Virus record (IMG/VR): IMGVR_UViG_3300007735_000958
Span: 1-62,845 of that record
Strand: one strand, 5' to 3'
DNA: 62,845 nucleotides
From: a virus
Shown here one piece after another: positions 1 through 62,845 of this stretch (the first letter of the stretch is position 1; the number at the start of each line of letters is the position of its first letter). The notes below the pieces were generated by a model. It ran no database searches. It saw only the letters and a program-made list of their open reading frames with translations, and had not been told where the DNA came from. Both the position numbers and the translations under genes were made by a program.

Positions 1-46
1 CTGATTTGCATTCAGAAGGTCATCGGTTCGAATCCGGTACGGTCCA
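1..46 (+). tRNA. tRNA-Ala(TGC), 5'-truncated
   Basis: This is the 3' part of a tRNA cut by the window edge. The anticodon loop TTTGCAT (anticodon TGC) is closed by CTGA/TCAG, and the T arm ATCGG-TTCGAAT-CCGGT is followed by the acceptor strand ACGGTCC and discriminator A46. No CCA is encoded. It is the first of five tRNAs spaced by a few bases, so the cluster extends to the left of the window. Confidence 0.85.
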
Positions 47-52
47 CAAAAT

Positions 53-125
53 GCTTCTTTAGCTCAGTTGGTAGAGCTCCCGCCTTGTAAGCGGATGGTC
101 ATTGGTTCGAATCCGATAAGAAGCT
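53..125 (+). tRNA. tRNA-Thr(TGT)
   Basis: Full cloverleaf. Acceptor GCTTCTT (53-59) pairs with AAGAAGC (118-124). The D arm has a normal GGTAGAGC pattern, the anticodon loop is CTTGTAA (TGT), and the T arm is ATTGG-TTCGAAT-CCGAT. The outermost anticodon-stem pair is a C/A mismatch. CCA is not encoded. Confidence 0.92.
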
Positions 126-130
126 CAGTT

Positions 131-203
131 GCGGCAGTAGCTCAGTTGGTAGAGCATAACCTTGCCAAGGTTAGGGTCGCTGGTTCGAATCCAGTTTGCC
201 GCT
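131..203 (+). tRNA. tRNA-Gly(GCC)
   Basis: Full cloverleaf. Acceptor GCGGCAG (131-137) pairs with TTGCCGC (196-202). Anticodon arm is TAACC-TTGCCAA-GGTTA and T arm GCTGG-TTCGAAT-CCAGT. The D loop keeps the conserved GG. CCA is not encoded. Confidence 0.92.
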
Positions 204-207
204 CAAT

Positions 208-278
208 GGTTCATTAGTATAATAGTAGAATACGGCACTGTCACTGCCGAGGCAGGGGAGCATAACCCCTATGAACCG
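208..278 (+). tRNA. tRNA-Asp(GTC), atypical D and T loops
   Basis: Acceptor GGTTCAT (208-214) pairs with ATGAACC (271-277). The anticodon arm CGGCA-CTGTCAC-TGCCG is perfect and gives GTC. The T stem AGGGG/CCCCT is intact, but its loop (259-265) is AGCATAA instead of TTCRANN. The D loop AATAGTA lacks the GG pair and the D stem is weak. Both halves of the usual D-loop/T-loop contact (G18-Psi55, G19-C56) are therefore missing together. It could be a functional minimal tRNA or a decaying copy; the intact stems favour function. Confidence 0.75.
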
Positions 279-280
279 CA

Positions 281-496
281 ATGAGTAAGGGGTACTCAGT
301 AGTCTTTAATCCAAGACTCATTTAACAATGGATGGTGTTTTGTAGTATCAACCATATGACTACACATTGGAAAACAAGGTTAGCTTATCCGCTCTCCTCC
401 AAGTAAGGATTGACTGTTTTTATGAGGGATGCCTCGCAGGTTTTGGAACAGCAGAAAAAACCGAAATAACTACTCACCCCCAATCTCAGGGTGGGG
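281..496 (+). ncRNA. putative structured RNA between tRNA-Asp and tRNA-Pro
   Basis: No ORF or cloverleaf fits here, but hairpins follow one another: TGAGTA/TACTCA (282-298), AGTCTT/AAGACT (301-318), a compound stem CAATG/CATTG plus TGTAGT/ACTACA (326-369), ATCC/GGAT (387-410), GGTTTT/AAAACC (439-462) and CACCC/GGGTG (475-493). In the third, ATGGT (332-336) could pair with ACCAT (351-355) in the loop, a possible pseudoknot. It would be transcribed with the flanking tRNAs. No tmRNA tag reading frame was seen. Identity unknown; it may be a small regulatory RNA or a processed spacer. Confidence 0.45.
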
Positions 497-502
497 AAAC
501 AT

Positions 503-579
503 AGGGGAATATATCAATTGGTTAGATTACGTGCTTTGGGAGCACGAGGTTGTGGGTTCGAGTCCCGCTTCCCCTACCA
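503..579 (+). tRNA. tRNA-Pro(TGG) with encoded CCA
   Basis: Acceptor AGGGGAA (503-509) pairs with TTCCCCT (569-575). Discriminator A576 is followed by CCA (577-579), the only clear encoded CCA among the tRNAs here. Anticodon arm CGTGC-TTTGGGA-GCACG gives TGG. The T loop TTCGAGT is normal. Confidence 0.92.
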
Positions 580-595
580 ACTTAAAAAATAAAAA

Positions 596-934
596 ATGGC
601 ACTTTTAATCGGAATGTTACTGATGCTTTTGGCGCAGATACTTACTTTCTATCAACTCCAGGGTCAGTTAAAATACCAATGGTTCAAAGATAACTATTGG
701 GTTATTGTATTGATGGGTATTCCTATATCAATGATGTATATGGAATCGGTTCGTCAAATCATCACTCATTATGGTGGATTACTTTGGCCATCTCGTCTTA
801 TTGGGTTTGGTATTGGGGTAGTGGTTTTTGCTATACTTTCACAATTACTTTTTGGAGAAAACTTAACCACAAAAACAATGGTATGTTTAATCCTTTCAGG
901 AGTTATTATACTGATACAAATATTTTGGAAATAA
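596..934 (+). CDS. small multi-pass membrane protein
   Basis: 112 residues, very hydrophobic. I read four likely membrane helices, at about 1-20, 32-50, 62-85 and 91-111, with few charged residues between them. The size and four-helix pattern recall small drug/metabolite (EamA/SMR-like) transporters, but no diagnostic motif was recognised, so substrate and role are unknown. It starts 16 nt after tRNA-Pro, is probably co-transcribed with the tRNAs, and precedes the T9SS-type secreted protein. An overlapping frame at 697-957 is a shadow. Confidence 0.7.
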   Translation: MALLIGMLLMLLAQILTFYQLQGQLKYQWFKDNYWVIVLMGIPISMMYMESVRQIITHYGGLLWPSRLIGFGIGVVVFAILSQLLFGENLTTKTMVCLILSGVIILIQIFWK

Positions 935-941
935 AAAATCA

Positions 942-950
942 ATATTTATT
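942..950 (+). promoter_or_regulatory. candidate late promoter box
   Basis: ATATTTATT, 27 nt upstream of the start at 978. It is one of a family of ATATTTAT(A/T) boxes that recur in gaps ahead of structural and late genes in this window. No TTTG box lies 20 nt upstream, unlike the host-type promoters. Confidence 0.4.
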
Positions 951-977
951 TATATAAACAATTTAAAAAAACAATCT

Positions 978-2546
978 ATGAAAAAAAGTTTTATTCTCGC
1001 TCTTTTGAGCATGTTTAGTTTCGCACAAGCGCAAACTACAGTTGATACTATCCGAACAGATATTACAACAAACACCACTTGGAATAGTGGAACAATTTAT
1101 TTATTAGAAGGTAATCGGTTTGTAAAGAATGGTGCAACACTAACAATTGAACCTGGTACAATTATCAGAGGTGATAAAGCATCAAAGGGTACGCTTATTA
1201 TTACAAAGACCGGCCGTATCTATGCAAATGGAACAGCAACCCAACCAATTATCTTTACATCAAATCAACAAGCCGGTCAACGAACCTATGGTGATTGGGG
1301 TGGTGTTGTGATATTAGGAAACGCTACAACAAACATTCCTGGTGGGGTTGGTATTATTGAAGGTGGTCTATTAGGACAAGATGCTACTTATGGTGGAACT
1401 GATGATGAAGATAGTTCGGGTGTATTTAGATATGTCCGCATTGAATTTCCCGGCATAGCATATCAGCCCAATAGTGAAATCAATGGATTGACATTTGGTG
1501 GGGTTGGTAGTAAGACTGTGGTTGAGAATGTTCAAGTATCCTATTCTGGTGATGATTCATATGAATGGTTTGGTGGTACAGTCAATTGTAAGTACTTGAT
1601 TGCTCATCGTGGATGGGATGATGATTTTGATACTGATTTTGGCTATAGAGGAAAAGTTCAATTTGCTATTTCAATGCGTGACCCGCAGATTGCAGACCAA
1701 TCTCAATCAAACGGATTTGAATCCGATAACGATGGAACAGGGACTTCAAACACACCACAAACTGCTCCGATATTTTCTAATGTAACTATCATCGGTCCAA
1801 AAGAAAATGGTGGACCTGCTTCTCTTTATCGTAGGGCTTTACATCTTCGTAGGAACACCCGTACATCGGTCTACAATTCCCTTTTTATGGGATATCCGAC
1901 TGGATTGCATATTGATGGTTCATCCGCTCAATCAAATGCAACCAATGATTCACTCCAAATTGAAAGAGTGGTATTTGCTAATATGACTAATAAGTTTGAG
2001 CAAACCAATGGTACGAATACTTGGGCTGGGATGTTGAATTATTTTAACGATACCTTGCGGGGGAATGAGGTATTTGATAGTACATCTCAACTTGGATTAT
2101 CTTCAGGTTATAATAATCTAACAAACCCACAACTACTACCACAACAAAATAGTGTTTTATTGATGGGTGCTTCTTTTTCAAATCCACGACTTTCAAACAA
2201 TTTCTTTACACCCGTTTATCATCGTGGTGCGTTTGGTCAATCCGATTGGACGAGTGGATGGGCCAATTTCAACCCAGATACAATTAGAGCATCGGTCCGT
2301 TATATGGATATTTCAAACCGAATGAATGTTTATCCCAACCCAATTAAAAATGAATTTATGGTGGAATGTGGTGAACGAATTACAAATATTTCAGTATTTA
2401 ATATTATGGGTTCTAATGTTCAATCGGATATTACATACAATGAAAACCATTCAATGGTTACTATCGTAGATAATGTAAGTGGTATTCTTTTTGTTAATAT
2501 CACAACACCATCGGGAAATTACACAACTCGTATTATAAAAAATTAG
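978..2546 (+). CDS. secreted beta-helix-like protein with T9SS type A sorting domain
   Basis: 522 residues. Residues 1-19 form a signal peptide (MKK, hydrophobic core, cleavage after AQA). The body (about 20-430) is rich in Gly/Asn/Thr and resembles the parallel-beta-helix, Gly-rich secreted proteins of Bacteroidetes. The last ~80 residues start with a VYPNP motif and end in a short beta-rich module with a basic tail (TTRIIKN), the signature of the type IX secretion C-terminal sorting domain (TIGR04183-like). By family knowledge such proteins cross the outer membrane through the T9SS and become surface-anchored or released. The gene lies between a membrane protein and rpiB, on the phage strand and with a late-type box, so it reads as a phage gene acquired from a host. 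Possible roles (inference): altering the host surface, superinfection exclusion, or matrix binding. Confidence 0.85.
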   Translation: MKKSFILALLSMFSFAQAQTTVDTIRTDITTNTTWNSGTIYLLEGNRFVKNGATLTIEPGTIIRGDKASKGTLIITKTGRIYANGTATQPIIFTSNQQAGQRTYGDWGGVVILGNATTNIPGGVGIIEGGLLGQDATYGGTDDEDSSGVFRYVRIEFPGIAYQPNSEINGLTFGGVGSKTVVENVQVSYSGDDSYEWFGGTVNCKYLIAHRGWDDDFDTDFGYRGKVQFAISMRDPQIADQSQSNGFESDNDGTGTSNTPQTAPIFSNVTIIGPKENGGPASLYRRALHLRRNTRTSVYNSLFMGYPTGLHIDGSSAQSNATNDSLQIERVVFANMTNKFEQTNGTNTWAGMLNYFNDTLRGNEVFDSTSQLGLSSGYNNLTNPQLLPQQNSVLLMGASFSNPRLSNNFFTPVYHRGAFGQSDWTSGWANFNPDTIRASVRYMDISNRMNVYPNPIKNEFMVECGERITNISVFNIMGSNVQSDITYNENHSMVTIVDNVSGILFVNITTPSGNYTTRIIKN

Positions 2547-2559
2547 GATAAGGTAAAAA

Positions 2560-2991
2560 ATGTCAATACTAATCGCATCAGACCACGCAGGGTGGGAATT
2601 AAAAACTCAACTGATTGAGTATATGGATAAGTGTGGAATGGAATTAACGGACTTGGGAACAAATACTCCCGAGTCCGTTGATTACCCGGATTACGCACAC
2701 AAAATGTGTTCAAACTTTAAATCGCAATTTGGTATTCTTATATGTGGTAGTGGTAATGGGATGTGTATGACCGCAAACAAATGGCCAGGTATTCGTGCGG
2801 CACTTTGTTGGGATGTTGATATAGCAAGATTGGCACGGGCGCATAATAATGCAAATATTATTTGTCTACCCGCAAGGTTTCTTTGTATTGATGATGCAAT
2901 TGATATCCTTAACACTTTTTTAGAAACCGATTTTGAGGGAGATAGACATATTAAAAGAATGATGGCAATTAATATAAATGAAAATGTATAA
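2560..2991 (+). CDS. rpiB: ribose-5-phosphate isomerase B (RpiB/LacAB family)
   Basis: 143 residues, the usual RpiB length. It starts with the family N-terminus (ASDHAG). The catalytic loop is ILICGSGNGM, whose Cys acts as the base in ring opening, followed by NKWPGIRAALC and the R-A-H-N-N-AN-I-I-C-L-P-A-R-F block that binds phosphate. All key residues are visible. The enzyme interconverts ribose-5-phosphate and ribulose-5-phosphate. In a phage this would supply pentose phosphate for nucleotide synthesis during infection; a dCMP deaminase lies 1.6 kb downstream. It follows the T9SS gene by 13 nt and overlaps the next ORF. Confidence 0.9.
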   Translation: MSILIASDHAGWELKTQLIEYMDKCGMELTDLGTNTPESVDYPDYAHKMCSNFKSQFGILICGSGNGMCMTANKWPGIRAALCWDVDIARLARAHNNANIICLPARFLCIDDAIDILNTFLETDFEGDRHIKRMMAININENV

Positions 2992-3259
2992 ATTAGAAGA
3001 TGTAAACAGCGGACGGATTTGGGAAGCCGAATCTGTTAAATGGGCCCAAAGAGATTTACGAGGTGGAATCAAAAATTGGGAAGATGGTGGGCCGCATGTT
3101 GGTAATATGCTTGTTCTTGATTTTGAGTATTCAGATGGTATGGGTTCATTCTATTCTTTTTGCTCTGATAAGATAACTGAAATTGTAAATTGGAAGGGTA
3201 GAAATATTCATTTTAAAACTGAAGGTGATAAGGAATACAAACTATCTTTTAAATTTTGA
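2978..3259 (+). CDS. hypothetical protein
   Basis: 93 residues with mixed alpha/beta character, no signal peptide and no recognised motif. ATG at 2978 overlaps rpiB by 14 nt; a second ATG at 2984 (MYKLED) would give an 8-nt overlap and is equally plausible. Translational coupling to rpiB is likely. Confidence 0.65.
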   Translation: MKMYKLEDVNSGRIWEAESVKWAQRDLRGGIKNWEDGGPHVGNMLVLDFEYSDGMGSFYSFCSDKITEIVNWKGRNIHFKTEGDKEYKLSFKF

Positions 3260-3268
3260 TAAAAACAT

Positions 3269-3565
3269 ATGATTTATTTTATCGTATTTATTTTACAAAT
3301 TTTATTTAATATTGGTAAAGTATTCGAAATTAAACTTACATATGAAAATAAAACAAATGCTTTACTTTTAAATTCTATCTTCATAAATTTAGTTAGTTTG
3401 GGTTCAGTTTACTATTCAATAGATAATTTATTAAAAGGTGATTTTTGGGTTATATTTTTTTATGTATCCGGAAGCGTTTTTGGAAAATGGGTAGGTATGA
3501 CCAAAGTAAAAAATTATAGAGCTAAACTTTTATCATTCTTTGACAATGGAAATAAGGACAACTAA
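3269..3565 (+). CDS. small membrane protein
   Basis: 98 residues with three probable membrane helices, at about 1-16, 29-50 and 58-78, and a basic C-terminal tail (KVKNYRAKLL). Function not recognised. Its 3' end overlaps the GNAT gene by 20 nt, as is common in this tightly packed block. Confidence 0.65.
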   Translation: MIYFIVFILQILFNIGKVFEIKLTYENKTNALLLNSIFINLVSLGSVYYSIDNLLKGDFWVIFFYVSGSVFGKWVGMTKVKNYRAKLLSFFDNGNKDN

Positions 3566-3899
3566 ATACGATGAAGTAGAAAAAGAATTGGGCCACCTAA
3601 AATTTGATTTATTAGATAAATCTGCTACATATCAGGGTGCCTATTTTAAAGATAAATTAGTTGGTGTGGTTTCGTATGTAGAACACCCCAAACATATTTA
3701 TTTAGGACATGCTTATGTTGTAGAAGAACATCGGGGTAAAGGTATTTATAAATTACTTTGGGAATATAGAAATATGAAAGTAAAAGAATTGGGAAAACCC
3801 CTTATAGCGCATTGTAATGTATCTAGTTTAAAGCACTTTTTAAACAATGGATTTACTTTAGATAAAGGATTATTTATGGTTGTAAAAGAAATGGAATGA
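3546..3899 (+). CDS. GNAT-family N-acetyltransferase
   Basis: 117 residues. The central strand GHAYVVEEHRGKGIYKLLWEY carries the acetyl-CoA pyrophosphate-binding motif A (R/Q-x-x-G-x-G/A as HRGKGI), followed by a helix and the terminal N-G-F block (FLNNGFTL). ATG 3546 is preferred over an upstream TTG at 3540. It is short for the family but includes motifs A and B. Substrate unknown. It overlaps the genes on both sides, indicating co-translation with the phosphoesterase that follows. Confidence 0.8.
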   Translation: MEIRTTKYDEVEKELGHLKFDLLDKSATYQGAYFKDKLVGVVSYVEHPKHIYLGHAYVVEEHRGKGIYKLLWEYRNMKVKELGKPLIAHCNVSSLKHFLNNGFTLDKGLFMVVKEME

Positions 3900-4573
3900 A
3901 AATAGATGCTTTACTTATATCCGATATTCATTTGGGTTCTAAAGGATGCAATGCAGATAAACTTTTAGAAACCTTAAAACAATATGAACCTAAAGAATTA
4001 ATCATCGTAGGTGATTTTATTGATGGATGGTTACTTAAAAAAAGATTTTATTGGCCCCAATCTCATACAAATGTTCTTCGTAAAATACTTTCATATTCAA
4101 AAAATGGAACAAAAGTCCATTACATAACAGGCAACCACGATGAATATTTACGAAACTATACTCCTTTAATTTTAGGAAATATTGAAATTAAAGATGAAAT
4201 GATTTGGAATGATTATTATATTACACACGGAGATTTATACGATGGTGTTATTCAATTAAAGTGGTTAGGACATTTAGGTAGCTGGGGGTATGAACTCGCC
4301 ATTTGGATTGATAGAACCTTAAAAAAATTAGGATATAAAAAATCATTAAGTGCATACCTTAAATTAAAAGTAAAAGAAGCTGTTAAATTTATAACACGCT
4401 TTGAAAAGCAATTAGAATATCAGTCCGAAAAACGAAAATGTAGGGGAGTTATTTGCGGTCATATCCACACCCCCGAAATTAAGAAGGGTTATATTAATTG
4501 TGGTGATTGGATTGAAAATAATTCATATATAATATACATAAATAATGAATTTAAATTACTATCAAATATATAA
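3896..4573 (+). CDS. LpxH-like calcineurin-type metallophosphoesterase
   Basis: 225 residues. All five metallophosphoesterase motifs are visible in order: SDIHLG (residues 9-14), GDFIDGW (about 39-45), GNHDEY (about 80-85), HGD (about 112) and GHIHTP (about 188-193). The order and the W after GDFID are those of UDP-2,3-diacylglucosamine hydrolase (LpxH) and its close relatives, which make lipid X from UDP-diacylglucosamine at the inner membrane. A phage copy could act on lipid A precursors or on another phosphodiester; the substrate cannot be read from sequence. ATGA overlap with the GNAT gene. Confidence 0.8.
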   Translation: MKIDALLISDIHLGSKGCNADKLLETLKQYEPKELIIVGDFIDGWLLKKRFYWPQSHTNVLRKILSYSKNGTKVHYITGNHDEYLRNYTPLILGNIEIKDEMIWNDYYITHGDLYDGVIQLKWLGHLGSWGYELAIWIDRTLKKLGYKKSLSAYLKLKVKEAVKFITRFEKQLEYQSEKRKCRGVICGHIHTPEIKKGYINCGDWIENNSYIIYINNEFKLLSNI

Positions 4574-4576
4574 AAT

Positions 4577-5032
4577 ATGGAATGGGATGAATATTTTATT
4601 AACATAGCCGAACAAGTTAAGTTAAAATCTAAAGATGAAAAAACTCAAATCGGAGTGGTTATAGTTGGTAAAGATAACGAAATTGTTTCTACCGGCTATA
4701 ACTCATTTCCACGAGGGATTAATGATAATGTTAATGAAAGACAAGAAAGACCAGAGAAATACTTTTGGTTCTCACATGCGGAAACTAATTCTATAATAAA
4801 TTGTGCAAGAATTGGAGTATCTACACTAAATACTAAAATGTATATGACTTGTGGAATACCTTGTGCGGATTGTGCTCGTAATATAATAAATTCCGGCATA
4901 TCTGAAATAATATGTAGAACAAATAGTGGAGCTAAAGGGCCCAAATGGGAAGAAAGCGCTGAACGAAGTATTAAAATGTTTGAGGAAGCGGGGGTAGGTG
5001 TTTTTTATTACACAAAAAGTTTGGATAATTAA
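4577..5032 (+). CDS. dcd: dCMP deaminase
   Basis: 151 residues. It carries the zinc-dependent deaminase signature HAETN (His ligand and catalytic Glu, about residues 72-76) and PCADCARNI (two Cys ligands, about 98-106). The N-terminus (MEWDEYF...A...SKDEKTQIGVVIV) and the insert around NERQERPEKYFWFSHAE are typical of phage and eukaryotic dCMP deaminases. The reaction is dCMP to dUMP, feeding dTTP synthesis, which matches the needs of an AT-rich genome. The gene symbol is by function only (T4 calls it cd). Confidence 0.88.
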   Translation: MEWDEYFINIAEQVKLKSKDEKTQIGVVIVGKDNEIVSTGYNSFPRGINDNVNERQERPEKYFWFSHAETNSIINCARIGVSTLNTKMYMTCGIPCADCARNIINSGISEIICRTNSGAKGPKWEESAERSIKMFEEAGVGVFYYTKSLDN

Positions 5033-5051
5033 ATAATTATTTGTATATTGT
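5020..5051 (+). promoter_or_regulatory. Bacteroidetes-type promoter
   Basis: -33 box TTTG (5020-5023), 20-nt spacer, -7 region TATATTG starting at 5044. It overlaps the 3' end of the dCMP deaminase gene and drives the small ORF at 5074 and probably tRNA-Leu. Confidence 0.75.
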
Positions 5052-5073
5052 GTAAAGTTAAATGGGATATCAT

Positions 5074-5256
5074 ATGAAAGAATACTACTTTTATTTTAAA
5101 TCAGATTCTAAAAAAGAAGCACTTAGTAAAACAAAAGCAAGTTCTTTAGAAGATGCTATTGAGTTATTTTGTGAAACAAAAAAAATGAAGAAAGACCAAT
5201 TTAGTGAACTGTTTAGTGTATCTGAAGTGGTGAGAAAAAAAGTAGTTGATAAATAA
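5074..5256 (+). CDS. small hypothetical protein
   Basis: 60 residues, Lys/Glu-rich. An N-terminal beta strand (KEYYFYFKS) is followed by a helix-rich part (SLEDAIELFCETKKMKKDQFSELF), a layout seen in small phage proteins of unknown role. ATG 5074 is chosen over 5062 because the promoter at 5020-5051 would leave only about 5 nt of leader before 5062. Confidence 0.6.
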   Translation: MKEYYFYFKSDSKKEALSKTKASSLEDAIELFCETKKMKKDQFSELFSVSEVVRKKVVDK

Positions 5257-5263
5257 TCATAAT

Positions 5264-5348
5264 GCCTCGGTGGGGAAATAGGTAGACCCGCTGCACTTAA
5301 AATGCAGTAGCTGATGAAGCTGTACCGGTTCGATTCCGGTCCGAGGTA
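5264..5348 (+). tRNA. tRNA-Leu(TAA)
   Basis: Class II tRNA with a long variable arm (AGCTGATGAAGCT). Acceptor GCCTCGG (5264-5270) pairs with CCGAGGT (5341-5347). Anticodon arm CTGCA-CTTAAAA-TGCAG gives TAA, and the T loop TTCGATT is normal. Reads TTA, an abundant codon in these AT-rich genes. Confidence 0.93.
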
Positions 5349-5369
5349 CAAAACAAATATTAAATGTAT

Positions 5370-5378
5370 ATATTTATT
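5370..5378 (+). promoter_or_regulatory. candidate late promoter box
   Basis: ATATTTATT ending 4 nt before the start codon at 5383. If it acts as a -10-like box the transcript would be leaderless. Confidence 0.35.
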
Positions 5379-5382
5379 TAAA

Positions 5383-5796
5383 ATGGATAAATCTACATTA
5401 GAAAATCTTATTGATAGAATTAATATTAATGGTATTGTTAATACTGATGTTAGAGTTGATATAACTAATTATACTACTATATCAGCATCTTTCAATAATA
5501 CTGATGATAATGTTTTGGGGGATATAACAACTATAGTAGAGTATTTTCCAAATGCATCATTTGTTTTGCCTGAATCAGAAAGATTTCGTAGTTTATTGGG
5601 GTGCGTTACATCAAGTGTGGATATTACATACGGCCCGAATTACATTACGGTATCAGATACAACGTCCGATGTACCTACTGAAATAAGGTATTTGGTTGAA
5701 GATTTATCAATACCAAACCCAGTAAAATCTTTGGCAACTATTCGGAGTACGATTCCACCATTACCCGAACTACCCGTCCTACCAGAACCTGGTTAA
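5383..5796 (+). CDS. hypothetical protein with proline-rich tail
   Basis: 137 residues from ATG 5383. The longer in-frame start at 5314 lies inside tRNA-Leu and is rejected. The protein is Asn/Thr/Ile-rich and probably beta, with a short helix at the N-terminus and a Pro-rich C-terminus (PPLPELPVLPEPG). This composition is like the virion proteins further right, but no family was recognised. Confidence 0.65.
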   Translation: MDKSTLENLIDRININGIVNTDVRVDITNYTTISASFNNTDDNVLGDITTIVEYFPNASFVLPESERFRSLLGCVTSSVDITYGPNYITVSDTTSDVPTEIRYLVEDLSIPNPVKSLATIRSTIPPLPELPVLPEPG

Positions 5797-5805
5797 TAAT
5801 AGTAT

Positions 5806-6228
5806 ATGAGCGAATTTAATAATATATATTTTGTAGTTACTACAAGTTCTTTTGGTAGTAGATTTATTGAAGCGGCTACACACTTATCTGCTTCAAGCAC
5901 ATTTTCTTTTATAGCTAAATCAGATGGTAGTAGAAAATTATTAATTAATTCCGCTTCATTGGATGAAAATAATTTATTATCTAATAGTGAGGTTAGTTTT
6001 AATATAACCAATATATTTACTACGAGTAGTGCGGTAATTTCTTCAAGTAATCAAATTTTAAAATTAAGTGGAATAAAGTTTAAAGTAGAGCCATTAGTTG
6101 AGATATTTAGAATTAATCAATCACCCTCTTATGCAAAATTAGCTATAGCACAGGATGGGGCATTCTTTAATTGCTATTTTGAAGGTGGTGGATTTACATC
6201 ATCATATAATTTAACAAGACAGGTTTAA
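5806..6228 (+). CDS. hypothetical protein, virion-like composition
   Basis: 140 residues, Ser/Asn/Phe-rich, no signal peptide, probably beta-sheet. It follows the previous ORF by 9 nt and shares its composition, so the two may form a pair. Function unknown. Confidence 0.65.
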   Translation: MSEFNNIYFVVTTSSFGSRFIEAATHLSASSTFSFIAKSDGSRKLLINSASLDENNLLSNSEVSFNITNIFTTSSAVISSSNQILKLSGIKFKVEPLVEIFRINQSPSYAKLAIAQDGAFFNCYFEGGGFTSSYNLTRQV

Positions 6229-6271
6229 AATCTGCAATTGTATATCTGATTATATTCATGCAAAAAATAAA

Positions 6272-6303
6272 TTTGGATAATTAAAAATTATTTTGTATAT
6301 TTA
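6272..6303 (+). promoter_or_regulatory. Bacteroidetes-type promoter for tRNAs
   Basis: TTTG (6272-6275), 20-nt spacer, TATATTTA from 6296. It lies 9 nt upstream of tRNA-Gly(TCC), so the tRNA would start almost at the transcription start. Confidence 0.75.
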
Positions 6304-6311
6304 CATCATAC

Positions 6312-6383
6312 GCGGAGAAAGAGTTGAGAGAAACTCATTGGGCTTCCAGCTCAAAGATGGTGGGGCGGCGCCACCTCTCCGCT
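6312..6383 (+). tRNA. tRNA-Gly(TCC), atypical D and T loops
   Basis: Acceptor GCGGAGA (6312-6318) pairs with TCTCCGC (6376-6382). D stem GAGT/ACTC, anticodon arm TTGGG-CTTCCAG-CTCAA (TCC) and T stem GGTGG/CCACC are all intact. The T loop (6364-6370) is GGCGGCG with no TTC, and the D loop TGAGAGAA has no GG. It is the second tRNA in the window that lost both partners of the elbow contact. A second, more ordinary Gly(TCC) copy lies at 7211. Confidence 0.72.
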
Positions 6384-6410
6384 CTAATAGTAATGCCTCT
6401 ATAGATAATA

Positions 6411-6440
6411 CACCTTTAGCTTGGTTGGATAGAGTAAGTA
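6411..6440 (+). pseudogene. tRNA remnant (D-arm half)
   Basis: The stretch around TTTAGCTTGGTTGGATAGAGT looks like the acceptor/D-arm part of a tRNA (TAGCT-GGTTGG-TAGAGT pattern) but no anticodon or T arm follows. It sits between two tRNAs and is probably a decayed or deletion-truncated copy. Confidence 0.45.
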
Positions 6441-6448
6441 TATTTATA
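6440..6448 (+). promoter_or_regulatory. AT-rich box like the late promoters
   Basis: ATATTTATA located 6 nt before tRNA-Arg; same sequence as the boxes ahead of late genes. It could start a tRNA-Arg transcript or be a chance match in an AT-rich gap. Confidence 0.3.
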
Positions 6449-6454
6449 TAATTT

Positions 6455-6527
6455 GCGGTTATGATGTAATTGGATAGCATTAAACTCTTCTAAAGTTTCC
6501 GTATAGGTTCGAACCCTATTAACCGTA
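6455..6527 (+). tRNA. tRNA-Arg(TCT)
   Basis: Acceptor GCGGTTA (6455-6461) pairs with TAACCGT (6520-6526). Anticodon arm AAACT-CTTCTAA-AGTTT gives TCT, reading AGA, a very common codon here. T arm ATAGG-TTCGAAC-CCTAT is normal. No CCA encoded. Confidence 0.92.
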
Positions 6528-6544
6528 CAAAAAAATAAAAAATA

Positions 6545-6928
6545 ATGAATATAAAATACAAATTTAAAAAATTGCAGGTGTGGTTTAGGCAGGGCCTGGT
6601 TAGACACGAACCCTATACTGAAAGAGAGATTTTAACAAAGAGGGTTTTAATCCGATTGATGTCAAATCCAAAAACCCACTACTTGATGACACCATCGGGT
6701 AGATACTATGTTCAGACCGATGATAAACAATACACTTTGATATTGCAAAATAATATGGTTAAAGTTTCGAACCACTACTATACATTTGAGTTTACTATTA
6801 GTTCATTTTTATCAAATGAGCTGATTGAGTTGGTTCAAAAGGCAATTGAGAAAGAGCGTGGAAAAATGGAAGAAGAAATGTTTAAAACGGAAATAAACAT
6901 GCTTAATGATATTTTATCAAAAAAATAA
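6545..6928 (+). CDS. hypothetical protein
   Basis: 127 residues, basic at the N-terminus (KYKFKKLQVWFRQ), mixed alpha/beta in the middle and a C-terminal charged helix (EKERGKMEEEMFKTEINML). It starts 17 nt after tRNA-Arg and is probably on the same transcript. No family recognised. Confidence 0.65.
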   Translation: MNIKYKFKKLQVWFRQGLVRHEPYTEREILTKRVLIRLMSNPKTHYLMTPSGRYYVQTDDKQYTLILQNNMVKVSNHYYTFEFTISSFLSNELIELVQKAIEKERGKMEEEMFKTEINMLNDILSKK

Positions 6929-6949
6929 TTGTATTTATTTAAGAAAAAA

Positions 6950-6981
6950 TTTGGAAATATAAAATTTCTTTTGTATATTGT
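6950..6981 (+). promoter_or_regulatory. Bacteroidetes-type promoter
   Basis: TTTG (6950-6953), 20-nt spacer, TATATTG from 6974. It drives the small lipoprotein at 7005. Confidence 0.75.
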
Positions 6982-7004
6982 GTAAAATTTAAAACAAATT
7001 AATT

Positions 7005-7172
7005 ATGAAAAACATCTTTTTTATCGCAATGGTAGTTATGGCTGTATCATTTACGGCTTGTACCAACAACGCTGAACAAACTGAATTGGTTGCCGAACCA
7101 GTTGATTCTGCTGTTGTAGATTCTACTGAGGAGTTGTATCCTGTTGTAGATAGCACTGCAGCTGCTCAATAA
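7005..7172 (+). CDS. small lipoprotein
   Basis: 55 residues. It has a lipoprotein signal: MKN, hydrophobic stretch IFFIAMVVMAVS and lipobox FTAC with Cys19. The mature peptide is short, acidic and low in complexity, with repeated VVDST-like units (VDSAVVDST, VVDST). It has its own host-type promoter 24 nt upstream and is followed by tRNA-Gly. Short phage lipoproteins are often superinfection-exclusion factors acting in the periplasm or outer membrane; that role is inference here. Confidence 0.8.
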   Translation: MKNIFFIAMVVMAVSFTACTNNAEQTELVAEPVDSAVVDSTEELYPVVDSTAAAQ

Positions 7173-7188
7173 TAGTTTTTCAGATTAC

Positions 7189-7206
7189 ATCCCCCTTAGT
7201 GGGGAT
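7189..7206 (+). terminator. possible terminator hairpin
   Basis: Perfect ATCCCC/GGGGAT stem with loop CTTAGT just after the lipoprotein gene and before tRNA-Gly. No U tract follows, so it may instead be a processing signal. Confidence 0.3.
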
Positions 7207-7210
7207 ACTT

Positions 7211-7281
7211 GCGGGTATCGTATAATGGTATTACATTCGCTTTCCAAGCCTATGACGGTGGTTCGATTCCATCTACCCGCT
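7211..7281 (+). tRNA. tRNA-Gly(TCC), degenerate anticodon stem
   Basis: Acceptor GCGGGTA (7211-7217) pairs with TACCCGC (7274-7280). D-arm sequence (ATCGTATAATGGTATTAC) and T loop TTCGATT are like ordinary bacterial tRNA-Gly(TCC). The anticodon loop is TTTCCAA, but the stem TTCGC/GCCTA forms only about two inner pairs and one outer pair. Second Gly(TCC) gene in the window; it may be decaying or may have been altered at the anticodon stem. Confidence 0.8.
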
Positions 7282-7295
7282 CAACAAAATAAATT

Positions 7296-7499
7296 ATGAG
7301 TTATTTAGGACAGGTTATTTATGTGAACGATGGTATGTTTCAAGTCTACCGCACATTAAAAGAAGAACCAAATCTAAATGTAGATTTCATAAAACAATAT
7401 TGGGAATGTAGCCATACCTTTAAAAAGGATGGTTTGTTATTTTTTTGTAGAGAAATAGTATCTATACCATTTGAAGAAATTGCTGATGGAACTGATTAA
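7296..7499 (+). CDS. hypothetical protein
   Basis: 67 residues, acidic, with a Cys near the middle and one near the end (YWECSHTF, FFCREI). No recognised family. It overlaps the thioesterase gene by 14 nt. Confidence 0.6.
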   Translation: MSYLGQVIYVNDGMFQVYRTLKEEPNLNVDFIKQYWECSHTFKKDGLLFFCREIVSIPFEEIADGTD

Positions 7500-7914
7500 T
7501 ACATATCCCGTCAAAAAATCGGATTTAGGTTTTCACGGAAATCTTTTCGGAGGAAAAGCATTAGCATGGATTGATGCTTCAGCAGCTGCGTACGCAATGC
7601 AGGTATGTGATACACCCCGTGTAGTAACTATTAAAATAGATGAGTGTCTATTTAAGAAGCCTGCAAAAGAAGGGCAGCTATTAAAGGTATATGGTAATGT
7701 AAATCATATTGGAAATACATCGGTTAAACTATACATTGAAGCAAGAGCGCATAATGTATATACAGGCAACCAAACCACCGTGGTATCTACCTATATTACC
7801 TTTGTGAGAATTGATGAGGATGGAAACCCGATTCCTATTTCAGAGCGGGTTAAGAAAAAATATGGGTTTAAAATTGACCCGATTGACAGGGATAATACCC
7901 TATTTACGAATTAA
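7486..7914 (+). CDS. hotdog-fold acyl-CoA thioesterase (YciA/BACH-like)
   Basis: 142 residues from ATG 7486 (MELINTYPV); an in-frame TTG at 7471 is less likely. The motif HGNLFGGKALAWIDASAAAYA is the hotdog-helix signature of the YciA-type thioesterases (N-x-x-G-G-x-x-L-x-W-x-D), followed by VVTIKIDECLFKKPAKEGQLLKVYG and a VSTYITFVRID strand. Hydrolyses acyl-CoA thioesters in the cytoplasm. In a phage it may adjust fatty acid or acyl-CoA pools for membrane or lipid changes; inference. It ends at a terminator-like hairpin. Confidence 0.85.
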   Translation: MELINTYPVKKSDLGFHGNLFGGKALAWIDASAAAYAMQVCDTPRVVTIKIDECLFKKPAKEGQLLKVYGNVNHIGNTSVKLYIEARAHNVYTGNQTTVVSTYITFVRIDEDGNPIPISERVKKKYGFKIDPIDRDNTLFTN

Positions 7915-7921
7915 AACCAAC

Positions 7922-7944
7922 TGTCCAATAAATTGGACACTTTT
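7922..7944 (+). terminator. intrinsic terminator
   Basis: TGTCCA/TGGACA stem with an AT loop, followed by CTTTTCC, directly after the thioesterase gene. The same hairpin and downstream layout recur at 10423-10445. Confidence 0.6.
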
Positions 7945-7953
7945 CCACATCAA

Positions 7954-7962
7954 TGTGGATAA
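7954..7962 (-). promoter_or_regulatory. DnaA-box-like site
   Basis: TGTGGATAA on the + strand is the exact complement of the consensus DnaA box TTATCCACA. It is also the right half of a CCACAT/ATGTGG inverted repeat (7945-7958). It lies between the terminator and the promoter for the ORF at 8041. Confidence 0.45.
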
Positions 7963-7988
7963 CTTTAATGGAATTTTAATCTCAAAAG

Positions 7989-8020
7989 TTTGGATTTTTG
8001 CTCTTTTATACTTATCTTTG
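7989..8020 (+). promoter_or_regulatory. Bacteroidetes-type promoter, consensus
   Basis: TTTG (7989-7992), 20-nt spacer, TATCTTTG (8013-8020), a full TAnnTTTG match. It drives the 55-residue ORF at 8041. Confidence 0.8.
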
Positions 8021-8040
8021 GGTATTAAATAATTATTGAT

Positions 8041-8208
8041 ATGAGTAAAACCAAAAGAGACAGGAAATTGCTTGATTTTAACGGCAATTGGAGTTCAGGA
8101 GAGGCTGCACACCATGTCGGTAAAAAAATGACAGAAAAGGTGGTCCCCTCATCCAAATCCTATTCAAGAAAGAACAAATCTTGGTTAAAAGATTTAACGC
8201 AAATTTAA
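8041..8208 (+). CDS. small basic hypothetical protein
   Basis: 55 residues, strongly basic and hydrophilic, with an N-terminus MSKTKRDRKLLDFNGNW and a Ser/Lys-rich C-terminal half. It has a consensus promoter 20 nt upstream, which supports it as a real gene although it is short. It could bind nucleic acid or a host protein; unknown. A second promoter at 8218 separates it from the VWA gene. Confidence 0.65.
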   Translation: MSKTKRDRKLLDFNGNWSSGEAAHHVGKKMTEKVVPSSKSYSRKNKSWLKDLTQI

Positions 8209-8217
8209 TATTGAAAG

Positions 8218-8249
8218 TTTGGATATTCCCTATTTCTGTATTATCTTTA
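8218..8249 (+). promoter_or_regulatory. Bacteroidetes-type promoter
   Basis: TTTG (8218-8221), 20-nt spacer, TATCTTTA (8242-8249). The start codon lies 24 nt downstream, as at the paralogous promoter for the AAA+ gene at 10555. The two leaders share TTGTAAGTTAA followed by a CCC-rich stretch and TATATG. Confidence 0.75.
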
Positions 8250-8272
8250 CTTTGTAAGTTAATCCCTCCTAT

Positions 8273-10432
8273 ATGAAAAAATACAAAAAAGCCAAGTCCT
8301 ACTATTCCGACTATTGGTTGGATAAGTCGCTCTTTAACCCTATCACATATCGTGGTGGTTTTGGTGGTTCTACTAAAACCGATGCCTATGAGGTCAAAAC
8401 CAATGACCTTATTAAGTTGGCCTCTTATAAACGGGCCATTTCTAACTTTGTTAGAATTGTAACAAACAAACAAATTCCTGTCAAATTTTCTACGGGTAAT
8501 CAATCCTATACTGATGGTAGTACTGTGGTAATTTCTTCAAAATTGGATGATGCTGAATTTGACCCGGCGGTAGGTTTGGCTCTCCACGAAGGTTCGCACA
8601 TTAAACTTACCGATTTTACTATTCTTGAAAAGTATTTCCAACCAAGCTCTACAGCGATACCACCCATTATTGCTAATCGTATTGCTGAAATGCCGACGGT
8701 ATTTGAATCTGATATATTGGCTGTTCGTGCGTTGAGGCAGGATGCACATACTTATCTAAAAGATATCCTTAATATTGTTGAGGATAGACGAATTGATAAT
8801 TACATTTATAACACAGCCCCTGGTTATCGTGGGTACTATCACTCTATGTATGATAAATACTTTAATGATAGTGTTATTGATAAGGCTTTGGTATCTGATG
8901 AATATACCACCGAAGATTGGGAATCTTATATGTTCCGACTTATCAATATTACAAACAAAAATCGTAGGTTGGATGCTCTTAAATCTTTACCCGCTATTTG
9001 GGATTTGTTGGATTTAAAGAACATTGGTAGGTTAAAAACTACTACTGATAGTTTGGAGTTGGCTTCTAATATTTTCTTAACTATCTTTGATGCGGTTTAT
9101 ACTAATAACCCCGCACAAAGTAAAGAATCATCTTCTTCATCCGATGGTGATGGTAATGAATCATCTTCAGGTGATTCTAATGGTAATTCACCAATGACAG
9201 GTGATACCGATTCACCCCAAACGGGTAACGATTCTATGGAATCTAATGGTGATGGTAATTTGGATATGAGCAATTCTTCCGATGATGATTCTTCCGATGG
9301 TGATTCTTCTGATGGTGATTCTTCTAACAATAGTTCTGGTGGTTCTGGAGATAAACTTTCACCTTCTCTTAGAAACAAACTTAATAACGCTATAAAAAAG
9401 CAGAAAGATTTTTTGAATGGTGATATTTCTAAAAAGAAGATTGGTAAAAATGAATCTTCTGTAGTAAACGCTTTAGAAGAATCTGATGTAGATTTGAAGA
9501 ATGTATCCGTTGAAAATCGCGGGGGTGGTGTTCAGAAAACAAAGTGTTATTTAGTTAGGAAGCTGACTAAATCGCTGATTGAATCTCAGGCGTTTGGTAT
9601 CACTACTAATTATAACGGTCACTTTGATGAGAATCAAAAATATATTGATAAGGGTATCTTACTGGGTGTTTTGTTAGGTAAGAAGCTAAAAACGCGTGAT
9701 GAGAATCGTAGTTTGGTTACACCCCGTCTTAAATCGGGTAAGATATCATGCCGAATGTTACACGAGGTTGGGTTTGGTAATTTCAATATCTTTGAAAAGA
9801 TTCAAACTAATTCTGTAAAGCCGGTTACTCTTCACATTTCAGTTGATGCTAGTGGTTCAATGGGTGGAAGAAAATGGCGTAATACACAAACTGGTGTGGT
9901 TGCTATCGCTAAGGCCGCTTCAATGATATCAAATATCAATGTGGTTATTAGTTACCGAAGCACATATGATAATAACACTTCAGTTCCGATGGTTGTAATT
10001 GCTTATGATAGTAGGGTTGATAATTTCTCAAAGATTAAAAGCATGTTCAAACATTTAATTCCAAATGGTACAACACCTGAAGGATTATGTTATGAGGCGA
10101 TTATGGGAGAAATTTTGAATTCCAAAGATAATTCCGATAAATACCTAATTAACTTTTCGGATGGTATGCCTACCTTTCAAAATAAGGAAATGAGTTATGA
10201 GGGTGACTCTGCTATTAAACACACCGCTGACCAGGTCAATAAAATGAGGATGGGCGGTGTTAGTGTTCTATCTTACTTTATTAGTGAGTATAATTCGGAA
10301 CGAATGCGTAATACATCCTACGCCGATGATTTTAATCGGATGTATGGTAGGGATGCGAGGTTCATTAGTGTAAATGAGGTGATGGACTTGGCTAAGACAT
10401 TAAATGGCAAGTTTGAGGTGGGTGTCCAATAA
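8273..10432 (+). CDS. CobT-like VWA-domain protein with HExxH motif
   Basis: 719 residues. The N-terminal part has HEGSH at residues 105-109, an HExxH zinc-peptidase motif in LALHEGSHIKL. Residues about 285-365 are a very acidic Ser/Asp/Gly low-complexity linker, as in cobaltochelatase CobT. The C-terminal half is a von Willebrand A domain with a complete MIDAS motif D525-A-S-G-S followed by a later Thr (PNGTTPEG) and a FSDGMP strand. VWA proteins of this type work with a MoxR/CobS AAA+ ATPase, which is the next gene but one regulatory region away. Similar pairs occur in T4-like phages of cyanobacteria. A metal-chelatase role is not shown; a chaperone-like remodelling role is equally possible. 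Confidence 0.85.
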   Translation: MKKYKKAKSYYSDYWLDKSLFNPITYRGGFGGSTKTDAYEVKTNDLIKLASYKRAISNFVRIVTNKQIPVKFSTGNQSYTDGSTVVISSKLDDAEFDPAVGLALHEGSHIKLTDFTILEKYFQPSSTAIPPIIANRIAEMPTVFESDILAVRALRQDAHTYLKDILNIVEDRRIDNYIYNTAPGYRGYYHSMYDKYFNDSVIDKALVSDEYTTEDWESYMFRLINITNKNRRLDALKSLPAIWDLLDLKNIGRLKTTTDSLELASNIFLTIFDAVYTNNPAQSKESSSSSDGDGNESSSGDSNGNSPMTGDTDSPQTGNDSMESNGDGNLDMSNSSDDDSSDGDSSDGDSSNNSSGGSGDKLSPSLRNKLNNAIKKQKDFLNGDISKKKIGKNESSVVNALEESDVDLKNVSVENRGGGVQKTKCYLVRKLTKSLIESQAFGITTNYNGHFDENQKYIDKGILLGVLLGKKLKTRDENRSLVTPRLKSGKISCRMLHEVGFGNFNIFEKIQTNSVKPVTLHISVDASGSMGGRKWRNTQTGVVAIAKAASMISNINVVISYRSTYDNNTSVPMVVIAYDSRVDNFSKIKSMFKHLIPNGTTPEGLCYEAIMGEILNSKDNSDKYLINFSDGMPTFQNKEMSYEGDSAIKHTADQVNKMRMGGVSVLSYFISEYNSERMRNTSYADDFNRMYGRDARFISVNEVMDLAKTLNGKFEVGVQ

Positions 10433-10445
10433 AATGGACACTTTT
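10423..10445 (+). terminator. intrinsic terminator overlapping a stop codon
   Basis: TGTCCA/TGGACA hairpin followed by CTTTTCC. The TAA stop of the VWA gene (10430-10432) lies in the loop. It is a near copy of the hairpin at 7922. Confidence 0.6.
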
Positions 10446-10453
10446 CCCTCAAA

Positions 10454-10473
10454 TGTGGATAAGTTGTGGATAA
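10454..10473 (-). promoter_or_regulatory. two DnaA-box-like sites in tandem
   Basis: TGTGGATAA occurs at 10454-10462 and again at 10465-10473, two bases apart, each a perfect complement of TTATCCACA. They lie between the terminator and the AAA+ gene promoter, in the same order as the single site at 7954. They could recruit host DnaA for regulation or mark an origin; neither is proven. Confidence 0.5.
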
Positions 10474-10499
10474 ATTTAACGATAATTTAACATAAAAAG

Positions 10500-10531
10500 T
10501 TTGGATAATTGCTACTTTTGTAGTATCTTTA
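10500..10531 (+). promoter_or_regulatory. Bacteroidetes-type promoter
   Basis: TTTG (10500-10503), 20-nt spacer, TATCTTTA (10524-10531); start codon 24 nt downstream. Same leader as at 8218-8272. Confidence 0.75.
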
Positions 10532-10554
10532 TATTGTAAGTTAAACCCCTATAT

Positions 10555-11841
10555 ATGAAAAACCAAAGATTCGTTTTCGGTACTATCGTTCAAAGTAATG
10601 GTGTACTAATGTTCCAAGATTCAAATGGAGCAATGTTCAACATCCCAGCTCTTAATGAGAAAGGGACTTCCCTCTACCGCAGGGCTCTTCAGGCTTCTAA
10701 GCGACCTGATAAATTCCGATTCAAAATTAGGGTAAAGGGTTCGTTCACATCTGGTGAACTTTGTTTTGGTCGTGTTCCTGCTTCTAAAGCAACCGATACC
10801 ACTCCTGTTATGAACTTCAATAAACCAAATGGTGGGTTGGAGCAGTACGCTGTGGATTCGGTTCGTAAACCTACTGTGACTGTGGTATCAACCCCAACTC
10901 CAACCGCCGCTCCGGTGGTTATGCCTGAAAATGTTTTGAACTTTATTCACTCCGAAGCTGCGGAGTTGAAGCCGAAGATGTTGTTTATGCCGGAACTGAA
11001 ATGGAAATATTTAATTCGTAATATTCTTCGTGGTAAGAACATTATGATGACAGGTGCTGCCGGTTGTGGTAAGACGATGGCTGCTAAAGCTGCGGCTTCT
11101 TCAATTGATGGGTATTCTACTTTCATCATCAACTTGGGTGCTACGCAGGACCCGCGAACTACTTTGATTGGTAATACTCAATATGACACTGCCAAAGGTA
11201 CTGTGTTTAATCAATCACCTTTTGTAAAGGCAATCCAAACACCAAACACTGTGGTTGTGTTGGACGAGATTACGAGGGCGCATCCCGAAGCGTGGAACAT
11301 TTTGATGACGGTTCTTGACCCTGGCCAACGCTACCTTCGTTTGGATGAAGCAGCCGATGCTCCCACTATCAATGTGGCCGATGGTGTTTCGTTCATCGCT
11401 TCCGCTAACATTGGTAATGAATATACCGCCACCCGAATGCTTGACCGTGCTATCTTAGACCGATTTACGATTATTGAAATGGATTCGTTGACTAAGGATG
11501 AAGAATCAACCTTGCTTGGGATGATGTATCCTTCAGTATCTTCGGAACTGTTGGGCAGTGTGGCTGAAATTACGGCGATGACTCGTGATGAGGTTCGTAG
11601 TGAATCACCCAAACTGACTAACTCGCTATCTACTCGTACTGCTGTGGAAATTGGTTCGCTACTCTACGATGGATTTAGTTTGACTGAAGCCGCTGAGATT
11701 GCTATCTATCCCTTCTTTGATAATAGTGGTGGGGCTCAATCGGAGCGTGTGTTTATGAAGCAGTTCGTTCAAAAGTTTGTAAAAACTGGCGAAGAAAATC
11801 TCTTCAATACTGAAGATACCTTTGTTAATAATCCGTTTTAA
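10555..11841 (+). CDS. MoxR/CobS-like AAA+ ATPase
   Basis: 428 residues. The first ~130 form a small beta domain followed by a Pro/Thr/Val linker (STPTPTAAPVVMP). The AAA+ core has Walker A GAAGCGKT (167-174), Walker B VVVLDEITR (D237, E238), sensor 1 in FIASANIG and an arginine-finger region MLDRAILDRF. The large-subunit ring layout is that of MoxR and CobS ATPases, partner of the VWA protein upstream. Together they probably form a remodelling machine acting on a protein or a metal-containing target. It shares its promoter type with the VWA gene, so both are likely made at the same time. Confidence 0.88.
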   Translation: MKNQRFVFGTIVQSNGVLMFQDSNGAMFNIPALNEKGTSLYRRALQASKRPDKFRFKIRVKGSFTSGELCFGRVPASKATDTTPVMNFNKPNGGLEQYAVDSVRKPTVTVVSTPTPTAAPVVMPENVLNFIHSEAAELKPKMLFMPELKWKYLIRNILRGKNIMMTGAAGCGKTMAAKAAASSIDGYSTFIINLGATQDPRTTLIGNTQYDTAKGTVFNQSPFVKAIQTPNTVVVLDEITRAHPEAWNILMTVLDPGQRYLRLDEAADAPTINVADGVSFIASANIGNEYTATRMLDRAILDRFTIIEMDSLTKDEESTLLGMMYPSVSSELLGSVAEITAMTRDEVRSESPKLTNSLSTRTAVEIGSLLYDGFSLTEAAEIAIYPFFDNSGGAQSERVFMKQFVQKFVKTGEENLFNTEDTFVNNPF

Positions 11842-11845
11842 TTAT

Positions 11846-12265
11846 ATGGGGTATAATAAATTCAAATGGTGGAGAAATGGGGCTCGTAAGAAGCCCCTTT
11901 CTTCTAACGCACATCTTTATGATAAGATTGTGAATGGTGATTTTGATATATCTGATTTTTTCAAACAGGCTTTTGAGGCTAGGAAAAAAGCAAATCGTGC
12001 ATATGAACTTGCCTATAAAAAGTATGGTGGTAGTTCAGACTTTGATAGGTGTGAATCTGCGCGGGATGCGAGTAGAATGGATAGGGTTCGTGCTTTGAAG
12101 CTTGAATTTGAAGGTGAGTTAGATGAGATTCGTATATTGAATTCGCTTCGGAGTGAACTACAAAAAAAGTTTGGTATTGATGTGTGGGATGAAATGATGA
12201 ATGAATCCCCAATGGATTTAGATGAACTATACAATTATTACTATCAAAAATCAATTAATAAATAG
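11846..12265 (+). CDS. hypothetical helical protein
   Basis: 139 residues from ATG 11846, which is 4 nt after the ATPase stop; the TTG-led extension to 11822 overlaps the ATPase and is rejected. It has a basic N-terminus (KFKWWRNGARKKP) and a long charged helical, possibly coiled-coil region. It ends in an acidic MDLDELYNYYY stretch. It is co-transcribed with the AAA+ gene and may belong to that system. Confidence 0.6.
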   Translation: MGYNKFKWWRNGARKKPLSSNAHLYDKIVNGDFDISDFFKQAFEARKKANRAYELAYKKYGGSSDFDRCESARDASRMDRVRALKLEFEGELDEIRILNSLRSELQKKFGIDVWDEMMNESPMDLDELYNYYYQKSINK

Positions 12266-12270
12266 TGAAG

Positions 12271-12567
12271 ATGAAACCCAAGATGAAAACCTTAAACGCA
12301 TTAAAAGAGTATAAAAAAAATCATTATACTAGATATAAACAATCTGATTATGTAGGACCTATCAGAGCATTGGGTAGGCTTAAAGCGCTTGCAAGGCATG
12401 GTGGTACTGTTATTAAAGAAGCACCTGCTTTCAGAGGAGTCTGCCAAGCAATTGGAACGGCGGATACATTCATTATTACAATGTGGGATAATGGTAATGG
12501 TCGTTATAGATTTGAAATTTGTGAGAAAGATAGTTATTCTCAAAAAAATGTATCACCAATATTTTGA
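12271..12567 (+). CDS. hypothetical protein
   Basis: 98 residues from ATG 12271; a GTG at 12265 overlapping the previous stop is possible. Basic N-terminal half (LGRLKALARHGG) and a beta-rich C-terminal half (TFIITMWDNGNGRYRFEIC). Family not recognised. Confidence 0.6.
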   Translation: MKPKMKTLNALKEYKKNHYTRYKQSDYVGPIRALGRLKALARHGGTVIKEAPAFRGVCQAIGTADTFIITMWDNGNGRYRFEICEKDSYSQKNVSPIF

Positions 12568-12593
12568 TATTTAAAATTTCTTTTGTATATTTG
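12563..12593 (+). promoter_or_regulatory. Bacteroidetes-type promoter, consensus -7
   Basis: TTTG (12563-12566), 19-nt spacer, TATATTTG (12586-12593). The start codon is at 12596, so transcription would begin at or near the ATG and the mRNA would be leaderless. Confidence 0.75.
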
Positions 12594-12595
12594 AT

Positions 12596-12862
12596 ATGAT
12601 GTATGACCCGAACAAACCATTGAGTAACGAAGAATTGGAATCTTTACCCAAAGATGAATTCTTTGAATATTTAGATAGTAAAGCAGAATACCTAAAAAGG
12701 TTTTCAACCCCACTATCATGTTATAAACTGAAGAGGTTTGCTTATGGAACTGCGGCTGTTGGTGGTGGGGTAATATCCCATTCTCATCACGAACAATTAG
12801 GTAAATGGGGTAAAGAAAATTTTCATAAAACTTGTGAAATCGTTAAAAACAAATTAAAGTAA
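12596..12862 (+). CDS. hypothetical protein
   Basis: 88 residues. An acidic, helical N-terminal half (SNEELESLPKDEFFEYLDSKAEYL) precedes a Gly/His-rich patch (GGGVISHSHHEQLGKWG) and a basic tail. Start is ATG 12596 or the adjacent ATG 12599. Probably translated from a leaderless transcript. Function unknown. Confidence 0.6.
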   Translation: MMYDPNKPLSNEELESLPKDEFFEYLDSKAEYLKRFSTPLSCYKLKRFAYGTAAVGGGVISHSHHEQLGKWGKENFHKTCEIVKNKLK

Positions 12863-12869
12863 AAAAATT

Positions 12870-13073
12870 ATGATGTACTATTTAGTAAAAGTAAAAGTTG
12901 AGACCGATAATGGTAATGGTAAAATCAAAAAGAATACGGAGCAGTATTTGATAAAAGCAGTATCGGTTACAGATGCAGAAGCACATATCACTGCGTTTTT
13001 ACAAAATTCTCCATTGGAGTTTGAAGTTAGTTCCGTTACACAAACAAAAATTCTAAATGTGATTGGAAATTAA
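12870..13073 (+). CDS. DUF4494-like protein, short
   Basis: 67 residues. The pattern YLVKVKVETDNGNGKIKKNTEQYLIKAVSVTDAEAHITAFL resembles the N-terminal part of DUF4494, a Bacteroidetes and Bacteroidetes-phage family that begins with a Y-x-V-K-V strand and a YLV-A-x-S-x-T-E-A-E-A segment. It is shorter than the full family. The domain name is from memory. Function unknown. Confidence 0.55.
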   Translation: MMYYLVKVKVETDNGNGKIKKNTEQYLIKAVSVTDAEAHITAFLQNSPLEFEVSSVTQTKILNVIGN

Positions 13074-13075
13074 GT

Positions 13076-13330
13076 ATGGTTTATAGTATAGGAGACAGAG
13101 TAGTAGTTAGTGTATATACTAATTTTATGGTGGGTAAGGTTGTTTCAAAAACAAAAATCAGAAACAGCAATGCTTACGATGTGAAATTAGAGGATGGTAG
13201 ATTGATAGAAAATTGTTCACTTAATAAAGAAATAGCTAATGGCTTTTTAATCAATAAACGATTAACCCAATTATTCAATGAAAAAGAAAACGAAGCAGCC
13301 GAAGGTAGTATCGGTGAATCCGCAGTTTGA
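13076..13330 (+). CDS. hypothetical protein with SH3/KOW-like start
   Basis: 84 residues. GDRVVVSVYTNFMVGKVVSKTK followed by DVKLEDGRLIEN looks like a small SH3-like or KOW-type barrel. It overlaps the next gene by 53 nt in another frame. No function assigned. Confidence 0.55.
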   Translation: MVYSIGDRVVVSVYTNFMVGKVVSKTKIRNSNAYDVKLEDGRLIENCSLNKEIANGFLINKRLTQLFNEKENEAAEGSIGESAV

Positions 13331-13628
13331 TAGGATTAAACGGCGTGTACTTAAAAAGTTTCCTAATGCTAAAACCACAATGACATCTGATGGCAGATAC
13401 AAAGTATCTAATGGATATGGTGGGTACATTGGTGATGAAGTTTATCTACCCTCTCAACCAACTATTATGGATGCTTGGTATTGGGCTAATGAATGTTTGA
13501 AAACGATTCAGAATATTAATCGTACACATCCCGATAAAAGTATAATGGATTTTGATGAAAGAAAATTCAATAGGGTATCATCCCGTAATTTTAGGAAAAA
13601 TAAAAAAGTAAAATTAGATAATAATTAA
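13278..13628 (+). CDS. hypothetical basic protein
   Basis: 116 residues, Lys/Arg-rich at both ends (MKKKTKQPK, RNFRKNKKVK). The middle has a YKVSNGYGGYIGDEVYLP strand pair and an AWYWANECLKTIQNINR helix. Possibly nucleic-acid binding by charge only. Its start overlaps the previous gene by 53 nt, which is long; a later internal start is possible. Confidence 0.55.
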   Translation: MKKKTKQPKVVSVNPQFDRIKRRVLKKFPNAKTTMTSDGRYKVSNGYGGYIGDEVYLPSQPTIMDAWYWANECLKTIQNINRTHPDKSIMDFDERKFNRVSSRNFRKNKKVKLDNN

Positions 13629-13638
13629 TTCTTTTTCC

Positions 13639-13647
13639 ATATTTATT
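13639..13647 (+). promoter_or_regulatory. candidate late promoter box
   Basis: ATATTTATT in a short intergenic gap, 27 nt upstream of the start at 13675. Confidence 0.35.
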
Positions 13648-13674
13648 ATTGTATAACAATTAAACAAAAAAGTT

Positions 13675-13980
13675 ATGAATAGTAAATATAAAAACGCACC
13701 GATTAAGAGTTATGTAAATAATTCGTTTGGAATAACTCAAAAGCAGGAAGCTAAGTTTCAAAAATACGCTGGAAAAAACTATACTGGTATTGATTTACAA
13801 ATTAATCCCGAACTAAAGCCATCCGATTATCCCGTAAAACCATTTACCGAAATTGGTAGTTTAAGGATAGGGAATAATGAAATGGTAATTACAAAAGCGG
13901 AAGCAGAACGAATTATTGATACTCTTAATGATGCTTTACTAACAGTAGAAAAAAAGTATAGGTTAAATATATTTAATTAA
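13675..13980 (+). CDS. hypothetical protein
   Basis: 101 residues. Basic N-terminal part, then a C-terminal part with GSLRIGNNEMVITKAEAERIIDTLNDALLTVEKKY, a strand followed by a long helix. No family recognised. Confidence 0.6.
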   Translation: MNSKYKNAPIKSYVNNSFGITQKQEAKFQKYAGKNYTGIDLQINPELKPSDYPVKPFTEIGSLRIGNNEMVITKAEAERIIDTLNDALLTVEKKYRLNIFN

Positions 13981-13989
13981 CAAAACACA

Positions 13990-14478
13990 ATGGGTTCAAA
14001 CAATCAAAGCACTACTGAATTTGAAAAATTAAAAGAGGCTTTGTTTGGTATATCTGGATTTAAACCTGGCCCACCCATATCACATTCATTTGCTAAAATC
14101 TCAAACGCTCCGGCTACTGGGCCAATAACTCATATACATAACGCAATAGATAAAGAATCAATTCTTTTAAACAAAGAAACTTTTGATACATATATTTCCA
14201 ATTGTGCTGATATAATAAAAAAGAAAAAAGAACCATTTTTTACTTTAGTAAAGAATAATCTTAAAACAGTTTTCTTTTCTACCGATGTAGAAGTAGATGA
14301 TGTTTACAAAACTAAAATGCGGGAAAGATTGCAACTTATTTTGAATAAAACATACTACAATAAAAATGAGGTATTAGAAGAGGTTGTGTGGATAATTGAT
14401 GAGTATATTACTGAAAGCGATTACGCATTATCCAAAGAAATTTTGGTTTGGTTAAACGAACAATATAAAAAAGATTAA
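13990..14478 (+). CDS. hypothetical protein
   Basis: 162 residues. A disordered, Pro/Ser/His-containing N-terminal third (GFKPGPPISHSFAKISNAPATGPITHIHN) is followed by a helical C-terminal domain rich in Lys, Glu and Tyr. Nine nt after the previous gene. Function unknown. Confidence 0.6.
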   Translation: MGSNNQSTTEFEKLKEALFGISGFKPGPPISHSFAKISNAPATGPITHIHNAIDKESILLNKETFDTYISNCADIIKKKKEPFFTLVKNNLKTVFFSTDVEVDDVYKTKMRERLQLILNKTYYNKNEVLEEVVWIIDEYITESDYALSKEILVWLNEQYKKD

Positions 14479-14487
14479 CTATTTATT
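14479..14487 (+). promoter_or_regulatory. candidate late promoter box
   Basis: CTATTTATT 3 nt before the ATG at 14491; a weaker member of the ATATTTAT family. Confidence 0.25.
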
Positions 14488-14490
14488 AGT

Positions 14491-14874
14491 ATGGATATGG
14501 AAGTTTTCTGGAACGAGCAGGAGTATGATTTCTATAAATCTCTCTCACCAAGAGATAAGTTGATATATTTTTCCGATATGTATTCAGGCTTTTTTGAAAA
14601 GCTCGGTAATGAAGAAGATGATATAGAATTTTCTGATGAGGATAGTTTAGATGCGGATAGATTGGAAAGTTTATTTTCCGATTATGATGCTGAAGATAAA
14701 AATAAAAAGTTCATAAAAATTCAATGTCTACAAAACGAAGATATTACACCTGTACTACTTAAATTGATTTGTGATGGATTTATACTTAAAAAATCTGATG
14801 TACTCCGTACCCCTAATGGGGATACCCATAGATTTATTGTAATAGGACAAGTACCACCAACATCATTAAACTAA
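14491..14874 (+). CDS. acidic hypothetical protein
   Basis: 127 residues, very acidic in the middle (NEEDDIEFSDEDSLDADRLESLFSDYDAEDKNK split by few neutral residues). The C-terminal domain (ITPVLLKLICDGFILKKSDV) may be a small winged or alpha/beta fold. Acidic phage proteins often mimic DNA or bind basic host proteins; that is only a possibility here. Confidence 0.6.
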   Translation: MDMEVFWNEQEYDFYKSLSPRDKLIYFSDMYSGFFEKLGNEEDDIEFSDEDSLDADRLESLFSDYDAEDKNKKFIKIQCLQNEDITPVLLKLICDGFILKKSDVLRTPNGDTHRFIVIGQVPPTSLN

Positions 14875-14877
14875 TTT

Positions 14878-15096
14878 ATGATAATTGATGAGTTTGATTT
14901 TGATAATGGAATATTTGGTCAGATTCGATATAAGAAAGATACAAAGATTTTTTTTAATGAAATTTTTTTAAAAGATGATTTCGGATGTTATTTAGTTAAT
15001 TCAAACAGTGGGACAGAAATATATCTAACATCCACACGAACTCAATCAGAAGCAAAGGCTTATTTGTTCCAATTACATAATTCAAGACACAAATAA
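14878..15096 (+). CDS. hypothetical protein
   Basis: 72 residues, beta-rich first part (GIFGQIRYKKDTKIFFNEIFL) and a C-terminal helix (SEAKAYLFQLHNS). Four nt after the previous gene and probably co-translated. The 116 nt that follow hold no gene; they contain a GC-richer patch with a direct repeat of TAAGGG at about 15137 and 15155. Confidence 0.55.
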   Translation: MIIDEFDFDNGIFGQIRYKKDTKIFFNEIFLKDDFGCYLVNSNSGTEIYLTSTRTQSEAKAYLFQLHNSRHK

Positions 15097-15212
15097 CTTT
15101 GGTATGGTTTTTGATATATATTAAAAAAGTATAACCTAAGGGCGCAACCGACTACCGTAAGGGGTCAAAATTAAAATTATGTTTAACAATTAAAATAGAT
15201 TTAAGGACTATT

Positions 15213-15629
15213 ATGACACACATTAGAGAATTACCTGCTTCACCATTTGATATTTTGGTGAAAAACTTTTTCACAACCGATTCATTTTTTGCACCAGCGA
15301 TGGATGTAAAAATCGGTCACCCCGTAGATATCTACGAAACTAAAGAAGGGTTATGTTTTGAAATCGCTGGCACTGGTTTAACCAAAGAAGATATTGATAT
15401 CAATATTGAAGGCGATTTGTTGAGGGTTTCTTATACTAAAAAAGATGAAACCAAAGAAGGTGTAAACTATATCCACAAAGGAATCGCAAAGCGTTCCTTT
15501 AATTTGGGATATAAGATTGCCCGTAAATATGATTTGAATTCAGCAGAAGCAACTATGAAAGATGGTTTACTCAAAATCAGTATCCCATTTGCTGAAGAAT
15601 CAAAACCAAAATCACTAAAAATTAAGTAA
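15213..15629 (+). CDS. small heat shock protein (Hsp20/alpha-crystallin)
   Basis: 138 residues. Alpha-crystallin domain at about 30-125: HPVDIYETKEGLCFEIAGTGLTKEDIDINIEGDLLRV with the typical DI-x-V/I strands, then YIHKGIAKRSFNLGYKI and the A-x-M-K-D-G-L-L-K-I-x-I-P signature. Short N-terminal arm (LPASPFDILVKNFF) as in phage sHSPs. An ATP-independent holdase; T4-like phages of cyanobacteria also carry one, probably for capsid or replisome folding. Followed by a weak terminator and the PurA/PurZ gene. Confidence 0.92.
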   Translation: MTHIRELPASPFDILVKNFFTTDSFFAPAMDVKIGHPVDIYETKEGLCFEIAGTGLTKEDIDINIEGDLLRVSYTKKDETKEGVNYIHKGIAKRSFNLGYKIARKYDLNSAEATMKDGLLKISIPFAEESKPKSLKIK

Positions 15630-15637
15630 TCAAATAA

Positions 15638-15655
15638 AACCCGCGCCTTTGGGTT
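15638..15655 (+). terminator. weak terminator hairpin
   Basis: AACCC/GGGTT stem with loop GCGCCTTT, followed by ATAATCTTTT, in the 48-nt gap between hsp20 and the purA/purZ-like gene. Confidence 0.4.
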
Positions 15656-15677
15656 ATAATCTTTTAAAAAGTTATGT

Positions 15678-16682
15678 ATGATTCAGTACGCTGATATTAT
15701 TGTAGATTTACAAGCCGGTGATACTGGTAAAGGTAAGGTTGCGCATTTCCTATCCAAAGATAAAGAATACACCCATGTGGTTCGTTATAATGGAGGGGGA
15801 AATGCCGGCCATACCGTTTATCACAATGGAGAAAAATTTGTAACCCACTATATTCCCGTTGGTGTGTTCTATGGTATTAAATCTATCATTGGGCCGGGAT
15901 GTGTAATAAACATTTTAGACCTTTATAAGGAATGGAAAGAATTGGAAGATAAAGGTATTAATGTATCTGATTATCTTTTCATAGATAAGAGGGTGCATAT
16001 GATAAGACCCGAACATTTGATGGAAGATTCCAAAGATACAAAAATCGGAACTACCAAAACAGGCAATGGGCCTGCGTATCGGGATAAGTATGCCCGAACA
16101 GGTATTAGAGCTGGTGATGATGAATTCAAATTAAAAAACAGTATTGATATCTACGAAGAGTTTTATGGTAGTACATCTGTAAAAATCTTATTTGAAGGTG
16201 CTCAAGGATTTGAGTTAGATATTGATTGGGGTGATTACCCTTATGTAACATCATCGCATTGTACGGTTGGTTCTGCTATTATGAATGGTGTTCCCCCACA
16301 AAAGATACGAAAGGTGTATGGGGTAGCAAAAGGATATCGTACCTATGTAGGAGCAAAACAATTTGAGGGGGATGATGAAATATTTAATAAGATTAGATTG
16401 TTGGGTAATGAATATGGTGCTACCACCGGTAGGAGCAGACAAGTTAATTGGTTGGATATGGATTTACTTATCAAAGCAATAAATTTAAATGGTGTAACCG
16501 ATATGGTGTTCAATAAAATTGATGTATTGGAAGAGGCAGGTACACTTTGTTTTATTTACTATGGTAAACCCACATATTTTCAAAATTCGGATTTATTTAA
16601 ATCGGAGATAGAATCTATCATCAGAGCAAAATGTGAATCAGTCAAAAATATTATTTTCAGTTATTCACCACATTCAATTTAA
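15678..16682 (+). CDS. adenylosuccinate synthetase family enzyme, PurZ-like
   Basis: 334 residues, about 100 shorter than bacterial PurA (near 430) and close to archaeal PurA and phage PurZ. Start IIVDLQAGDTGKGK (D15, T16, K18): the IVDLQ-x-G-x-TGKG pattern resembles phage PurZ (GSTGKG) rather than PurA (GDEGKG), but the PurA catalytic Asp is kept where classical PurZ has Ser. Further family motifs: NGGGNAGHTVY, IPVG, IGTTKTGNGPAY, LFEGAQG, YPYVTSS, GATTGRSRQVNWLD and FNKIDVL. PurA joins IMP and Asp; PurZ joins dGMP and Asp on the way to diaminopurine (Z). Which substrate this one uses cannot be decided from sequence. Downstream is uvsE. Confidence 0.8.
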   Translation: MIQYADIIVDLQAGDTGKGKVAHFLSKDKEYTHVVRYNGGGNAGHTVYHNGEKFVTHYIPVGVFYGIKSIIGPGCVINILDLYKEWKELEDKGINVSDYLFIDKRVHMIRPEHLMEDSKDTKIGTTKTGNGPAYRDKYARTGIRAGDDEFKLKNSIDIYEEFYGSTSVKILFEGAQGFELDIDWGDYPYVTSSHCTVGSAIMNGVPPQKIRKVYGVAKGYRTYVGAKQFEGDDEIFNKIRLLGNEYGATTGRSRQVNWLDMDLLIKAINLNGVTDMVFNKIDVLEEAGTLCFIYYGKPTYFQNSDLFKSEIESIIRAKCESVKNIIFSYSPHSI

Positions 16683-16706
16683 AAAAAATTAACGAAAATT
16701 TAATAT

Positions 16707-16734
16707 GGGGGGTTTGGAAAAATCCCCCTTTTTT
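16707..16734 (+). terminator. strong intrinsic terminator
   Basis: Nine-pair stem (16707-16715 with 16720-16728; five G-C, one G-T, three T-A), GGAA tetraloop and a six-T tail. It ends the purZ-like transcript. Its stem and loop contain the TTTG -33 box of the next promoter. Confidence 0.85.
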
Positions 16735-16744
16735 ATTATATTTG
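16713..16744 (+). promoter_or_regulatory. Bacteroidetes-type promoter inside a terminator
   Basis: TTTG (16713-16716), 20-nt spacer, TATATTTG (16737-16744), perfect in both boxes. It drives uvsE at 16765. Confidence 0.8.
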
Positions 16745-16764
16745 TAGTATCTAAACCAAAAACT

Positions 16765-17658
16765 ATGTCAAACTTAGGATACGCTTGCATCAATATGACT
16801 TTGGGCAAGAAAAAGATTACCACCAATAGGGGTATGATTAGAAAAACCTTTTTAAAGGAAGGTATTAGCAGGGCTTCGGAGCTTGGGTTGCAGAACACCC
16901 GTGACCTGATAGAGATTATCAAATGGAATGAAAAGATGGGTATAAAACTCTTTAGAATCACCTCCAATCTATTCCCCTGGTCATCTGAGTACCCACTATC
17001 AGATATGCCGCATTTTGCTCCTATATCCAATCTCCTGAAGGGTGCTGGGGTATTGGTATCCAACTATGGGCAAAGGATTACATCTCATCCTGGCCCCTTT
17101 AATGTACTCGTATCACCCAATGAAAAGGTGGTAATGAACACCATAACCGATTTATCGTTGCATGGGGAGGTCTTTGACCTGATGGGGTTGAGTAGAACCC
17201 CCTACAATGTCATTAATATCCATTGTAATGGTGTCTATGGGGATAAAGAATCAGCGATGGATAGGTTCTGTCGGAACTTTGAAAGGTTGCCTGAATCAGT
17301 TCAAACCAGGCTGACCGTAGAAAATGATGATAAGGCGAGTATGTATTCGGTAAAAGACCTGATGTATATTCACCAAAGAACTGGTATCCCAATTGTGTTT
17401 GATTACCACCACCACAAATTTTGTACAGGTGGTTTATCAGAGCAGGAAGCTTTGGAGTTAGCAATGACAACTTGGCCTGATGGAATCAAACCCGTAGTTC
17501 ACTATTCAGAATCAGCTCCAGGTAAAATCCCTCAAGCACATTCAGATTTTATTTCAAACAAAATTGAAACTTATGGTTACGATTTGGATATTGAAGTAGA
17601 AGCTAAAATGAAAGAATTAGCAGTTCTTAATTATTTAAATCAGTATGGGCATAATTAA
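16765..17658 (+). CDS. uvsE: UV damage endonuclease (UvsE/UVDE)
   Basis: 297 residues from ATG 16765; the longer in-frame start at 16705 lies upstream of the promoter and is rejected. N-terminus LGYACINMTL, then FRITSNLFPW, ITSHPGPFNVL, HCNGVYGDKESAMDRF, LTVENDD, FDYHHHKF and VHYSES, all typical of the TIM-barrel UVDE family. These residues bind up to three metal ions. The enzyme nicks DNA 5' of UV photoproducts and starts excision repair. The product would protect phage DNA in sunlit water. Confidence 0.92.
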   Translation: MSNLGYACINMTLGKKKITTNRGMIRKTFLKEGISRASELGLQNTRDLIEIIKWNEKMGIKLFRITSNLFPWSSEYPLSDMPHFAPISNLLKGAGVLVSNYGQRITSHPGPFNVLVSPNEKVVMNTITDLSLHGEVFDLMGLSRTPYNVINIHCNGVYGDKESAMDRFCRNFERLPESVQTRLTVENDDKASMYSVKDLMYIHQRTGIPIVFDYHHHKFCTGGLSEQEALELAMTTWPDGIKPVVHYSESAPGKIPQAHSDFISNKIETYGYDLDIEVEAKMKELAVLNYLNQYGHN

Positions 17659-17687
17659 CCTGTTAAAGGTTATTATCTATTTTTTGG

Positions 17688-17696
17688 ATATTTATT
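17688..17696 (+). promoter_or_regulatory. candidate late promoter box
   Basis: ATATTTATT 106 nt upstream of the membrane protein gene. The gap also holds AACC/GGTT (about 17658-17672), a possible weak terminator of uvsE, and ATCAAGCTTGAT, a palindrome. Confidence 0.3.
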
Positions 17697-17802
17697 TTAT
17701 ATTTCAAGTTTCTCTTGTTGTTTACAATCAAGCTTGATATCAAAAGATTTGATAATAAATACAACTGGGGAAGTTAATAAAGTTAAAAAAATGGAATAAC
17801 AT

Positions 17803-18798
17803 ATGAAAAATTTTTTTACGAGGAAAAATGGTTTCATAATTTTAATGATATTATCCACATTCACACTTGCTGGTTCAGCTGCATACTATTCCGTATTCGG
17901 TCTTAGTTCACTTTTCGCTGGAGCAAGAACTGAAGTTATTATAATGGCGGGGGCATTAGAATTTGCAAAAATAATTCTTGCTTCATACCTTCATAACTAT
18001 TGGAAAGTAATTGGGTGGTTAAAATGGTATTTGGTTTCAGCAGTTGTAATTCTAATGATGATTACATCTTTGGGTATATATGGTTTTTTGACTTCAGCAT
18101 ACCAAACAACAAGCGATAAATTTACTATCCTTAATAAAGAGGTTAGCGTTGTGGATGTAAAACGAAATAGATTCAAAGAACAATTGGTGGATTTAAATGC
18201 TGAAAAAAAATTATTGGAAACATCCATATCATCATTAAGGGGTGGGTTAGCAACCAATAACTCTCAGACTGAAAGGGGTGCTGCATCCCAACGAAGGGTT
18301 TTAAGTAGTGAATTAAAAACAGCAGTTCAGCAAAGAGATATTTTAACCCTAAAAATAGAATCATTGAATGATTCATTGACTTCTTTAGATTTACAAATAT
18401 TAGACAAGGAATCAAATAATGATGTAGCTGCTGAAATAGGTCCATTAAGATACTTGGACAAATTAACTGGGTGGGGAATGGATAGAATTGTAAATTGGTT
18501 CACATTATTAATTGTATTAGTATTTGACCCGTTAGCAATTTCTATGGTTATAGCCCTAAATAAACTTATAAAAGAAGTTAAAATAGAGGAAACTAAACCT
18601 ATTGAAGAAAAACCAATCAAAGAAGATGTAGTGGTAGAAAAACAAACTACAACTTTAAAAGTTAAAGAAGAAAAGCCTGATATCGTATTTGAACCAACTA
18701 CTGAAGAAGCATTAAACTTATATAATGAAGAACCCAAACCAACACCACCGCCACCAACACACACTTATGCAAGAACAGGTGCTGATAGATATAGATAA
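17803..18798 (+). CDS. membrane protein with periplasmic coiled coil
   Basis: 331 residues. Membrane helices at about 11-37, 44-62, 68-95 and 230-255. Between the third and fourth is a 120-residue coiled coil (NRFKEQLVDLNAEKKLLETSISSLRGG and ELKTAVQQRDILTLKIESLNDSL). The C-terminal ~75 residues are charged, Lys/Glu/Pro-rich (EETKPIEEKPIKE) and end in PTPPPPTHTYARTGADRYR. Similar architecture is seen in unnamed membrane proteins of T4-like phages. Role unknown; candidates are holin-related, nucleoid/membrane anchoring or superinfection exclusion. Confidence 0.75.
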   Translation: MKNFFTRKNGFIILMILSTFTLAGSAAYYSVFGLSSLFAGARTEVIIMAGALEFAKIILASYLHNYWKVIGWLKWYLVSAVVILMMITSLGIYGFLTSAYQTTSDKFTILNKEVSVVDVKRNRFKEQLVDLNAEKKLLETSISSLRGGLATNNSQTERGAASQRRVLSSELKTAVQQRDILTLKIESLNDSLTSLDLQILDKESNNDVAAEIGPLRYLDKLTGWGMDRIVNWFTLLIVLVFDPLAISMVIALNKLIKEVKIEETKPIEEKPIKEDVVVEKQTTTLKVKEEKPDIVFEPTTEEALNLYNEEPKPTPPPPTHTYARTGADRYR

Positions 18799-18815
18799 AA
18801 ATAATTAAAAATATA

Positions 18816-18847
18816 TTTGGTAATATACACTTTTTGTTGTATATTGT
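18816..18847 (+). promoter_or_regulatory. Bacteroidetes-type promoter
   Basis: TTTG (18816-18819), 20-nt spacer, TATATTG from 18840. It drives the ClpP-HD-sigma operon. Confidence 0.75.
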
Positions 18848-18868
18848 GTAAAATTTAAACGATAATTT

Positions 18869-19492
18869 ATGATAGATGAACTTTATAATACCAATCCTTC
18901 AAATGTAAAATTTGATTACAAAAATGAAAGTGGTGATGATACTGACCCACACAAACATTTTTTTAGGGAGTTTGATTATGGTATTGATTTAACCGATAAT
19001 GTAATTGTAATTTGCGATGAAATTCAGATGGGATTACTACCTGAGTTTATTGCTAAAGTACGGCTACTAAAAAAAGTGAATAATGAGGCAACTACAATTA
19101 ACATCTTATTAAACTCCGGTGGTGGTGATGTTGTAGAAACTCTTGGTATTATTGATTATATCAGAGGAAACAAAGATATGAAATTTAATATCATTTGTAG
19201 GGGTATCGCAATGTCAGCAGCAGCTCTTCTACTTGCAGCAGGTACTGGGGTTAGAGCAGCATCAAAACATTCAAAGATTATGGTTCACCAACTATCAACC
19301 TTTGCGGCAGGTAAATTGAGTGATGTAAAATCAAACGCCAAATTTGCGGATAGGTTGGAAGATGAATGTAATAGTATGATGGCTGAATTCACAAAGAAAC
19401 CAAAAGAGTGGTGGCAGTCAAATCAACAAAGTGATTTATTTTTATCCGCTGAAGAAGCGCTTGAATTGGGTATTATTGATAAAATTATTTAA
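18869..19492 (+). CDS. ClpP-like serine protease
   Basis: 207 residues. The ClpP fold is seen from INILLNSGGGDVVETLGIIDYI (oxyanion-hole Gly-rich turn) through RGIAMSAAALLLAAGT with nucleophile S116, and IMVHQ with H140; an Asp further on completes the triad. The N-terminal ~50 residues are phage-specific. In phages such proteins act as prohead or scaffold proteases, or associate with host ClpX/A. It overlaps nothing but is 2 nt from the HD gene, heading an operon that ends with the late sigma factor. Confidence 0.88.
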   Translation: MIDELYNTNPSNVKFDYKNESGDDTDPHKHFFREFDYGIDLTDNVIVICDEIQMGLLPEFIAKVRLLKKVNNEATTINILLNSGGGDVVETLGIIDYIRGNKDMKFNIICRGIAMSAAALLLAAGTGVRAASKHSKIMVHQLSTFAAGKLSDVKSNAKFADRLEDECNSMMAEFTKKPKEWWQSNQQSDLFLSAEEALELGIIDKII

Positions 19493-19494
19493 TT

Positions 19495-20301
19495 ATGTAT
19501 TTTGATTTTTTCTCTCCAGAAGAACTACTGGAAAATTATAAAAAGTTCAGAAAATTTATTAATCAAGAATTTAGTGGTGAACGATTGGATACCCTAAACA
19601 AAATGTATGACCATTTTGAAGAAAGGATTATCTATACACCCGCTTCATCCTTTGAGCATTTTCATAATGCTTTTCCCGGCGGATATATTGACCATATAAT
19701 GAGGGTAACTCGCAATGCTCTAAAGGTATTTGAACTTTGGAAAGAGTTGGATATGGTTACTGATGATATTACAAGAGAATCGGTTGTATTTGCAGCCCTC
19801 CACCACGACTTAGGTAAGGTGGGTTCGGTTGATGATGATTGGTATAAAAAGAATGATTCGGAGTGGCATGTAAAGAATCAGGGTAAGATTTATAAATCAA
19901 ACCCAAATTTACATTGGATGGAAATTCAAGACCGTACATTCTTTCTACTAAATCATTTTGGCGTAAAATGTACTGAAGAAGAATATCTTGCTATCCGACT
20001 GACGGATGGGTTGTACGATTCATCCACCGAAAGTTATTATAAAACTTTTCAGGCTGAAAACCAATTAAAAACATTTTTACCCCATATTCTACATCAGGCA
20101 GATTTTATGGCATCAAAGTATGAATACACTCGTTGGGTAATTGAAGGTAAAAAGTTAAAAGGTACAAGAGGAACTATTGGTACAAATGGAAAACCATCAG
20201 GGTTATCTAAATTTGAAAAAATTGTGTCTGAAAAATCAGAGGATGATAAACCAAAGGTTGATATGGTATTTGATGCGTTTAAAGATATAATGGAGGATTA
20301 A
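19495..20301 (+). CDS. HD-domain phosphohydrolase
   Basis: 268 residues. Metal-binding HD signature: PGGYIDHIMRV (first His), HHDLGK with H104-D105, a later GLYD (about 183) and HQADFMASKYEY (His-x-x-Asp). The family is common in T4-like phages of cyanobacteria and marine bacteria, and resembles YhaM-type and nucleotidase HD proteins. Substrate unknown; nucleotide or RNA is likely. It is larger than the dATP phosphohydrolase DatZ of Z-genome phages (about 180) and is not obviously DatZ. Confidence 0.82.
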   Translation: MYFDFFSPEELLENYKKFRKFINQEFSGERLDTLNKMYDHFEERIIYTPASSFEHFHNAFPGGYIDHIMRVTRNALKVFELWKELDMVTDDITRESVVFAALHHDLGKVGSVDDDWYKKNDSEWHVKNQGKIYKSNPNLHWMEIQDRTFFLLNHFGVKCTEEEYLAIRLTDGLYDSSTESYYKTFQAENQLKTFLPHILHQADFMASKYEYTRWVIEGKKLKGTRGTIGTNGKPSGLSKFEKIVSEKSEDDKPKVDMVFDAFKDIMED

Positions 20302-20302
20302 T

Positions 20303-20617
20303 ATGGTAACGCTTTTAGTAATATTGTTTTTAACTGATATAGTTTTAGGTTTCTTTGTATGGAATCTATTACGGAAATTAGAAGCAGTTGAAGAAAATTT
20401 GGATGAGTTAGAAAAAGAATACACTCAGGCAGATACACTTTTGGATTCAATGCAAGAGAGAATTCAAAACGCAATGGATAGAATGAAATCCATAGATAGA
20501 ATTGGTTCGTTTGAAGCCGATGATGAGACGGGTTATGTATTTAGAGAAATGTATAGTATTATAGAAGAATTAGACGGATATTATGGGCAGAAAAGCGAAA
20601 TCACCGAAGAGCAATAG
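20303..20617 (+). CDS. small membrane-anchored coiled-coil protein
   Basis: 104 residues. One N-terminal membrane helix (VTLLVILFLTDIVLGFFVW), then a coiled coil (KLEAVEENLDELEKEYTQADTLLDSMQ) and an acidic tail. The 3' end overlaps the sigma gene by 35 nt, an arrangement kept in T4-like phages where a small helical ORF precedes gp55. Role unknown. Confidence 0.65.
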   Translation: MVTLLVILFLTDIVLGFFVWNLLRKLEAVEENLDELEKEYTQADTLLDSMQERIQNAMDRMKSIDRIGSFEADDETGYVFREMYSIIEELDGYYGQKSEITEEQ

Positions 20618-21314
20618 ATATTTTACAGCTATAACTGAAATAGCTATAAATGTGTATAATAGTTTGGATGATATTGATAAAAAAAATCGTATCTATAATA
20701 GATTTATACAATATCCGTTTGATAAACTTGCAGAAAATGTAATACATACATATAAAACCTATTACTTTGATGATTCGTATGAAGATGTAAAGGCATCGGT
20801 AGTTGCGTTTCTAAATGAAAAGATGCATAAGTTTAAGGGTGATAAAGGAAAAGCATTTTCTTATTTCACTGTAATTGCAAGAAACTTTTTATTTAATGAG
20901 AATAATGCGAATTACGCAAAAATGAAAATCCAAGAAGATTTGGATGCTGTTGATATTGGTAGGAATGTTCCTAATGAGGTGGCGGAGTATGAAGCAGTAG
21001 AAGAAAAATCAGATTTTATGGATTTCTTTGTGGATTATATAGATTCAAATTTAAATAAACTTTTTGTAAAGGAAAGGGATAGAAGAATAGCTGATTCGGT
21101 TAATGAACTATTCCGTAATCGGAAGGATTTATACTCTTACAATAAAAAGGCTCTTTATATACTTATTAGAGATAGGACAGGAGTAAATACACAATATATT
21201 ACAAGAGTTATAGGAAAAATGAAAGTAATATTTGTAGAATTAAATACTGAATATACTAAAAAGGGTATTTTAAAATTAAATCATAACATAGAGAGGTATT
21301 ATGACGAAGGATGA
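20583..21314 (+). CDS. T4 gp55-like late sigma factor
   Basis: 243 residues, basic N-terminus (MGRKAKSPKSNRYFT). The core KMHKFKGDKGKAFSYFTVIARNFLFNEN matches the region-2-like block of phage late sigma factors (K-G-K-A-F-S-Y-F). It lacks a visible sigma region 4, as gp55 does. By analogy it binds host RNA polymerase with a clamp-loaded coactivator and recognises a short -10-like box; the ATATTTATA boxes ahead of late genes are candidates. The C-terminus is basic and helical (NKKALYILIRDRTGVNTQYITRVIGKMK). Confidence 0.85.
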   Translation: MGRKAKSPKSNRYFTAITEIAINVYNSLDDIDKKNRIYNRFIQYPFDKLAENVIHTYKTYYFDDSYEDVKASVVAFLNEKMHKFKGDKGKAFSYFTVIARNFLFNENNANYAKMKIQEDLDAVDIGRNVPNEVAEYEAVEEKSDFMDFFVDYIDSNLNKLFVKERDRRIADSVNELFRNRKDLYSYNKKALYILIRDRTGVNTQYITRVIGKMKVIFVELNTEYTKKGILKLNHNIERYYDEG

Positions 21315-21660
21315 TGATATATTTAAAGGGACAACATTTTCATCTTTATTAAAAGATGTTTATGATAATTCCCGTAAAAAAGACCGACAAATAAAATTAC
21401 TGATTGCTCAGTTAGAACCATTGGTTAAAAATCTAAATGATGCATCGGTGGTAGTTCCATTGATTAAGGAATACTTAGAGGTATCAGTAAAGAATGATGA
21501 CCAGTTGGTAAGGTTAGCTGCTATCGCACAAAAACTTTTAGATAAGGGTGGTTCTGATGATGGGTTGTTATTATCAGAAGAAGAAAAGAAGCAGTTGTTA
21601 GAAGCTAGTAGGGATGTAGATGAAAAATTGGAATCCCTAAAACCGGATGAGGATGAATAA
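21301..21660 (+). CDS. hypothetical acidic helical protein
   Basis: 119 residues, almost all helix (KKDRQIKLLIAQLEPLVKNLNDA, EEEKKQLLEASRDVDEKLESL). It overlaps the sigma gene by 14 nt and shares a base with the following spike gene. In related phages a small ORF sits between sigma and baseplate genes; a coupling or chaperone role is possible. Confidence 0.65.
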   Translation: MTKDDDIFKGTTFSSLLKDVYDNSRKKDRQIKLLIAQLEPLVKNLNDASVVVPLIKEYLEVSVKNDDQLVRLAAIAQKLLDKGGSDDGLLLSEEEKKQLLEASRDVDEKLESLKPDEDE

Positions 21661-22601
21661 TGCTTGGTGAGGTAACTGAAGTATTTTTAAAAGATGGTAA
21701 TCCCAATGATATTTACAAAATTGGGGTTTCGGTTAAACGCTCTACTGGCGGTGCATCAAATGATTTTGCATATCCTTTAAATCCGTATATTAAATCAATC
21801 CCCACTATTGGGGAGCAAGTTTATTTAATTAGTGCGTTAAGTTCTATATCCGCTCCTCTTGGTGGTGGATTTTCTTTTTATTATATTTCACCTACTTTTT
21901 TACAAAGGTCGCTAAACAACAACCCCCTTCCAAAAGGAATTACAAATACCGCACAATCATTTGAGGTAAGTTCTTATTTGAACCCAGTACCAAATGCTTC
22001 ATCTACAAATGATAAAAACAATAATTTTGGTAAAGGGTTTTCTGAAGTAAACACTTTATCACAATTACAACCTTATATTGGCGATACAATACTTGAAGGT
22101 AGGTTTGGTCAATCTATTAGATTTGGTTATACACCTAAACAAACTGATGCTCAAAAATTACCAACTTGGAACGCGTCTGATTCTGGTGCGCCAATAACAA
22201 TTATAAGAAATACTCAAAACGATACTAATAAAAAGGGATATGATAAGTTTGTAGTTGAAAATGTGAATGAAGATGATTCATCTATTTGGATGACTACAAA
22301 ACAACGGGTATCTTTAAAAACATCAAATAGAGTATCTATACCTAACATATCACAATTTAATAAACCACAAGTTATTATTAATTCGGATAGGTTAATATTT
22401 AATAGTAAATCTGATAATATTATCTTATCATCAAAAAAAGATGTAGCCATATCTACATCGGATTATACAACAACAATAAATTTGATTATTTCTGCTATAG
22501 AAACTTTAGCACAGGGAACATTCCCAGTTGCAGGAGCGGCAACCGGCCCACATCCACAACTAGCTACAATACTATTAAAGCTTAAAAGTGGTATTGGTTA
22601 A
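21660..22601 (+). CDS. baseplate spike/hub protein (OB-fold, gp5/gpV-like)
   Basis: 313 residues. The N-terminal region (MLGEVTEVFLKDGNPNDIYKIGVSV) fits an OB-fold, followed by the recurrent motif GDTILEGRFGQSIRFG seen in baseplate hub/spike proteins of T4-like phages. The second half has strand-rich VIINSDRLIFNSKSDNIILSSKKDVAISTSD, likely a short beta-helical spike. No lysozyme domain is present. It starts the baseplate block and overlaps the preceding stop (TAATG). Confidence 0.8.
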   Translation: MLGEVTEVFLKDGNPNDIYKIGVSVKRSTGGASNDFAYPLNPYIKSIPTIGEQVYLISALSSISAPLGGGFSFYYISPTFLQRSLNNNPLPKGITNTAQSFEVSSYLNPVPNASSTNDKNNNFGKGFSEVNTLSQLQPYIGDTILEGRFGQSIRFGYTPKQTDAQKLPTWNASDSGAPITIIRNTQNDTNKKGYDKFVVENVNEDDSSIWMTTKQRVSLKTSNRVSIPNISQFNKPQVIINSDRLIFNSKSDNIILSSKKDVAISTSDYTTTINLIISAIETLAQGTFPVAGAATGPHPQLATILLKLKSGIG

Positions 22602-22616
22602 TTATTACAAAACATT

Positions 22617-22625
22617 ATATTTATT
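22617..22625 (+). promoter_or_regulatory. candidate late promoter box
   Basis: ATATTTATT 3 nt upstream of ATG 22629; if it is a -10 box, transcription would start inside or just before the coding region. Confidence 0.35.
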
Positions 22626-22628
22626 ACT

Positions 22629-23126
22629 ATGGATACAAAAAAACTAATTCAGGCTATTAAAATGTTGGTTGAAAGCGAGGTTAAAAGAAAATTCGCTGAA
22701 GAAAAGAAGTTTTTAAAAGAATCTATTATTAAAGAACTAAAACAACAACCAATAAAGCAATCTACAAAATTGACGGAAAAAGACCCATTGGATGTAGACC
22801 ATTTATTTGAAGTAAAGAAACCACAAACTCAAAAAAAACTATTTAACAATAGTTCACCAATATCTTCTATACTTAATGAAACTTATCAAAGTGGTGAGTG
22901 GAGAGATATAAATAGTGGAAGGTCTTTTACATCTGATATGGCACAATCATTTGGTTCTATGAAGGGAATGGGAATGATGGAAGAATCCGTTGTTCAAGAT
23001 TCAGAGGGTAGAGCAATACCAATGGAAACTTTAGCAAAAACTGATGCAGGTGCAGCAGTTGTAGATGCACTTACAAAAGATTATTCTGCGTTAATGCAGG
23101 CGATGAATAATAAAAAGAAAAGGTAA
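22629..23126 (+). CDS. putative virion-associated protein
   Basis: 165 residues. A charged N-terminal coiled coil (AIKMLVESEVKRKFAEEKKFLKESI) and a Met/Gly-rich middle (SFGSMKGMGMMEES) lead to a C-terminal helix. It sits between spike and gp25 genes in the baseplate block; by position probably a structural or assembly factor. Confidence 0.6.
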   Translation: MDTKKLIQAIKMLVESEVKRKFAEEKKFLKESIIKELKQQPIKQSTKLTEKDPLDVDHLFEVKKPQTQKKLFNNSSPISSILNETYQSGEWRDINSGRSFTSDMAQSFGSMKGMGMMEESVVQDSEGRAIPMETLAKTDAGAAVVDALTKDYSALMQAMNNKKKR

Positions 23127-23129
23127 TGA

Positions 23130-23564
23130 ATGGCTCAGAGATTACAATATAGGATTAATCCAATTGATTTAAAACCAAATAAAGCGGTTGGTGTGATGCT
23201 ACCATTGGGTGGTAGTCCTATGTTTAAATCAAGTTACACAACCGAACAACAGGCTATATCTAATCTTAAAAACCTATTATTAACAACAAAAGGTGAAAGG
23301 CCTTTTCAACCACTTTTTGGTTCGGATATTTATTCATTACTATTTGAAAATATTCAATCTGACTTAGATTCTTTATTGGAAGAATCCCTTACAAACGATA
23401 TTAGTTTTTGGCTACCCTATATTTTATTAAATGGGGTAGAAGTCAATTCGGAGCCGGATTTTAATAAAGTTAGTATAAAAATAAATTTTAGAGTTACATC
23501 TCAAGGTGCTAACCAAACAATAATTTTAGAAGTTGATAATCAGGGTGGATTATCAATAGTTTAG
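23130..23564 (+). CDS. baseplate wedge protein, gp25-like
   Basis: 144 residues. The gp25/GPW signature is clear: AISNLKNLLLTTKGERPFQPLFGSDIYSLLFE, in which the ERPF-x-P-x-F-G-S segment is the core motif. Joins gp6 to the tube-side of contractile tails and of T6SS-like devices. It is followed directly by the gp6 homologue, the usual order. Confidence 0.92.
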   Translation: MAQRLQYRINPIDLKPNKAVGVMLPLGGSPMFKSSYTTEQQAISNLKNLLLTTKGERPFQPLFGSDIYSLLFENIQSDLDSLLEESLTNDISFWLPYILLNGVEVNSEPDFNKVSIKINFRVTSQGANQTIILEVDNQGGLSIV

Positions 23565-23573
23565 GAGTAGTAA

Positions 23574-25490
23574 ATGTTAAATGACGAAAAAAAAGAAGTT
23601 AGTTTAATTGGCAGAGATTTTTCTGGATTCAGAAAAAATCTTATAGATTTTGCTAAACAATATTACCCAAATACCTATAATGATTTTAACGAATCATCTC
23701 CTGGAATGATGTTTATAGAAATGGCATCGTATGTTGGTGATGTTCTATCTTATTATACGGATACTCAGTTAAGAGAATCAATTATTACTCAAGTAAAAGA
23801 AAATTCAAACTTATTTCAGTTAGCACAATCGCTTGGATATAAACCAAAATTATACTCACCCGCTACAACTAATTTAATAGTATATCAATTAGTTCCTGCT
23901 ATTGGTTCTGGCAATAATGTTAGACCCGATTTGGATTACACTCTAAAAATTAAAGAGGGTATGCAGGTATCATCAACACAAAACCCAAATGTAGTATTTT
24001 CTACAACGAGGAAAGTTGATTTTGCATATTCATCATCTTTTGACCCAACCGAAATATCAGTATATCAAATAAACGAAAATACCGATGAACCTGTTTACTA
24101 TCTTTTCAAAAAGAGCGTTCCTGTGGTTAGTGGTGAAGATAAAACATCTGAATTTATATTTGGTTCACCAACGCCATATAATAAAATTAAGATTGAAGAT
24201 GTTGGTATTATTGATGTTGTAAAAATAGTTGATTCCGATGGGGATGTTTGGACAAAGGTAGATTATTTAGCACAAGACACTGTTTTTGAACAAATCCAAA
24301 ATACATCTGATTATACACTTAACTTAAATCAATATGGTTCGGAAACACCATACCTTTTAAGATTAAAAAAAGTTCCTAAAAGATATATTACACGAACTGA
24401 TGAAGATGGTTCTATAACAATTCAATTTGGAGCAGGTGTATCATCAAATGCTGATGAAGAGATACTACCAAATCCAGACAATGTTGGTTCTAATTTATAC
24501 AAAGCAACAGGTGATTTATCACAAACAATAGACCCTTCAAATTTCTTATATACAAAAACATATGGAGTGGCGCCTGCAAATACAACCTTAACTGTAACCT
24601 ATAGAGTTGGGCAGGGTGTGATTGACAATGTAATATCTAAAGACTTAACTCAAATTACAAATATAGAATTTGAAAATCAAACAACCCCATCTAATACCCA
24701 ACAATTAAATACAGTCAGAAATTCTGTTGCAGTTACGAATGAAGAGGCTGCATCGGGTGGTAAATCAAACGAAGAGGTTGATGATATCAGAAATAGTGCT
24801 ATGGCATTTTTTGCAGCACAAAACCGAACTGTTACTGCTGAAGATTATGTTGTAAGGGCGTACGCAATGCCACCACAATTTGGTGCAGTAGCAAAAGCAT
24901 ATGTGGCGCCTGATTATCAAGTAAAATCTTTTAATAGTGCATCGGTTGGAACTCTCCAAGTTTCAAATCCACTCGCAATAAATTTATATGTTCTTGGGTA
25001 TGATGGAAACGGAAATATATCACAATTAAATCCAGCAACCAAACAAAATCTTAAAAATTACATTTCATATTATAGAATGTTGACCGATGCGGTGAACATC
25101 AAAGATGCTTATATTATAAACATTGGTATTGATTTTGAAATAGTTGTATTACCAAACTATAATTCAAACGAAGTTTTATTAAAATGTATAAATGAATTAA
25201 AAGCATATTTTAGTAAACAAAACAGCCAAATAAATAGACCAATACTATTATCGGATATATATGTTTTATTAGATAGAATAGATGGTGTTCAGACTGTTGT
25301 TAGACCTGATTTAAATGGTAAGGGTGGATTACAAATAGTTAATAAGTATAATGGTATATACTCATCAAATGTTTATGATATAAAAAAAGCAACACGAAAT
25401 GGTATCATATACCCAGCAAAAGACCCATCTATTTTTGAGGTTAAGTTTCCTGATTTAGATATTAGAGGCAGGGTTGTTCCGTTATTTTAG
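23574..25490 (+). CDS. baseplate wedge protein, gp6/J-like
   Basis: 638 residues. N-terminal LIDFAKQYYPNTYNDFNESSPGMMFIEMASYVGDVLSYYTDTQLRES is the hallmark of phage baseplate J/gp6 proteins. Further on AAQNRTVTAEDYVVRAYAMPPQFG and the C-terminal DIYVLLDRIDGVQTV strands fit gp6. It forms the wedge ring of the baseplate in contractile-tailed phages. Neighbours gp25 and a DNRLRE-like protein support this. Confidence 0.9.
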   Translation: MLNDEKKEVSLIGRDFSGFRKNLIDFAKQYYPNTYNDFNESSPGMMFIEMASYVGDVLSYYTDTQLRESIITQVKENSNLFQLAQSLGYKPKLYSPATTNLIVYQLVPAIGSGNNVRPDLDYTLKIKEGMQVSSTQNPNVVFSTTRKVDFAYSSSFDPTEISVYQINENTDEPVYYLFKKSVPVVSGEDKTSEFIFGSPTPYNKIKIEDVGIIDVVKIVDSDGDVWTKVDYLAQDTVFEQIQNTSDYTLNLNQYGSETPYLLRLKKVPKRYITRTDEDGSITIQFGAGVSSNADEEILPNPDNVGSNLYKATGDLSQTIDPSNFLYTKTYGVAPANTTLTVTYRVGQGVIDNVISKDLTQITNIEFENQTTPSNTQQLNTVRNSVAVTNEEAASGGKSNEEVDDIRNSAMAFFAAQNRTVTAEDYVVRAYAMPPQFGAVAKAYVAPDYQVKSFNSASVGTLQVSNPLAINLYVLGYDGNGNISQLNPATKQNLKNYISYYRMLTDAVNIKDAYIINIGIDFEIVVLPNYNSNEVLLKCINELKAYFSKQNSQINRPILLSDIYVLLDRIDGVQTVVRPDLNGKGGLQIVNKYNGIYSSNVYDIKKATRNGIIYPAKDPSIFEVKFPDLDIRGRVVPLF

Positions 25491-25499
25491 GAGAAATAA

Positions 25500-26594
25500 A
25501 TGATTTATAGAATATATCCTCAAAAAGATACTACCATATATGAAGATTCAACAAGAAAATTTCAAAATGTTGGAAAAGATGAAGTATTGGAGGTAGGTAA
25601 GTTTTTTGATACCGATGATACCACATTGATTGGTAATAGTAGAATATTAATTCAGTTTGATTTATCTGCTATATCTCAATCGATTGCAAGTGGGGTAATA
25701 TCAGGAAGTGTAAAATACTATTTAAATCTTATTTCATCGGATGAAAGAGAAATTCCATCCGAATACAACCTTTATGTTTACCCAATATCGCAAAGTTGGG
25801 ATGAAGGATTGGGTTCTTTGCCCGATACACCTCATAATGAAAATGATTCAAATTGGGTTTATAGAAGTACAAATGTAAGTTGGAGTGTAGCATCACCTAT
25901 AAACTCAGGCTCATATTGGGCAGTTAATCGGGGTGGTGGAACTTGGTTTACATCATCTGTTAGTGGTGTATCCTACTCGCAATCTTTCAGTAGAAATGTT
26001 TCTGATATAAACATTGAAGTAACTCAGTATGTAAATGATATCTTTAGTGGTAATAGAACAAATAACGGATTTATCATTAAAAGGTCTAATACCGATGAAA
26101 CATCTTCGGTTAAATTCGGAGTTTCAAAATATTTTTCAACAGAAACTCATACAATCTATGTACCAAATTTTGAAGTTAGATGGGATGATTCTCAATTTCA
26201 GACGGGTTCGTTATCAGCTCTAACGGCCGAAAATATTACAATATACACCAAAAATCTTAAATCGGAATACAAACAAAATTCAAAAGATAGAGTTAGAGTG
26301 TATGGTAGGGAACGATATCCACAAAGAACATTTAGTAATAGTGGGGCGTTATCAACCATAAAATACTTACCTACATCATCATATTGGTCGGTTAGAGATG
26401 TTGAAACTAATTTAGAAATTATACCATTTAACACTACTTATACAAAGATAGAATGTGATTCAAATGGAAACTATTTTGATATGTGGTTTAATACACTACA
26501 ACCTGAAAGGTATTATAGATTTGTATTCAGAGTTGATTCTGATGGGCTTGAAAAATATTACGACAATGAATATTACTTTAAGGTGATTAGATAA
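25500..26594 (+). CDS. baseplate-associated protein with DNRLRE-like domain
   Basis: 364 residues. IYPQKDTTIYEDSTRKFQNVGKDEVLEVG and ILIQFDLSAI resemble DNRLRE/carbohydrate-binding jelly-roll modules, with later NDIFSGNRTNNGFIIKR. The C-terminal half is Ser/Tyr-rich and beta. It shares its stop with the next gene's start. Baseplate wedge periphery is the likely site, by position. Confidence 0.65.
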   Translation: MIYRIYPQKDTTIYEDSTRKFQNVGKDEVLEVGKFFDTDDTTLIGNSRILIQFDLSAISQSIASGVISGSVKYYLNLISSDEREIPSEYNLYVYPISQSWDEGLGSLPDTPHNENDSNWVYRSTNVSWSVASPINSGSYWAVNRGGGTWFTSSVSGVSYSQSFSRNVSDINIEVTQYVNDIFSGNRTNNGFIIKRSNTDETSSVKFGVSKYFSTETHTIYVPNFEVRWDDSQFQTGSLSALTAENITIYTKNLKSEYKQNSKDRVRVYGRERYPQRTFSNSGALSTIKYLPTSSYWSVRDVETNLEIIPFNTTYTKIECDSNGNYFDMWFNTLQPERYYRFVFRVDSDGLEKYYDNEYYFKVIR

Positions 26595-26881
26595 TGGAAA
26601 GAGAAATAAAAAGAAATAGACAGGGAAGAATACTATCGTATGAGATTGTTAATTCAACTGATACTTATGGTGTAATTGCGTTGGAAAAAAATGTAAAATT
26701 ATTTACATCGCAATCTTTTTATTTAAATCAGAGTACCGAAATAACCGAATTAGAAATTGAAGCACCTGCAATAATTGGATATGGGTTTAATACAACCACC
26801 TTTACAAATAATAATACATCACAAAATAATCCCACTACAACTCAGGGGTCTATTGGTTCGGGAAACATAGAATTTATATAA
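26594..26881 (+). CDS. small virion-associated protein
   Basis: 95 residues. A basic N-terminal segment (EREIKRNRQGRILSYEI), a beta segment and an Asn/Thr-rich low-complexity tail (TNNNTSQNNPTTTQGS). Start overlaps the preceding stop. Role unknown, structural by position. Confidence 0.6.
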   Translation: MEREIKRNRQGRILSYEIVNSTDTYGVIALEKNVKLFTSQSFYLNQSTEITELEIEAPAIIGYGFNTTTFTNNNTSQNNPTTTQGSIGSGNIEFI

Positions 26882-26887
26882 AATAGT

Positions 26888-29800
26888 ATGTCATTAGATA
26901 GATTTACAAATATAACCGATGTATTAAGCACAGAGCCTGTGTATGGGGAAACATTTACCGAATTAGATAGATATACATTTCAATCAGGCTCTCTATCAAA
27001 TTCTGATGTATCCATAAAATCTATACCTGCGTTATTAGAATTACACATATACGATTCTGAAAATAATTTAGTAAAATCATCGTATAAAAGAATTTTCATT
27101 CAAAATCAAAAAACAAAATTTGGATTTTCTCCTGAAAGTGATTTAAGAGAACTTGGTTATGATAGTGGGATATATACGATGGTATATAATCCTATATATA
27201 ATTTTGCAGGCTCTACTGAACTTGAATCACCTACGAGGTACGATTTAACAATATCGGAAATATCTTCGGATAGAACTGAAGTACGAATTAAGAATCCAAA
27301 TAATTTTAATTTACAATTAATTAAAAGTATTCAAGAGTTTAATTTTAACACCAGTTCTTTATTTGTAGATAATAAGCCTGAGTTTTTATTAAATTTTGGA
27401 AATGATACTATTTCCGATATATCTTATATAAATTTTGTTGGTGAGGGAATTACACCAATTTCATTACCAACAGGTAATTATAATAATCAATCTACGATAT
27501 GGAAACCTACAAACTTTCCAGAATCAAATAGAGGTGTTTTATTCAGAGAATTTTTTACAAGTAACCAAACCACTACTACAGGAAGACTGGCTTTCTTTAA
27601 ATTAGAACTGAATGAAAATAACCAACCGCAATGGGTTGAAGAAAAATATACCGAAACTGATTTTACAATTGGTTATACATCAACATTTTCATCATATCTT
27701 TTAGGAGCACCATTTTATTTATGGAATGGTGGTGCACAACCACCCAACACTAGAACGGGTGTATATATACCAGCGCAAACTGACACTACATCGGCCACAA
27801 CCATAAGTGATGTAAACTTTACAAATGTTAGATTACAAAATCAACTTAATGGTTCATTGGTAAATGTTACTGATTTATACATAAAATTAGTATCACCTTT
27901 AGATGGTGGTGTGACTGTTGGGCAAAGTTTATCAATTGATGGTAGATTGCAAAAATCGTATATAGAAAAAATAGTAGCGTATAATCAGTTAGATGAGATT
28001 ACATCAAAACAACTTTTAGAGCCGAATTTTAATATTGAGTTGGATAAGTATGGTAAATCAGATGGTACTGATTTTAAAGCATGGAACGATTTGTTAGATG
28101 CAAACCTATCTACCTCTCAGCAAATTATAGATAAATATTTTAGCGGTTCGTTTGGAAATATAAAATTAAACATTGATTATTCTGATTTTAGTAACTTTAT
28201 CCACTATTCATCCGCAACTGAAAGAGTTGATAATTTCTTTAGTAAATTACAAACAATTGAGGGGTATAATAGTAGAATAGCAACCCTACAACAGGTTTCA
28301 GGTTCACACGCTCTTACAAACATATCACAATCAATCACACGAAGAGATACCTTAATTGGTGGGTTTGATGGATTTGAACAATGGATGTATAACAAAGTAT
28401 CAGGTTCTTTATATACACATTACTCAACAACCGATAATCCAATTGTACCATATCCAAAAATATCATCATATCCAACAGTATTTTATCCAACAACAAGCTC
28501 TCAAGCCGAAAGTTGGTATGAAGGTGTTTATAGTTCGGCATCACTTTATGATGCACAAAACCAATCGGCTTTAATTAACCTAATCCCATTTGCTTTAAGA
28601 GAAGACCCGCTTAATGAAGATTACATATTATTCATTAATATGATAGGACATCATTTTGATATTTTGTGGACTTATACAAAAGGGTTGACAGATGTAAATA
28701 AAAGAGAAGAGCATCCTGAAGATGGTATGTCGGATGATTTGTTGTACGATGTAGCAAAATCAATGGGGTGGAATTTATCCAATGGTTGGGGTGAATCAAA
28801 CCTTTGGGAGTATGTTTTAGGAACTGATTCATTGGGAAACAGGTCAGTAACAACGGGTGGATTAGAAACTAAATCAAAAGAAAAAATACGAGCCGAAGTT
28901 TGGCGTAGGGTATTGAACAACTTACCATATATCTATAAATCAAAAGGTACGCCTCGTTCAATCAAAGCCCTTTTGGCTTGTTATGGTATACCTGAAACAT
29001 TTTTAAAAATAAGAGAGTATGGCGGGCCTACAATCGTTGATTCACCAAACAAATACGAAGATGAAAGATTTATCTATAAAGTAGAAACAACGGACTCTAA
29101 ACCAATAAGAAACCCTTTTGGAACTATTAATGGTAGTAGGCCAAACACCATTGAGGTAATTGGTAAAATGCCATTGGGTGATTTTACTATTGGTAGATTA
29201 ACGGGGGGTGGAACTGATTTAAACTTTGAATGGAATTATTCAGGTGGACAAGCTAGGATATTGGCAAAGACGGGTTCTACAACAGTTATGAGTTCATCTT
29301 ATATGAGCTACTTAGTAGCAAGAGATGGTGCGTTTGGTATTATATCTGGTAGTTCAACCACAATTAGAGCAGCATTCAAAGATGATTTTGGAAATATCTT
29401 AGCTTCATTATCCGCTCAAAGTTCCGCACCAAATAGTATACTTGGTAGTTCAACTCAATTCATTGTTGGTGATGGTGTTGGTAACTATTCATCAACTGCA
29501 TCAATTCAAGAGATTAGATATTATTCATCATCCCTTTCTGAAGAAATATTCAAAGAGCATGCATTGAATACTGAAGCATATTTTTCGGATGATAACACAA
29601 CTGATTTAAATAGTATATCATCATATACCGATTTGGTTTATAGAATATTTCCTGATAGTGGGTTTAATACCATATCAACAGCTATTTCATCATCTCACCC
29701 AAACCAATTTTTCAAAACCACATTGGGTGGAGCACCATTAACCGCATCATTACCAAACCACACATCGGCCGATTTGGTTGGTGAAGTGGATACTCAATTT

Positions 29801-30850
29801 ATAAGAGTTCCATCGGTGGGTGCGTTAAACCTAAATAACAATAAAGTAAGAATAGAATCTTCAGTTTTAAGTGGTTCATTGGATGTTGAAAAAACCGCTG
29901 AAGTATCTCAATATGATTATACCCAAACCGATTCAAATTTAGTTGGATTGTATTTCTCACCAACGGATGTTGTAAATAATGATATATACAACTCAGAAGG
30001 ATACTTTGAAGTTGATGATTTAATTGGCGACCCGGATGATAGATTCAATGAAGATTATTCTAAATTAAGATATAGGGCAAGTATATATTTTCAAAAGTAT
30101 GTTAATTTAACAGCTCCTTCCGGCTCTGCTCAAAAGCGTGGAACTGCGATTGGACTTTTATTGGATATGTTATCATTATATGACCATAGTATATTCCAAC
30201 AAGTAAAACAATTAATACCTGCGAGAAGTGAGTATGTTGGTGGCGTATTGTTAGAACCACACATTTTAGAACGAAACAAATACAAACGGGGTGATAAATG
30301 GGGTTATAGTAGAGTGGACTATTTAAGTACGATATCTATGTTACCTGAAAGTGTAATGGCCACAAAAAATGATTATTCAGCTACAGTGGATGTAAAAGAT
30401 TATCACGAGAGTTCAATTTACAAATATACCTACCCAATTTTAAGTGGAAGTACGGGGTTATACACAAATGTTAGTAACCCGCAATGGCAATACAATCCAA
30501 CGAGTTCTATTATGGGTCAAAGACTCTCACCACACGCCAACGTAGTTAATTACTTTTATTCATCATCCCTATCTGCTTCATTGGGTAAATTCTATTCATC
30601 ATCATTAGTACCTGTAGCTACACAAACTGATGAGTTACCATTAAGTTTAGCAAATTTGAGATTTAATGGTTGTAATAGTGGTGTTACATCAATTGATGGT
30701 TTACCAAGTGTTGAAACATTTACAGCTGACCCATTTGTACTAAGAGTTGCACCTCAAAATGTATCCGTTCAAGATACAATAGTATCAACACCAACAACAT
30801 CTCCTTTGATTGGAAGTGGGGCAGCTTCATCGGGACGATTGCGGGTTTAA
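26888..30850 (+). CDS. large baseplate/tail protein with tail-protein-I-like and LamG-like parts
   Basis: 1320 residues. The first ~450 are beta-rich. Residues about 560-700 carry a P2 tail protein I-like section (LWTYTKGLTDVN, DLLYDVAKSMGW, VWRRVLNNLPYIYKSKGTPRSIKALLACYGI). Residues about 740-900 look like a LamG/concanavalin-like fold ending in IQEIRYYSSSLSEEIFKEHALN. The C-terminal 250 residues are Ser/Tyr/Leu-rich and end in SGRLRV. It is probably the baseplate wedge/fibre connector, with the tail protein I-like part docking to gp6. Confidence 0.75.
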   Translation: MSLDRFTNITDVLSTEPVYGETFTELDRYTFQSGSLSNSDVSIKSIPALLELHIYDSENNLVKSSYKRIFIQNQKTKFGFSPESDLRELGYDSGIYTMVYNPIYNFAGSTELESPTRYDLTISEISSDRTEVRIKNPNNFNLQLIKSIQEFNFNTSSLFVDNKPEFLLNFGNDTISDISYINFVGEGITPISLPTGNYNNQSTIWKPTNFPESNRGVLFREFFTSNQTTTTGRLAFFKLELNENNQPQWVEEKYTETDFTIGYTSTFSSYLLGAPFYLWNGGAQPPNTRTGVYIPAQTDTTSATTISDVNFTNVRLQNQLNGSLVNVTDLYIKLVSPLDGGVTVGQSLSIDGRLQKSYIEKIVAYNQLDEITSKQLLEPNFNIELDKYGKSDGTDFKAWNDLLDANLSTSQQIIDKYFSGSFGNIKLNIDYSDFSNFIHYSSATERVDNFFSKLQTIEGYNSRIATLQQVSGSHALTNISQSITRRDTLIGGFDGFEQWMYNKVSGSLYTHYSTTDNPIVPYPKISSYPTVFYPTTSSQAESWYEGVYSSASLYDAQNQSALINLIPFALREDPLNEDYILFINMIGHHFDILWTYTKGLTDVNKREEHPEDGMSDDLLYDVAKSMGWNLSNGWGESNLWEYVLGTDSLGNRSVTTGGLETKSKEKIRAEVWRRVLNNLPYIYKSKGTPRSIKALLACYGIPETFLKIREYGGPTIVDSPNKYEDERFIYKVETTDSKPIRNPFGTINGSRPNTIEVIGKMPLGDFTIGRLTGGGTDLNFEWNYSGGQARILAKTGSTTVMSSSYMSYLVARDGAFGIISGSSTTIRAAFKDDFGNILASLSAQSSAPNSILGSSTQFIVGDGVGNYSSTASIQEIRYYSSSLSEEIFKEHALNTEAYFSDDNTTDLNSISSYTDLVYRIFPDSGFNTISTAISSSHPNQFFKTTLGGAPLTASLPNHTSADLVGEVDTQFIRVPSVGALNLNNNKVRIESSVLSGSLDVEKTAEVSQYDYTQTDSNLVGLYFSPTDVVNNDIYNSEGYFEVDDLIGDPDDRFNEDYSKLRYRASIYFQKYVNLTAPSGSAQKRGTAIGLLLDMLSLYDHSIFQQVKQLIPARSEYVGGVLLEPHILERNKYKRGDKWGYSRVDYLSTISMLPESVMATKNDYSATVDVKDYHESSIYKYTYPILSGSTGLYTNVSNPQWQYNPTSSIMGQRLSPHANVVNYFYSSSLSASLGKFYSSSLVPVATQTDELPLSLANLRFNGCNSGVTSIDGLPSVETFTADPFVLRVAPQNVSVQDTIVSTPTTSPLIGSGAASSGRLRV

Positions 30851-30869
30851 AATTTAATTTTAAAAATCT

Positions 30870-30878
30870 ATATTTATA
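30870..30878 (+). promoter_or_regulatory. candidate late promoter box
   Basis: ATATTTATA, 22 nt upstream of ATG 30901, at the head of a run of structural genes. Confidence 0.45.
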
Positions 30879-30900
30879 AGAAACAAAATTAGGAAATTAT

Positions 30901-31503
30901 ATGGGATATTTAGATAATACATCTGTTACAGTTGATGCTATTTTAACCAAAAAAGGTAGAGAGTATTTAGCATCAGGCCGTGGTAACTTTCAAATTACCA
31001 AATTTGCTTTGGGTGATGATGAGGTGGATTACACACTTTGGAACACAGCACACTCATTAGGTTCAGATTATTATGGTGAAATAATTGAAAATATGCCTGT
31101 TTTAGAGGCTATTACCGATGAAAATTTTGCTTTAAGGTATAAATTATTAACCTTACCTAAAAATTCAACATCAGTTCCAATTTTCTCTGTTACTCCTGCA
31201 AGTATTAGTGTTCCGCAACAAAGCGTATTATCTGCTGGTGGTGGTTCTGTCACATTTACAATTAGTGGTGATGTACAACCATATACTGTAACTCTTTTGG
31301 ATGATACATTGGGAACAATCAATTTAGTTAGCGCTAACACTTTTGAATTCGTAGCTGTTAATAAGTTAGTTCCCGAAACAACTCAATCTACAAAAATAAT
31401 TGTGGTTGGTAATACAACTGGTGGTAGAGTAGATATCAATGTAACAGTTACACCTAATGTAACCGCCACAACAACACAAGCTACAACAGTAAGAGGTATT
31501 TAA
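30901..31503 (+). CDS. tail/fibre structural protein
   Basis: 200 residues. N-terminal SVTVDAILTKKGREYLASGRGNFQITKFALGDDEVDYTLWN is a recurrent N-terminal module of T4-like phage tail proteins. The C-terminal half is an Ig-like, Thr/Val-rich domain (VTFTISGDVQPYTVTLLDD) ending in a Thr-rich tail. Start chosen at the ATG after a late-type box. Likely part of the baseplate periphery. Confidence 0.7.
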   Translation: MGYLDNTSVTVDAILTKKGREYLASGRGNFQITKFALGDDEVDYTLWNTAHSLGSDYYGEIIENMPVLEAITDENFALRYKLLTLPKNSTSVPIFSVTPASISVPQQSVLSAGGGSVTFTISGDVQPYTVTLLDDTLGTINLVSANTFEFVAVNKLVPETTQSTKIIVVGNTTGGRVDINVTVTPNVTATTTQATTVRGI

Positions 31504-31529
31504 TACATAAAAAAATAGGAATAAAATAG

Positions 31530-32606
31530 ATGGCAACCAGAACAATACAATTGGGAAGTGGAGCGGCCAGCGTAGGTTCGCTTTACACATTTGAGGGGAT
31601 AACAAACGATGATATCTATGAAGATAATTCACAAAGAATAACACGTGGGTTATTTAGTGGCAATGCCGCATCATTGGCTACATTCTTTACATCATCCGCA
31701 CAAAGCGCTTCATCGGGTCAATATTATTATGATGTTTACGATAAAGTTGGTAGTGATTCAACAAGAGAAGTTCAGTTTTCAGTAGCCTATGGACATGCTT
31801 TAGGTAGTGGTTCTATTGGTTCTACTGCTGCGGGTATTGGATTTGCTGATTCGCCATCTCGTGCAATTTATGCACAATATCAACAAACGCTTTTACCATC
31901 ATCAACTACAAAATTCAATTTCACAGGTGTGGGTGATGAAAACTCAATTTATGTTATCAATTTCAAAAGAAGTAGATTAAAGGATAAATTAGATAGAGGA
32001 AATTGGGAATTGACATTGAGTGGTTCTGGTAGACAAATAAAATTAATAGATGATTCTGGTGATACAACACAATTAAATTCGGCTGAACAAGAATACTATA
32101 ATGTTGTTTCAGGTTCATTATCAGCTGGTGTTCGTGTTGCCGCTACTACTTTAACTTATGGACGTGTTTACCCACAACGGGGTGTAATTGTATTATCAGG
32201 CACCGCATTAGATGCATCCGCATCAATGACTACCACAACATCATCAAATTCAAATGGAAACAACTCATTTAAGTTATTTTCTGCTATTAGTAGGTCAGCA
32301 GCAGTTGATTCAACCAATAACGCATTTAAAGCCAGAAATGAAGAAGAAGTTAAATCTACTTATTACTTTTTAAGAGTTAGAAACAGTAAGTTTAACTTTA
32401 GTAACAATCCATCTTATGTAACATCTTCGGCAAATGGTGGTTACACATTATCTCAACCAACATTTGTTAATGACCCAAAATCATATATTACTACAATTGG
32501 ATTATATAATGACTCAAATGAATTATTAGCAGTTGCAAAACTATCGCAACCCATTTTGAAATCATTCGCTAATGAGATTCTTTTAAAAGTAAAATTAGAT
32601 TTTTAA
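31530..32606 (+). CDS. virion structural protein, paralogue A
   Basis: 358 residues. The C-terminal end SYITTIGLYNDSNELLAVAKLSQPILKSFANEILLKVKLDF and a middle YFLRVRNSKFNFSNNP block recall a conserved virion protein of marine T4-like phages. The next gene ends with the same ITTIGLYNDDDEMMAVAKLGVP pattern, so the two are paralogues. Exact position in the virion unknown; baseplate or tail is likely. Confidence 0.75.
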   Translation: MATRTIQLGSGAASVGSLYTFEGITNDDIYEDNSQRITRGLFSGNAASLATFFTSSAQSASSGQYYYDVYDKVGSDSTREVQFSVAYGHALGSGSIGSTAAGIGFADSPSRAIYAQYQQTLLPSSTTKFNFTGVGDENSIYVINFKRSRLKDKLDRGNWELTLSGSGRQIKLIDDSGDTTQLNSAEQEYYNVVSGSLSAGVRVAATTLTYGRVYPQRGVIVLSGTALDASASMTTTTSSNSNGNNSFKLFSAISRSAAVDSTNNAFKARNEEEVKSTYYFLRVRNSKFNFSNNPSYVTSSANGGYTLSQPTFVNDPKSYITTIGLYNDSNELLAVAKLSQPILKSFANEILLKVKLDF

Positions 32607-32619
32607 ATCGTAATGATTA

Positions 32620-33504
32620 ATGGCAGAAAAAAAAATTGTATTAAGGGGTGGTGATTCCGAAACTATTAGTATTGGCTTTAAAAAAATAGACCAATTATTT
32701 TCACAAGAACGTAAGTTTATTACCCATAAAAGTTATGAGGTAACGGATTCAAACCATTATACATCATTTGGGATATCCGCATTAAGAGCGATAAAACCTG
32801 CCGTTAGTGGTGCGTTTGAATTTACATCCACCGATTTAACACAAAGTTCTACATACAATGGGTTAAGTGGTGTTTATCAAAAAAGTTTGTGGAAGAGCCT
32901 TAATCAAGTATACTTTGCAGATGATAGTAGGATAAAATTATACGACACCGCATCAGTTTTATCCATTCCCGTTTATAGATACGGGTTTGAAATAAAACCA
33001 TCATCCGTAAACATAACAAACTATTCAGGCTCAACTACAAATTATAGATATTATACGGATGTAAAAGTAGAAGATGAATGGGGAACTATAGTTTCATCAT
33101 CTGCAACATATGGTTATGTTTTTTATAGACAGGGTTTGATTGTTATGACAAATACTGGTTCTAATAATCAACATACCTTTTTAGGTGATGGTAATTGGGA
33201 TTATAGTTCTGGTAAAGGGTTTACTGTAAACTATAAAGCAACAAAAGCAATTGATGAAATTAGCTTACTTTGTCATATTGGAAAAGATGAATTTAATGTA
33301 TCTACCCACCCAACATCAATTATCAGCGGCTCATATGGAACAAGGGCCGGATTTACAACCTCTTCTACATTTTCACCTTATATAACAACCATTGGGTTAT
33401 ATAATGATGATGATGAAATGATGGCTGTTGCAAAGTTGGGAGTTCCGTTAAAGAAAAGTACAATTACGGATTTATTTATAAATGTAAAATTTGATATAGA
33501 TTAA
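32620..33504 (+). CDS. virion structural protein, paralogue B
   Basis: 294 residues. Paralogue of the previous gene, sharing the C-terminal ITTIGLYNDDDEMMAVAKLGVPLKKS module and a YGYVFYRQGLIVMTNTG-like segment. Such tandem paralogues usually form a heteromeric ring. N-terminus MAEKKIVLRGGDSETISIGFKKID. Confidence 0.75.
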   Translation: MAEKKIVLRGGDSETISIGFKKIDQLFSQERKFITHKSYEVTDSNHYTSFGISALRAIKPAVSGAFEFTSTDLTQSSTYNGLSGVYQKSLWKSLNQVYFADDSRIKLYDTASVLSIPVYRYGFEIKPSSVNITNYSGSTTNYRYYTDVKVEDEWGTIVSSSATYGYVFYRQGLIVMTNTGSNNQHTFLGDGNWDYSSGKGFTVNYKATKAIDEISLLCHIGKDEFNVSTHPTSIISGSYGTRAGFTTSSTFSPYITTIGLYNDDDEMMAVAKLGVPLKKSTITDLFINVKFDID

Positions 33505-33506
33505 TT

Positions 33507-33926
33507 ATGCCAAAAAATTGGGGTCACATCCAAAGAACCAAAGGGCATCGCTCGGGTTTAGAGGATAAAGTTTCGGAAGAATTAAAACAAATAGGTATTG
33601 ATGGTGAATACGAAAAACACCAAATACAATATACTAAACCCGCAACAAATCATACATACAAACCTGATTTCAGATTACCGAATGGTATTTTTATAGAAAC
33701 AAAAGGTAGGTTTACTTTAGAGGATAGAAAAAAACATCTACTAATAAAAGCCCAAAAGCCTGATTTGGATATACGAATTGTATTTCAGAACCCAAACGCA
33801 AAATTAAATAAAAGGTCAAAAACTACATATGGTATGTGGGCAGATAAAAATGGTTTTAAGTGGGCTACGAAGCAAGTTCCAATAGAATGGATAAATGAAG
33901 AACCCAAAACATTTTTGTTTGGATAA
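33507..33926 (+). CDS. T7 endonuclease I-like Holliday-junction resolvase
   Basis: 139 residues. It carries the whole T7 gp3 pattern: SGLEDKVSEEL (catalytic Glu), YKPDFRLPNGIFIETKG (catalytic D, E, K; a PD-(D/E)xK site), DRKKHLLIKAQKPDLDIRIVFQNPN and KTTYGMWADKNGFKWATK. Resolves branched DNA and could debranch replicating or recombining phage DNA before packaging. It sits between structural genes and the primase/recombination block. Confidence 0.92.
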   Translation: MPKNWGHIQRTKGHRSGLEDKVSEELKQIGIDGEYEKHQIQYTKPATNHTYKPDFRLPNGIFIETKGRFTLEDRKKHLLIKAQKPDLDIRIVFQNPNAKLNKRSKTTYGMWADKNGFKWATKQVPIEWINEEPKTFLFG

Positions 33927-33949
33927 TTAACTTTTCTGTTGTATATTGT
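33918..33949 (+). promoter_or_regulatory. Bacteroidetes-type promoter
   Basis: TTTG (33918-33921) in the end of the endonuclease gene, 20-nt spacer, TATATTG from 33942. The ATG of the Mom-like gene follows at 33955, so the message should have almost no leader. Confidence 0.75.
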
Positions 33950-33954
33950 GTAGA

Positions 33955-34569
33955 ATGGGTTTAGTAAAAACATACACAGTAGAACATACTACATTTAATG
34001 AGAACATTCGTGCCTTTTTGAAAAAGTGGCACTACTCTGATTATGTAAATATACAAACAAAACACGCATTTATTCTACTTAGGGAAGGAAATTTTGGTAT
34101 GCCCCAAATAATTGGGGTTTGTATTTACACACGCCCCGCAGGCCCATCTGCTGGGCAGACATATCACCCATCCCGTCCCGATAAGGTTTTGGAGTTACGG
34201 AGGTTGTGTTTGGTAGATGATACACCAAAAAACGCTGAATCCTATTTTATATCTAAAACAATCAAGTGGTTACAAAAAAATACCGATTGGGAATATATAA
34301 TAAGTTACGCGGACCAAAATCAGGGGCATAAGGGGGTTATCTATCGTGCTTCTAATTTTAATTATTTAGGTGAAACATCCCCATCAAAATCATTGGAGGT
34401 AGATGGTAAATCATTTCACATTAGAACTCTCTCTATGTTGGATAGACCTTATGGGGTTGAAATAAACAGGAGATACAAAGCGGGCGATGAGAATGTAAAA
34501 ATAATTACTAACTTACCAAAGTATATTTATACTTACGATTTAAGAAATGGTAGAAGAAAGATTGATTGA
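33955..34569 (+). CDS. Mom-like DNA modification protein
   Basis: 204 residues from ATG 33955; an upstream TTG-led start lies inside the promoter. The core ELRRLCLVDDTPKNAESYFISKTIKWLQ plus IISYADQNQGHKGVIYRASNFNYLGE is the pattern of Mu Mom-type proteins (PKN-x-E-S, SYAD-x-x-x-GH-G-x-IY-x-A). Mom has an acyltransferase-like fold and places a carbamoylmethyl-type group on adenine N6, shielding DNA from restriction. It overlaps the primase gene by 23 nt. No anti-terminator or com partner was seen. Confidence 0.78.
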   Translation: MGLVKTYTVEHTTFNENIRAFLKKWHYSDYVNIQTKHAFILLREGNFGMPQIIGVCIYTRPAGPSAGQTYHPSRPDKVLELRRLCLVDDTPKNAESYFISKTIKWLQKNTDWEYIISYADQNQGHKGVIYRASNFNYLGETSPSKSLEVDGKSFHIRTLSMLDRPYGVEINRRYKAGDENVKIITNLPKYIYTYDLRNGRRKID

Positions 34570-35491
34570 GTTATTAGAACGGGTTTTGGGTAAAAGTAAA
34601 AAAACCACTGGGGATAACTATGCTTTTTATTCACCATTTGCTGAACATTACAAACCAAAGCTTGAAATAAACATAAAAACAACAGCTGTTGGTGATAACC
34701 CTTGGCATTGTTGGATATCGGATGAAAAGGGAAAAACGATTCGTTCTCTCTTTAAAAAACTAAATGTATCTTCGCAAATATGGGATGAATACAATTCTAT
34801 TTTCAGAAATATTAGAAAATACACACAACCAACTGAACAACTAACACAACAACAAACATTTGTTCAACTACCAAAAGAGTTTACTCCTCTTTGGGAATCA
34901 TCCAAGTCCGTTATTTATTCGCACGCTTTAAATTACATTTTAGGTAGGGGAATCCGACCTGGTGATATTGTTAAGTATGGGATTGGATATTGTGTTGAGG
35001 GGGAATATAGTAATAAAATTATTATTCCCTCATACGATTCAGATGGTATGTTAAATTACTTTGTTAGTAGAGCTTTTTATGATACACCACAAAAGCATAA
35101 AAATCCAAAAGTATCCAAAGATATTATTGGGTTTGATTTGTATGTGAATTGGAATGAACCAATTGTTATTTGTGAGGGTGTTTTTGATGCAATCGCAATT
35201 CGTAGAAACGCAATTCCTATTTTTGGTAAAACCATTCCACCTAAATTAGAAAAGAAAATTTTAGATAAAAAAGTGTCCCGTATATATGTTTGTTTAGATT
35301 CCGATGCTATTAATAACTCTATCCAACTATGCGAAAAACTAATGGGTTGGGGGATTAAAGTTCACTTAGTTCAGTTGGGTTCGGAGGATGCATCTGAATT
35401 GGGTTACGATAAAATAAACACAAAAATATACAATACACCCGAATTGAACTTGTTAAGTTTAGTGGAGTATAAAATGTTTAGGAGAAAATGA
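34547..35491 (+). CDS. DNA primase, gp61-like (TOPRIM)
   Basis: 314 residues. N-terminal RNA/ssDNA-binding part with ALNYILGRGIRPGDIVKYGIGYC and IIIPSYDSDGMLNYFVSRAF, then the TOPRIM core with catalytic Glu in IVICEGVFDAIAI and the D-x-D of VCLDSDAIN. Similar to the T4 primase and Bacteroidetes-phage relatives. No obvious zinc finger at the N-terminus. It synthesises primers at the fork with the helicase (not in window). Overlaps genes on both sides. Confidence 0.85.
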   Translation: MVEERLIELLERVLGKSKKTTGDNYAFYSPFAEHYKPKLEINIKTTAVGDNPWHCWISDEKGKTIRSLFKKLNVSSQIWDEYNSIFRNIRKYTQPTEQLTQQQTFVQLPKEFTPLWESSKSVIYSHALNYILGRGIRPGDIVKYGIGYCVEGEYSNKIIIPSYDSDGMLNYFVSRAFYDTPQKHKNPKVSKDIIGFDLYVNWNEPIVICEGVFDAIAIRRNAIPIFGKTIPPKLEKKILDKKVSRIYVCLDSDAINNSIQLCEKLMGWGIKVHLVQLGSEDASELGYDKINTKIYNTPELNLLSLVEYKMFRRK

Positions 35492-38400
35492 AAAAGTTAA
35501 ATAAGATTTATCATATTGCTGATGTTCATATACGAAACTTAAAAAGACATAAAGAGTATTCTTTAGTTTTTAATCGTTTATATGATTACTTAAAATCAGT
35601 TGTAACTGAAGACTCTGCTATTGTATTAGCTGGGGATATAGTTCACGCTAAAACCGATATGACGCCGGAGGTAGTACATATGACTCAAAACTTTTTGAGA
35701 AATCTATCGGATATCATGCCTACCATTTTAATTCCTGGCAACCACGATGCAAATCTAAATAACCCTTCTCGGTTAGATGCGTTATCACCAATTGTTGATG
35801 CTTTAAATCACCCAAACTTATATTACTACAAAAACACTACAACCTTTGAGTTTGGTGGTATCGTATTCGCACACAAATCAGTATTTGATTCATCGGATGG
35901 ATTTACAAATAGTTCGGAGGTTGATGGGGATTTTAAAATCGCTCTTTATCACGGACCTGTTGATGGAATACAAACTGAACATGGGTTTAAGATTGATAAC
36001 AAAAAAGTTACGGTGGATTCTTTTAAAGGATATGATATTGTCCTTTTGGGGGATATCCATGTCCCCAATAATTCAGTATCGGGTGTGGATACTATAAAGT
36101 ACCCAGGCTCCCTGATTACACAGAACCACTCAGAATCAATTTACCCTGAGCATGGGATACTGGTATGGGATGTACCAACAAAGTCCTCCACATTTGTTCA
36201 TATTGAGAATGCGTATGGGTATGGGACTATTGATATTGAAGATGGTAAAATCGTATCAAATAATTACATTTGCCCAAAGCCAAGATTAAGATTAAGGGTT
36301 AAAGATACAACCACATCACAATTGAATAAAATTGTATCTTCTTTAAAAAAGAAATATGAAATAGAAGAGTTAAGTATTCAGAAAGTTTTATCTACAAATG
36401 AAGTTGGAAAACGAGAACATATAACTCTACACAATGTAAGGGATGTTGGATTTCAAAATAAACTATTGGAAGATTATTTGACCCAAAAGTTTGGTATTGA
36501 CTCAGAATCTTTAGAAGTTGTCAAAGGTATAAACGCTGATATAAACTCAAAGATTGTAAATCCTCATGCAATTCGGAGTTCGGTTTGGATTCCAAAAGAA
36601 TTTCAATTCTCAAATATGTTTTCTTATGGGGAAGATAACTATATAAACTTTCAAAATATGAAAGGGGCGTATGGTGTATTTGCTCCCAACGCAAGTGGTA
36701 AATCTTCTTTGTGGGATGCTTTATCCTTTTGTATTTTTGATAAGTGCTCCCGAACATCAAAAGCAGTTGATGTGATGAATTATTCTAAAAACAATTTTTA
36801 TTGTAAGTTTATCTTTGAACTAAATGGTAGGGATTATGTAATTGAGAGAACCGCAAATAAATCCACTAAAAAGGGAACTGTAAAAGTTGATACTCAATTT
36901 TACACATTCAATGATATGGGTGATATTGAAAGTTTGAATGGTGATGAAAGAAGAGATACAAATTCAGTTATTAGGCAGTATGTAGGAACATATGATGATT
37001 TCATATTGACTGCTCTCTCAACTCAATTCAACAATAGTGGTTTTATTGATAAATCACAAAAAGAACGAAAAGAGTTACTTGCTCAATTTTTGGATATGGA
37101 TGTGTTTGAGCAATTGTATTCAGTAGCAAGTGAAGAAATAAAAGAGTTATCAACCTTACTGAAAGATTATAAGGGGCAAGATTTTCCAACAAAGTTGGCT
37201 AAGGCCGAATTAGCATCTCAATCTATAACAGGTTCTATTTCTGATTTGGAAAACAAAAAAATAAATTTTGAAACTAATCTTAACAATATACACGACCAAA
37301 TTGAGGATAAGTCTGCAAAGTTAATTGTGGTGGATGGTAGTCTGGACTTAGAGTTATTAAATGCCGAATTAAAAGATTGTAGGAATTCTATAGGAACAAT
37401 ATCATCCAATATAAGGGAATTACAATCCCAAGTAAAACCATTAGAGGAAAAGCTTGAAAGAATTGGTGAGTTCTATAAAGAGTATGATTTAGATGAATTA
37501 AAAGCAAAAGATAATGAATGGCGTGTTTTAGAGCGGGATATAGCATTAATAAAACAAACCATATCAAAGTATCAGATTGAATTATCACACACCAAAAAGC
37601 ATTTGGATGGTATTGGTTCTTTTACATACGATGATAATTGTGAACATTGTGTTAAAAATAAAAACACTCCATTTGCAAAACAAAGTTTGGAATTGGAAAC
37701 TAAAATAGTAACACTAACTAAAAAGATATCTGTATTAGAAACCGAACTATCAGAAAAAGTTCAAACACAAAAGGGGTGTGATGTAAAAATGGAGTTAGAA
37801 AAAGTAAATCAGGTCAAAGAAAAAGAGCAAGAGGTAAACCGCAAATACTACAATCTTCTATCTGAATTAAATGATTCTAAATCCGATTATAACCAATACG
37901 AATCTCAATACGAAAAAATATCTGCGAACATTGAAAAAGCCAAAAAGCAAGAAAAATCGGTTGAATTCAACGCCAAACTTAATGAAGAAATTAATTCACT
38001 AAAACAAAAAAGATTGGAAATTCAATCCGAATTAAATAGGGTTACAACCGATTTAATAGATTTGTTGGGTGAGTTACGTGTTCAAAAAAATACAATTGAG
38101 TCTGTAAATGAATCTGTAAAAAAATTAAATCAAATGGAATTAAAGTATAATGGATACGAACACTACTTATCAGCAGTTAAGCGGGATGGTATTCCATATG
38201 GATTGATAGCAGAAATATTACCAAAGTTGGAGATTGAAATTAACAATATTCTTCAACCTATAGTGGATTTCCAAATCATATTAGATACCGATGGTAAAAA
38301 CATCAACTCATATATTTGTTATGGGGATGATAAGTATTGGCCATTAGAGTTGACAAGTGGTATGGAAAAGTTTGTGAGTTCAATCGCAATCAGAACCGCA

Positions 38401-38628
38401 TTAATTAGTATATCCAACCTACCCCGTCCAAACTTTATCGCTATTGATGAGGGGTTTGGTTCATTGGATACTGATAATTTTAATTCTTTGTATTTGCTAT
38501 TTGATTATTTAAAAACTCAATTTGATTTTATTATTACGATATCCCACATAGATAAAACGAGGGATATGGTAGACCAAATAATTGACATAAATAAAATAAA
38601 TTCTTTTTCTTCAATAAAATACTTATAG
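35488..38628 (+). CDS. Mre11-Rad50 fusion (gp47-gp46 fusion)
   Basis: 1046 residues, one uninterrupted reading frame. Residues 1-300 are the Mre11/SbcD nuclease: IADVHIRN (D12, H14), AGDIVHA, GNHDANL, LYHGPV, GDIHVPN. Residues about 365-1046 are Rad50/SbcC: Walker A FAPNASGKSS (K405), a long coiled coil with a CxxC zinc hook (C718-E-H-C721), signature ELTSGMEKF, Walker B FIAIDEGFGSLD (D987, E988) and the H-loop ISH. In T4 and in bacteria these are two genes. The total is close to the sum of both (about 340 and 560 in T4). Acts in recombination-dependent replication and end processing. Confidence 0.93.
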   Translation: MKKLNKIYHIADVHIRNLKRHKEYSLVFNRLYDYLKSVVTEDSAIVLAGDIVHAKTDMTPEVVHMTQNFLRNLSDIMPTILIPGNHDANLNNPSRLDALSPIVDALNHPNLYYYKNTTTFEFGGIVFAHKSVFDSSDGFTNSSEVDGDFKIALYHGPVDGIQTEHGFKIDNKKVTVDSFKGYDIVLLGDIHVPNNSVSGVDTIKYPGSLITQNHSESIYPEHGILVWDVPTKSSTFVHIENAYGYGTIDIEDGKIVSNNYICPKPRLRLRVKDTTTSQLNKIVSSLKKKYEIEELSIQKVLSTNEVGKREHITLHNVRDVGFQNKLLEDYLTQKFGIDSESLEVVKGINADINSKIVNPHAIRSSVWIPKEFQFSNMFSYGEDNYINFQNMKGAYGVFAPNASGKSSLWDALSFCIFDKCSRTSKAVDVMNYSKNNFYCKFIFELNGRDYVIERTANKSTKKGTVKVDTQFYTFNDMGDIESLNGDERRDTNSVIRQYVGTYDDFILTALSTQFNNSGFIDKSQKERKELLAQFLDMDVFEQLYSVASEEIKELSTLLKDYKGQDFPTKLAKAELASQSITGSISDLENKKINFETNLNNIHDQIEDKSAKLIVVDGSLDLELLNAELKDCRNSIGTISSNIRELQSQVKPLEEKLERIGEFYKEYDLDELKAKDNEWRVLERDIALIKQTISKYQIELSHTKKHLDGIGSFTYDDNCEHCVKNKNTPFAKQSLELETKIVTLTKKISVLETELSEKVQTQKGCDVKMELEKVNQVKEKEQEVNRKYYNLLSELNDSKSDYNQYESQYEKISANIEKAKKQEKSVEFNAKLNEEINSLKQKRLEIQSELNRVTTDLIDLLGELRVQKNTIESVNESVKKLNQMELKYNGYEHYLSAVKRDGIPYGLIAEILPKLEIEINNILQPIVDFQIILDTDGKNINSYICYGDDKYWPLELTSGMEKFVSSIAIRTALISISNLPRPNFIAIDEGFGSLDTDNFNSLYLLFDYLKTQFDFIITISHIDKTRDMVDQIIDINKINSFSSIKYL

Positions 38629-38643
38629 ATATAGGGGAAATGA

Positions 38644-41187
38644 ATGTCGTTACAACTTAAAAGAAAATTTAAAGAAAATTTAGATTCAATACCAGTTTAT
38701 ATTGAAGATACCTCACTAACTTCCGAAGGGTATTTTGGTATAGCTGAATTTCCAAAATTTTTTGGTAGGGGAAAAAATGGTGTTAGGGTAAAACCAAGCA
38801 GAGTAACACTACAACCCGGTTCTGAACTATTTATTGAAATTTTAGATGTAAACGGTCAATCGGTTTATTATGAAATACCTGATTATGAGCCGGGTGATTT
38901 ATCACGCTATATTTCGGTGTGGGTTTATGGTGAAAGAGATGATTCATACAATACCCCAAATGGTGTTGGTGAAATAATAATATGTGGTATTGCGGATAGA
39001 ACTGAAAATGGTGAAGAAATACCTAATGAATTTAAAAATATCATTAATGTTAGGTGGAGAAGAAAAATTACTATAAGTAGAGATGCCAGGTCAGAATCCC
39101 CAATCGTATTTTTACAAAACGCACAACCAACACTATCAGTATCAGAGTCGCTTTCTTTTTTTACAAACACCTCTGCAACTAGAACAACTCAATCAATAAA
39201 TGAAACGATAGTCTATTCATCGGATTTTGGTGGTGAAAATGTATTTTTAGAGACTCCCTCATCATTTATAGAGCCGGAATGGTTAAATAGTGGTATAATA
39301 AAATTTAATTTACAAAATGTAACATTAATCCCACCAATTACATTAGCAGAATCCGCTGCAGGGCTTTTAACACCAGTGAGATATACTGCCTCTTTACAAT
39401 CATTGGTTACTAGTAGAAAAGTACGGGTGGCTAACCCACTAACCGCATCGGTAACAACAAAATTTCAATCCATATTAAAAACATTTACGGGATTTTCAAC
39501 AGGTAGCTTTAATGTTGAATACATTGATACTGGAAATGCTGCATCCACAATACCAATATCTTTTGCACATATTACAATAGATAATATAAATCCAATAATT
39601 GGTAACATTGATAAAATAAATGTTTACGCAAAATCATTATCTACAAATGTATCAAATACTCAATACCGATTAATTGGTACAAAGATTTTAAATGAACCTA
39701 TATCTTCTTCAATAACGGATATATACTACAATACTGTTAGTAATTTAACATCATCAAAATTCACATTTCCTTTTCCTGCACTTAAAGAAAATGATGTAAC
39801 GGACATAAAAGTTGAATTTGTAAATGTATTAAATGATACCTCCGAACTTATTTTAAATAAACAATTAAATTTTGTTGGTTACGATCCAGGTGCTGGTAAT
39901 TCTATAACATATGTATCAGGTTCAAACCCAACAATTAATTCAATAAGAATTGTAGATAATGATCCTGATGTTAGTGTAAACTTTAATGATAATACTGGTA
40001 GATTAACCTTAATATTTGGATTTGAAGAAAATATGAAAGATCCAAACATAATACTAAACCCATCTTGGAATGGTAATAGATTTAATAATGAAACACAAAC
40101 TTATACAGTAACAGGTAGTTTTCCTGATGACATTTTAGGTTCATATCTGTATATAGTAACTGCTTCATTATTTACGGGTAGTGTAGGGCTTGTATCAAGT
40201 TCAGCTCAAACCATAAGAAGTATTTCAACAACCCCCCTAACAACATCAGGCTCACAATCTTATAGATTACAAGTTACGGCAAGTAAAGACCCGATTTTTT
40301 TAACAGCAGATAATGTTCAGGACAAAAATGTAATTAAAAATTTTACTATAAATAAACTAGAACCAAATGGACCAGTATTATATACAGGCCAAACCGGACC
40401 CGGAGCAATACCTATTACCACAATACAAAATAATTATAGACAAACCTATGGTTCTGATAAAACAGTTGCAATAGAACAACACGCCACCGGTTCTGTAACC
40501 TTTACTTATGTTACTAGTTCTAATAGTAATGGGTGGGAATATATACCAAATAGTTTAACGGCATCAATCAACGGGGGAAATCCTCCTATATCCATAGTGT
40601 ACAAAGATAATATTTATGAAACCCCACAAACCCTAATATGGACAGGTTCTATGACAGGCTCATCTAATGTTACTCTTCAAGCGAATGCTCACTATAGAAG
40701 TCCTGGTACATCAAATATTCCTCAAATATTTAGTAGACCACAATCTGATATTTGGACATTTCAAAAAATAAAAAGTATAAGATATGGGATAATACAAACA
40801 TCATCTACACTTGCGGTCGGAAGCCTACTATCGGTGTATCCAAACATTATTACAAATTTAGGATTATGGTCATTACCATTAACGCGTTCTATCGACTTCC
40901 AAACAACAACTTTAAATAATACTAAATATATATTTGGGGGTGGTTTTGGACACGCTGTATTGGTTTGTGATAATAGATTTAAACTATCAGGTGTAATAAA
41001 TGTATCGGGTGTATCGGTGGATACATTTTCCCAGACACCCGGAACAACTACTAATGATAATTTTATAACATCTGGTGGGTATAAAATATATTTAAGTAGA
41101 GGTGTGCTTGATGTTAGCGGAACTAATCGTACTGAAATGTTTTTTACAACCACAAATGATAATTCTAGCAATAATCCAACCACCTAA
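38644..41187 (+). CDS. virion structural protein
   Basis: 847 residues. The first 150 form a conserved N-terminal domain (VYIEDTSLTSEGYFGIAEFPKFFGRGKNGVRVKPSRVTLQ, VNGQSVYYEIPDYEPGDLSRYISVWVYG). The rest is Ser/Thr/Asn-rich Ig-like repeat material (several SxxITxIxxNxV segments). It heads the fibre locus and may be the baseplate connector that carries the fibres. Start by ATG 38644 after a short gap from the fusion nuclease. Confidence 0.65.
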   Translation: MSLQLKRKFKENLDSIPVYIEDTSLTSEGYFGIAEFPKFFGRGKNGVRVKPSRVTLQPGSELFIEILDVNGQSVYYEIPDYEPGDLSRYISVWVYGERDDSYNTPNGVGEIIICGIADRTENGEEIPNEFKNIINVRWRRKITISRDARSESPIVFLQNAQPTLSVSESLSFFTNTSATRTTQSINETIVYSSDFGGENVFLETPSSFIEPEWLNSGIIKFNLQNVTLIPPITLAESAAGLLTPVRYTASLQSLVTSRKVRVANPLTASVTTKFQSILKTFTGFSTGSFNVEYIDTGNAASTIPISFAHITIDNINPIIGNIDKINVYAKSLSTNVSNTQYRLIGTKILNEPISSSITDIYYNTVSNLTSSKFTFPFPALKENDVTDIKVEFVNVLNDTSELILNKQLNFVGYDPGAGNSITYVSGSNPTINSIRIVDNDPDVSVNFNDNTGRLTLIFGFEENMKDPNIILNPSWNGNRFNNETQTYTVTGSFPDDILGSYLYIVTASLFTGSVGLVSSSAQTIRSISTTPLTTSGSQSYRLQVTASKDPIFLTADNVQDKNVIKNFTINKLEPNGPVLYTGQTGPGAIPITTIQNNYRQTYGSDKTVAIEQHATGSVTFTYVTSSNSNGWEYIPNSLTASINGGNPPISIVYKDNIYETPQTLIWTGSMTGSSNVTLQANAHYRSPGTSNIPQIFSRPQSDIWTFQKIKSIRYGIIQTSSTLAVGSLLSVYPNIITNLGLWSLPLTRSIDFQTTTLNNTKYIFGGGFGHAVLVCDNRFKLSGVINVSGVSVDTFSQTPGTTTNDNFITSGGYKIYLSRGVLDVSGTNRTEMFFTTTNDNSSNNPTT

Positions 41188-41204
41188 AAAGGATATATAA
41201 TAAT

Positions 41205-41915
41205 ATGCCATCAAATATTCCCGGCGGATACTTAATAGTAAATAACGAACCTATAGATAGTAGGTTTCAACACGAAACTACATCTAGCCGTGATACATTA
41301 TCTATTATTAGGTCATACGAAGGTTTAATAACCTTTATAAAACAAAATAAATCTTTGTATGTATTGACAGATACTGGTAGTGGTGATTTAAGCACTACAA
41401 TAGGTAGCTCACCAAATTCGGTTTGGAAGCAAATCGCAACAACCGACATGGTATTAGGTGGTGGTGGTGGAAACACTTTCGCAACAATGTCTATTTTTAA
41501 TGGCACGAGTACTACATTTATATTATCTGATAGTCCTTCCGCAAGTTTGTTTATTTCTACATCAAACCAAAACCTAACAATAACACCAAGTGCAGGAACG
41601 GATACAATTACATTTGGATTTTCATCAACACCAACATTTACGGCTGTAACTACATCAAATGCTTTAATTACAAACAATTTAGTAGTAGGTGGTAGAGTAA
41701 CTGCGCAGGAGTTTCATACTGAATTTGTATCTGCAAGTATTATATATGAATCAGGCTCAACCCAATTTGGCAATAGTTTAGATGATACTCATATCTTTAC
41801 AGGAAGTTTAAATGTAAATGGTTCAATAACAGGTTCACTATTCGGAACTTCAAGTTGGGCAATAAATGTCTTAACCGCATCCTTTGCATTAAATGTTGAT
41901 GGGGGATTTTACTAA
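41205..41915 (+). CDS. tail fibre protein
   Basis: 236 residues. Ends in the module VGGRVTAQEFHTEFVSASI and IFTGSLNVNGSITGSLFGTSSWA, which is repeated nearly unchanged in the fibre gene at 46692. The first half (SIFNGTSTTFILSDSPSASL) is beta-rich. The stop and the next start share bases (TAATG). The repeat points to recombination between fibre genes. Confidence 0.7.
   Translation: MPSNIPGGYLIVNNEPIDSRFQHETTSSRDTLSIIRSYEGLITFIKQNKSLYVLTDTGSGDLSTTIGSSPNSVWKQIATTDMVLGGGGGNTFATMSIFNGTSTTFILSDSPSASLFISTSNQNLTITPSAGTDTITFGFSSTPTFTAVTTSNALITNNLVVGGRVTAQEFHTEFVSASIIYESGSTQFGNSLDDTHIFTGSLNVNGSITGSLFGTSSWAINVLTASFALNVDGGFY
41691..41872 (+). repeat. fibre module repeat A, copy 1
   Basis: About 180 bp nearly identical to 48115-48297 (fibre gene at 46692). 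It encodes the EFHTEFVSAS - DDTHIFTGS - GSITGSL module. Confidence 0.8.
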
Positions 41916-42556
41916 TGTCAATTTTAATTAGAAGAAGTAATGTAGCCGGAAAAGTTCCTACAACCGCACAATTAGAGTTGGGTGAGTTAGCTGTAAATAC
42001 TACGGATGGTAAAATATTCTTAAAAAAATCAAGTAGTTTAGGTGAATCAATTGAAGCAGCGGTTACCACCAATACAACCACAACTGGTTCGGTAAACCTT
42101 TTAGGAAATCTTTTAATAATTGGTAGAAGTTCTTTTTCAGGTTCAGTAAACTTTTCAGGTTCTTTAATTCCGCATGTTGTATCGGGAAAAACATCTATAC
42201 ATTCTATTGGTAGTTCCACCGCTGCTTGGCAGGATGTTTATGTAAGTAGAAGTTTAAGTTTTGTAAATGATAGTAGTGGTGTTGTTGCTGAGGTTTTTGG
42301 GGGAGATGAATACATCCAATTAGGAAATGTAAGAATAAACACATCAAGTGTAGTAATATATAATCAATCAAATCAAATCCAAACAAAAATATCATCCGAA
42401 GCACCCGATTTCTTTATTATTAAATCAGGAAGTTTCATTGCAGCACAAATCAACTCAGAAGGTGTTATGGTATTGGGTAAATTTGATACCCCACCAACAC
42501 CTGTAACTGGGGCAATGTACTATAGTTCTGATGGAAATTTTTATTTGGGAATTTAA
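41915..42556 (+). CDS. tail fibre/adhesin with phage N-terminal anchor
   Basis: 213 residues. N-terminal IRRSNVAGKVPTTAQLELGELAVNTTDGKIFLKK is the common anchor of phage receptor-binding proteins (GKVP-x-x-x-x-L-x-L-GELA-x-N-x-x-DGK). The rest is a repetitive beta domain with AWQDVYVSRSL and AYYSSDGNF-like blocks. A probable tail-fibre or receptor-binding subunit. Confidence 0.75.
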   Translation: MSILIRRSNVAGKVPTTAQLELGELAVNTTDGKIFLKKSSSLGESIEAAVTTNTTTTGSVNLLGNLLIIGRSSFSGSVNFSGSLIPHVVSGKTSIHSIGSSTAAWQDVYVSRSLSFVNDSSGVVAEVFGGDEYIQLGNVRINTSSVVIYNQSNQIQTKISSEAPDFFIIKSGSFIAAQINSEGVMVLGKFDTPPTPVTGAMYYSSDGNFYLGI

Positions 42557-42573
42557 CAAAAAAAAAAATAACA

Positions 42574-42582
42574 CTATTTATA
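42574..42582 (+). promoter_or_regulatory. candidate late promoter box
   Basis: CTATTTATA, 38 nt upstream of ATG 42621, which also has an AAAGGAG ribosome-binding site at 42608-42614 (unusual in Bacteroidetes, so supports the start). Confidence 0.4.
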
Positions 42583-42620
42583 TAAGGTAATTAAAATTAA
42601 AATATCAAAGGAGTCCGTTT

Positions 42621-44672
42621 ATGCCATCATGGAAAAAAGTAATAGTATCAGGGTCACAAGCACATCTGCAAGGAATCACCGCTAGTAATTTAACAAATAC
42701 AACCACAGGACAAATTGTTGGTTACAGCCCAACCACAGGCATATTATCATATTTTAATACATCATCAATAGTCGTAGCAACAGCATCATACGCTTTAACA
42801 GCTTCATTTATAAACCCAATAGGTACTAATGCGTTTGTACAAAACGGCAACTCATTTGGTGCAGCTGCTGTTTTAGGTACTAATGATAGTCAATCTTTAA
42901 TTTTTGAAACTAACGGTACTCAAAAAGCCATAATAGCTCCTTCGGGATACACTAAATTTAACTATGCTACTAACGATGGTACACAGGCTTTTGGTGTTAT
43001 AAATACAAATATCTCTGAATCACTTGCTCTAAGTGGTTATAATATATGGTCAGGTTCTAATGATAACAATGATGTTGTAACAGGTCAATTTGTATATACC
43101 GGAGATAATTATAATAATGATAATATTCGTCAGACTTTAATATTAGGTCAGCCTGCACTTGGAGTCGTTTCCGGTGTAGCTACCCGGCCTAGTAGAATTG
43201 CCATTATCGCAAATACCACCCAGGAACCTGGTTTAATTGGATTTAATTCCGCTTCTATTGATTTTATTATAGGTTCTAAGAATACTGGTAGAATGCTACA
43301 AATTAAATCTGGAAGTGTTGGTATTGGAATGGGGGCAACTGATCTCGACAATACCACCCGTTTAAGATTAAGAGGTAGTGGAACAACATCCACAACAACC
43401 GCACTTAGAGTAGAAAACTCATCTGCGGCTGCAACTTTGGTGGTGAGGGATGATGGTACTGTAGGTATAGGAACTAACTTACCATCAGCAGAACTTCATA
43501 TAAGTGGAGCATCAGCAGATTCACTATTAAGAGTAGGCTCCCCCACACAAGCAAATATTTTATTTGTAACAGGTAGTGGTAATGTAGGTATTGGAACATC
43601 AACTCCAACAAACACCCTTCAAGTAAGTGGTTCTTTGTGGGCAACAACCATAACAGCTTCAAACATACCATCTGCCTCAAATGCAAATTTTTTATTGTAT
43701 AACTCTGCATCAGGTGAATTTACATATCAATCAACATCATCTATAGGTAATGTCCAAGGAACTGGTACGGCTAACCATGTTACTTATTGGACTGGTACAA
43801 ACACCGTAGCTGGTAATGCGACTTTTCAATTCAATCCAAACGTATCAGGCCGGGCCTTGCTCACTTTAAGTGGTGATATTGATTGTGGTGACCTGAGTGT
43901 TGGTGCCGCCATGGTGGGTCGCGGGAATTTAACAGTAAATCTTAATACTACACTAGGAAGCGCTCCCCGTACCGCATCAATAAACACGGGTAGAGTAAAT
44001 ATACCAAATTTAACAGCAGGTTCATCAGAACTCGCAGTTTTAGTTACAGGTTCGGATGGACAAGTATTTACTAGAGCTATTGATAATCGTGTATTCGGCA
44101 CCAGTTTAGTAGATGCTACAAATGGCGCTGATAACAGAATCGCAACATTTACTGATGCAGATTCTATAACTGGTGAAAATGATTTAACTTTTAATGGTAC
44201 GACATTTGCGGTATCTACAGGCTTCACTGCGACGACAGCAGGAGCTGTAAATGCTGCTAGTATAACTACAACGGGAAATGTTGTAGTTGGTGGTGACCTG
44301 ACAGTAAATGGAGATACTACTATAATCAACACATCAACTTTATCGGTGGAAGATAAGTTTATTGTTTTAGGTAGAAGTTCGGGTTCTCAAATACCTGCAT
44401 CCGAAGGTGGTATAATAGTTGAAGGTGCTGGTGGTAGTGGTTCTGCTTTCGTATTCAATAGCGGTAGTGGGGCTAATGTATCAAATAGATGGGGTATTGC
44501 AACAAATGTACCAACAGGTTCAACAAATGTAACCCCAACCGATTTTATGGTGTCAGTATCCCAATCAGCAGCAGCTCCGTTGGATGCAAATCCACCATCT
44601 TATGGTGGTTCGGCGGGTGGGTTTGGTAATATGTACATTCAAACTACTGGTGAAATTTGGATATATAGTTAA
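42621..44672 (+). CDS. tail fibre protein with VGIGT repeats
   Basis: 683 residues. The N-terminal MPSWKKVIVSGSQAHLQGITASNL is shared with the fibre gene at 45084. The body is built from repeats: LHISGASADSLLRVGSPTQANILFVTGSGNVGIGTSTPTNTL and TTTALRVENSSAAATLVVRDDGTVGIG. The C-terminal end is STLSVEDKFIVLGRSSGSQIPASEGGIIVEG followed by a Trp-containing tail. Triple-helical/beta-spiral fibre shaft is likely. No S74 chaperone signature was seen. Confidence 0.8.
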   Translation: MPSWKKVIVSGSQAHLQGITASNLTNTTTGQIVGYSPTTGILSYFNTSSIVVATASYALTASFINPIGTNAFVQNGNSFGAAAVLGTNDSQSLIFETNGTQKAIIAPSGYTKFNYATNDGTQAFGVINTNISESLALSGYNIWSGSNDNNDVVTGQFVYTGDNYNNDNIRQTLILGQPALGVVSGVATRPSRIAIIANTTQEPGLIGFNSASIDFIIGSKNTGRMLQIKSGSVGIGMGATDLDNTTRLRLRGSGTTSTTTALRVENSSAAATLVVRDDGTVGIGTNLPSAELHISGASADSLLRVGSPTQANILFVTGSGNVGIGTSTPTNTLQVSGSLWATTITASNIPSASNANFLLYNSASGEFTYQSTSSIGNVQGTGTANHVTYWTGTNTVAGNATFQFNPNVSGRALLTLSGDIDCGDLSVGAAMVGRGNLTVNLNTTLGSAPRTASINTGRVNIPNLTAGSSELAVLVTGSDGQVFTRAIDNRVFGTSLVDATNGADNRIATFTDADSITGENDLTFNGTTFAVSTGFTATTAGAVNAASITTTGNVVVGGDLTVNGDTTIINTSTLSVEDKFIVLGRSSGSQIPASEGGIIVEGAGGSGSAFVFNSGSGANVSNRWGIATNVPTGSTNVTPTDFMVSVSQSAAAPLDANPPSYGGSAGGFGNMYIQTTGEIWIYS

Positions 44673-44695
44673 AAATAATTTGGGAGTTATGAAAA

Positions 44696-44932
44696 ATGTC
44701 AATATTAGATAAATTAAGAACAAAACCACAACAAACCGATGTTGTTAATAATGATGAACCAATAGTAAGTGGGGTAGATACTCAATTAACTTTGGAAGAA
44801 ATTACATGGTTATTGACTGCAATAAAAGATTTGAATTTTAAGGTAGGGGATGTTGAATTGGTATATAATACAATTGTCAAACTCCAGTCGCAGTTTTTGG
44901 CATTAAGTGGAAAACCCCACAAAGGGAAATAA
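44696..44932 (+). CDS. small hypothetical protein in fibre locus
   Basis: 78 residues, hydrophilic, with a helix (LTLEEITWLLTAIKDLNFKVGDVELVYNTIVKLQSQFLAL). Position between fibre genes suggests an assembly factor or a small chaperone for fibre trimerisation. No family recognised. Confidence 0.6.
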   Translation: MSILDKLRTKPQQTDVVNNDEPIVSGVDTQLTLEEITWLLTAIKDLNFKVGDVELVYNTIVKLQSQFLALSGKPHKGK

Positions 44933-44953
44933 ACATTATTAATTTTTTTTTCT

Positions 44954-44962
44954 ATATTTATA
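44954..44962 (+). promoter_or_regulatory. candidate late promoter box
   Basis: ATATTTATA, the clearest copy of the box, 121 nt upstream of ATG 45084. Confidence 0.45.
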
Positions 44963-44986
44963 CTATATTAGAGTATAAACCAAAAA

Positions 44987-45083
44987 GTACAATATTGGCC
45001 TGAACAAGGAAGTGGGCCCATATACTACTCACTTAGTATGTGTATCCAACCATATTGTATGATTAAAAAAAGAGTGAGTATAT
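44987..45083 (+). promoter_or_regulatory. putative pseudoknotted mRNA leader
   Basis: ATACT (45022-45026) pairs with AGTAT (45035-45039), and its loop ACTCACTT can pair with AGTGAGT at 45073-45079, just before the ATG at 45084. That is an H-type pseudoknot that would cover the start. ACAATATTGG (44990) and CCATATTGT (45050) can form an outer stem, and GGCC (44997) / GGCC (45015) a further one. A leader that may control this fibre gene's translation. Confidence 0.4.
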
Positions 45084-46658
45084 ATGCCATCGTGGAAAAA
45101 AATATTACAATCTGGTAGTGCTGTCCATGTAACAAACATAACAGCAAGTTCATTACCAAATGTATCTCAACCTGATATTATAGGTTATGATACCGCATCG
45201 GGCAGATTCACTTATTTTTCAACCTCTTCGTTAAGTAATATTCGAGGTACTGGTGTAAATCAACAAATTACTTTTTGGACCGGTACAAATAATATAACAG
45301 GTAGTACTGAACTTACTTGGAATAATACTACTTTAGCAATAAGTGGTGATATTGCTGCGGGGAATTTAACTGCTACGGGGAATTTAACTGTAACCGGTAA
45401 TACTACGCTGGGTGATTCAAGCACAGATACTATAACAATAAATCGTGCCAAATTTGTTGTAACTGCTTCAGCTGGGCAATACGCTGATGTAAAATTTAGA
45501 TTTTTAACTCAAAGTTATAAAAATCATGTTTTAACATACGATGAAGATACAGGTCAAATTTATTACTTTTCATCTAGCTTGCAAGGAACTGCTACAACTT
45601 GTAATCCACCAATACCATATGTTAGTATAAGTCCTAGTAATTTTTTATGTTCGGGAAGTACTGCCACTTTACAAGCGTATAATAATAATCCGAATGCACC
45701 GATTGGTACACTTACATATCAATGGTCTGCTAGTGGCGCGCCGATATTAAACGCAACAACCTCCGTATATGAACCAATAATAACAGCAAATACAACTTTT
45801 ACTGTTACAATGTGTGATGGTGTGTGTTGTAATTCGGAATCTGTAATCGTATATGTATTACCACATAATACTATAACATTATCATCGGCAGCAGGAACTG
45901 ATAATCAAAGTGTACCTGTGGGAACAACTATCACACCCATAACTTATACTACTACGGGGGCAACAAGCGCTGTTGTAACTAATTTACCTCCGGGAATTAC
46001 TGGTGTATGGTCTGCTGGTTCACCCGATACATTCACAATCAGCGGAACACCAAATGTAACTGGTGTATATCCTTATACAATTACAATGATAGGGGGGTGT
46101 AATGGTGGAGTTAATACTATAACGGGTAATATAAAGGTAACTGGTGGTCAGTCAGGCGAATTTCAAATCAGCGGCGTTGTTAGGTATGATAATACAGCAC
46201 TAACACCATTGAGTGATGTGGAGGTTCGATTGCTTGATAGTAACTTATCATTTACCAATATACCGCCTGTAACTACTAACACATCTGGTGTATATACAAT
46301 GAGTTTTACTACAACTGATGGGAATTATTATGTCACCGCCATTAGTACTAGATATTGGGCCGGAGTAAATGCAACGGATGCTTTAAGGATTAATCAACAT
46401 TTTGCAGGAATAGCGCCACTAACAGGAGTACGACTTAAAGCAGCTGATACGACTGGTAACGGTGCTGTGAATTCCGGTGATGCGCTGTTGGCAAGCCGTC
46501 GCTTTTCAAATCTTATCTCTAACTTCTCAATAGGTGACTGGGTTTCAGAAACCCCTCCAGTTAGTATAACTACTGGAACACCCACATATACACGCGACAT
46601 AAAGATGCTATCTGTTGGGGATGTAAACGGAAGCCGACCTGGTAATTCACTAATATAA
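45084..46658 (+). CDS. tail fibre with Ig-like and dockerin-like domains
   Basis: 524 residues in three parts. 1-170: phage fibre stem (MPSWKKILQSGSAVHV, NNTTLAISGDIAAGNLTATGNL, YDEDTGQIYYFSSSL), like the gene at 42621. 175-355: Ig-like domains typical of Bacteroidetes adhesins (ISPSNFLCSGSTATLQA, SGTPNVTGVYPYTITM). 357-524: a carboxypeptidase-regulatory-like strand set, then a dockerin-like EF-hand pair: WAGVNATDALRINQHFAG, then AADTTGNGAVNSGDALLASRRF, with the Ca-loop D-T-T-G-N-G-x-V-N-S-x-D, and a closing VGDVNGSRPG. The dockerin part is slightly GC-richer, consistent with host origin. Next gene (46692) starts with a cohesin-like domain. Confidence 0.8.
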   Translation: MPSWKKILQSGSAVHVTNITASSLPNVSQPDIIGYDTASGRFTYFSTSSLSNIRGTGVNQQITFWTGTNNITGSTELTWNNTTLAISGDIAAGNLTATGNLTVTGNTTLGDSSTDTITINRAKFVVTASAGQYADVKFRFLTQSYKNHVLTYDEDTGQIYYFSSSLQGTATTCNPPIPYVSISPSNFLCSGSTATLQAYNNNPNAPIGTLTYQWSASGAPILNATTSVYEPIITANTTFTVTMCDGVCCNSESVIVYVLPHNTITLSSAAGTDNQSVPVGTTITPITYTTTGATSAVVTNLPPGITGVWSAGSPDTFTISGTPNVTGVYPYTITMIGGCNGGVNTITGNIKVTGGQSGEFQISGVVRYDNTALTPLSDVEVRLLDSNLSFTNIPPVTTNTSGVYTMSFTTTDGNYYVTAISTRYWAGVNATDALRINQHFAGIAPLTGVRLKAADTTGNGAVNSGDALLASRRFSNLISNFSIGDWVSETPPVSITTGTPTYTRDIKMLSVGDVNGSRPGNSLI

Positions 46659-46691
46659 AAGCCCCTATACAAAAAGAAAGAAAACTAAAAT

Positions 46692-49600
46692 ATGGCATTA
46701 ACATTAACAACATCCGGCTCACTAAATACAACGGTTGATAATTATGCTTTTTCCATATTAAGTAATACTTCATCCGTTCAACTTGGAGCAGTTTCTTTAA
46801 AGCTTGTTGTTCCTGGCGGATGTACTATAAAAAATGTAAATGCAGGGACATCATCTGTAGATAGTTTAGTTTTTCTACAACAAAATGGAAACCTAAACAT
46901 TGGTATGTACACACTATCCAATTGGGTAGTAAACACAAACGATGTTATATTAAGTATTACCGCGAGTGGAATGTCCACTGGTTCATTTACTTTAAATACG
47001 GATGAAGATTGGTATTGTGAAATAGCAAGTAGTAGCGCAGAACCCTTTACTAATTTTGCTATTAAGATGCCATCTCTCGCCTCACCTTATGCGAGTGTAT
47101 CAACAACATTGGAAGCAGTATCAATCCTATCAGGTGTAAATCCTTCAATAACCGCTGTTGGTGCTCCAAACTCATCCGTCTTTGGTTCGGGTAGTAGAAC
47201 ATTAGGAACGGCTTCCATAGCAGAAGGTATTCGCACACTTGCTTCAGGACTTGCTTCACACGCCGCAGGTATCAATACAACCGCAAGTGGACAGGCAGCA
47301 TTCAGTATGGGTATAGAAACCGATGCAGATGGTATGGCTTCGTTTGCAGCAGGGTCGGGCTCGTGGGCAAAAGGAACTGCTACAGTTGCAATGGGTATTG
47401 GAACGATTGCATCTGCATCTGGGCAAACTGTTGTTGGTCACTATAATTTGGGACTTGGTGATTTCAACAATTTATTTGTAGTAGGGGGTGGTTCAGGCGC
47501 AACCACAAACTTGCGTAAAAACCTATTTAGAGTTTATGGTGGGTCTGGTGCAAGTACTGTTGGTGTGGAAATAAACACATCAGAAACACAATATATATCA
47601 TCCTTTGATGGGTTTAATGTTTATGGAAAAACCAGATTTTTCGGAGGTGTTACTGGTTCATCTATTGACTTTAATGCCGTTGGTGTAGATACCAAAACGA
47701 ATCTAGACCCGATAGGGGGAACAATAACAACAGGTTCTTTTACAAGTAATTTTTATAGGTGGGAAAACTTACCCACTGGTGGCGAAATGGTGCTTTTTGG
47801 GGAGGTTCTTAAAGCTTCGGTGAGGTTAGACCATAGAGGAATTAACTTTTCATTATCAGAACAAACCACCAATCCCGGTTCTACATTCCTATGGACAAAT
47901 TCATCTAATAGATTATTTTATAGTTCAAGTGCAGTAATCCTAAACGATGGTAACACATTAGGTAGTACAATGACTATTGGTACTACGGATGTGAATAATT
48001 TACAATTAGAAACCAATAATACAACAAGGATATTCATTTCCTCATCGGGTAATGTAGGTATAGGTACATCATCTCCAACCGAAAGGTTGCATGTAGATGG
48101 AAATCTATTAGTTACAGGTAGAATAACCGCAGAAGAGTTTCATACTGAATTTGTATCTGCAAGTATAATATATCAAAGTGGTTCAACACAATTTGGTAAT
48201 AGTTTAGATGATACTCATATCTTTACAGGCTCATTAAGGGTAAATGGTTCAATAACAGGTTCCCTTTTGGGAACATCAAGCTGGGCGATAAATGCTAGAA
48301 CATCCTCAAATATATTTCCGGCTATAACAAACAACACTTCAACTTACGTATTAACCGCAACCGGGGATGGAACTATAAATGGGAATTCAAATTTAACATT
48401 TGATGGTAATGATTTAATATTAAGTAATGGGAATATTAAACTTCCTGTCAACGGATATATATTTGGCGGAGATACTCAAATATTGAATGGTAACCACATC
48501 CTCCTCCCTGCTAACCCCCCGGCATTGCCCAATGATGTCTTAGCAGGTACATCCTCATTATTTGCACGTAATACTCAAATACAAATAAGAAGCATCAGTG
48601 AGCCAGATGTTGTAGGAGGTTATGAAAGTGGAAGTATATTCTTCAAAACCCCATCAGGTTTGGGGATGACATATACTAATGAAGGTAGGTTAGGCATAGG
48701 GGTTTCAAATCCTACTAATACTCTTCAAATCCAAGGCAATGTATCTGCTTCATCTTATACTGGTTCATTATTCGGAACATCAAGTTGGGCAGTAAATGCT
48801 CAGACAGCCTCATTCTTACCTGTAGGAACTTATAGTATAACATCAAGTTGGGCAACAAACGCTTTAACTGCTTCAAACATAACACCATCTATAACAAACA
48901 ATACTGATAATAGAGTATTGACCGCAACGGGCGGTGGAACAATAAATGGGGAATCAAACTTAACATTTGATGGAAGTGTTTTAACTGTAACTGGTAGAGC
49001 AAATATATCAACATCCATAACAAGTTCTACTGCAACTGTTGGGGTTGGTTCAATATCCGCTTTAAGCGCAGGTCAAACTACAATTAGAGGTTCTGGTGCT
49101 GATACTGTTGGCGCGCTTATTATCCAAACACCATCAGCCAACACATCATTTACGGTGCTTAATGGGGGAACTACGGGTGTTGGTGAAAATAACCCATCTG
49201 CAAGACTTCATGTAAAAGGTAGCGGAGCAACCTCCGCAACAACAGCACTTAGAGTAGAAAACAGCAACACCTCAGCTTCATTGGTAGTAACAGATGATAT
49301 ACGAGTTGGTATTAATAAAACTACACCTAATAGTGAATTGGATGTTAATGGTACTGTAACTGTAACTGGTTCAGTACATGTTCAATTGGGTTCTGGTTTT
49401 ACAGGACAAATGGTTGCTAACGGTAATAATTTTGATTTACGAAATAGTAGTTCAGGCACACACATTAGAATGCTCAATAGTAATAATACTACTTTATCCC
49501 AAGTAGTAACTGCTGAAAATGGGTTAAGAGTAACTCCGGGCGCAAATTCAACAACATCGGGATTAGTAATAACAACAGGTTCGTATCCGGCAGCAACTTT

Positions 49601-50312
49601 ATTATCAGTTGGTACAAATACATTAATTGTAACAGGTAGTAATGTAGGTATAGGAACATTAACACCCACAAACACTCTTCAAGTAGTAGGGGGTATAACC
49701 GCAACATCAATAACCGCTTCTATAATATCTGCTTCTAGTGGTATCACTGGTTCATTATTCGGAACATCAAGTTGGGCAGTAAATGCATTAACAGCTTCAT
49801 TCCTAAGTGGTGCTTTTTTACAAAATGGTAACTCATTTGGAACAACTGCAGTTTTAGGTACTAACGATACACAAAATCTACAATTTGAAACAAGTGGATC
49901 TGTGAGAATGACTATTAGCAGTAGTGGCAATGTAGGTATAGGCACAACTACTCCATCCGCTTCTTTACATGTTGAAGGTAATTTCCAAATATCAACAGGC
50001 TCACTATACACTTATGGACAAAACACAGACATAGATAGTGGTTCATTCCGAACTGTAATGAGTATATCTACAGGTTCATATAGAGCAGCATTTTTTGATT
50101 ATGTTCTAACAAGTGGTTCAAACGCAAGAGCAGGAACAGTATTTTCAGTATGGCAAGGAACATCGGTAGAATACGCTGATACATCAACCAACGATATTGG
50201 GAATACAACAGGTGTAAATTTATTAGTTAGTATGAGCGGTGCAAATATTGGTTTATTTGCCTCATCATCTAACGATAACTGGTCAATGAAAGCATTGGCA
50301 AGAATGTTATAA
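46692..50312 (+). CDS. tail fibre with cohesin-like, YadA-like and VGIGT repeats
   Basis: 1206 residues. 1-150: cohesin-like domain (YAFSILSNTSSVQLGAVSLKLVVPGG, NGNLNIGMYTLSNWVV). 155-256: YadA/Hep_Hag-like head repeats (ASGLASHAAGINTTASGQAAFSMGIETDADGMASFAAG, VAMGIGTIASASGQTVVGHYN). Then a series of modules: EFHTEFVSAS, GSITGSLLGTSSWA, LFGTSSWAVNA and VGIGTTTP. The C-terminal 100 residues form a beta domain (DSGSFRTVMSISTGSYRAAFFDYVLTSGSN). Likely a major side fibre. Confidence 0.8.
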   Translation: MALTLTTSGSLNTTVDNYAFSILSNTSSVQLGAVSLKLVVPGGCTIKNVNAGTSSVDSLVFLQQNGNLNIGMYTLSNWVVNTNDVILSITASGMSTGSFTLNTDEDWYCEIASSSAEPFTNFAIKMPSLASPYASVSTTLEAVSILSGVNPSITAVGAPNSSVFGSGSRTLGTASIAEGIRTLASGLASHAAGINTTASGQAAFSMGIETDADGMASFAAGSGSWAKGTATVAMGIGTIASASGQTVVGHYNLGLGDFNNLFVVGGGSGATTNLRKNLFRVYGGSGASTVGVEINTSETQYISSFDGFNVYGKTRFFGGVTGSSIDFNAVGVDTKTNLDPIGGTITTGSFTSNFYRWENLPTGGEMVLFGEVLKASVRLDHRGINFSLSEQTTNPGSTFLWTNSSNRLFYSSSAVILNDGNTLGSTMTIGTTDVNNLQLETNNTTRIFISSSGNVGIGTSSPTERLHVDGNLLVTGRITAEEFHTEFVSASIIYQSGSTQFGNSLDDTHIFTGSLRVNGSITGSLLGTSSWAINARTSSNIFPAITNNTSTYVLTATGDGTINGNSNLTFDGNDLILSNGNIKLPVNGYIFGGDTQILNGNHILLPANPPALPNDVLAGTSSLFARNTQIQIRSISEPDVVGGYESGSIFFKTPSGLGMTYTNEGRLGIGVSNPTNTLQIQGNVSASSYTGSLFGTSSWAVNAQTASFLPVGTYSITSSWATNALTASNITPSITNNTDNRVLTATGGGTINGESNLTFDGSVLTVTGRANISTSITSSTATVGVGSISALSAGQTTIRGSGADTVGALIIQTPSANTSFTVLNGGTTGVGENNPSARLHVKGSGATSATTALRVENSNTSASLVVTDDIRVGINKTTPNSELDVNGTVTVTGSVHVQLGSGFTGQMVANGNNFDLRNSSSGTHIRMLNSNNTTLSQVVTAENGLRVTPGANSTTSGLVITTGSYPAATLLSVGTNTLIVTGSNVGIGTLTPTNTLQVVGGITATSITASIISASSGITGSLFGTSSWAVNALTASFLSGAFLQNGNSFGTTAVLGTNDTQNLQFETSGSVRMTISSSGNVGIGTTTPSASLHVEGNFQISTGSLYTYGQNTDIDSGSFRTVMSISTGSYRAAFFDYVLTSGSNARAGTVFSVWQGTSVEYADTSTNDIGNTTGVNLLVSMSGANIGLFASSSNDNWSMKALARML
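48115..48297 (+). repeat. fibre module repeat A, copy 2
   Basis: Second copy of the 180-bp repeat at 41691. Confidence 0.8.
49636..49940 (+). repeat. fibre module repeat B, copy 1
   Basis: About 305 bp closely matching 54924-55245; encodes VGIGT-TPTNT-QVVGGITATSITASIISASSG...GTSSWAV...LQNGNSFGTTA. Confidence 0.8.
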
Positions 50313-50316
50313 GATT

Positions 50317-51003
50317 ATGGGATTTTATAGAGGACCAAATGTAGTTACTGACGGGTTAGTTTTAGCACTAGATGCTGCTAACCCTACATCATATGTAAGT
50401 GGTAGTACTACTTGGCGGGATTTAAGTGGGAGTGGGTTCAATTCAACTTTATCAAATATAATATTTAACTCTAATGGTTGGTTTGATAGTGGAAGTGCAA
50501 CATATTCTGTGAATAGATTTAATTCAGGTTCACCGCAACAAGGGACTTATCGTATTATTATGAAATTTCCACCTTTAGATACTACTAACTCGACCATCAT
50601 TTTTAATGATGGGGGTTCATCTAATAATTTAGTTTATTTATATAGAAATTCGTTTTGGGCTACAAACACATATGGTTGGTTGATTTTTTACACCAAAACC
50701 GATACAACGGTAGATTCACTATTAGCACAACCCACATATACACCAAATGTGTGGTATGATATTGTTTTTACATTTGATACAAGCGGTGCATATCGTGTTT
50801 ATAGGAATGCTGAACTATTATCATCATTAACTGCTACAAGTTTTTCTTCTTGGAATAGAACAGGAAATAATACACCAACATTATCAGCTAATTCGGGCGC
50901 AGGAACTGGAAATCTTTCATCATTTCAATGGTATAATCGCGCATTAACTCTAACCGAAATACAACAAAATTATAATGCAATAAGAGGAAGGTTTGGATTA
51001 TAA
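50317..51003 (+). CDS. LamG-like lectin-domain protein 1
   Basis: 228 residues. GPNVVTDGLVLALDAANPTSY and C-terminal SSFQWYNRALTLTEIQQNYNAIRGRFGL are the ends of a concanavalin-like LamG sandwich with the usual W-x-D-I-V-F-T-F-D strand. First of three tandem paralogues. Probably the carbohydrate-binding tip or decoration of a fibre. Confidence 0.82.
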   Translation: MGFYRGPNVVTDGLVLALDAANPTSYVSGSTTWRDLSGSGFNSTLSNIIFNSNGWFDSGSATYSVNRFNSGSPQQGTYRIIMKFPPLDTTNSTIIFNDGGSSNNLVYLYRNSFWATNTYGWLIFYTKTDTTVDSLLAQPTYTPNVWYDIVFTFDTSGAYRVYRNAELLSSLTATSFSSWNRTGNNTPTLSANSGAGTGNLSSFQWYNRALTLTEIQQNYNAIRGRFGL

Positions 51004-51006
51004 ATT

Positions 51007-52314
51007 ATGTTTACAGGACCAAATATAAGTAGAAATGGGTTAGTATTGTATATAGATGCTGCTAATACAACCAATCAAACCTCCCGAAATCTATTTAACT
51101 ATACAACTGATTTAACAAACGCATATTGGTCTAAAACACGGTGCCAAATTACAGCAAGTGCTGGTATAGCACCTGACGGAACTAATACTGCATTTGCTAT
51201 GACTATAACCGATTCTTCAAGTTTAGTTAGATTAACTGCGGGGACATTTACCGCATCTGTGGAAGGAGGTCCATATACATTTTCGTGTTATGTAAGTAAA
51301 AGTGTTAATTGTACTGCTGGTGCTTTAGATTTAGGAATCTATAATGGGACACAAACTGTTGGAGTTGAACCTTCATATGCTATCCAATCTAACTTTATCC
51401 AAAGTGGCTCAGGTGGGACTACAACAAGAACAACCCAAACAATTGGAAATGGGTGGTTTAGAGTAGCAACAACTGTAACATTGACTTCATCGGTTCACAC
51501 TTTTCAGAATTTTATAGATATAGAAAATGGGTTTGGAGGGAATAAATCAAATGGAGATGTAATATTTTTATGGAAACCACAATTTGAAGCAGGCTCAACT
51601 GCCACATCCCCAAACGATGTACCTGTAACAACAAGAACTGCTCCGGATTTATCAGGAAATGGTAACACTGGAACTTTTTCAACAAATAGACCTACTTGGA
51701 CACCTAATAATTTAGGTACTATTTCATTTTTAGGGTCTCCATCGGGAAACCCAACATTAACATATTCTTCATCACCCACTATTGATATTAGTGGTAGTAG
51801 TATGGCCGCAGAAGTTTGGATTAAATTTAATGGATTAGATTATACCACTAACTCAGGTAGTCTTATGCAAATTCTTCGTAAAGGAGTTCCAGATTCATCA
51901 TTACCTAATAATGGCATTTGGATTGGTTATGATAATAGAGCAAATCGTAGTTCATTTACATATACTTGTTTTGGAAATACAGCAGGTGGTTTTTCAGGTG
52001 GTAATAATAACTTTGGGGGTTCTAATTACGATCAAGTATTTACTGTAGGGGCATGGAATCATATAGCATTTTCAATAAACAACAGTACAGGTTCATTTTA
52101 CATAAACGGAGTAAAAAAAGGGCCGGATAAAAACTTTTCTAACTTAAATTTATACAATACAGGAAGTTCAACTACTGGAGTTACTGGATTTGATGTAACC
52201 CCATCAAAACCAACTCCATTTGAAATTGCAATATTTAAATTATATAACACATCGTTAAGTTCTGATCAAATTCTTCAAAACTACAACGCAACTAAAACCC
52301 GATTTGGATTATAA
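51007..52314 (+). CDS. LamG-like lectin-domain protein 2
   Basis: 435 residues, about twice the single domain: an N-terminal GPNISRNGLVLYIDAANTTN part, a jelly-roll carbohydrate-binding-like stretch (AFAMTITDSSSLVRL, GPYTFSCYVSKS), then a LamG sandwich (AEVWIKFNGLDYTT, VGAWNHIAFSINNSTGSFYING) ending in IFKLYNTSLSSDQILQNYNATKTRFGL. Second of the tandem set. Possibly binds a host surface glycan. Confidence 0.82.
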   Translation: MFTGPNISRNGLVLYIDAANTTNQTSRNLFNYTTDLTNAYWSKTRCQITASAGIAPDGTNTAFAMTITDSSSLVRLTAGTFTASVEGGPYTFSCYVSKSVNCTAGALDLGIYNGTQTVGVEPSYAIQSNFIQSGSGGTTTRTTQTIGNGWFRVATTVTLTSSVHTFQNFIDIENGFGGNKSNGDVIFLWKPQFEAGSTATSPNDVPVTTRTAPDLSGNGNTGTFSTNRPTWTPNNLGTISFLGSPSGNPTLTYSSSPTIDISGSSMAAEVWIKFNGLDYTTNSGSLMQILRKGVPDSSLPNNGIWIGYDNRANRSSFTYTCFGNTAGGFSGGNNNFGGSNYDQVFTVGAWNHIAFSINNSTGSFYINGVKKGPDKNFSNLNLYNTGSSTTGVTGFDVTPSKPTPFEIAIFKLYNTSLSSDQILQNYNATKTRFGL

Positions 52315-52317
52315 AGT

Positions 52318-53568
52318 ATGGCAACTTTTGGTGGACCTAATAGTGTAAAAACAGGGTCAATAATATTATTGGATGTAGCAAACATAAATTCGTTTAGGGG
52401 AGAGCCTACAACCAATTTAAGTAACAACTTCAGAGATTTTACAGGCACCACTTATTCGCCGAATGGAGAATGGCCCGGAACAACAGTCACCAAAACATAC
52501 TTTTCAGAGCTGCCAACCCCTATCGGTCCTGGCGCAACACTAATGACCGAATCAACATCATCGGGATATCAGGGTTTAAGTAGATATGGTGGTAGTAATG
52601 AATCAGGCGCACATTCACTATCTGCGTTTATTTATCCATTAACTTCAAATATAACAGAATTCACAATTGGTTTATTGGCGGATTCCAGTAATATGATATA
52701 TTTTAACTTAGTTACTGGTGCTATTACATACGGTGCGGGGATTTCAAATAGAAATTCAGTTTTAGAATCAGTCCCTAATTGGCCTGGTTGGTATAGAATA
52801 GGTGCTAATTTTGAGGGTAGAAATGGTGGATGGGTTGGTTCAATGGGATATCGTATGCACACTACTTACTCTGGGAGTGGGGTATTAAGATCTATGTATA
52901 TTACCGGCGTACAATATGAACTTAAATCATATCCAACTCCATTTGTAAGTGGAACACGAGGTACTACTGTTGCGGCAGGGGGAGGATGGGGAGACTTAAG
53001 TGGGAACAGTAATCATGGTGAATTGGTAAACAATCCAAGCTTTAGTAGTGATAATAGAGGTAGTATAGTGTTTGATGGAAGTGATGATTTTGTGCGATTA
53101 TCTAATTCTATAACAATATCTGCTAATACAAATTGGACAATACATTCGGTTGTATCTTCAAATGCAACAGCATCATCAGTACCTTATATGAGATTTTTAG
53201 GTAAGGATAATACATCTGCTAATGGTTTTTTCTTTTTTGAATGGAATAATAGAATACTTTCAACAAACAATGATGGAACAACCTTCGCATTCCAAACAGG
53301 TTTTACGCCAGCGCTCCCCCTTAATAATCAGTTTTTTTTACTAACATTGGTTGGTAATGGTGGTACATTAGAATTATATTTAAACAATGTTAAAACTAAT
53401 GTGAACGCAACTATTTCTGGTAGTTTAACTTTTGATAGAATTATGACAGAAAGGGGAATATTTACTCCGGGTGGTAGGATGGCTTTCTTTTTATCATATA
53501 ACAGAGCACTTTCAGCGAGTGAAATAGAACAAAACTACAACGCAATACGAGGACGTTTTGGGATATAA
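52318..53568 (+). CDS. LamG-like lectin-domain protein 3
   Basis: 416 residues. Starts GPNSVKTGSIILLDVANINSF and ends LSYNRALSASEIEQNYNAIRGRFGI, the same frame as its two neighbours. The middle holds YSGSGVLRSMYITGVQYELK and FDGSDDFVRLSNSI, TIHSVVSSNAT. Third LamG paralogue. Tandem copies with diverged centres suggest alternative receptor binding. Confidence 0.82.
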   Translation: MATFGGPNSVKTGSIILLDVANINSFRGEPTTNLSNNFRDFTGTTYSPNGEWPGTTVTKTYFSELPTPIGPGATLMTESTSSGYQGLSRYGGSNESGAHSLSAFIYPLTSNITEFTIGLLADSSNMIYFNLVTGAITYGAGISNRNSVLESVPNWPGWYRIGANFEGRNGGWVGSMGYRMHTTYSGSGVLRSMYITGVQYELKSYPTPFVSGTRGTTVAAGGGWGDLSGNSNHGELVNNPSFSSDNRGSIVFDGSDDFVRLSNSITISANTNWTIHSVVSSNATASSVPYMRFLGKDNTSANGFFFFEWNNRILSTNNDGTTFAFQTGFTPALPLNNQFFLLTLVGNGGTLELYLNNVKTNVNATISGSLTFDRIMTERGIFTPGGRMAFFLSYNRALSASEIEQNYNAIRGRFGI

Positions 53569-53586
53569 ACAAAAAACTATTTCAAC

Positions 53587-53595
53587 ATATTTATA
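53587..53595 (+). promoter_or_regulatory. candidate late promoter box
   Basis: ATATTTATA, 44 nt upstream of ATG 53640. Confidence 0.45.
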
Positions 53596-53639
53596 TACAT
53601 CACACATCCCTTTTGGACAATGAAAAAAGGAAATAAAAC

Positions 53640-55982
53640 ATGGCAAACGAATTTAAAGTCCGCAAAGGACTCATAGTACAAGGTTCAGGCTCTAACATAT
53701 TTGATGTACAGGGTTCGCAAGGACAATTGTTCTCAATAACCGATTCATTAGTAGGTTCACTATTCTCCGTAAACGATATTTCGGGGATACCGATTATGGA
53801 AGTCTTTTCAGATAATACCATTAAAATGGGAACATTTAACCAAGAAGCCATAATTGTTTCCGGCAGCAGAACAGGGATGGGTATAGCAACACCACAGGCA
53901 AAACTCCACATTAGCGGAGCAAATAACGATTCATTATTTAGGATACAATCGCCGTCCGTAGCTTCCATTATGTTTGTAAGTGGTAGTGGTAATGTAGGTA
54001 TTGGTACAGCAACTCCAACCTCATTACTACAAGTAGCTGGTAGAGTAACATCTACTGAATTATATGTTACAAATGGTGATGCTATTTATACAACAAATGG
54101 TTCGGTTGGTATTGGCACTTCAGGCCCAACATCAACAAATAGACTACAAGTAAGAGGTAGTGGTGCAACCTCTGCAACGACAGCACTTAGAGTTGAAAAT
54201 TCCGCAGCAACTGCAAGATTAACAATATTAGATGATGGTACATCGGCATTTAATACTAATCATCTTTATGTAAGTAGTAGTGGTAGGGTAGGTGTAGGAA
54301 CAACAACACCTGGTGTAACATTAGATGTAGTAGGTCAAATTAGAGCTAGTAGTACAATGTTTAATAGTACTACGCAAACTAATACTATCCAACTAAGTTC
54401 CGCTACTAACTTACAATTTCTTTCTGCATCAGTAGAAACCGCAAGATACGATAATACTGGTTGGGGATTTTTTAATACTGCTCCTACTGCTAAAGTTCAT
54501 ATAAGTGGTGCTAATACTGATAATTTATTTAGGGTATCTTCACCAACAAACGCTAACATATTATTTGTAACAGGTAGTGGTAGAGTAGGGATAAAAACTA
54601 CAACCCCTTTATATGATTTAGCTGTTGCTGGGAATATTAGTATTCAATCGGCGGGATTTTTAGATTTTGGAAATGGAAATACTAGAATAGTAGATTTAGG
54701 AGTAGTTAGTGGACAAGGATATCCCTTAACTTTTCAAACCTTTGGTCCTATAGGGACAGGTACTAGTAATAATATTGTTGAAAAAATGAGATTAACCGGT
54801 AGTGGTAGTTTAGGATTAGGAACAACCACACCATCCGCAAGATTTCACATAAGCGGTGGTTTTACAGATGGCAATTTAATGAGAGTTCAAAGCTCAACAG
54901 GAGCAGAATATTTCTTTATAAGTGCTAGTGGTAATGTAGGTATAGGAACTGGAACTCCTACAAACACTTTTCAAGTAGTAGGTGGTATAACCGCAACATC
55001 TATAACCGCTTCTATCATATCTGCTTCTAGTGGTATCACAGGTTCACTATTCGGAACATCAAGTTGGGCAGTTAGTGCTTCCCAAGCTTTAACAGCTTCT
55101 TTCTTAAATGGTGCTTTTTTACAAAATGGTAATTCATTTGGAACAACCGCCATCCTAGGTACAAACGATAACCAAAATTTACAATTTGAAACTAGTGGTT
55201 CAGTAAGAATGACTATTAGTAGTAGTGGTAATATTGGTATAGGAACTAATCTACCCTCAGCAATTCTTCATATAAGCGGTGCTTCGGCAGATTCATTATT
55301 AAGAGTAGGTTCACCAACAAACTCCGATATATTGTTTGTAAATGGTAATGGTAGAGTTGGAATAAATACTACATCATCTGCTGGTTTTCTTGGTGGTAAT
55401 ATTTCAACATTTACTATATTCCAAAACTCCGGCTCGGGAGATGGTTTAACACCTGCTACTGGGCTGCAGATTGTTAATAGTGGTAGTAGTACAAGTGCTC
55501 AAGCTCAATTATCAATTGTTACTGTGGGTGATAAATTTGCAGCTTTTAATATAGGAACTAGTGGTAGTGGTACTCAAAATAATTACTGGCACCTTTCTAA
55601 AAGGAATGCCGCCGCTTCTCACGCTCTTAATTTATACAACAATAATAATGGAACATTTAGTAGCAACCCTTTATTTAGTTTTATTGCAGGTGGAACTTCT
55701 ACATTAGGAGAAAATTTTCAAATCTATATAGATGATGCTAATGATCGTGTTGGATTACAAACTCCCCCAACCGATACTATACATTTATCAACAGATGTTG
55801 GTGGGGGAAGCTATATCCGAATTGATGCTACTTCTGCTCAAGCTCCCCCCGTAAACTTGGCTTCGGCTAAAAGTGGTTATGGTATTACAACAAATTCTTA
55901 TTTTTTAGCAGAACCCGATTATTGGATGGAAATAAAATTAGATGGAACTGTTGTTTTAATTCCTTGTTACTTACCTGCATAA
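53640..55982 (+). CDS. long tail fibre with VGIGT repeats
   Basis: 780 residues. N-terminal NEFKVRKGLIVQGSGSNIFDVQGSQGQLFSITDSLVGSLFSVNDISGIPIMEVF is the typical anchor of long phage fibres. Then repeated LHISGA(S/N)-xDSL-RVxSPT, SGNVGIGT, and the repeat-B module. The C-terminal end is DYWMEIKLDGTVVLIPCYLPA, a conserved-looking tip. A major side fibre with modules shared with 42621 and 46692. Confidence 0.8.
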   Translation: MANEFKVRKGLIVQGSGSNIFDVQGSQGQLFSITDSLVGSLFSVNDISGIPIMEVFSDNTIKMGTFNQEAIIVSGSRTGMGIATPQAKLHISGANNDSLFRIQSPSVASIMFVSGSGNVGIGTATPTSLLQVAGRVTSTELYVTNGDAIYTTNGSVGIGTSGPTSTNRLQVRGSGATSATTALRVENSAATARLTILDDGTSAFNTNHLYVSSSGRVGVGTTTPGVTLDVVGQIRASSTMFNSTTQTNTIQLSSATNLQFLSASVETARYDNTGWGFFNTAPTAKVHISGANTDNLFRVSSPTNANILFVTGSGRVGIKTTTPLYDLAVAGNISIQSAGFLDFGNGNTRIVDLGVVSGQGYPLTFQTFGPIGTGTSNNIVEKMRLTGSGSLGLGTTTPSARFHISGGFTDGNLMRVQSSTGAEYFFISASGNVGIGTGTPTNTFQVVGGITATSITASIISASSGITGSLFGTSSWAVSASQALTASFLNGAFLQNGNSFGTTAILGTNDNQNLQFETSGSVRMTISSSGNIGIGTNLPSAILHISGASADSLLRVGSPTNSDILFVNGNGRVGINTTSSAGFLGGNISTFTIFQNSGSGDGLTPATGLQIVNSGSSTSAQAQLSIVTVGDKFAAFNIGTSGSGTQNNYWHLSKRNAAASHALNLYNNNNGTFSSNPLFSFIAGGTSTLGENFQIYIDDANDRVGLQTPPTDTIHLSTDVGGGSYIRIDATSAQAPPVNLASAKSGYGITTNSYFLAEPDYWMEIKLDGTVVLIPCYLPA
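54924..55245 (+). repeat. fibre module repeat B, copy 2
   Basis: Second copy of the repeat at 49636-49940, with a short insertion after the GTSSWAV segment. Confidence 0.8.
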
Positions 55983-55986
55983 TATT

Positions 55987-56553
55987 ATGTTTCTCAAACC
56001 TACACCCCAATTACTCCAACAAATTAAAGATAGTGGTAAACCCGTTATTAAATTAAGTATGGGAGAATTTCAAAAAATAGCCTCTGATGGTAAATTATTA
56101 AAAAAAGAAGATGTAATGTTAAAAGTAAATTCAACAACACCATCTGATATTAATAAAAAATTACCACCCGCTAATTTCTTACCTCCTACTAAAGTTAGAG
56201 TGTATGAATCTATTGGTAAAGGTTTGGGTGTATTTGCTACTGAAAAAATATTAAAAGGGGAAATAATAGAAACTTGCCATTTAATAACACTAAATGTTTC
56301 TTCTGATTCTAATACATTAGAAGATTATAGATTTATGTATCCCAAAAACACAGGCTTAGAGTTTGTTATCCCATTAGGATTGGGGTGTATTTATAATCAT
56401 TCAAATACACCAAATGCAGATTGGGTAGACCATCCTGAGTGGAAGGCATTTAATTTTATATCTATTAGAGATATAGAAGCGGGTGAGGAAATATGTACTT
56501 ATTATGGCGGAGAAGAATATTGGAATTTAAGACCGCATACAAAAGTAGTCTAA
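55987..56553 (+). CDS. SET-domain protein
   Basis: 188 residues. SET core from about 75 to 180: VRVYESIGKGLGVFATEKILKGEIIE (start of the fold), CIYNHSNTPNADW (the NHS-x-x-P-N motif that binds AdoMet and forms the pseudoknot) and SIRDIEAGEEICTYYGGEEYW (the catalytic Tyr region). The first ~70 residues are a short phage-specific part. By family a protein lysine methyltransferase; target unknown. Its place right after the fibre gene, 4 nt away, hints at modification of fibre or host-surface protein. Confidence 0.82.
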   Translation: MFLKPTPQLLQQIKDSGKPVIKLSMGEFQKIASDGKLLKKEDVMLKVNSTTPSDINKKLPPANFLPPTKVRVYESIGKGLGVFATEKILKGEIIETCHLITLNVSSDSNTLEDYRFMYPKNTGLEFVIPLGLGCIYNHSNTPNADWVDHPEWKAFNFISIRDIEAGEEICTYYGGEEYWNLRPHTKVV

Positions 56554-56583
56554 ACTAAAATTATACAAACAAAAATAAATTCT

Positions 56584-56592
56584 ATATTTATC
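56584..56592 (+). promoter_or_regulatory. candidate late promoter box
   Basis: ATATTTATC ending 3 nt before ATG 56596. Confidence 0.4.
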
Positions 56593-56595
56593 TAT

Positions 56596-59500
56596 ATGGG
56601 AAATTTAATAAAAGAATGGATTAAAGGTGTATTAACCGAAGAAATAAAAGATATAGTGGTTGTGTATGCTGGAAGATTTCAACCTTTTCACAAAGGACAT
56701 TACGCAACTTATTCGCATTTAGTTCAAAAGTTTGGCGAAAATAATGTTTGGATTGGAACATCCAACAAAAGTGGCGGGCCGAAAGACCCTTTTAACTTTT
56801 TAGAGAAGAAAAAAATAATGACTACAATGTTTGGTATTCCAGCAAATAAAGTAGTTCAAGTAAAAAACCCATACAATCCAACCGAAGTATTAGGTGGATT
56901 CTCACCTAAAACAACCGCATTTGTAACTGTGGTTGGAGAAAAGGATGCTGCAAGATTGGGTGGTAAATATTTCAAAAAGTTTCACAGTGGAGCAGGATTC
57001 AAACCTGCTATTGGGTATGAAGAAAATGGATATGTTTACACATCACCCGCACAACCAAATGCGATAAGTGGAACGGATGTAAGAAAGTGGTTATCGGCGG
57101 CAGATGAATCTAAAAGAAAAGCAGGATTTAAAAAAGCATATCCAAAATTCAACCCACAAATATACAATCTGATAACAAAAAAATTGATAGCAGTAGAATC
57201 TATAATGGAATCTTTCTTTAAGACATTTGATATAAAAGTACTGACAGAATCAACATTAAGTGGTGGATATGGAGCAGACTCAGGTGAACCTGATGCAATG
57301 TATGTAGTTCCTAATAAAAGAAGAGTTTTGGGGTTAGGGCCGCAGGCACAAAAAAGAGATTATTGGTTTGTTAGTGGTGGATACATACAAGTAGATTTTC
57401 CAAAAGCAGATGTAATGGTTAAAAAATCAGCAAAAGGTACGGGAGATTTCTATCAATATAGTAGCACTAGAAAAGTTTTCACAATGGATGACCTTTTAGA
57501 TATTCCTGAAACCGAAGATTTTGTAACGGCTGATACAGCAACTACACCATTAGATGCAGCACCGCCTGATGCTCCACTTGATAACACAGTGGATATTACT
57601 GGGGTAAAGGATGAAGAGTTACAGGAAACTTACGCAAAATTAGGATACGAAATTGTTGAGTGGTCTACCAATAACAAAATACAAAGAATTAATGAAAGAC
57701 AATTCAGATTATTAGAAAAAATTGGTAGAAAGTTTTCTAAGTTCTTATTAGGTGATTATAAAGATTACGAAAAAAGTGGAATGGTACAATGCGCAGAGTG
57801 TGGTGATTGGTTTAAGCAAATACAATACAGACATTTAAAATATTCACACAACATATCTATGAAAGAATATATAGAAAAGTACCCAAATCACCCATTGATA
57901 TCAGAATCTTTTAAAAATTTTGGAAATAAAAACCCAATGAACTCTCAGATTGTTAAAGAAAAACATAAAAAAATAATGCAATCTGATGAATACAAAAAAA
58001 ATCACAGTAATCTGATGATGGGTAAAAATAAGGGAAAAATTAGATTAGATGTTTCCGAAAAAAATAAAAACATGGTATTTAGAAAAAAAATATCAGAGGG
58101 TGTTAAAAAATCATACATAAATAATACAACACTTAAAGAATTAAGAAGTGATACTGGTAAAAAATTTGGATTTGGTAATAAAGAAACTCAAAAAAAAATA
58201 GCAAATATTTTAAATTGGACTCCCATTGAAAATAGAAATAAATATTTATTATATGCTGAAAATGTTCGTAGATTAACAAATAATGAATATCTTAAATATT
58301 TTAGTTTAATACCTAATGCCAAAAAGCGTGGTAGAGAATATCATTTAGATCATAAGTATTCTATATTAGAAGGCTTTAAAAATAATATACCCATAGAAGT
58401 GATTTCACATTATAAAAATTTAGAAATAAAACACCACAGTTTAAATGAGAGTAAGGGTGGGGGTTCTAGTATTAAATTACGAACTTTAATAAAAGATATA
58501 ACCCACAGCGAACATATATTGGATAATCGTATATTACTTTTATGCGGAGGGGCATACGGACACATGAATCACCCATTTGATATGGAATTGGATTTAACTT
58601 TTGGTGATTTAAAAAACATAATAACAAAAGCCTTAAAAGGTGATTTAGAATTGACACGCGAAAAGACCGATGGGCAAGCGCTTGCTATTAGTTGGCGAGA
58701 TGATAGAGGGTTAATCGCAGCAAGGAACAAAGGGCATCTCGCTAACATGGGTGAGAAAGCAATGTCAATCGCTGATGTTGCTTCAAAGTTTGGGGGTAGG
58801 GGTGGACTAACCGATGCTTACAACTTTGCTATGAGGGACTTAGAAGTGGCAATAAAGGGATTATCAAAAGCACAGAGGGATAAGATATTCGCGCAAGGTA
58901 AAAAGTTTATGAATTTGGAAGTTATCTATCCAACCTCCGTAAATGTGATACCTTATGGACAGGCGCTTTTGGTGTTTCATAACACAACTGAATACGATGA
59001 ATCGGGTGTAGCTGTTGGAGCAGAACAATCCGATGCAAAGATATTGGCGGGAATGATTAAACAAATCAACCAGGATGTACAAGAAAAGTATAAGATACAA
59101 GGACCACCAATTACACAATTACCAAAAAATGTAAATTTAGAAAAGTTACAACCAAAATACTTGGGGATGTTAAAAAATTTACAATCTAAATTTGGTTTAA
59201 AAGATAGTGATGGAATGGCAGAGTATCATCAGGCTTGGTGGGGTGATTATGTAGATAAAAATACTCCTGAAAAATTGGATAAATCAACACGAGAAGGGTT
59301 GATAAAAAGATGGGCATTTTTTGATAAAAGTTTTACATTGAATAAAAACAACATCAAATCTGAAAAAGTATTGAATTGGGCGCAGGGTGTAGATAAAAAC
59401 GACCATCAAAAAATATCAAAGGATAATATCAGACCATTTGAAGATATATTCTTAGGTGTGGGTGCGGAAGTGTTATCGCTGATGAGTTCAGTACTGACTG

Positions 59501-59757
59501 CAAATCCTGATGAAGCAGTTCGTAATATGAAGCAACGATTAGACCAAACTATTAAAGATGTTAAAGTAGGTGGGGATGAAAAAAAGATAAAGAAATTACA
59601 ATTAGAACTTGAAAGAATGGCTGCATTGGGTGGTGTTGATAAGATTGTTCCAAATGAAGGTATTGTTTTTGTATATCCTCCCGGTCCAAATGGAAAAACG
59701 CTCAAGTTAACTGGAACTTTCGCCCCACTTAATCAAATTTTGGGTTTGTTCTATTAA
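56596..59757 (+). CDS. NMNAT-like / HNH / RNA-ligase-like composite protein
   Basis: 1053 residues. 1-195: nucleotidyltransferase of the NadM/NMNAT type (AGRFQPFHKGH at 25-35; the terminal SGTDVRKW also fits). About 375-625: an HNH-type module with a C2H2-like finger (C399-x-x-C402, later His pair) and catalytic H583-x-D-H586 in YHLDHKYSI. 650-1053: RNA/DNA ligase-like nucleotidyltransferase with KTDG (K690), AARNKG, motif IV EGIVF (E1021) and motif V KLTG. The HNH part is in frame between the two. NMNAT plus ligase on one chain is known in T4-like phages; the HNH module looks inserted. Likely NAD/RNA-repair chemistry. Confidence 0.8.
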   Translation: MGNLIKEWIKGVLTEEIKDIVVVYAGRFQPFHKGHYATYSHLVQKFGENNVWIGTSNKSGGPKDPFNFLEKKKIMTTMFGIPANKVVQVKNPYNPTEVLGGFSPKTTAFVTVVGEKDAARLGGKYFKKFHSGAGFKPAIGYEENGYVYTSPAQPNAISGTDVRKWLSAADESKRKAGFKKAYPKFNPQIYNLITKKLIAVESIMESFFKTFDIKVLTESTLSGGYGADSGEPDAMYVVPNKRRVLGLGPQAQKRDYWFVSGGYIQVDFPKADVMVKKSAKGTGDFYQYSSTRKVFTMDDLLDIPETEDFVTADTATTPLDAAPPDAPLDNTVDITGVKDEELQETYAKLGYEIVEWSTNNKIQRINERQFRLLEKIGRKFSKFLLGDYKDYEKSGMVQCAECGDWFKQIQYRHLKYSHNISMKEYIEKYPNHPLISESFKNFGNKNPMNSQIVKEKHKKIMQSDEYKKNHSNLMMGKNKGKIRLDVSEKNKNMVFRKKISEGVKKSYINNTTLKELRSDTGKKFGFGNKETQKKIANILNWTPIENRNKYLLYAENVRRLTNNEYLKYFSLIPNAKKRGREYHLDHKYSILEGFKNNIPIEVISHYKNLEIKHHSLNESKGGGSSIKLRTLIKDITHSEHILDNRILLLCGGAYGHMNHPFDMELDLTFGDLKNIITKALKGDLELTREKTDGQALAISWRDDRGLIAARNKGHLANMGEKAMSIADVASKFGGRGGLTDAYNFAMRDLEVAIKGLSKAQRDKIFAQGKKFMNLEVIYPTSVNVIPYGQALLVFHNTTEYDESGVAVGAEQSDAKILAGMIKQINQDVQEKYKIQGPPITQLPKNVNLEKLQPKYLGMLKNLQSKFGLKDSDGMAEYHQAWWGDYVDKNTPEKLDKSTREGLIKRWAFFDKSFTLNKNNIKSEKVLNWAQGVDKNDHQKISKDNIRPFEDIFLGVGAEVLSLMSSVLTANPDEAVRNMKQRLDQTIKDVKVGGDEKKIKKLQLELERMAALGGVDKIVPNEGIVFVYPPGPNGKTLKLTGTFAPLNQILGLFY

Positions 59758-59794
59758 TTATAGAGGTTAGTATTACGAAAAAACTATAAACATC

Positions 59795-59803
59795 ATATTT
59801 ATT
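59795..59803 (+). promoter_or_regulatory. candidate late promoter box
   Basis: ATATTTATT, 20 nt upstream of ATG 59824. Confidence 0.4.
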
Positions 59804-59823
59804 ATTAAATAAATAATATTAGT

Positions 59824-60675
59824 ATGATAGATACCGACCAAATAAACGAAATAATATCTTATAAAAAAGCCAATAATTCGAATTTAAAAGAAACCGCTAA
59901 ATATTTTAAGATTGGTATAAATCGTTTAAGAAATTTACTAAAAACCGCTGGTGTAAAAATACCCAAAAAAACAACAAATCCCTCAACTGAAACAATAGAA
60001 AAAATTAAAAATAGAAACATATTAACTAAAAATGGACCATTATTAAATTATGACTGGGATGCTGAATACAAATTATTTATTGAACAAAATACCAAAGATA
60101 TTACTATTGGAATAAAAAAATTTTGTAAAAATCGTGGATATTCTAATAAATATTTATTAAAATATATTAGAGATAATCAATTATATCAACCACGTGGGAT
60201 ACCAAAAAGAACTGATGAGTGGAGAAAACATATCTCTATAGCTTCTAAAGGTAAGGTAAATAACCCCAAAGGATCTAATGGAAAGCTCTTAGGAAAAAAA
60301 TTAAATGAAATACATCGAATTAATATTAGAACTGGGCTTGTAAAAAAATACTACAACATTTCAATGGATGAATGGGTTGAATTAATTGGAAAACGTGATT
60401 TTTATTATAGAGAAGTTTGGAGAATTACTAATCAACAAAATATTAGTATGTTAGATAATTTTGATAAGAGGGGTAATTCTGGAGATAATAATAATTATCA
60501 ATTAGATCATATTTATCCAATAAGTTTAGGATTTATAAATAATATTAATCCTAAAATTATTGGTAACATACTAAACTTACAAATGATATCATGGCAATCT
60601 AACAGAAAAAAAAGTAATAAATTAATATTGGATTATCAGCAACATTTAGAAGAAATCAAAAAAATGGTTAAGTAA
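59824..60675 (+). CDS. HNH homing endonuclease
   Basis: 283 residues. A C-terminal HNH site QLDHIYPISLGFINNINPKIIGNILNLQMISWQSNRKKSNK is typical of phage free-standing homing endonucleases. The N-terminal ~60 residues look like a helix-turn-helix (NSNLKETAKYFKIGINRLRNLLKTAG), giving DNA recognition. It is flanked by late-type boxes and has lower GC than its neighbours, as expected for a mobile gene. It may spread near the NMNAT gene. Confidence 0.85.
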   Translation: MIDTDQINEIISYKKANNSNLKETAKYFKIGINRLRNLLKTAGVKIPKKTTNPSTETIEKIKNRNILTKNGPLLNYDWDAEYKLFIEQNTKDITIGIKKFCKNRGYSNKYLLKYIRDNQLYQPRGIPKRTDEWRKHISIASKGKVNNPKGSNGKLLGKKLNEIHRINIRTGLVKKYYNISMDEWVELIGKRDFYYREVWRITNQQNISMLDNFDKRGNSGDNNNYQLDHIYPISLGFINNINPKIIGNILNLQMISWQSNRKKSNKLILDYQQHLEEIKKMVK

Positions 60676-60684
60676 TTAGTTTCA

Positions 60685-60693
60685 ATATTTATA
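60685..60693 (+). promoter_or_regulatory. candidate late promoter box
   Basis: ATATTTATA, 12 nt upstream of ATG 60706. Confidence 0.4.
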
Positions 60694-60705
60694 TTAAAAT
60701 AAGTT

Positions 60706-61314
60706 ATGAAAAGCAGTAAATTAAAAAACACAAAAGCGGTTACTGAAATGTTGGCGGGTACACACAAAACCCAAACACGAAGAACCATTGGTTTTGAAGA
60801 AAATCCTACTTATGTTCGTAGAGAAATTGGTGAACAATGGCAGGATGAAAATGGGGATATGTGGGAGCAAAAGGCTGGGTATAAAGTAAAACTCGGTAAG
60901 CTTCACCAACTTAGGCAGGACTTGAAAAAGTTCCCTAATTGTATGAAGGAAACTTGCGACTGTAAAAACCCAAAAAGGTTGGATGAAAAAATGCGTGCTT
61001 TTCACGGGATGTGTTTTGATTGTGTATTAAGTATGGAATCAAAATTACGAATGAGTGGGGAGTATGATAGATATGAAAAAAAGAAAATGCTTGAGAATGC
61101 GAAAGCATGGTTAAAGCAGGCCGAATTTGAAAAAGAAGCCCTTAAAGTTGCGTTAAAAATGAAGTTCATCAACGAGAATGGTTCGGTTGAAGAATGGAAT
61201 GGGTTTAATATGGATGAACTTTTATCAAAAGTAGATTCTGATTTTGAAAAGTTGCGTAAAGATTATATCCAAAAATTGGAGCAAGAACTTGAAGAACAAA
61301 CAACAACAGCTTAG
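60706..61314 (+). CDS. hypothetical protein with Cys cluster
   Basis: 202 residues. A Cys group NCMKETCDCKNP ... GMCFDCVLSME could bind a metal. The C-terminal part is a long charged helix (LEQELEEQ). Basic N-terminus (MKSSKLKNTKAVTEMLAGTHKTQTRRT). It overlaps the next gene by 26 nt. Found near ends of T4-like phage gene blocks, function unknown. Confidence 0.65.
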   Translation: MKSSKLKNTKAVTEMLAGTHKTQTRRTIGFEENPTYVRREIGEQWQDENGDMWEQKAGYKVKLGKLHQLRQDLKKFPNCMKETCDCKNPKRLDEKMRAFHGMCFDCVLSMESKLRMSGEYDRYEKKKMLENAKAWLKQAEFEKEALKVALKMKFINENGSVEEWNGFNMDELLSKVDSDFEKLRKDYIQKLEQELEEQTTTA

Positions 61315-61639
61315 AGAATTAATCCGAAGTGTAGTAAGAGAGATTATCAACGAAGATTTAAGAGGGTGGTTTGGTAAGGGTAAGACCGGTTCAACCACAG
61401 GCGGTGGTTGGGATAGATATTCAACTACAGGTGAAAAATTAGGTAAGTGTGGTGATGCTGAAGAGGGAGAATCTTATTCAGCGTGTCTTTCTAAAGAAAA
61501 GGCTAATAAGTTAGGACCTGAAGGAAGAGCAGCGTTTGTAAAAAGGAAAAGAGCAGCCCAAAAGAAAGCTGGAGATGCTAAAAAGGGTGGTGAACAATCA
61601 AAAGGTCAAAAGCCTGTTTTTGTTAAGACTGGTGCTTAG
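61289..61639 (+). CDS. small basic protein (phage DUF6321-like)
   Basis: 116 residues from TTG 61289, preceded by a GGAG about 7 nt upstream. The reading frame begins with KNKQQQLRELIRSVVREIINEDLRGWFGKGK, then GKCGDAEEGESYSACLSKEKANKL and a KRKRAAQKKAGDAKKGG basic tail. A conserved phage/Bacteroidetes small protein (remembered as DUF6321-like). Role unknown. Confidence 0.55.
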   Translation: MKNKQQQLRELIRSVVREIINEDLRGWFGKGKTGSTTGGGWDRYSTTGEKLGKCGDAEEGESYSACLSKEKANKLGPEGRAAFVKRKRAAQKKAGDAKKGGEQSKGQKPVFVKTGA

Positions 61640-61668
61640 TACACCGATATTGGAAATAAACAAACACT

Positions 61669-61677
61669 ATATTTATA
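61669..61677 (+). promoter_or_regulatory. candidate late promoter box
   Basis: ATATTTATA, 29 nt upstream of ATG 61707; a GAGGAA ribosome-binding-like site follows. Confidence 0.45.
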
Positions 61678-61706
61678 TTATATAAATCACAAAGAGGAAT
61701 CAAACA

Positions 61707-62225
61707 ATGAAACTAAACGAATTAAAGCAGTTAATTAATAAAGCTGTAAAATCCGAATTAACTAACGAAGGGGTTTATTCAACTGATTTTACAGTTAAAG
61801 ACTTAAGAAATAAGCCAGGAGATTCTTACAACGATACAACTGTTAGGTTAATCCTAATGAGAAAAGTTACAAGCAACACCGCAGTATATCGTTTAGAAAC
61901 CGATAATTGGTTTAGAAGATACGAAAATCCCGGCAAAGGATATGGGATAATGATTAGAAAATTCAGAGTTGGGAACACCCCAGTTAAACCAACAATGAGT
62001 TCGCTTGTTGGTGGTCATCATGTTATATTTAATGTGTTAGTTACCTATCTACCAAATCAATTTGATAATATGGATGATGATAAACCTGAAAATTGGGAAA
62101 CATCAAAAGGTTATTTAATTTTAGGAAACAAAAACCTTACAGGGTTTCAAATTCGTGCAAATGGACCGGACCCAAAGGATTTTGAACAATTTGTTAAGAT
62201 GAATATTCCAAAGTATGTTCCATAA
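61707..62225 (+). CDS. hypothetical protein
   Basis: 172 residues. A helical N-terminus with KLNELKQLINKAVKSELTNEG, as found at the start of several proteins in this block (QLRELIRSVVREIINED; LIKEWIKGVLTEEI). The rest is beta-rich. The shared N-terminal helix may be a targeting or scaffold tag on internal virion proteins. Function unknown. Confidence 0.65.
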   Translation: MKLNELKQLINKAVKSELTNEGVYSTDFTVKDLRNKPGDSYNDTTVRLILMRKVTSNTAVYRLETDNWFRRYENPGKGYGIMIRKFRVGNTPVKPTMSSLVGGHHVIFNVLVTYLPNQFDNMDDDKPENWETSKGYLILGNKNLTGFQIRANGPDPKDFEQFVKMNIPKYVP

Positions 62226-62238
62226 TTTGAGGTAAGAA

Positions 62239-62845
62239 ATGAAATTAATAGTAGAAAAGAATGTTCCAACCGACCCAGCAAAATGGTCTTATTATAAATC
62301 TCAAGCAAAGAAAAAGTTTGATGTTTACCCATGTGTTCCTCTTGACTCGCTTGCGGTTACAAAAGATGGGTTAAAATCATATGATGAGTTAGAAGTTGGG
62401 GAAGATATACTTACATACAATTTAGAAAAGGATAATCTTGAATGGTCGCCTATAAAAAATATACATTATTTTGAAGATGCGCCACTTATGGAAATAAAAA
62501 AAGCAACAGGATTTAGATTTAGGTGTACTCCAAACCACAAATGGGTTATAAAGCGTGATGAAAATAGAACCCCTGAATTGGTTGATGCAAAAGATATAAC
62601 AACTCATATGAGGATTGTATTTTCATCTACAATGCAAAACGATACTGATTTAAATTTGATAAATGAAAATTGGGGAAAGCATGATTCTTGGGTTGAAAAA
62701 ATTGTAAAAATGTCAACGCAGCAAAGAGAAATTTGGTTAAGTAGTGCCATAGTTTATGATGGGTGGGAAAAAGGTAAATCTACTAAAGCGGTTGGCCGAA
62801 GAACTTTTGGATTTTCTCAAAAAAATAGAGACCATTTGTTAGCAA
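62239..62845 (+). CDS. intein-containing gene, 3'-truncated by window edge
   Basis: 202 codons with no stop. N-extein is 31 residues (MKLIVEKNVPTDPAKW ... KKKFDVYP) and resembles the start of a small conserved phage protein (KFDVYPSAYAN...). Then an intein begins at C32 (nt 62332): block A CVPLDSLAVTKDG and block B RCTPNHKWVI. The TxxH (TPNH) motif is complete. After block B the sequence enters a homing-endonuclease-like part (REIWLSSAIVYDGWEKGKST). The C-extein and splice site lie outside the window. Confidence 0.85.
   Translation, partial: MKLIVEKNVPTDPAKWSYYKSQAKKKFDVYPCVPLDSLAVTKDGLKSYDELEVGEDILTYNLEKDNLEWSPIKNIHYFEDAPLMEIKKATGFRFRCTPNHKWVIKRDENRTPELVDAKDITTHMRIVFSSTMQNDTDLNLINENWGKHDSWVEKIVKMSTQQREIWLSSAIVYDGWEKGKSTKAVGRRTFGFSQKNRDHLLA
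62332..62845 (+). mobile_element. intein, N-terminal part
   Basis: Hint-domain start (Cys at 62332-62334) inside the reading frame of the gene at 62239. Contains blocks A and B and the beginning of what may be a LAGLIDADG-like endonuclease. Only the N-terminal portion is present. Confidence 0.85.

Follow-up and report, generated by a model that had tools for sequence, protein, structure and literature searches.

The window analysed here is the whole of a 62,845-base virus record (IMG/VR record IMGVR_UViG_3300007735_000958), which carries head, baseplate and fibre genes. Two neighbouring plus-strand genes are the subject of this study: the gene at 45084–46658, with a product of 524 residues, and the gene at 46692–50312, with a product of 1206 residues, which starts 33 nt further on. 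We call the first the dockerin gene and the second the cohesin gene. The gap between them (46659–46691, plus strand) was scanned for terminators and none was found. Following the cohesin gene, three consecutive genes for LamG/concanavalin-like lectins occupy positions 50317–53568. Elsewhere in the window there are eight tRNA genes at 1–7281, one of which is cut by the window end, and a gene for a PurZ-like adenylosuccinate synthetase at 15678–16682 (phrog_1211, E 8.6e-75), which hints at 2-aminoadenine (Z) DNA.

The product of the dockerin gene begins with a segment running from MPSWKK to TYFSTSSL (residues 1–52; 45084–45239, plus strand). In BLASTP comparisons among the fibre proteins, this segment was 50–63% identical to the N-termini of the gene at 42621 in the window and of three short dockerin genes in a related phage (L050). 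It is common to several fibre genes and is probably a virion anchor. The middle of the protein (residues 53–356; 45240–46151, plus strand) reads as shaft-like and Ig-like sequence and varies between phages, with the related virus L001 sharing only part of it. This is followed by a CnaB/carboxypeptidase-regulatory-like domain (residues 357–424; 46152–46355, plus strand), which aligns with bacterial modules matching CarboxypepD_reg and SdrD_B. A Foldseek search with a model of the two genes read through as a single chain also matched a CnaB domain (8bdw).

A type I dockerin follows at residues 425–481 (46356–46526, plus strand). The first-pass annotation of this DNA, made from the letters alone, had described the end of the gene as dockerin-like, with two EF-hand-like stretches, a loop of the form D-T-T-G-N-G-x-V-N-S-x-D and a closing GDVNGS. 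The module itself was borne out when the profile for type I dockerins was applied: Pfam Dockerin_1 (PF00404) matched residues 428–473 with 28.0 bits and E 2.5e-6, the cut-off being 22.9. Matches above the cut-off were also present in two related records, G001 and G002, and the profile of the dockerin family matched the PDB dockerins 1ohz, 4uyq and 2b59. Both motifs are likewise present. The canonical Ca-binding loop DTTGNGAVNSGD (D455-TTGNGAVNSG-D466, residues 455–466; 46446–46481, plus strand) was read from the sequence and aligns with the loop of the homologues, and GDVNGS lies close to the chain end (residues 512–517; 46617–46634, plus strand). The two EF-hand-like stretches call for one correction. 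The loop of the first is degenerate (..RYWAGVNATD..), with only the last two ligand positions left (N429 and D432), and the dockerin therefore has one canonical loop rather than two. The first loop of the bacterial relatives is degenerate in the same way. Of the 39 family members compared, nearly all end in GDVNGS or something close to it, and this motif may supply the missing first half of the first loop, giving a permuted EF hand that the end of the chain holds in place. A PHROGs search with the dockerin protein gave no significant family.

The cohesin domain lies at the very N-terminus of the second product (residues 1–134; 46692–47093, plus strand) and is supported by a bacterial-only HMM, an AF2 model and fold matches. 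The remainder of this candidate distal fibre is a repeat-rich shaft and tip (47094–50312, plus strand) which matches PHROG 9942, ‘tail fiber protein’ (E 1.3e-8). The start of the gene had been called cohesin-like in the first-pass annotation. Searches of the product against Pfam and NCBIfam did not yield a family match, and the cohesin sequence on its own found nothing in the PDB. However, a family profile with phage and bacterial rows (A4) matched the PDB cohesin 2xdh with E 3.9e-6. A further profile was made only from bacterial sequences, using the domain that follows GDVNGS in six chains, and was searched against the 205 window ORFs of at least 60 residues. The cohesin-gene product was the sole significant ORF, with E 6.3e-11 (next best, 0.021).

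The AF2 model of residues 1–140, computed from 12 alignment rows, has nine strands, with a pLDDT of 89.6 and a pTM of 0.83. All 11 Foldseek matches to this model at E ≤ 0.001 were cohesins. In a second fold comparison, the best 50 listed entries were all cohesins, with Z scores of 7.8–11.2, the top entry being 2vn5_A (Z 11.2) and 2xdh scoring 11.1. By predicted fold and distant sequence relation the N-terminal domain is a cohesin, as had been suspected, and the domain observations in both genes are far beyond chance. The cohesin-gene product is without any of the N-terminal anchors of the neighbouring fibre genes; the cohesin stands at the anchor's place.

Further viruses were obtained by searches of IMG/VR. 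Two of these, L001 and L002, are identical over 12.5 kb and were counted once, and L050 and L053 are parts of a single record of 97 kb (G009). The order of a dockerin gene followed by a cohesin gene recurs four times across three related phages (once each in the window, L001/L002, L050 and L053), with gaps of 33, 34, 41 and 42 nt. The phages with the pair form one lineage, known from metagenomes only. Most window core genes share 97–99% identity with their G001 counterparts and roughly 60–90% with those of G009, and they have the same order; the fibre region is a mosaic. The L001 cohesin is 97% identical to that of the window but the dockerin gene ahead of it is built on a different backbone (MANEF..., 1515 residues), with the DNA similarity between the window and L001 restarting at 46662, inside the gap. 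In G009 two fibres are headed by a cohesin and four genes carry a dockerin, and each cohesin gene comes directly after a dockerin gene. The phage dockerins are carried on three different backbones (MPSWKK, MANEF and MSQIQIS), and the dockerin–cohesin pair stays together while the surrounding fibre array is reshuffled.

LamG-type genes, matched by BLAST, lie before the dockerin gene in L001. The end of the window gene at 62239–62844 is 97.5% identical to the more distant G009, with only 33 residues matching G001, and its sequence suggests a possible recent exchange between phages. The window gene at 41205 was considered as an unsplit form of the L053 pair and was dropped, as the BLAST matches cover a short shaft segment and not the N-terminus.

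The same CnaB–dockerin module is carried by Bacteroidota-type MAGs at 37–50% identity. In these bacterial chains the cohesin domain comes directly after GDVNGS and is often followed by a T9SS Por_Secre_tail, all in a single chain, in agreement with what the first-pass annotation had said of Bacteroidota adhesins. Such cohesins occur at 46 places in one Bacteroidota genome, and some Bacteroidota genes carry cohesins without a dockerin. In L006 (6227–8329) and L007 (6147–8285), a bacterial gene with two more cohesin-like domains, and so scaffoldin-like, lies right after the dockerin–cohesin gene. Bacterial proteins in L010 (at 4938), L011, L013 and L008 (minus strand) stop right after the closing motif of the dockerin and have no cohesin, making them stand-alone plugs.

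A captured host segment split across a gene boundary, one of the two readings offered at the outset, fits as an origin of the phage pair, as the homologous segment is a single chain in Bacteroidota but is spread over two genes in the phages. As a fresh accident it does not fit, because the split pair has been kept in three related phages. The tree of 39 dockerins is too poorly resolved to count the captures and is compatible with a single origin. The window also has a phage gene at 978–2546 whose product starts with a signal-like stretch and carries a T9SS Por_Secre_tail (Pfam E 8.6e-8); it is 97% conserved in G001 and 74% in G009. The protein is apparently exported by the type IX system of the host. 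As the phage encodes a T9SS-tailed protein, the host is probably a member of the Bacteroidota with T9SS.

The distribution of sequence differences within the domains bears on whether dockerin and cohesin act as partners. Three tandem genes of L050 consist of an MPSWKK anchor of ∼50 residues, a CnaB domain, a dockerin and a tail with little else, and are thus adaptor-like. Identity among the three is 69–86% in the anchor, 71–84% in the CnaB domain and 75–81% in the tail, but just 36–44% in the dockerin (Fisher p for dockerin versus the rest, 8.6e-6, 1.9e-8 and 2.6e-6); as this and the following tests were chosen after looking at the data and treat sites as independent, they are supporting rather than decisive. 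The two G009 cohesins are 82% identical and differ mainly at residues 66–86, comprising strand 6 and its edges, where 12 of 22 columns differ compared to 13 of 119 elsewhere (p 1.5e-5). Type I cohesins bind dockerin via the sheet 8-3-6-5, as in the 1OHZ complex. Between the window and G001, where the cohesins are 97% identical, the dockerin core is the best-kept part of the dockerin-gene end (61% versus 41%, p 0.015). The phage pairing is not simply one of neighbour with neighbour, because the G009 dockerins outnumber the cohesins 4 to 2 and the L050 dockerin at 9507, which adjoins a cohesin, is more diverged than one farther off.

We think it likely that each of the two genes encodes one half of a tail fibre, or one of two fibres stacked in series, and that a dockerin–cohesin contact joins them. 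The dockerin-gene product would be the proximal part, with the MPSWKK segment on the virion and the C-terminal CnaB–dockerin dyad as a plug. The cohesin-gene product would be the distal part, with its N-terminal cohesin as the socket. By analogy with cellulosomes, the binding of plug to socket would involve one or two Ca ions, and recombination at the gene boundary could move a distal fibre from one anchor to another. What we observe are the domains with their sequence relation or fold, the conserved gene order, the differences in anchors and the pattern of divergence; that the two proteins touch, that Ca is needed and how the fibre is oriented on the virion we infer. The joint is favoured by the conserved order of the pair, the N-terminal place of the cohesin and the confinement of divergence to the binding parts, for which a contact between the fibre subunits, the other reading offered at the outset, is the best explanation. 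The adjacency of the genes could, on the other hand, partly reflect co-inheritance of one DNA block. The model of the read-through chain (the window sequence through TAA, 9 rows) has a mean pLDDT of 49.8, which is too low for contacts, and no interface is visible in it because alignment depth is lacking; Foldseek still finds both CnaB and cohesin in this model. More tentatively, and with the balance leaning slightly against it, the genes may belong to a plug-and-socket system with several specificities, in which a range of diverged dockerin adaptors, placed on different virion anchors, would go with distal fibres headed by matching cohesins; the parts would be exchangeable by recombination at the gene boundary and might also plug into cohesins on the host surface.

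The main rival of the fibre joint is docking to the host, and both may hold. Here, dockerins at the fibre tips would plug into cohesins on T9SS-exported surface proteins of Bacteroidota, so that an assembly contact of the host serves as the receptor; host dockerins may in turn be caught by the cohesin fibre. This would agree with the plentiful Bacteroidota cohesins, some of them in genes without a dockerin, and with the probable T9SS-bearing host indicated by the window's own T9SS-tailed protein. Receptor-binding tips are often diversified, and G009 has more dockerins than cohesins, with diversified recognition parts. Nevertheless, host docking leaves unexplained why each phage cohesin gene comes after a dockerin gene and why the cohesin is at the N-terminus of an anchorless fibre, and the dockerin core is kept in phages that have their own cohesin in common. 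We regard host docking as unlikely, though as the most serious competitor.

Less probable still is that the Bacteroidota adhesin segment was taken up and split at the boundary to serve only as folded building blocks which do not pair. Phage fibres collect Ig-like domains freely, and such uptake, together with the homology to one-chain bacterial modules, would be in keeping with this. Against it, the pair retains its order at four places and on three backbones, the differences cluster in the binding parts, and the GDVNGS end and the Ca-loop residues are kept. Finally, a single fused chain produced by stop read-through, or one gene split by a sequencing error, was rejected as scarcely credible: the two window frames happen to be in phase, but two in-frame TAA codons separate them, the 34-nt gap of L001 is out of frame, and the downstream cohesin gene has its own ATG in all the phage pairs.

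The proposed fibre joint can be compared with several known systems. Cellulosomal X-dockerin:cohesin pairs (2b59, 4u3s, 4wi0 and 5g5d) also have an Ig-like module right before a C-terminal dockerin and a cohesin as partner, and the dockerin family profile aligns over both modules of the X-dockerin dyad of a scaffolding protein (2b59_B, E 7e-4). These cellulosomal complexes withstand high pulling force (PMC4266597). In contrast, the present pair is on phage fibres with a predicted contact and no enzymes or scaffoldin, and its dockerin has a degenerate first EF loop and an extra C-terminal GDVNGS. Cellulosomes are recognized by a multi-cohesin scaffoldin and dockerin-bearing enzymes, whereas each phage cohesin stands singly at the N-terminus of a fibre protein, and no cellulase domain was found when the fibre genes were scanned. 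The Bacteroidota CnaB–dockerin–cohesin–Por_Secre_tail proteins have direct homologues of the two domains, arranged in the same order, but they are single chains exported by T9SS, whereas the phages have two genes with a Por_Secre_tail on neither. The non-cellulosomal cohesin of Archaeoglobus fulgidus (2xdh) is the best sequence-profile match of the cohesin family and is among the best folds; it differs in being archaeal and cellular.

An anchor and a second protein docked to it make up the long tail fibre of T4. The branched receptor-binding systems of Klebsiella phages are likewise built (PMC6872550). Both are similar to the proposed arrangement in that separate polypeptides are joined, serially or via an adaptor, at a fibre joint. 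However, these joints use other folds, and we found no cohesin–dockerin contact described there. No dockerin or cohesin relative was found among 50,697 phage records in INPHARED, with bacterial and L050 queries included, the matches being weak (E 0.03) or unrelated, and the library searched contained no paper on dockerin or cohesin in phage fibres. A search of BFVD likewise gave nothing at E ≤ 0.001; rank 2, a weak match, was a protein from an uncultured member of the Caudovirales that carries a T9SS sorting domain. The cohesin–dockerin contact is in itself nothing new, but finding it in the fibre of a virus is, as far as our searches show.

If the proposal is correct, we know of no earlier example of a phage fibre assembled by a cohesin–dockerin joint. 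A virus would then be reusing a strong and specific contact of the bacterial surface to make parts for host recognition that can be exchanged, providing a natural, evolvable set of connectors with which to study how phages swap fibres. The pair also draws notice to a large and apparently little-studied family of dockerin–cohesin proteins on the surfaces of Bacteroidota.
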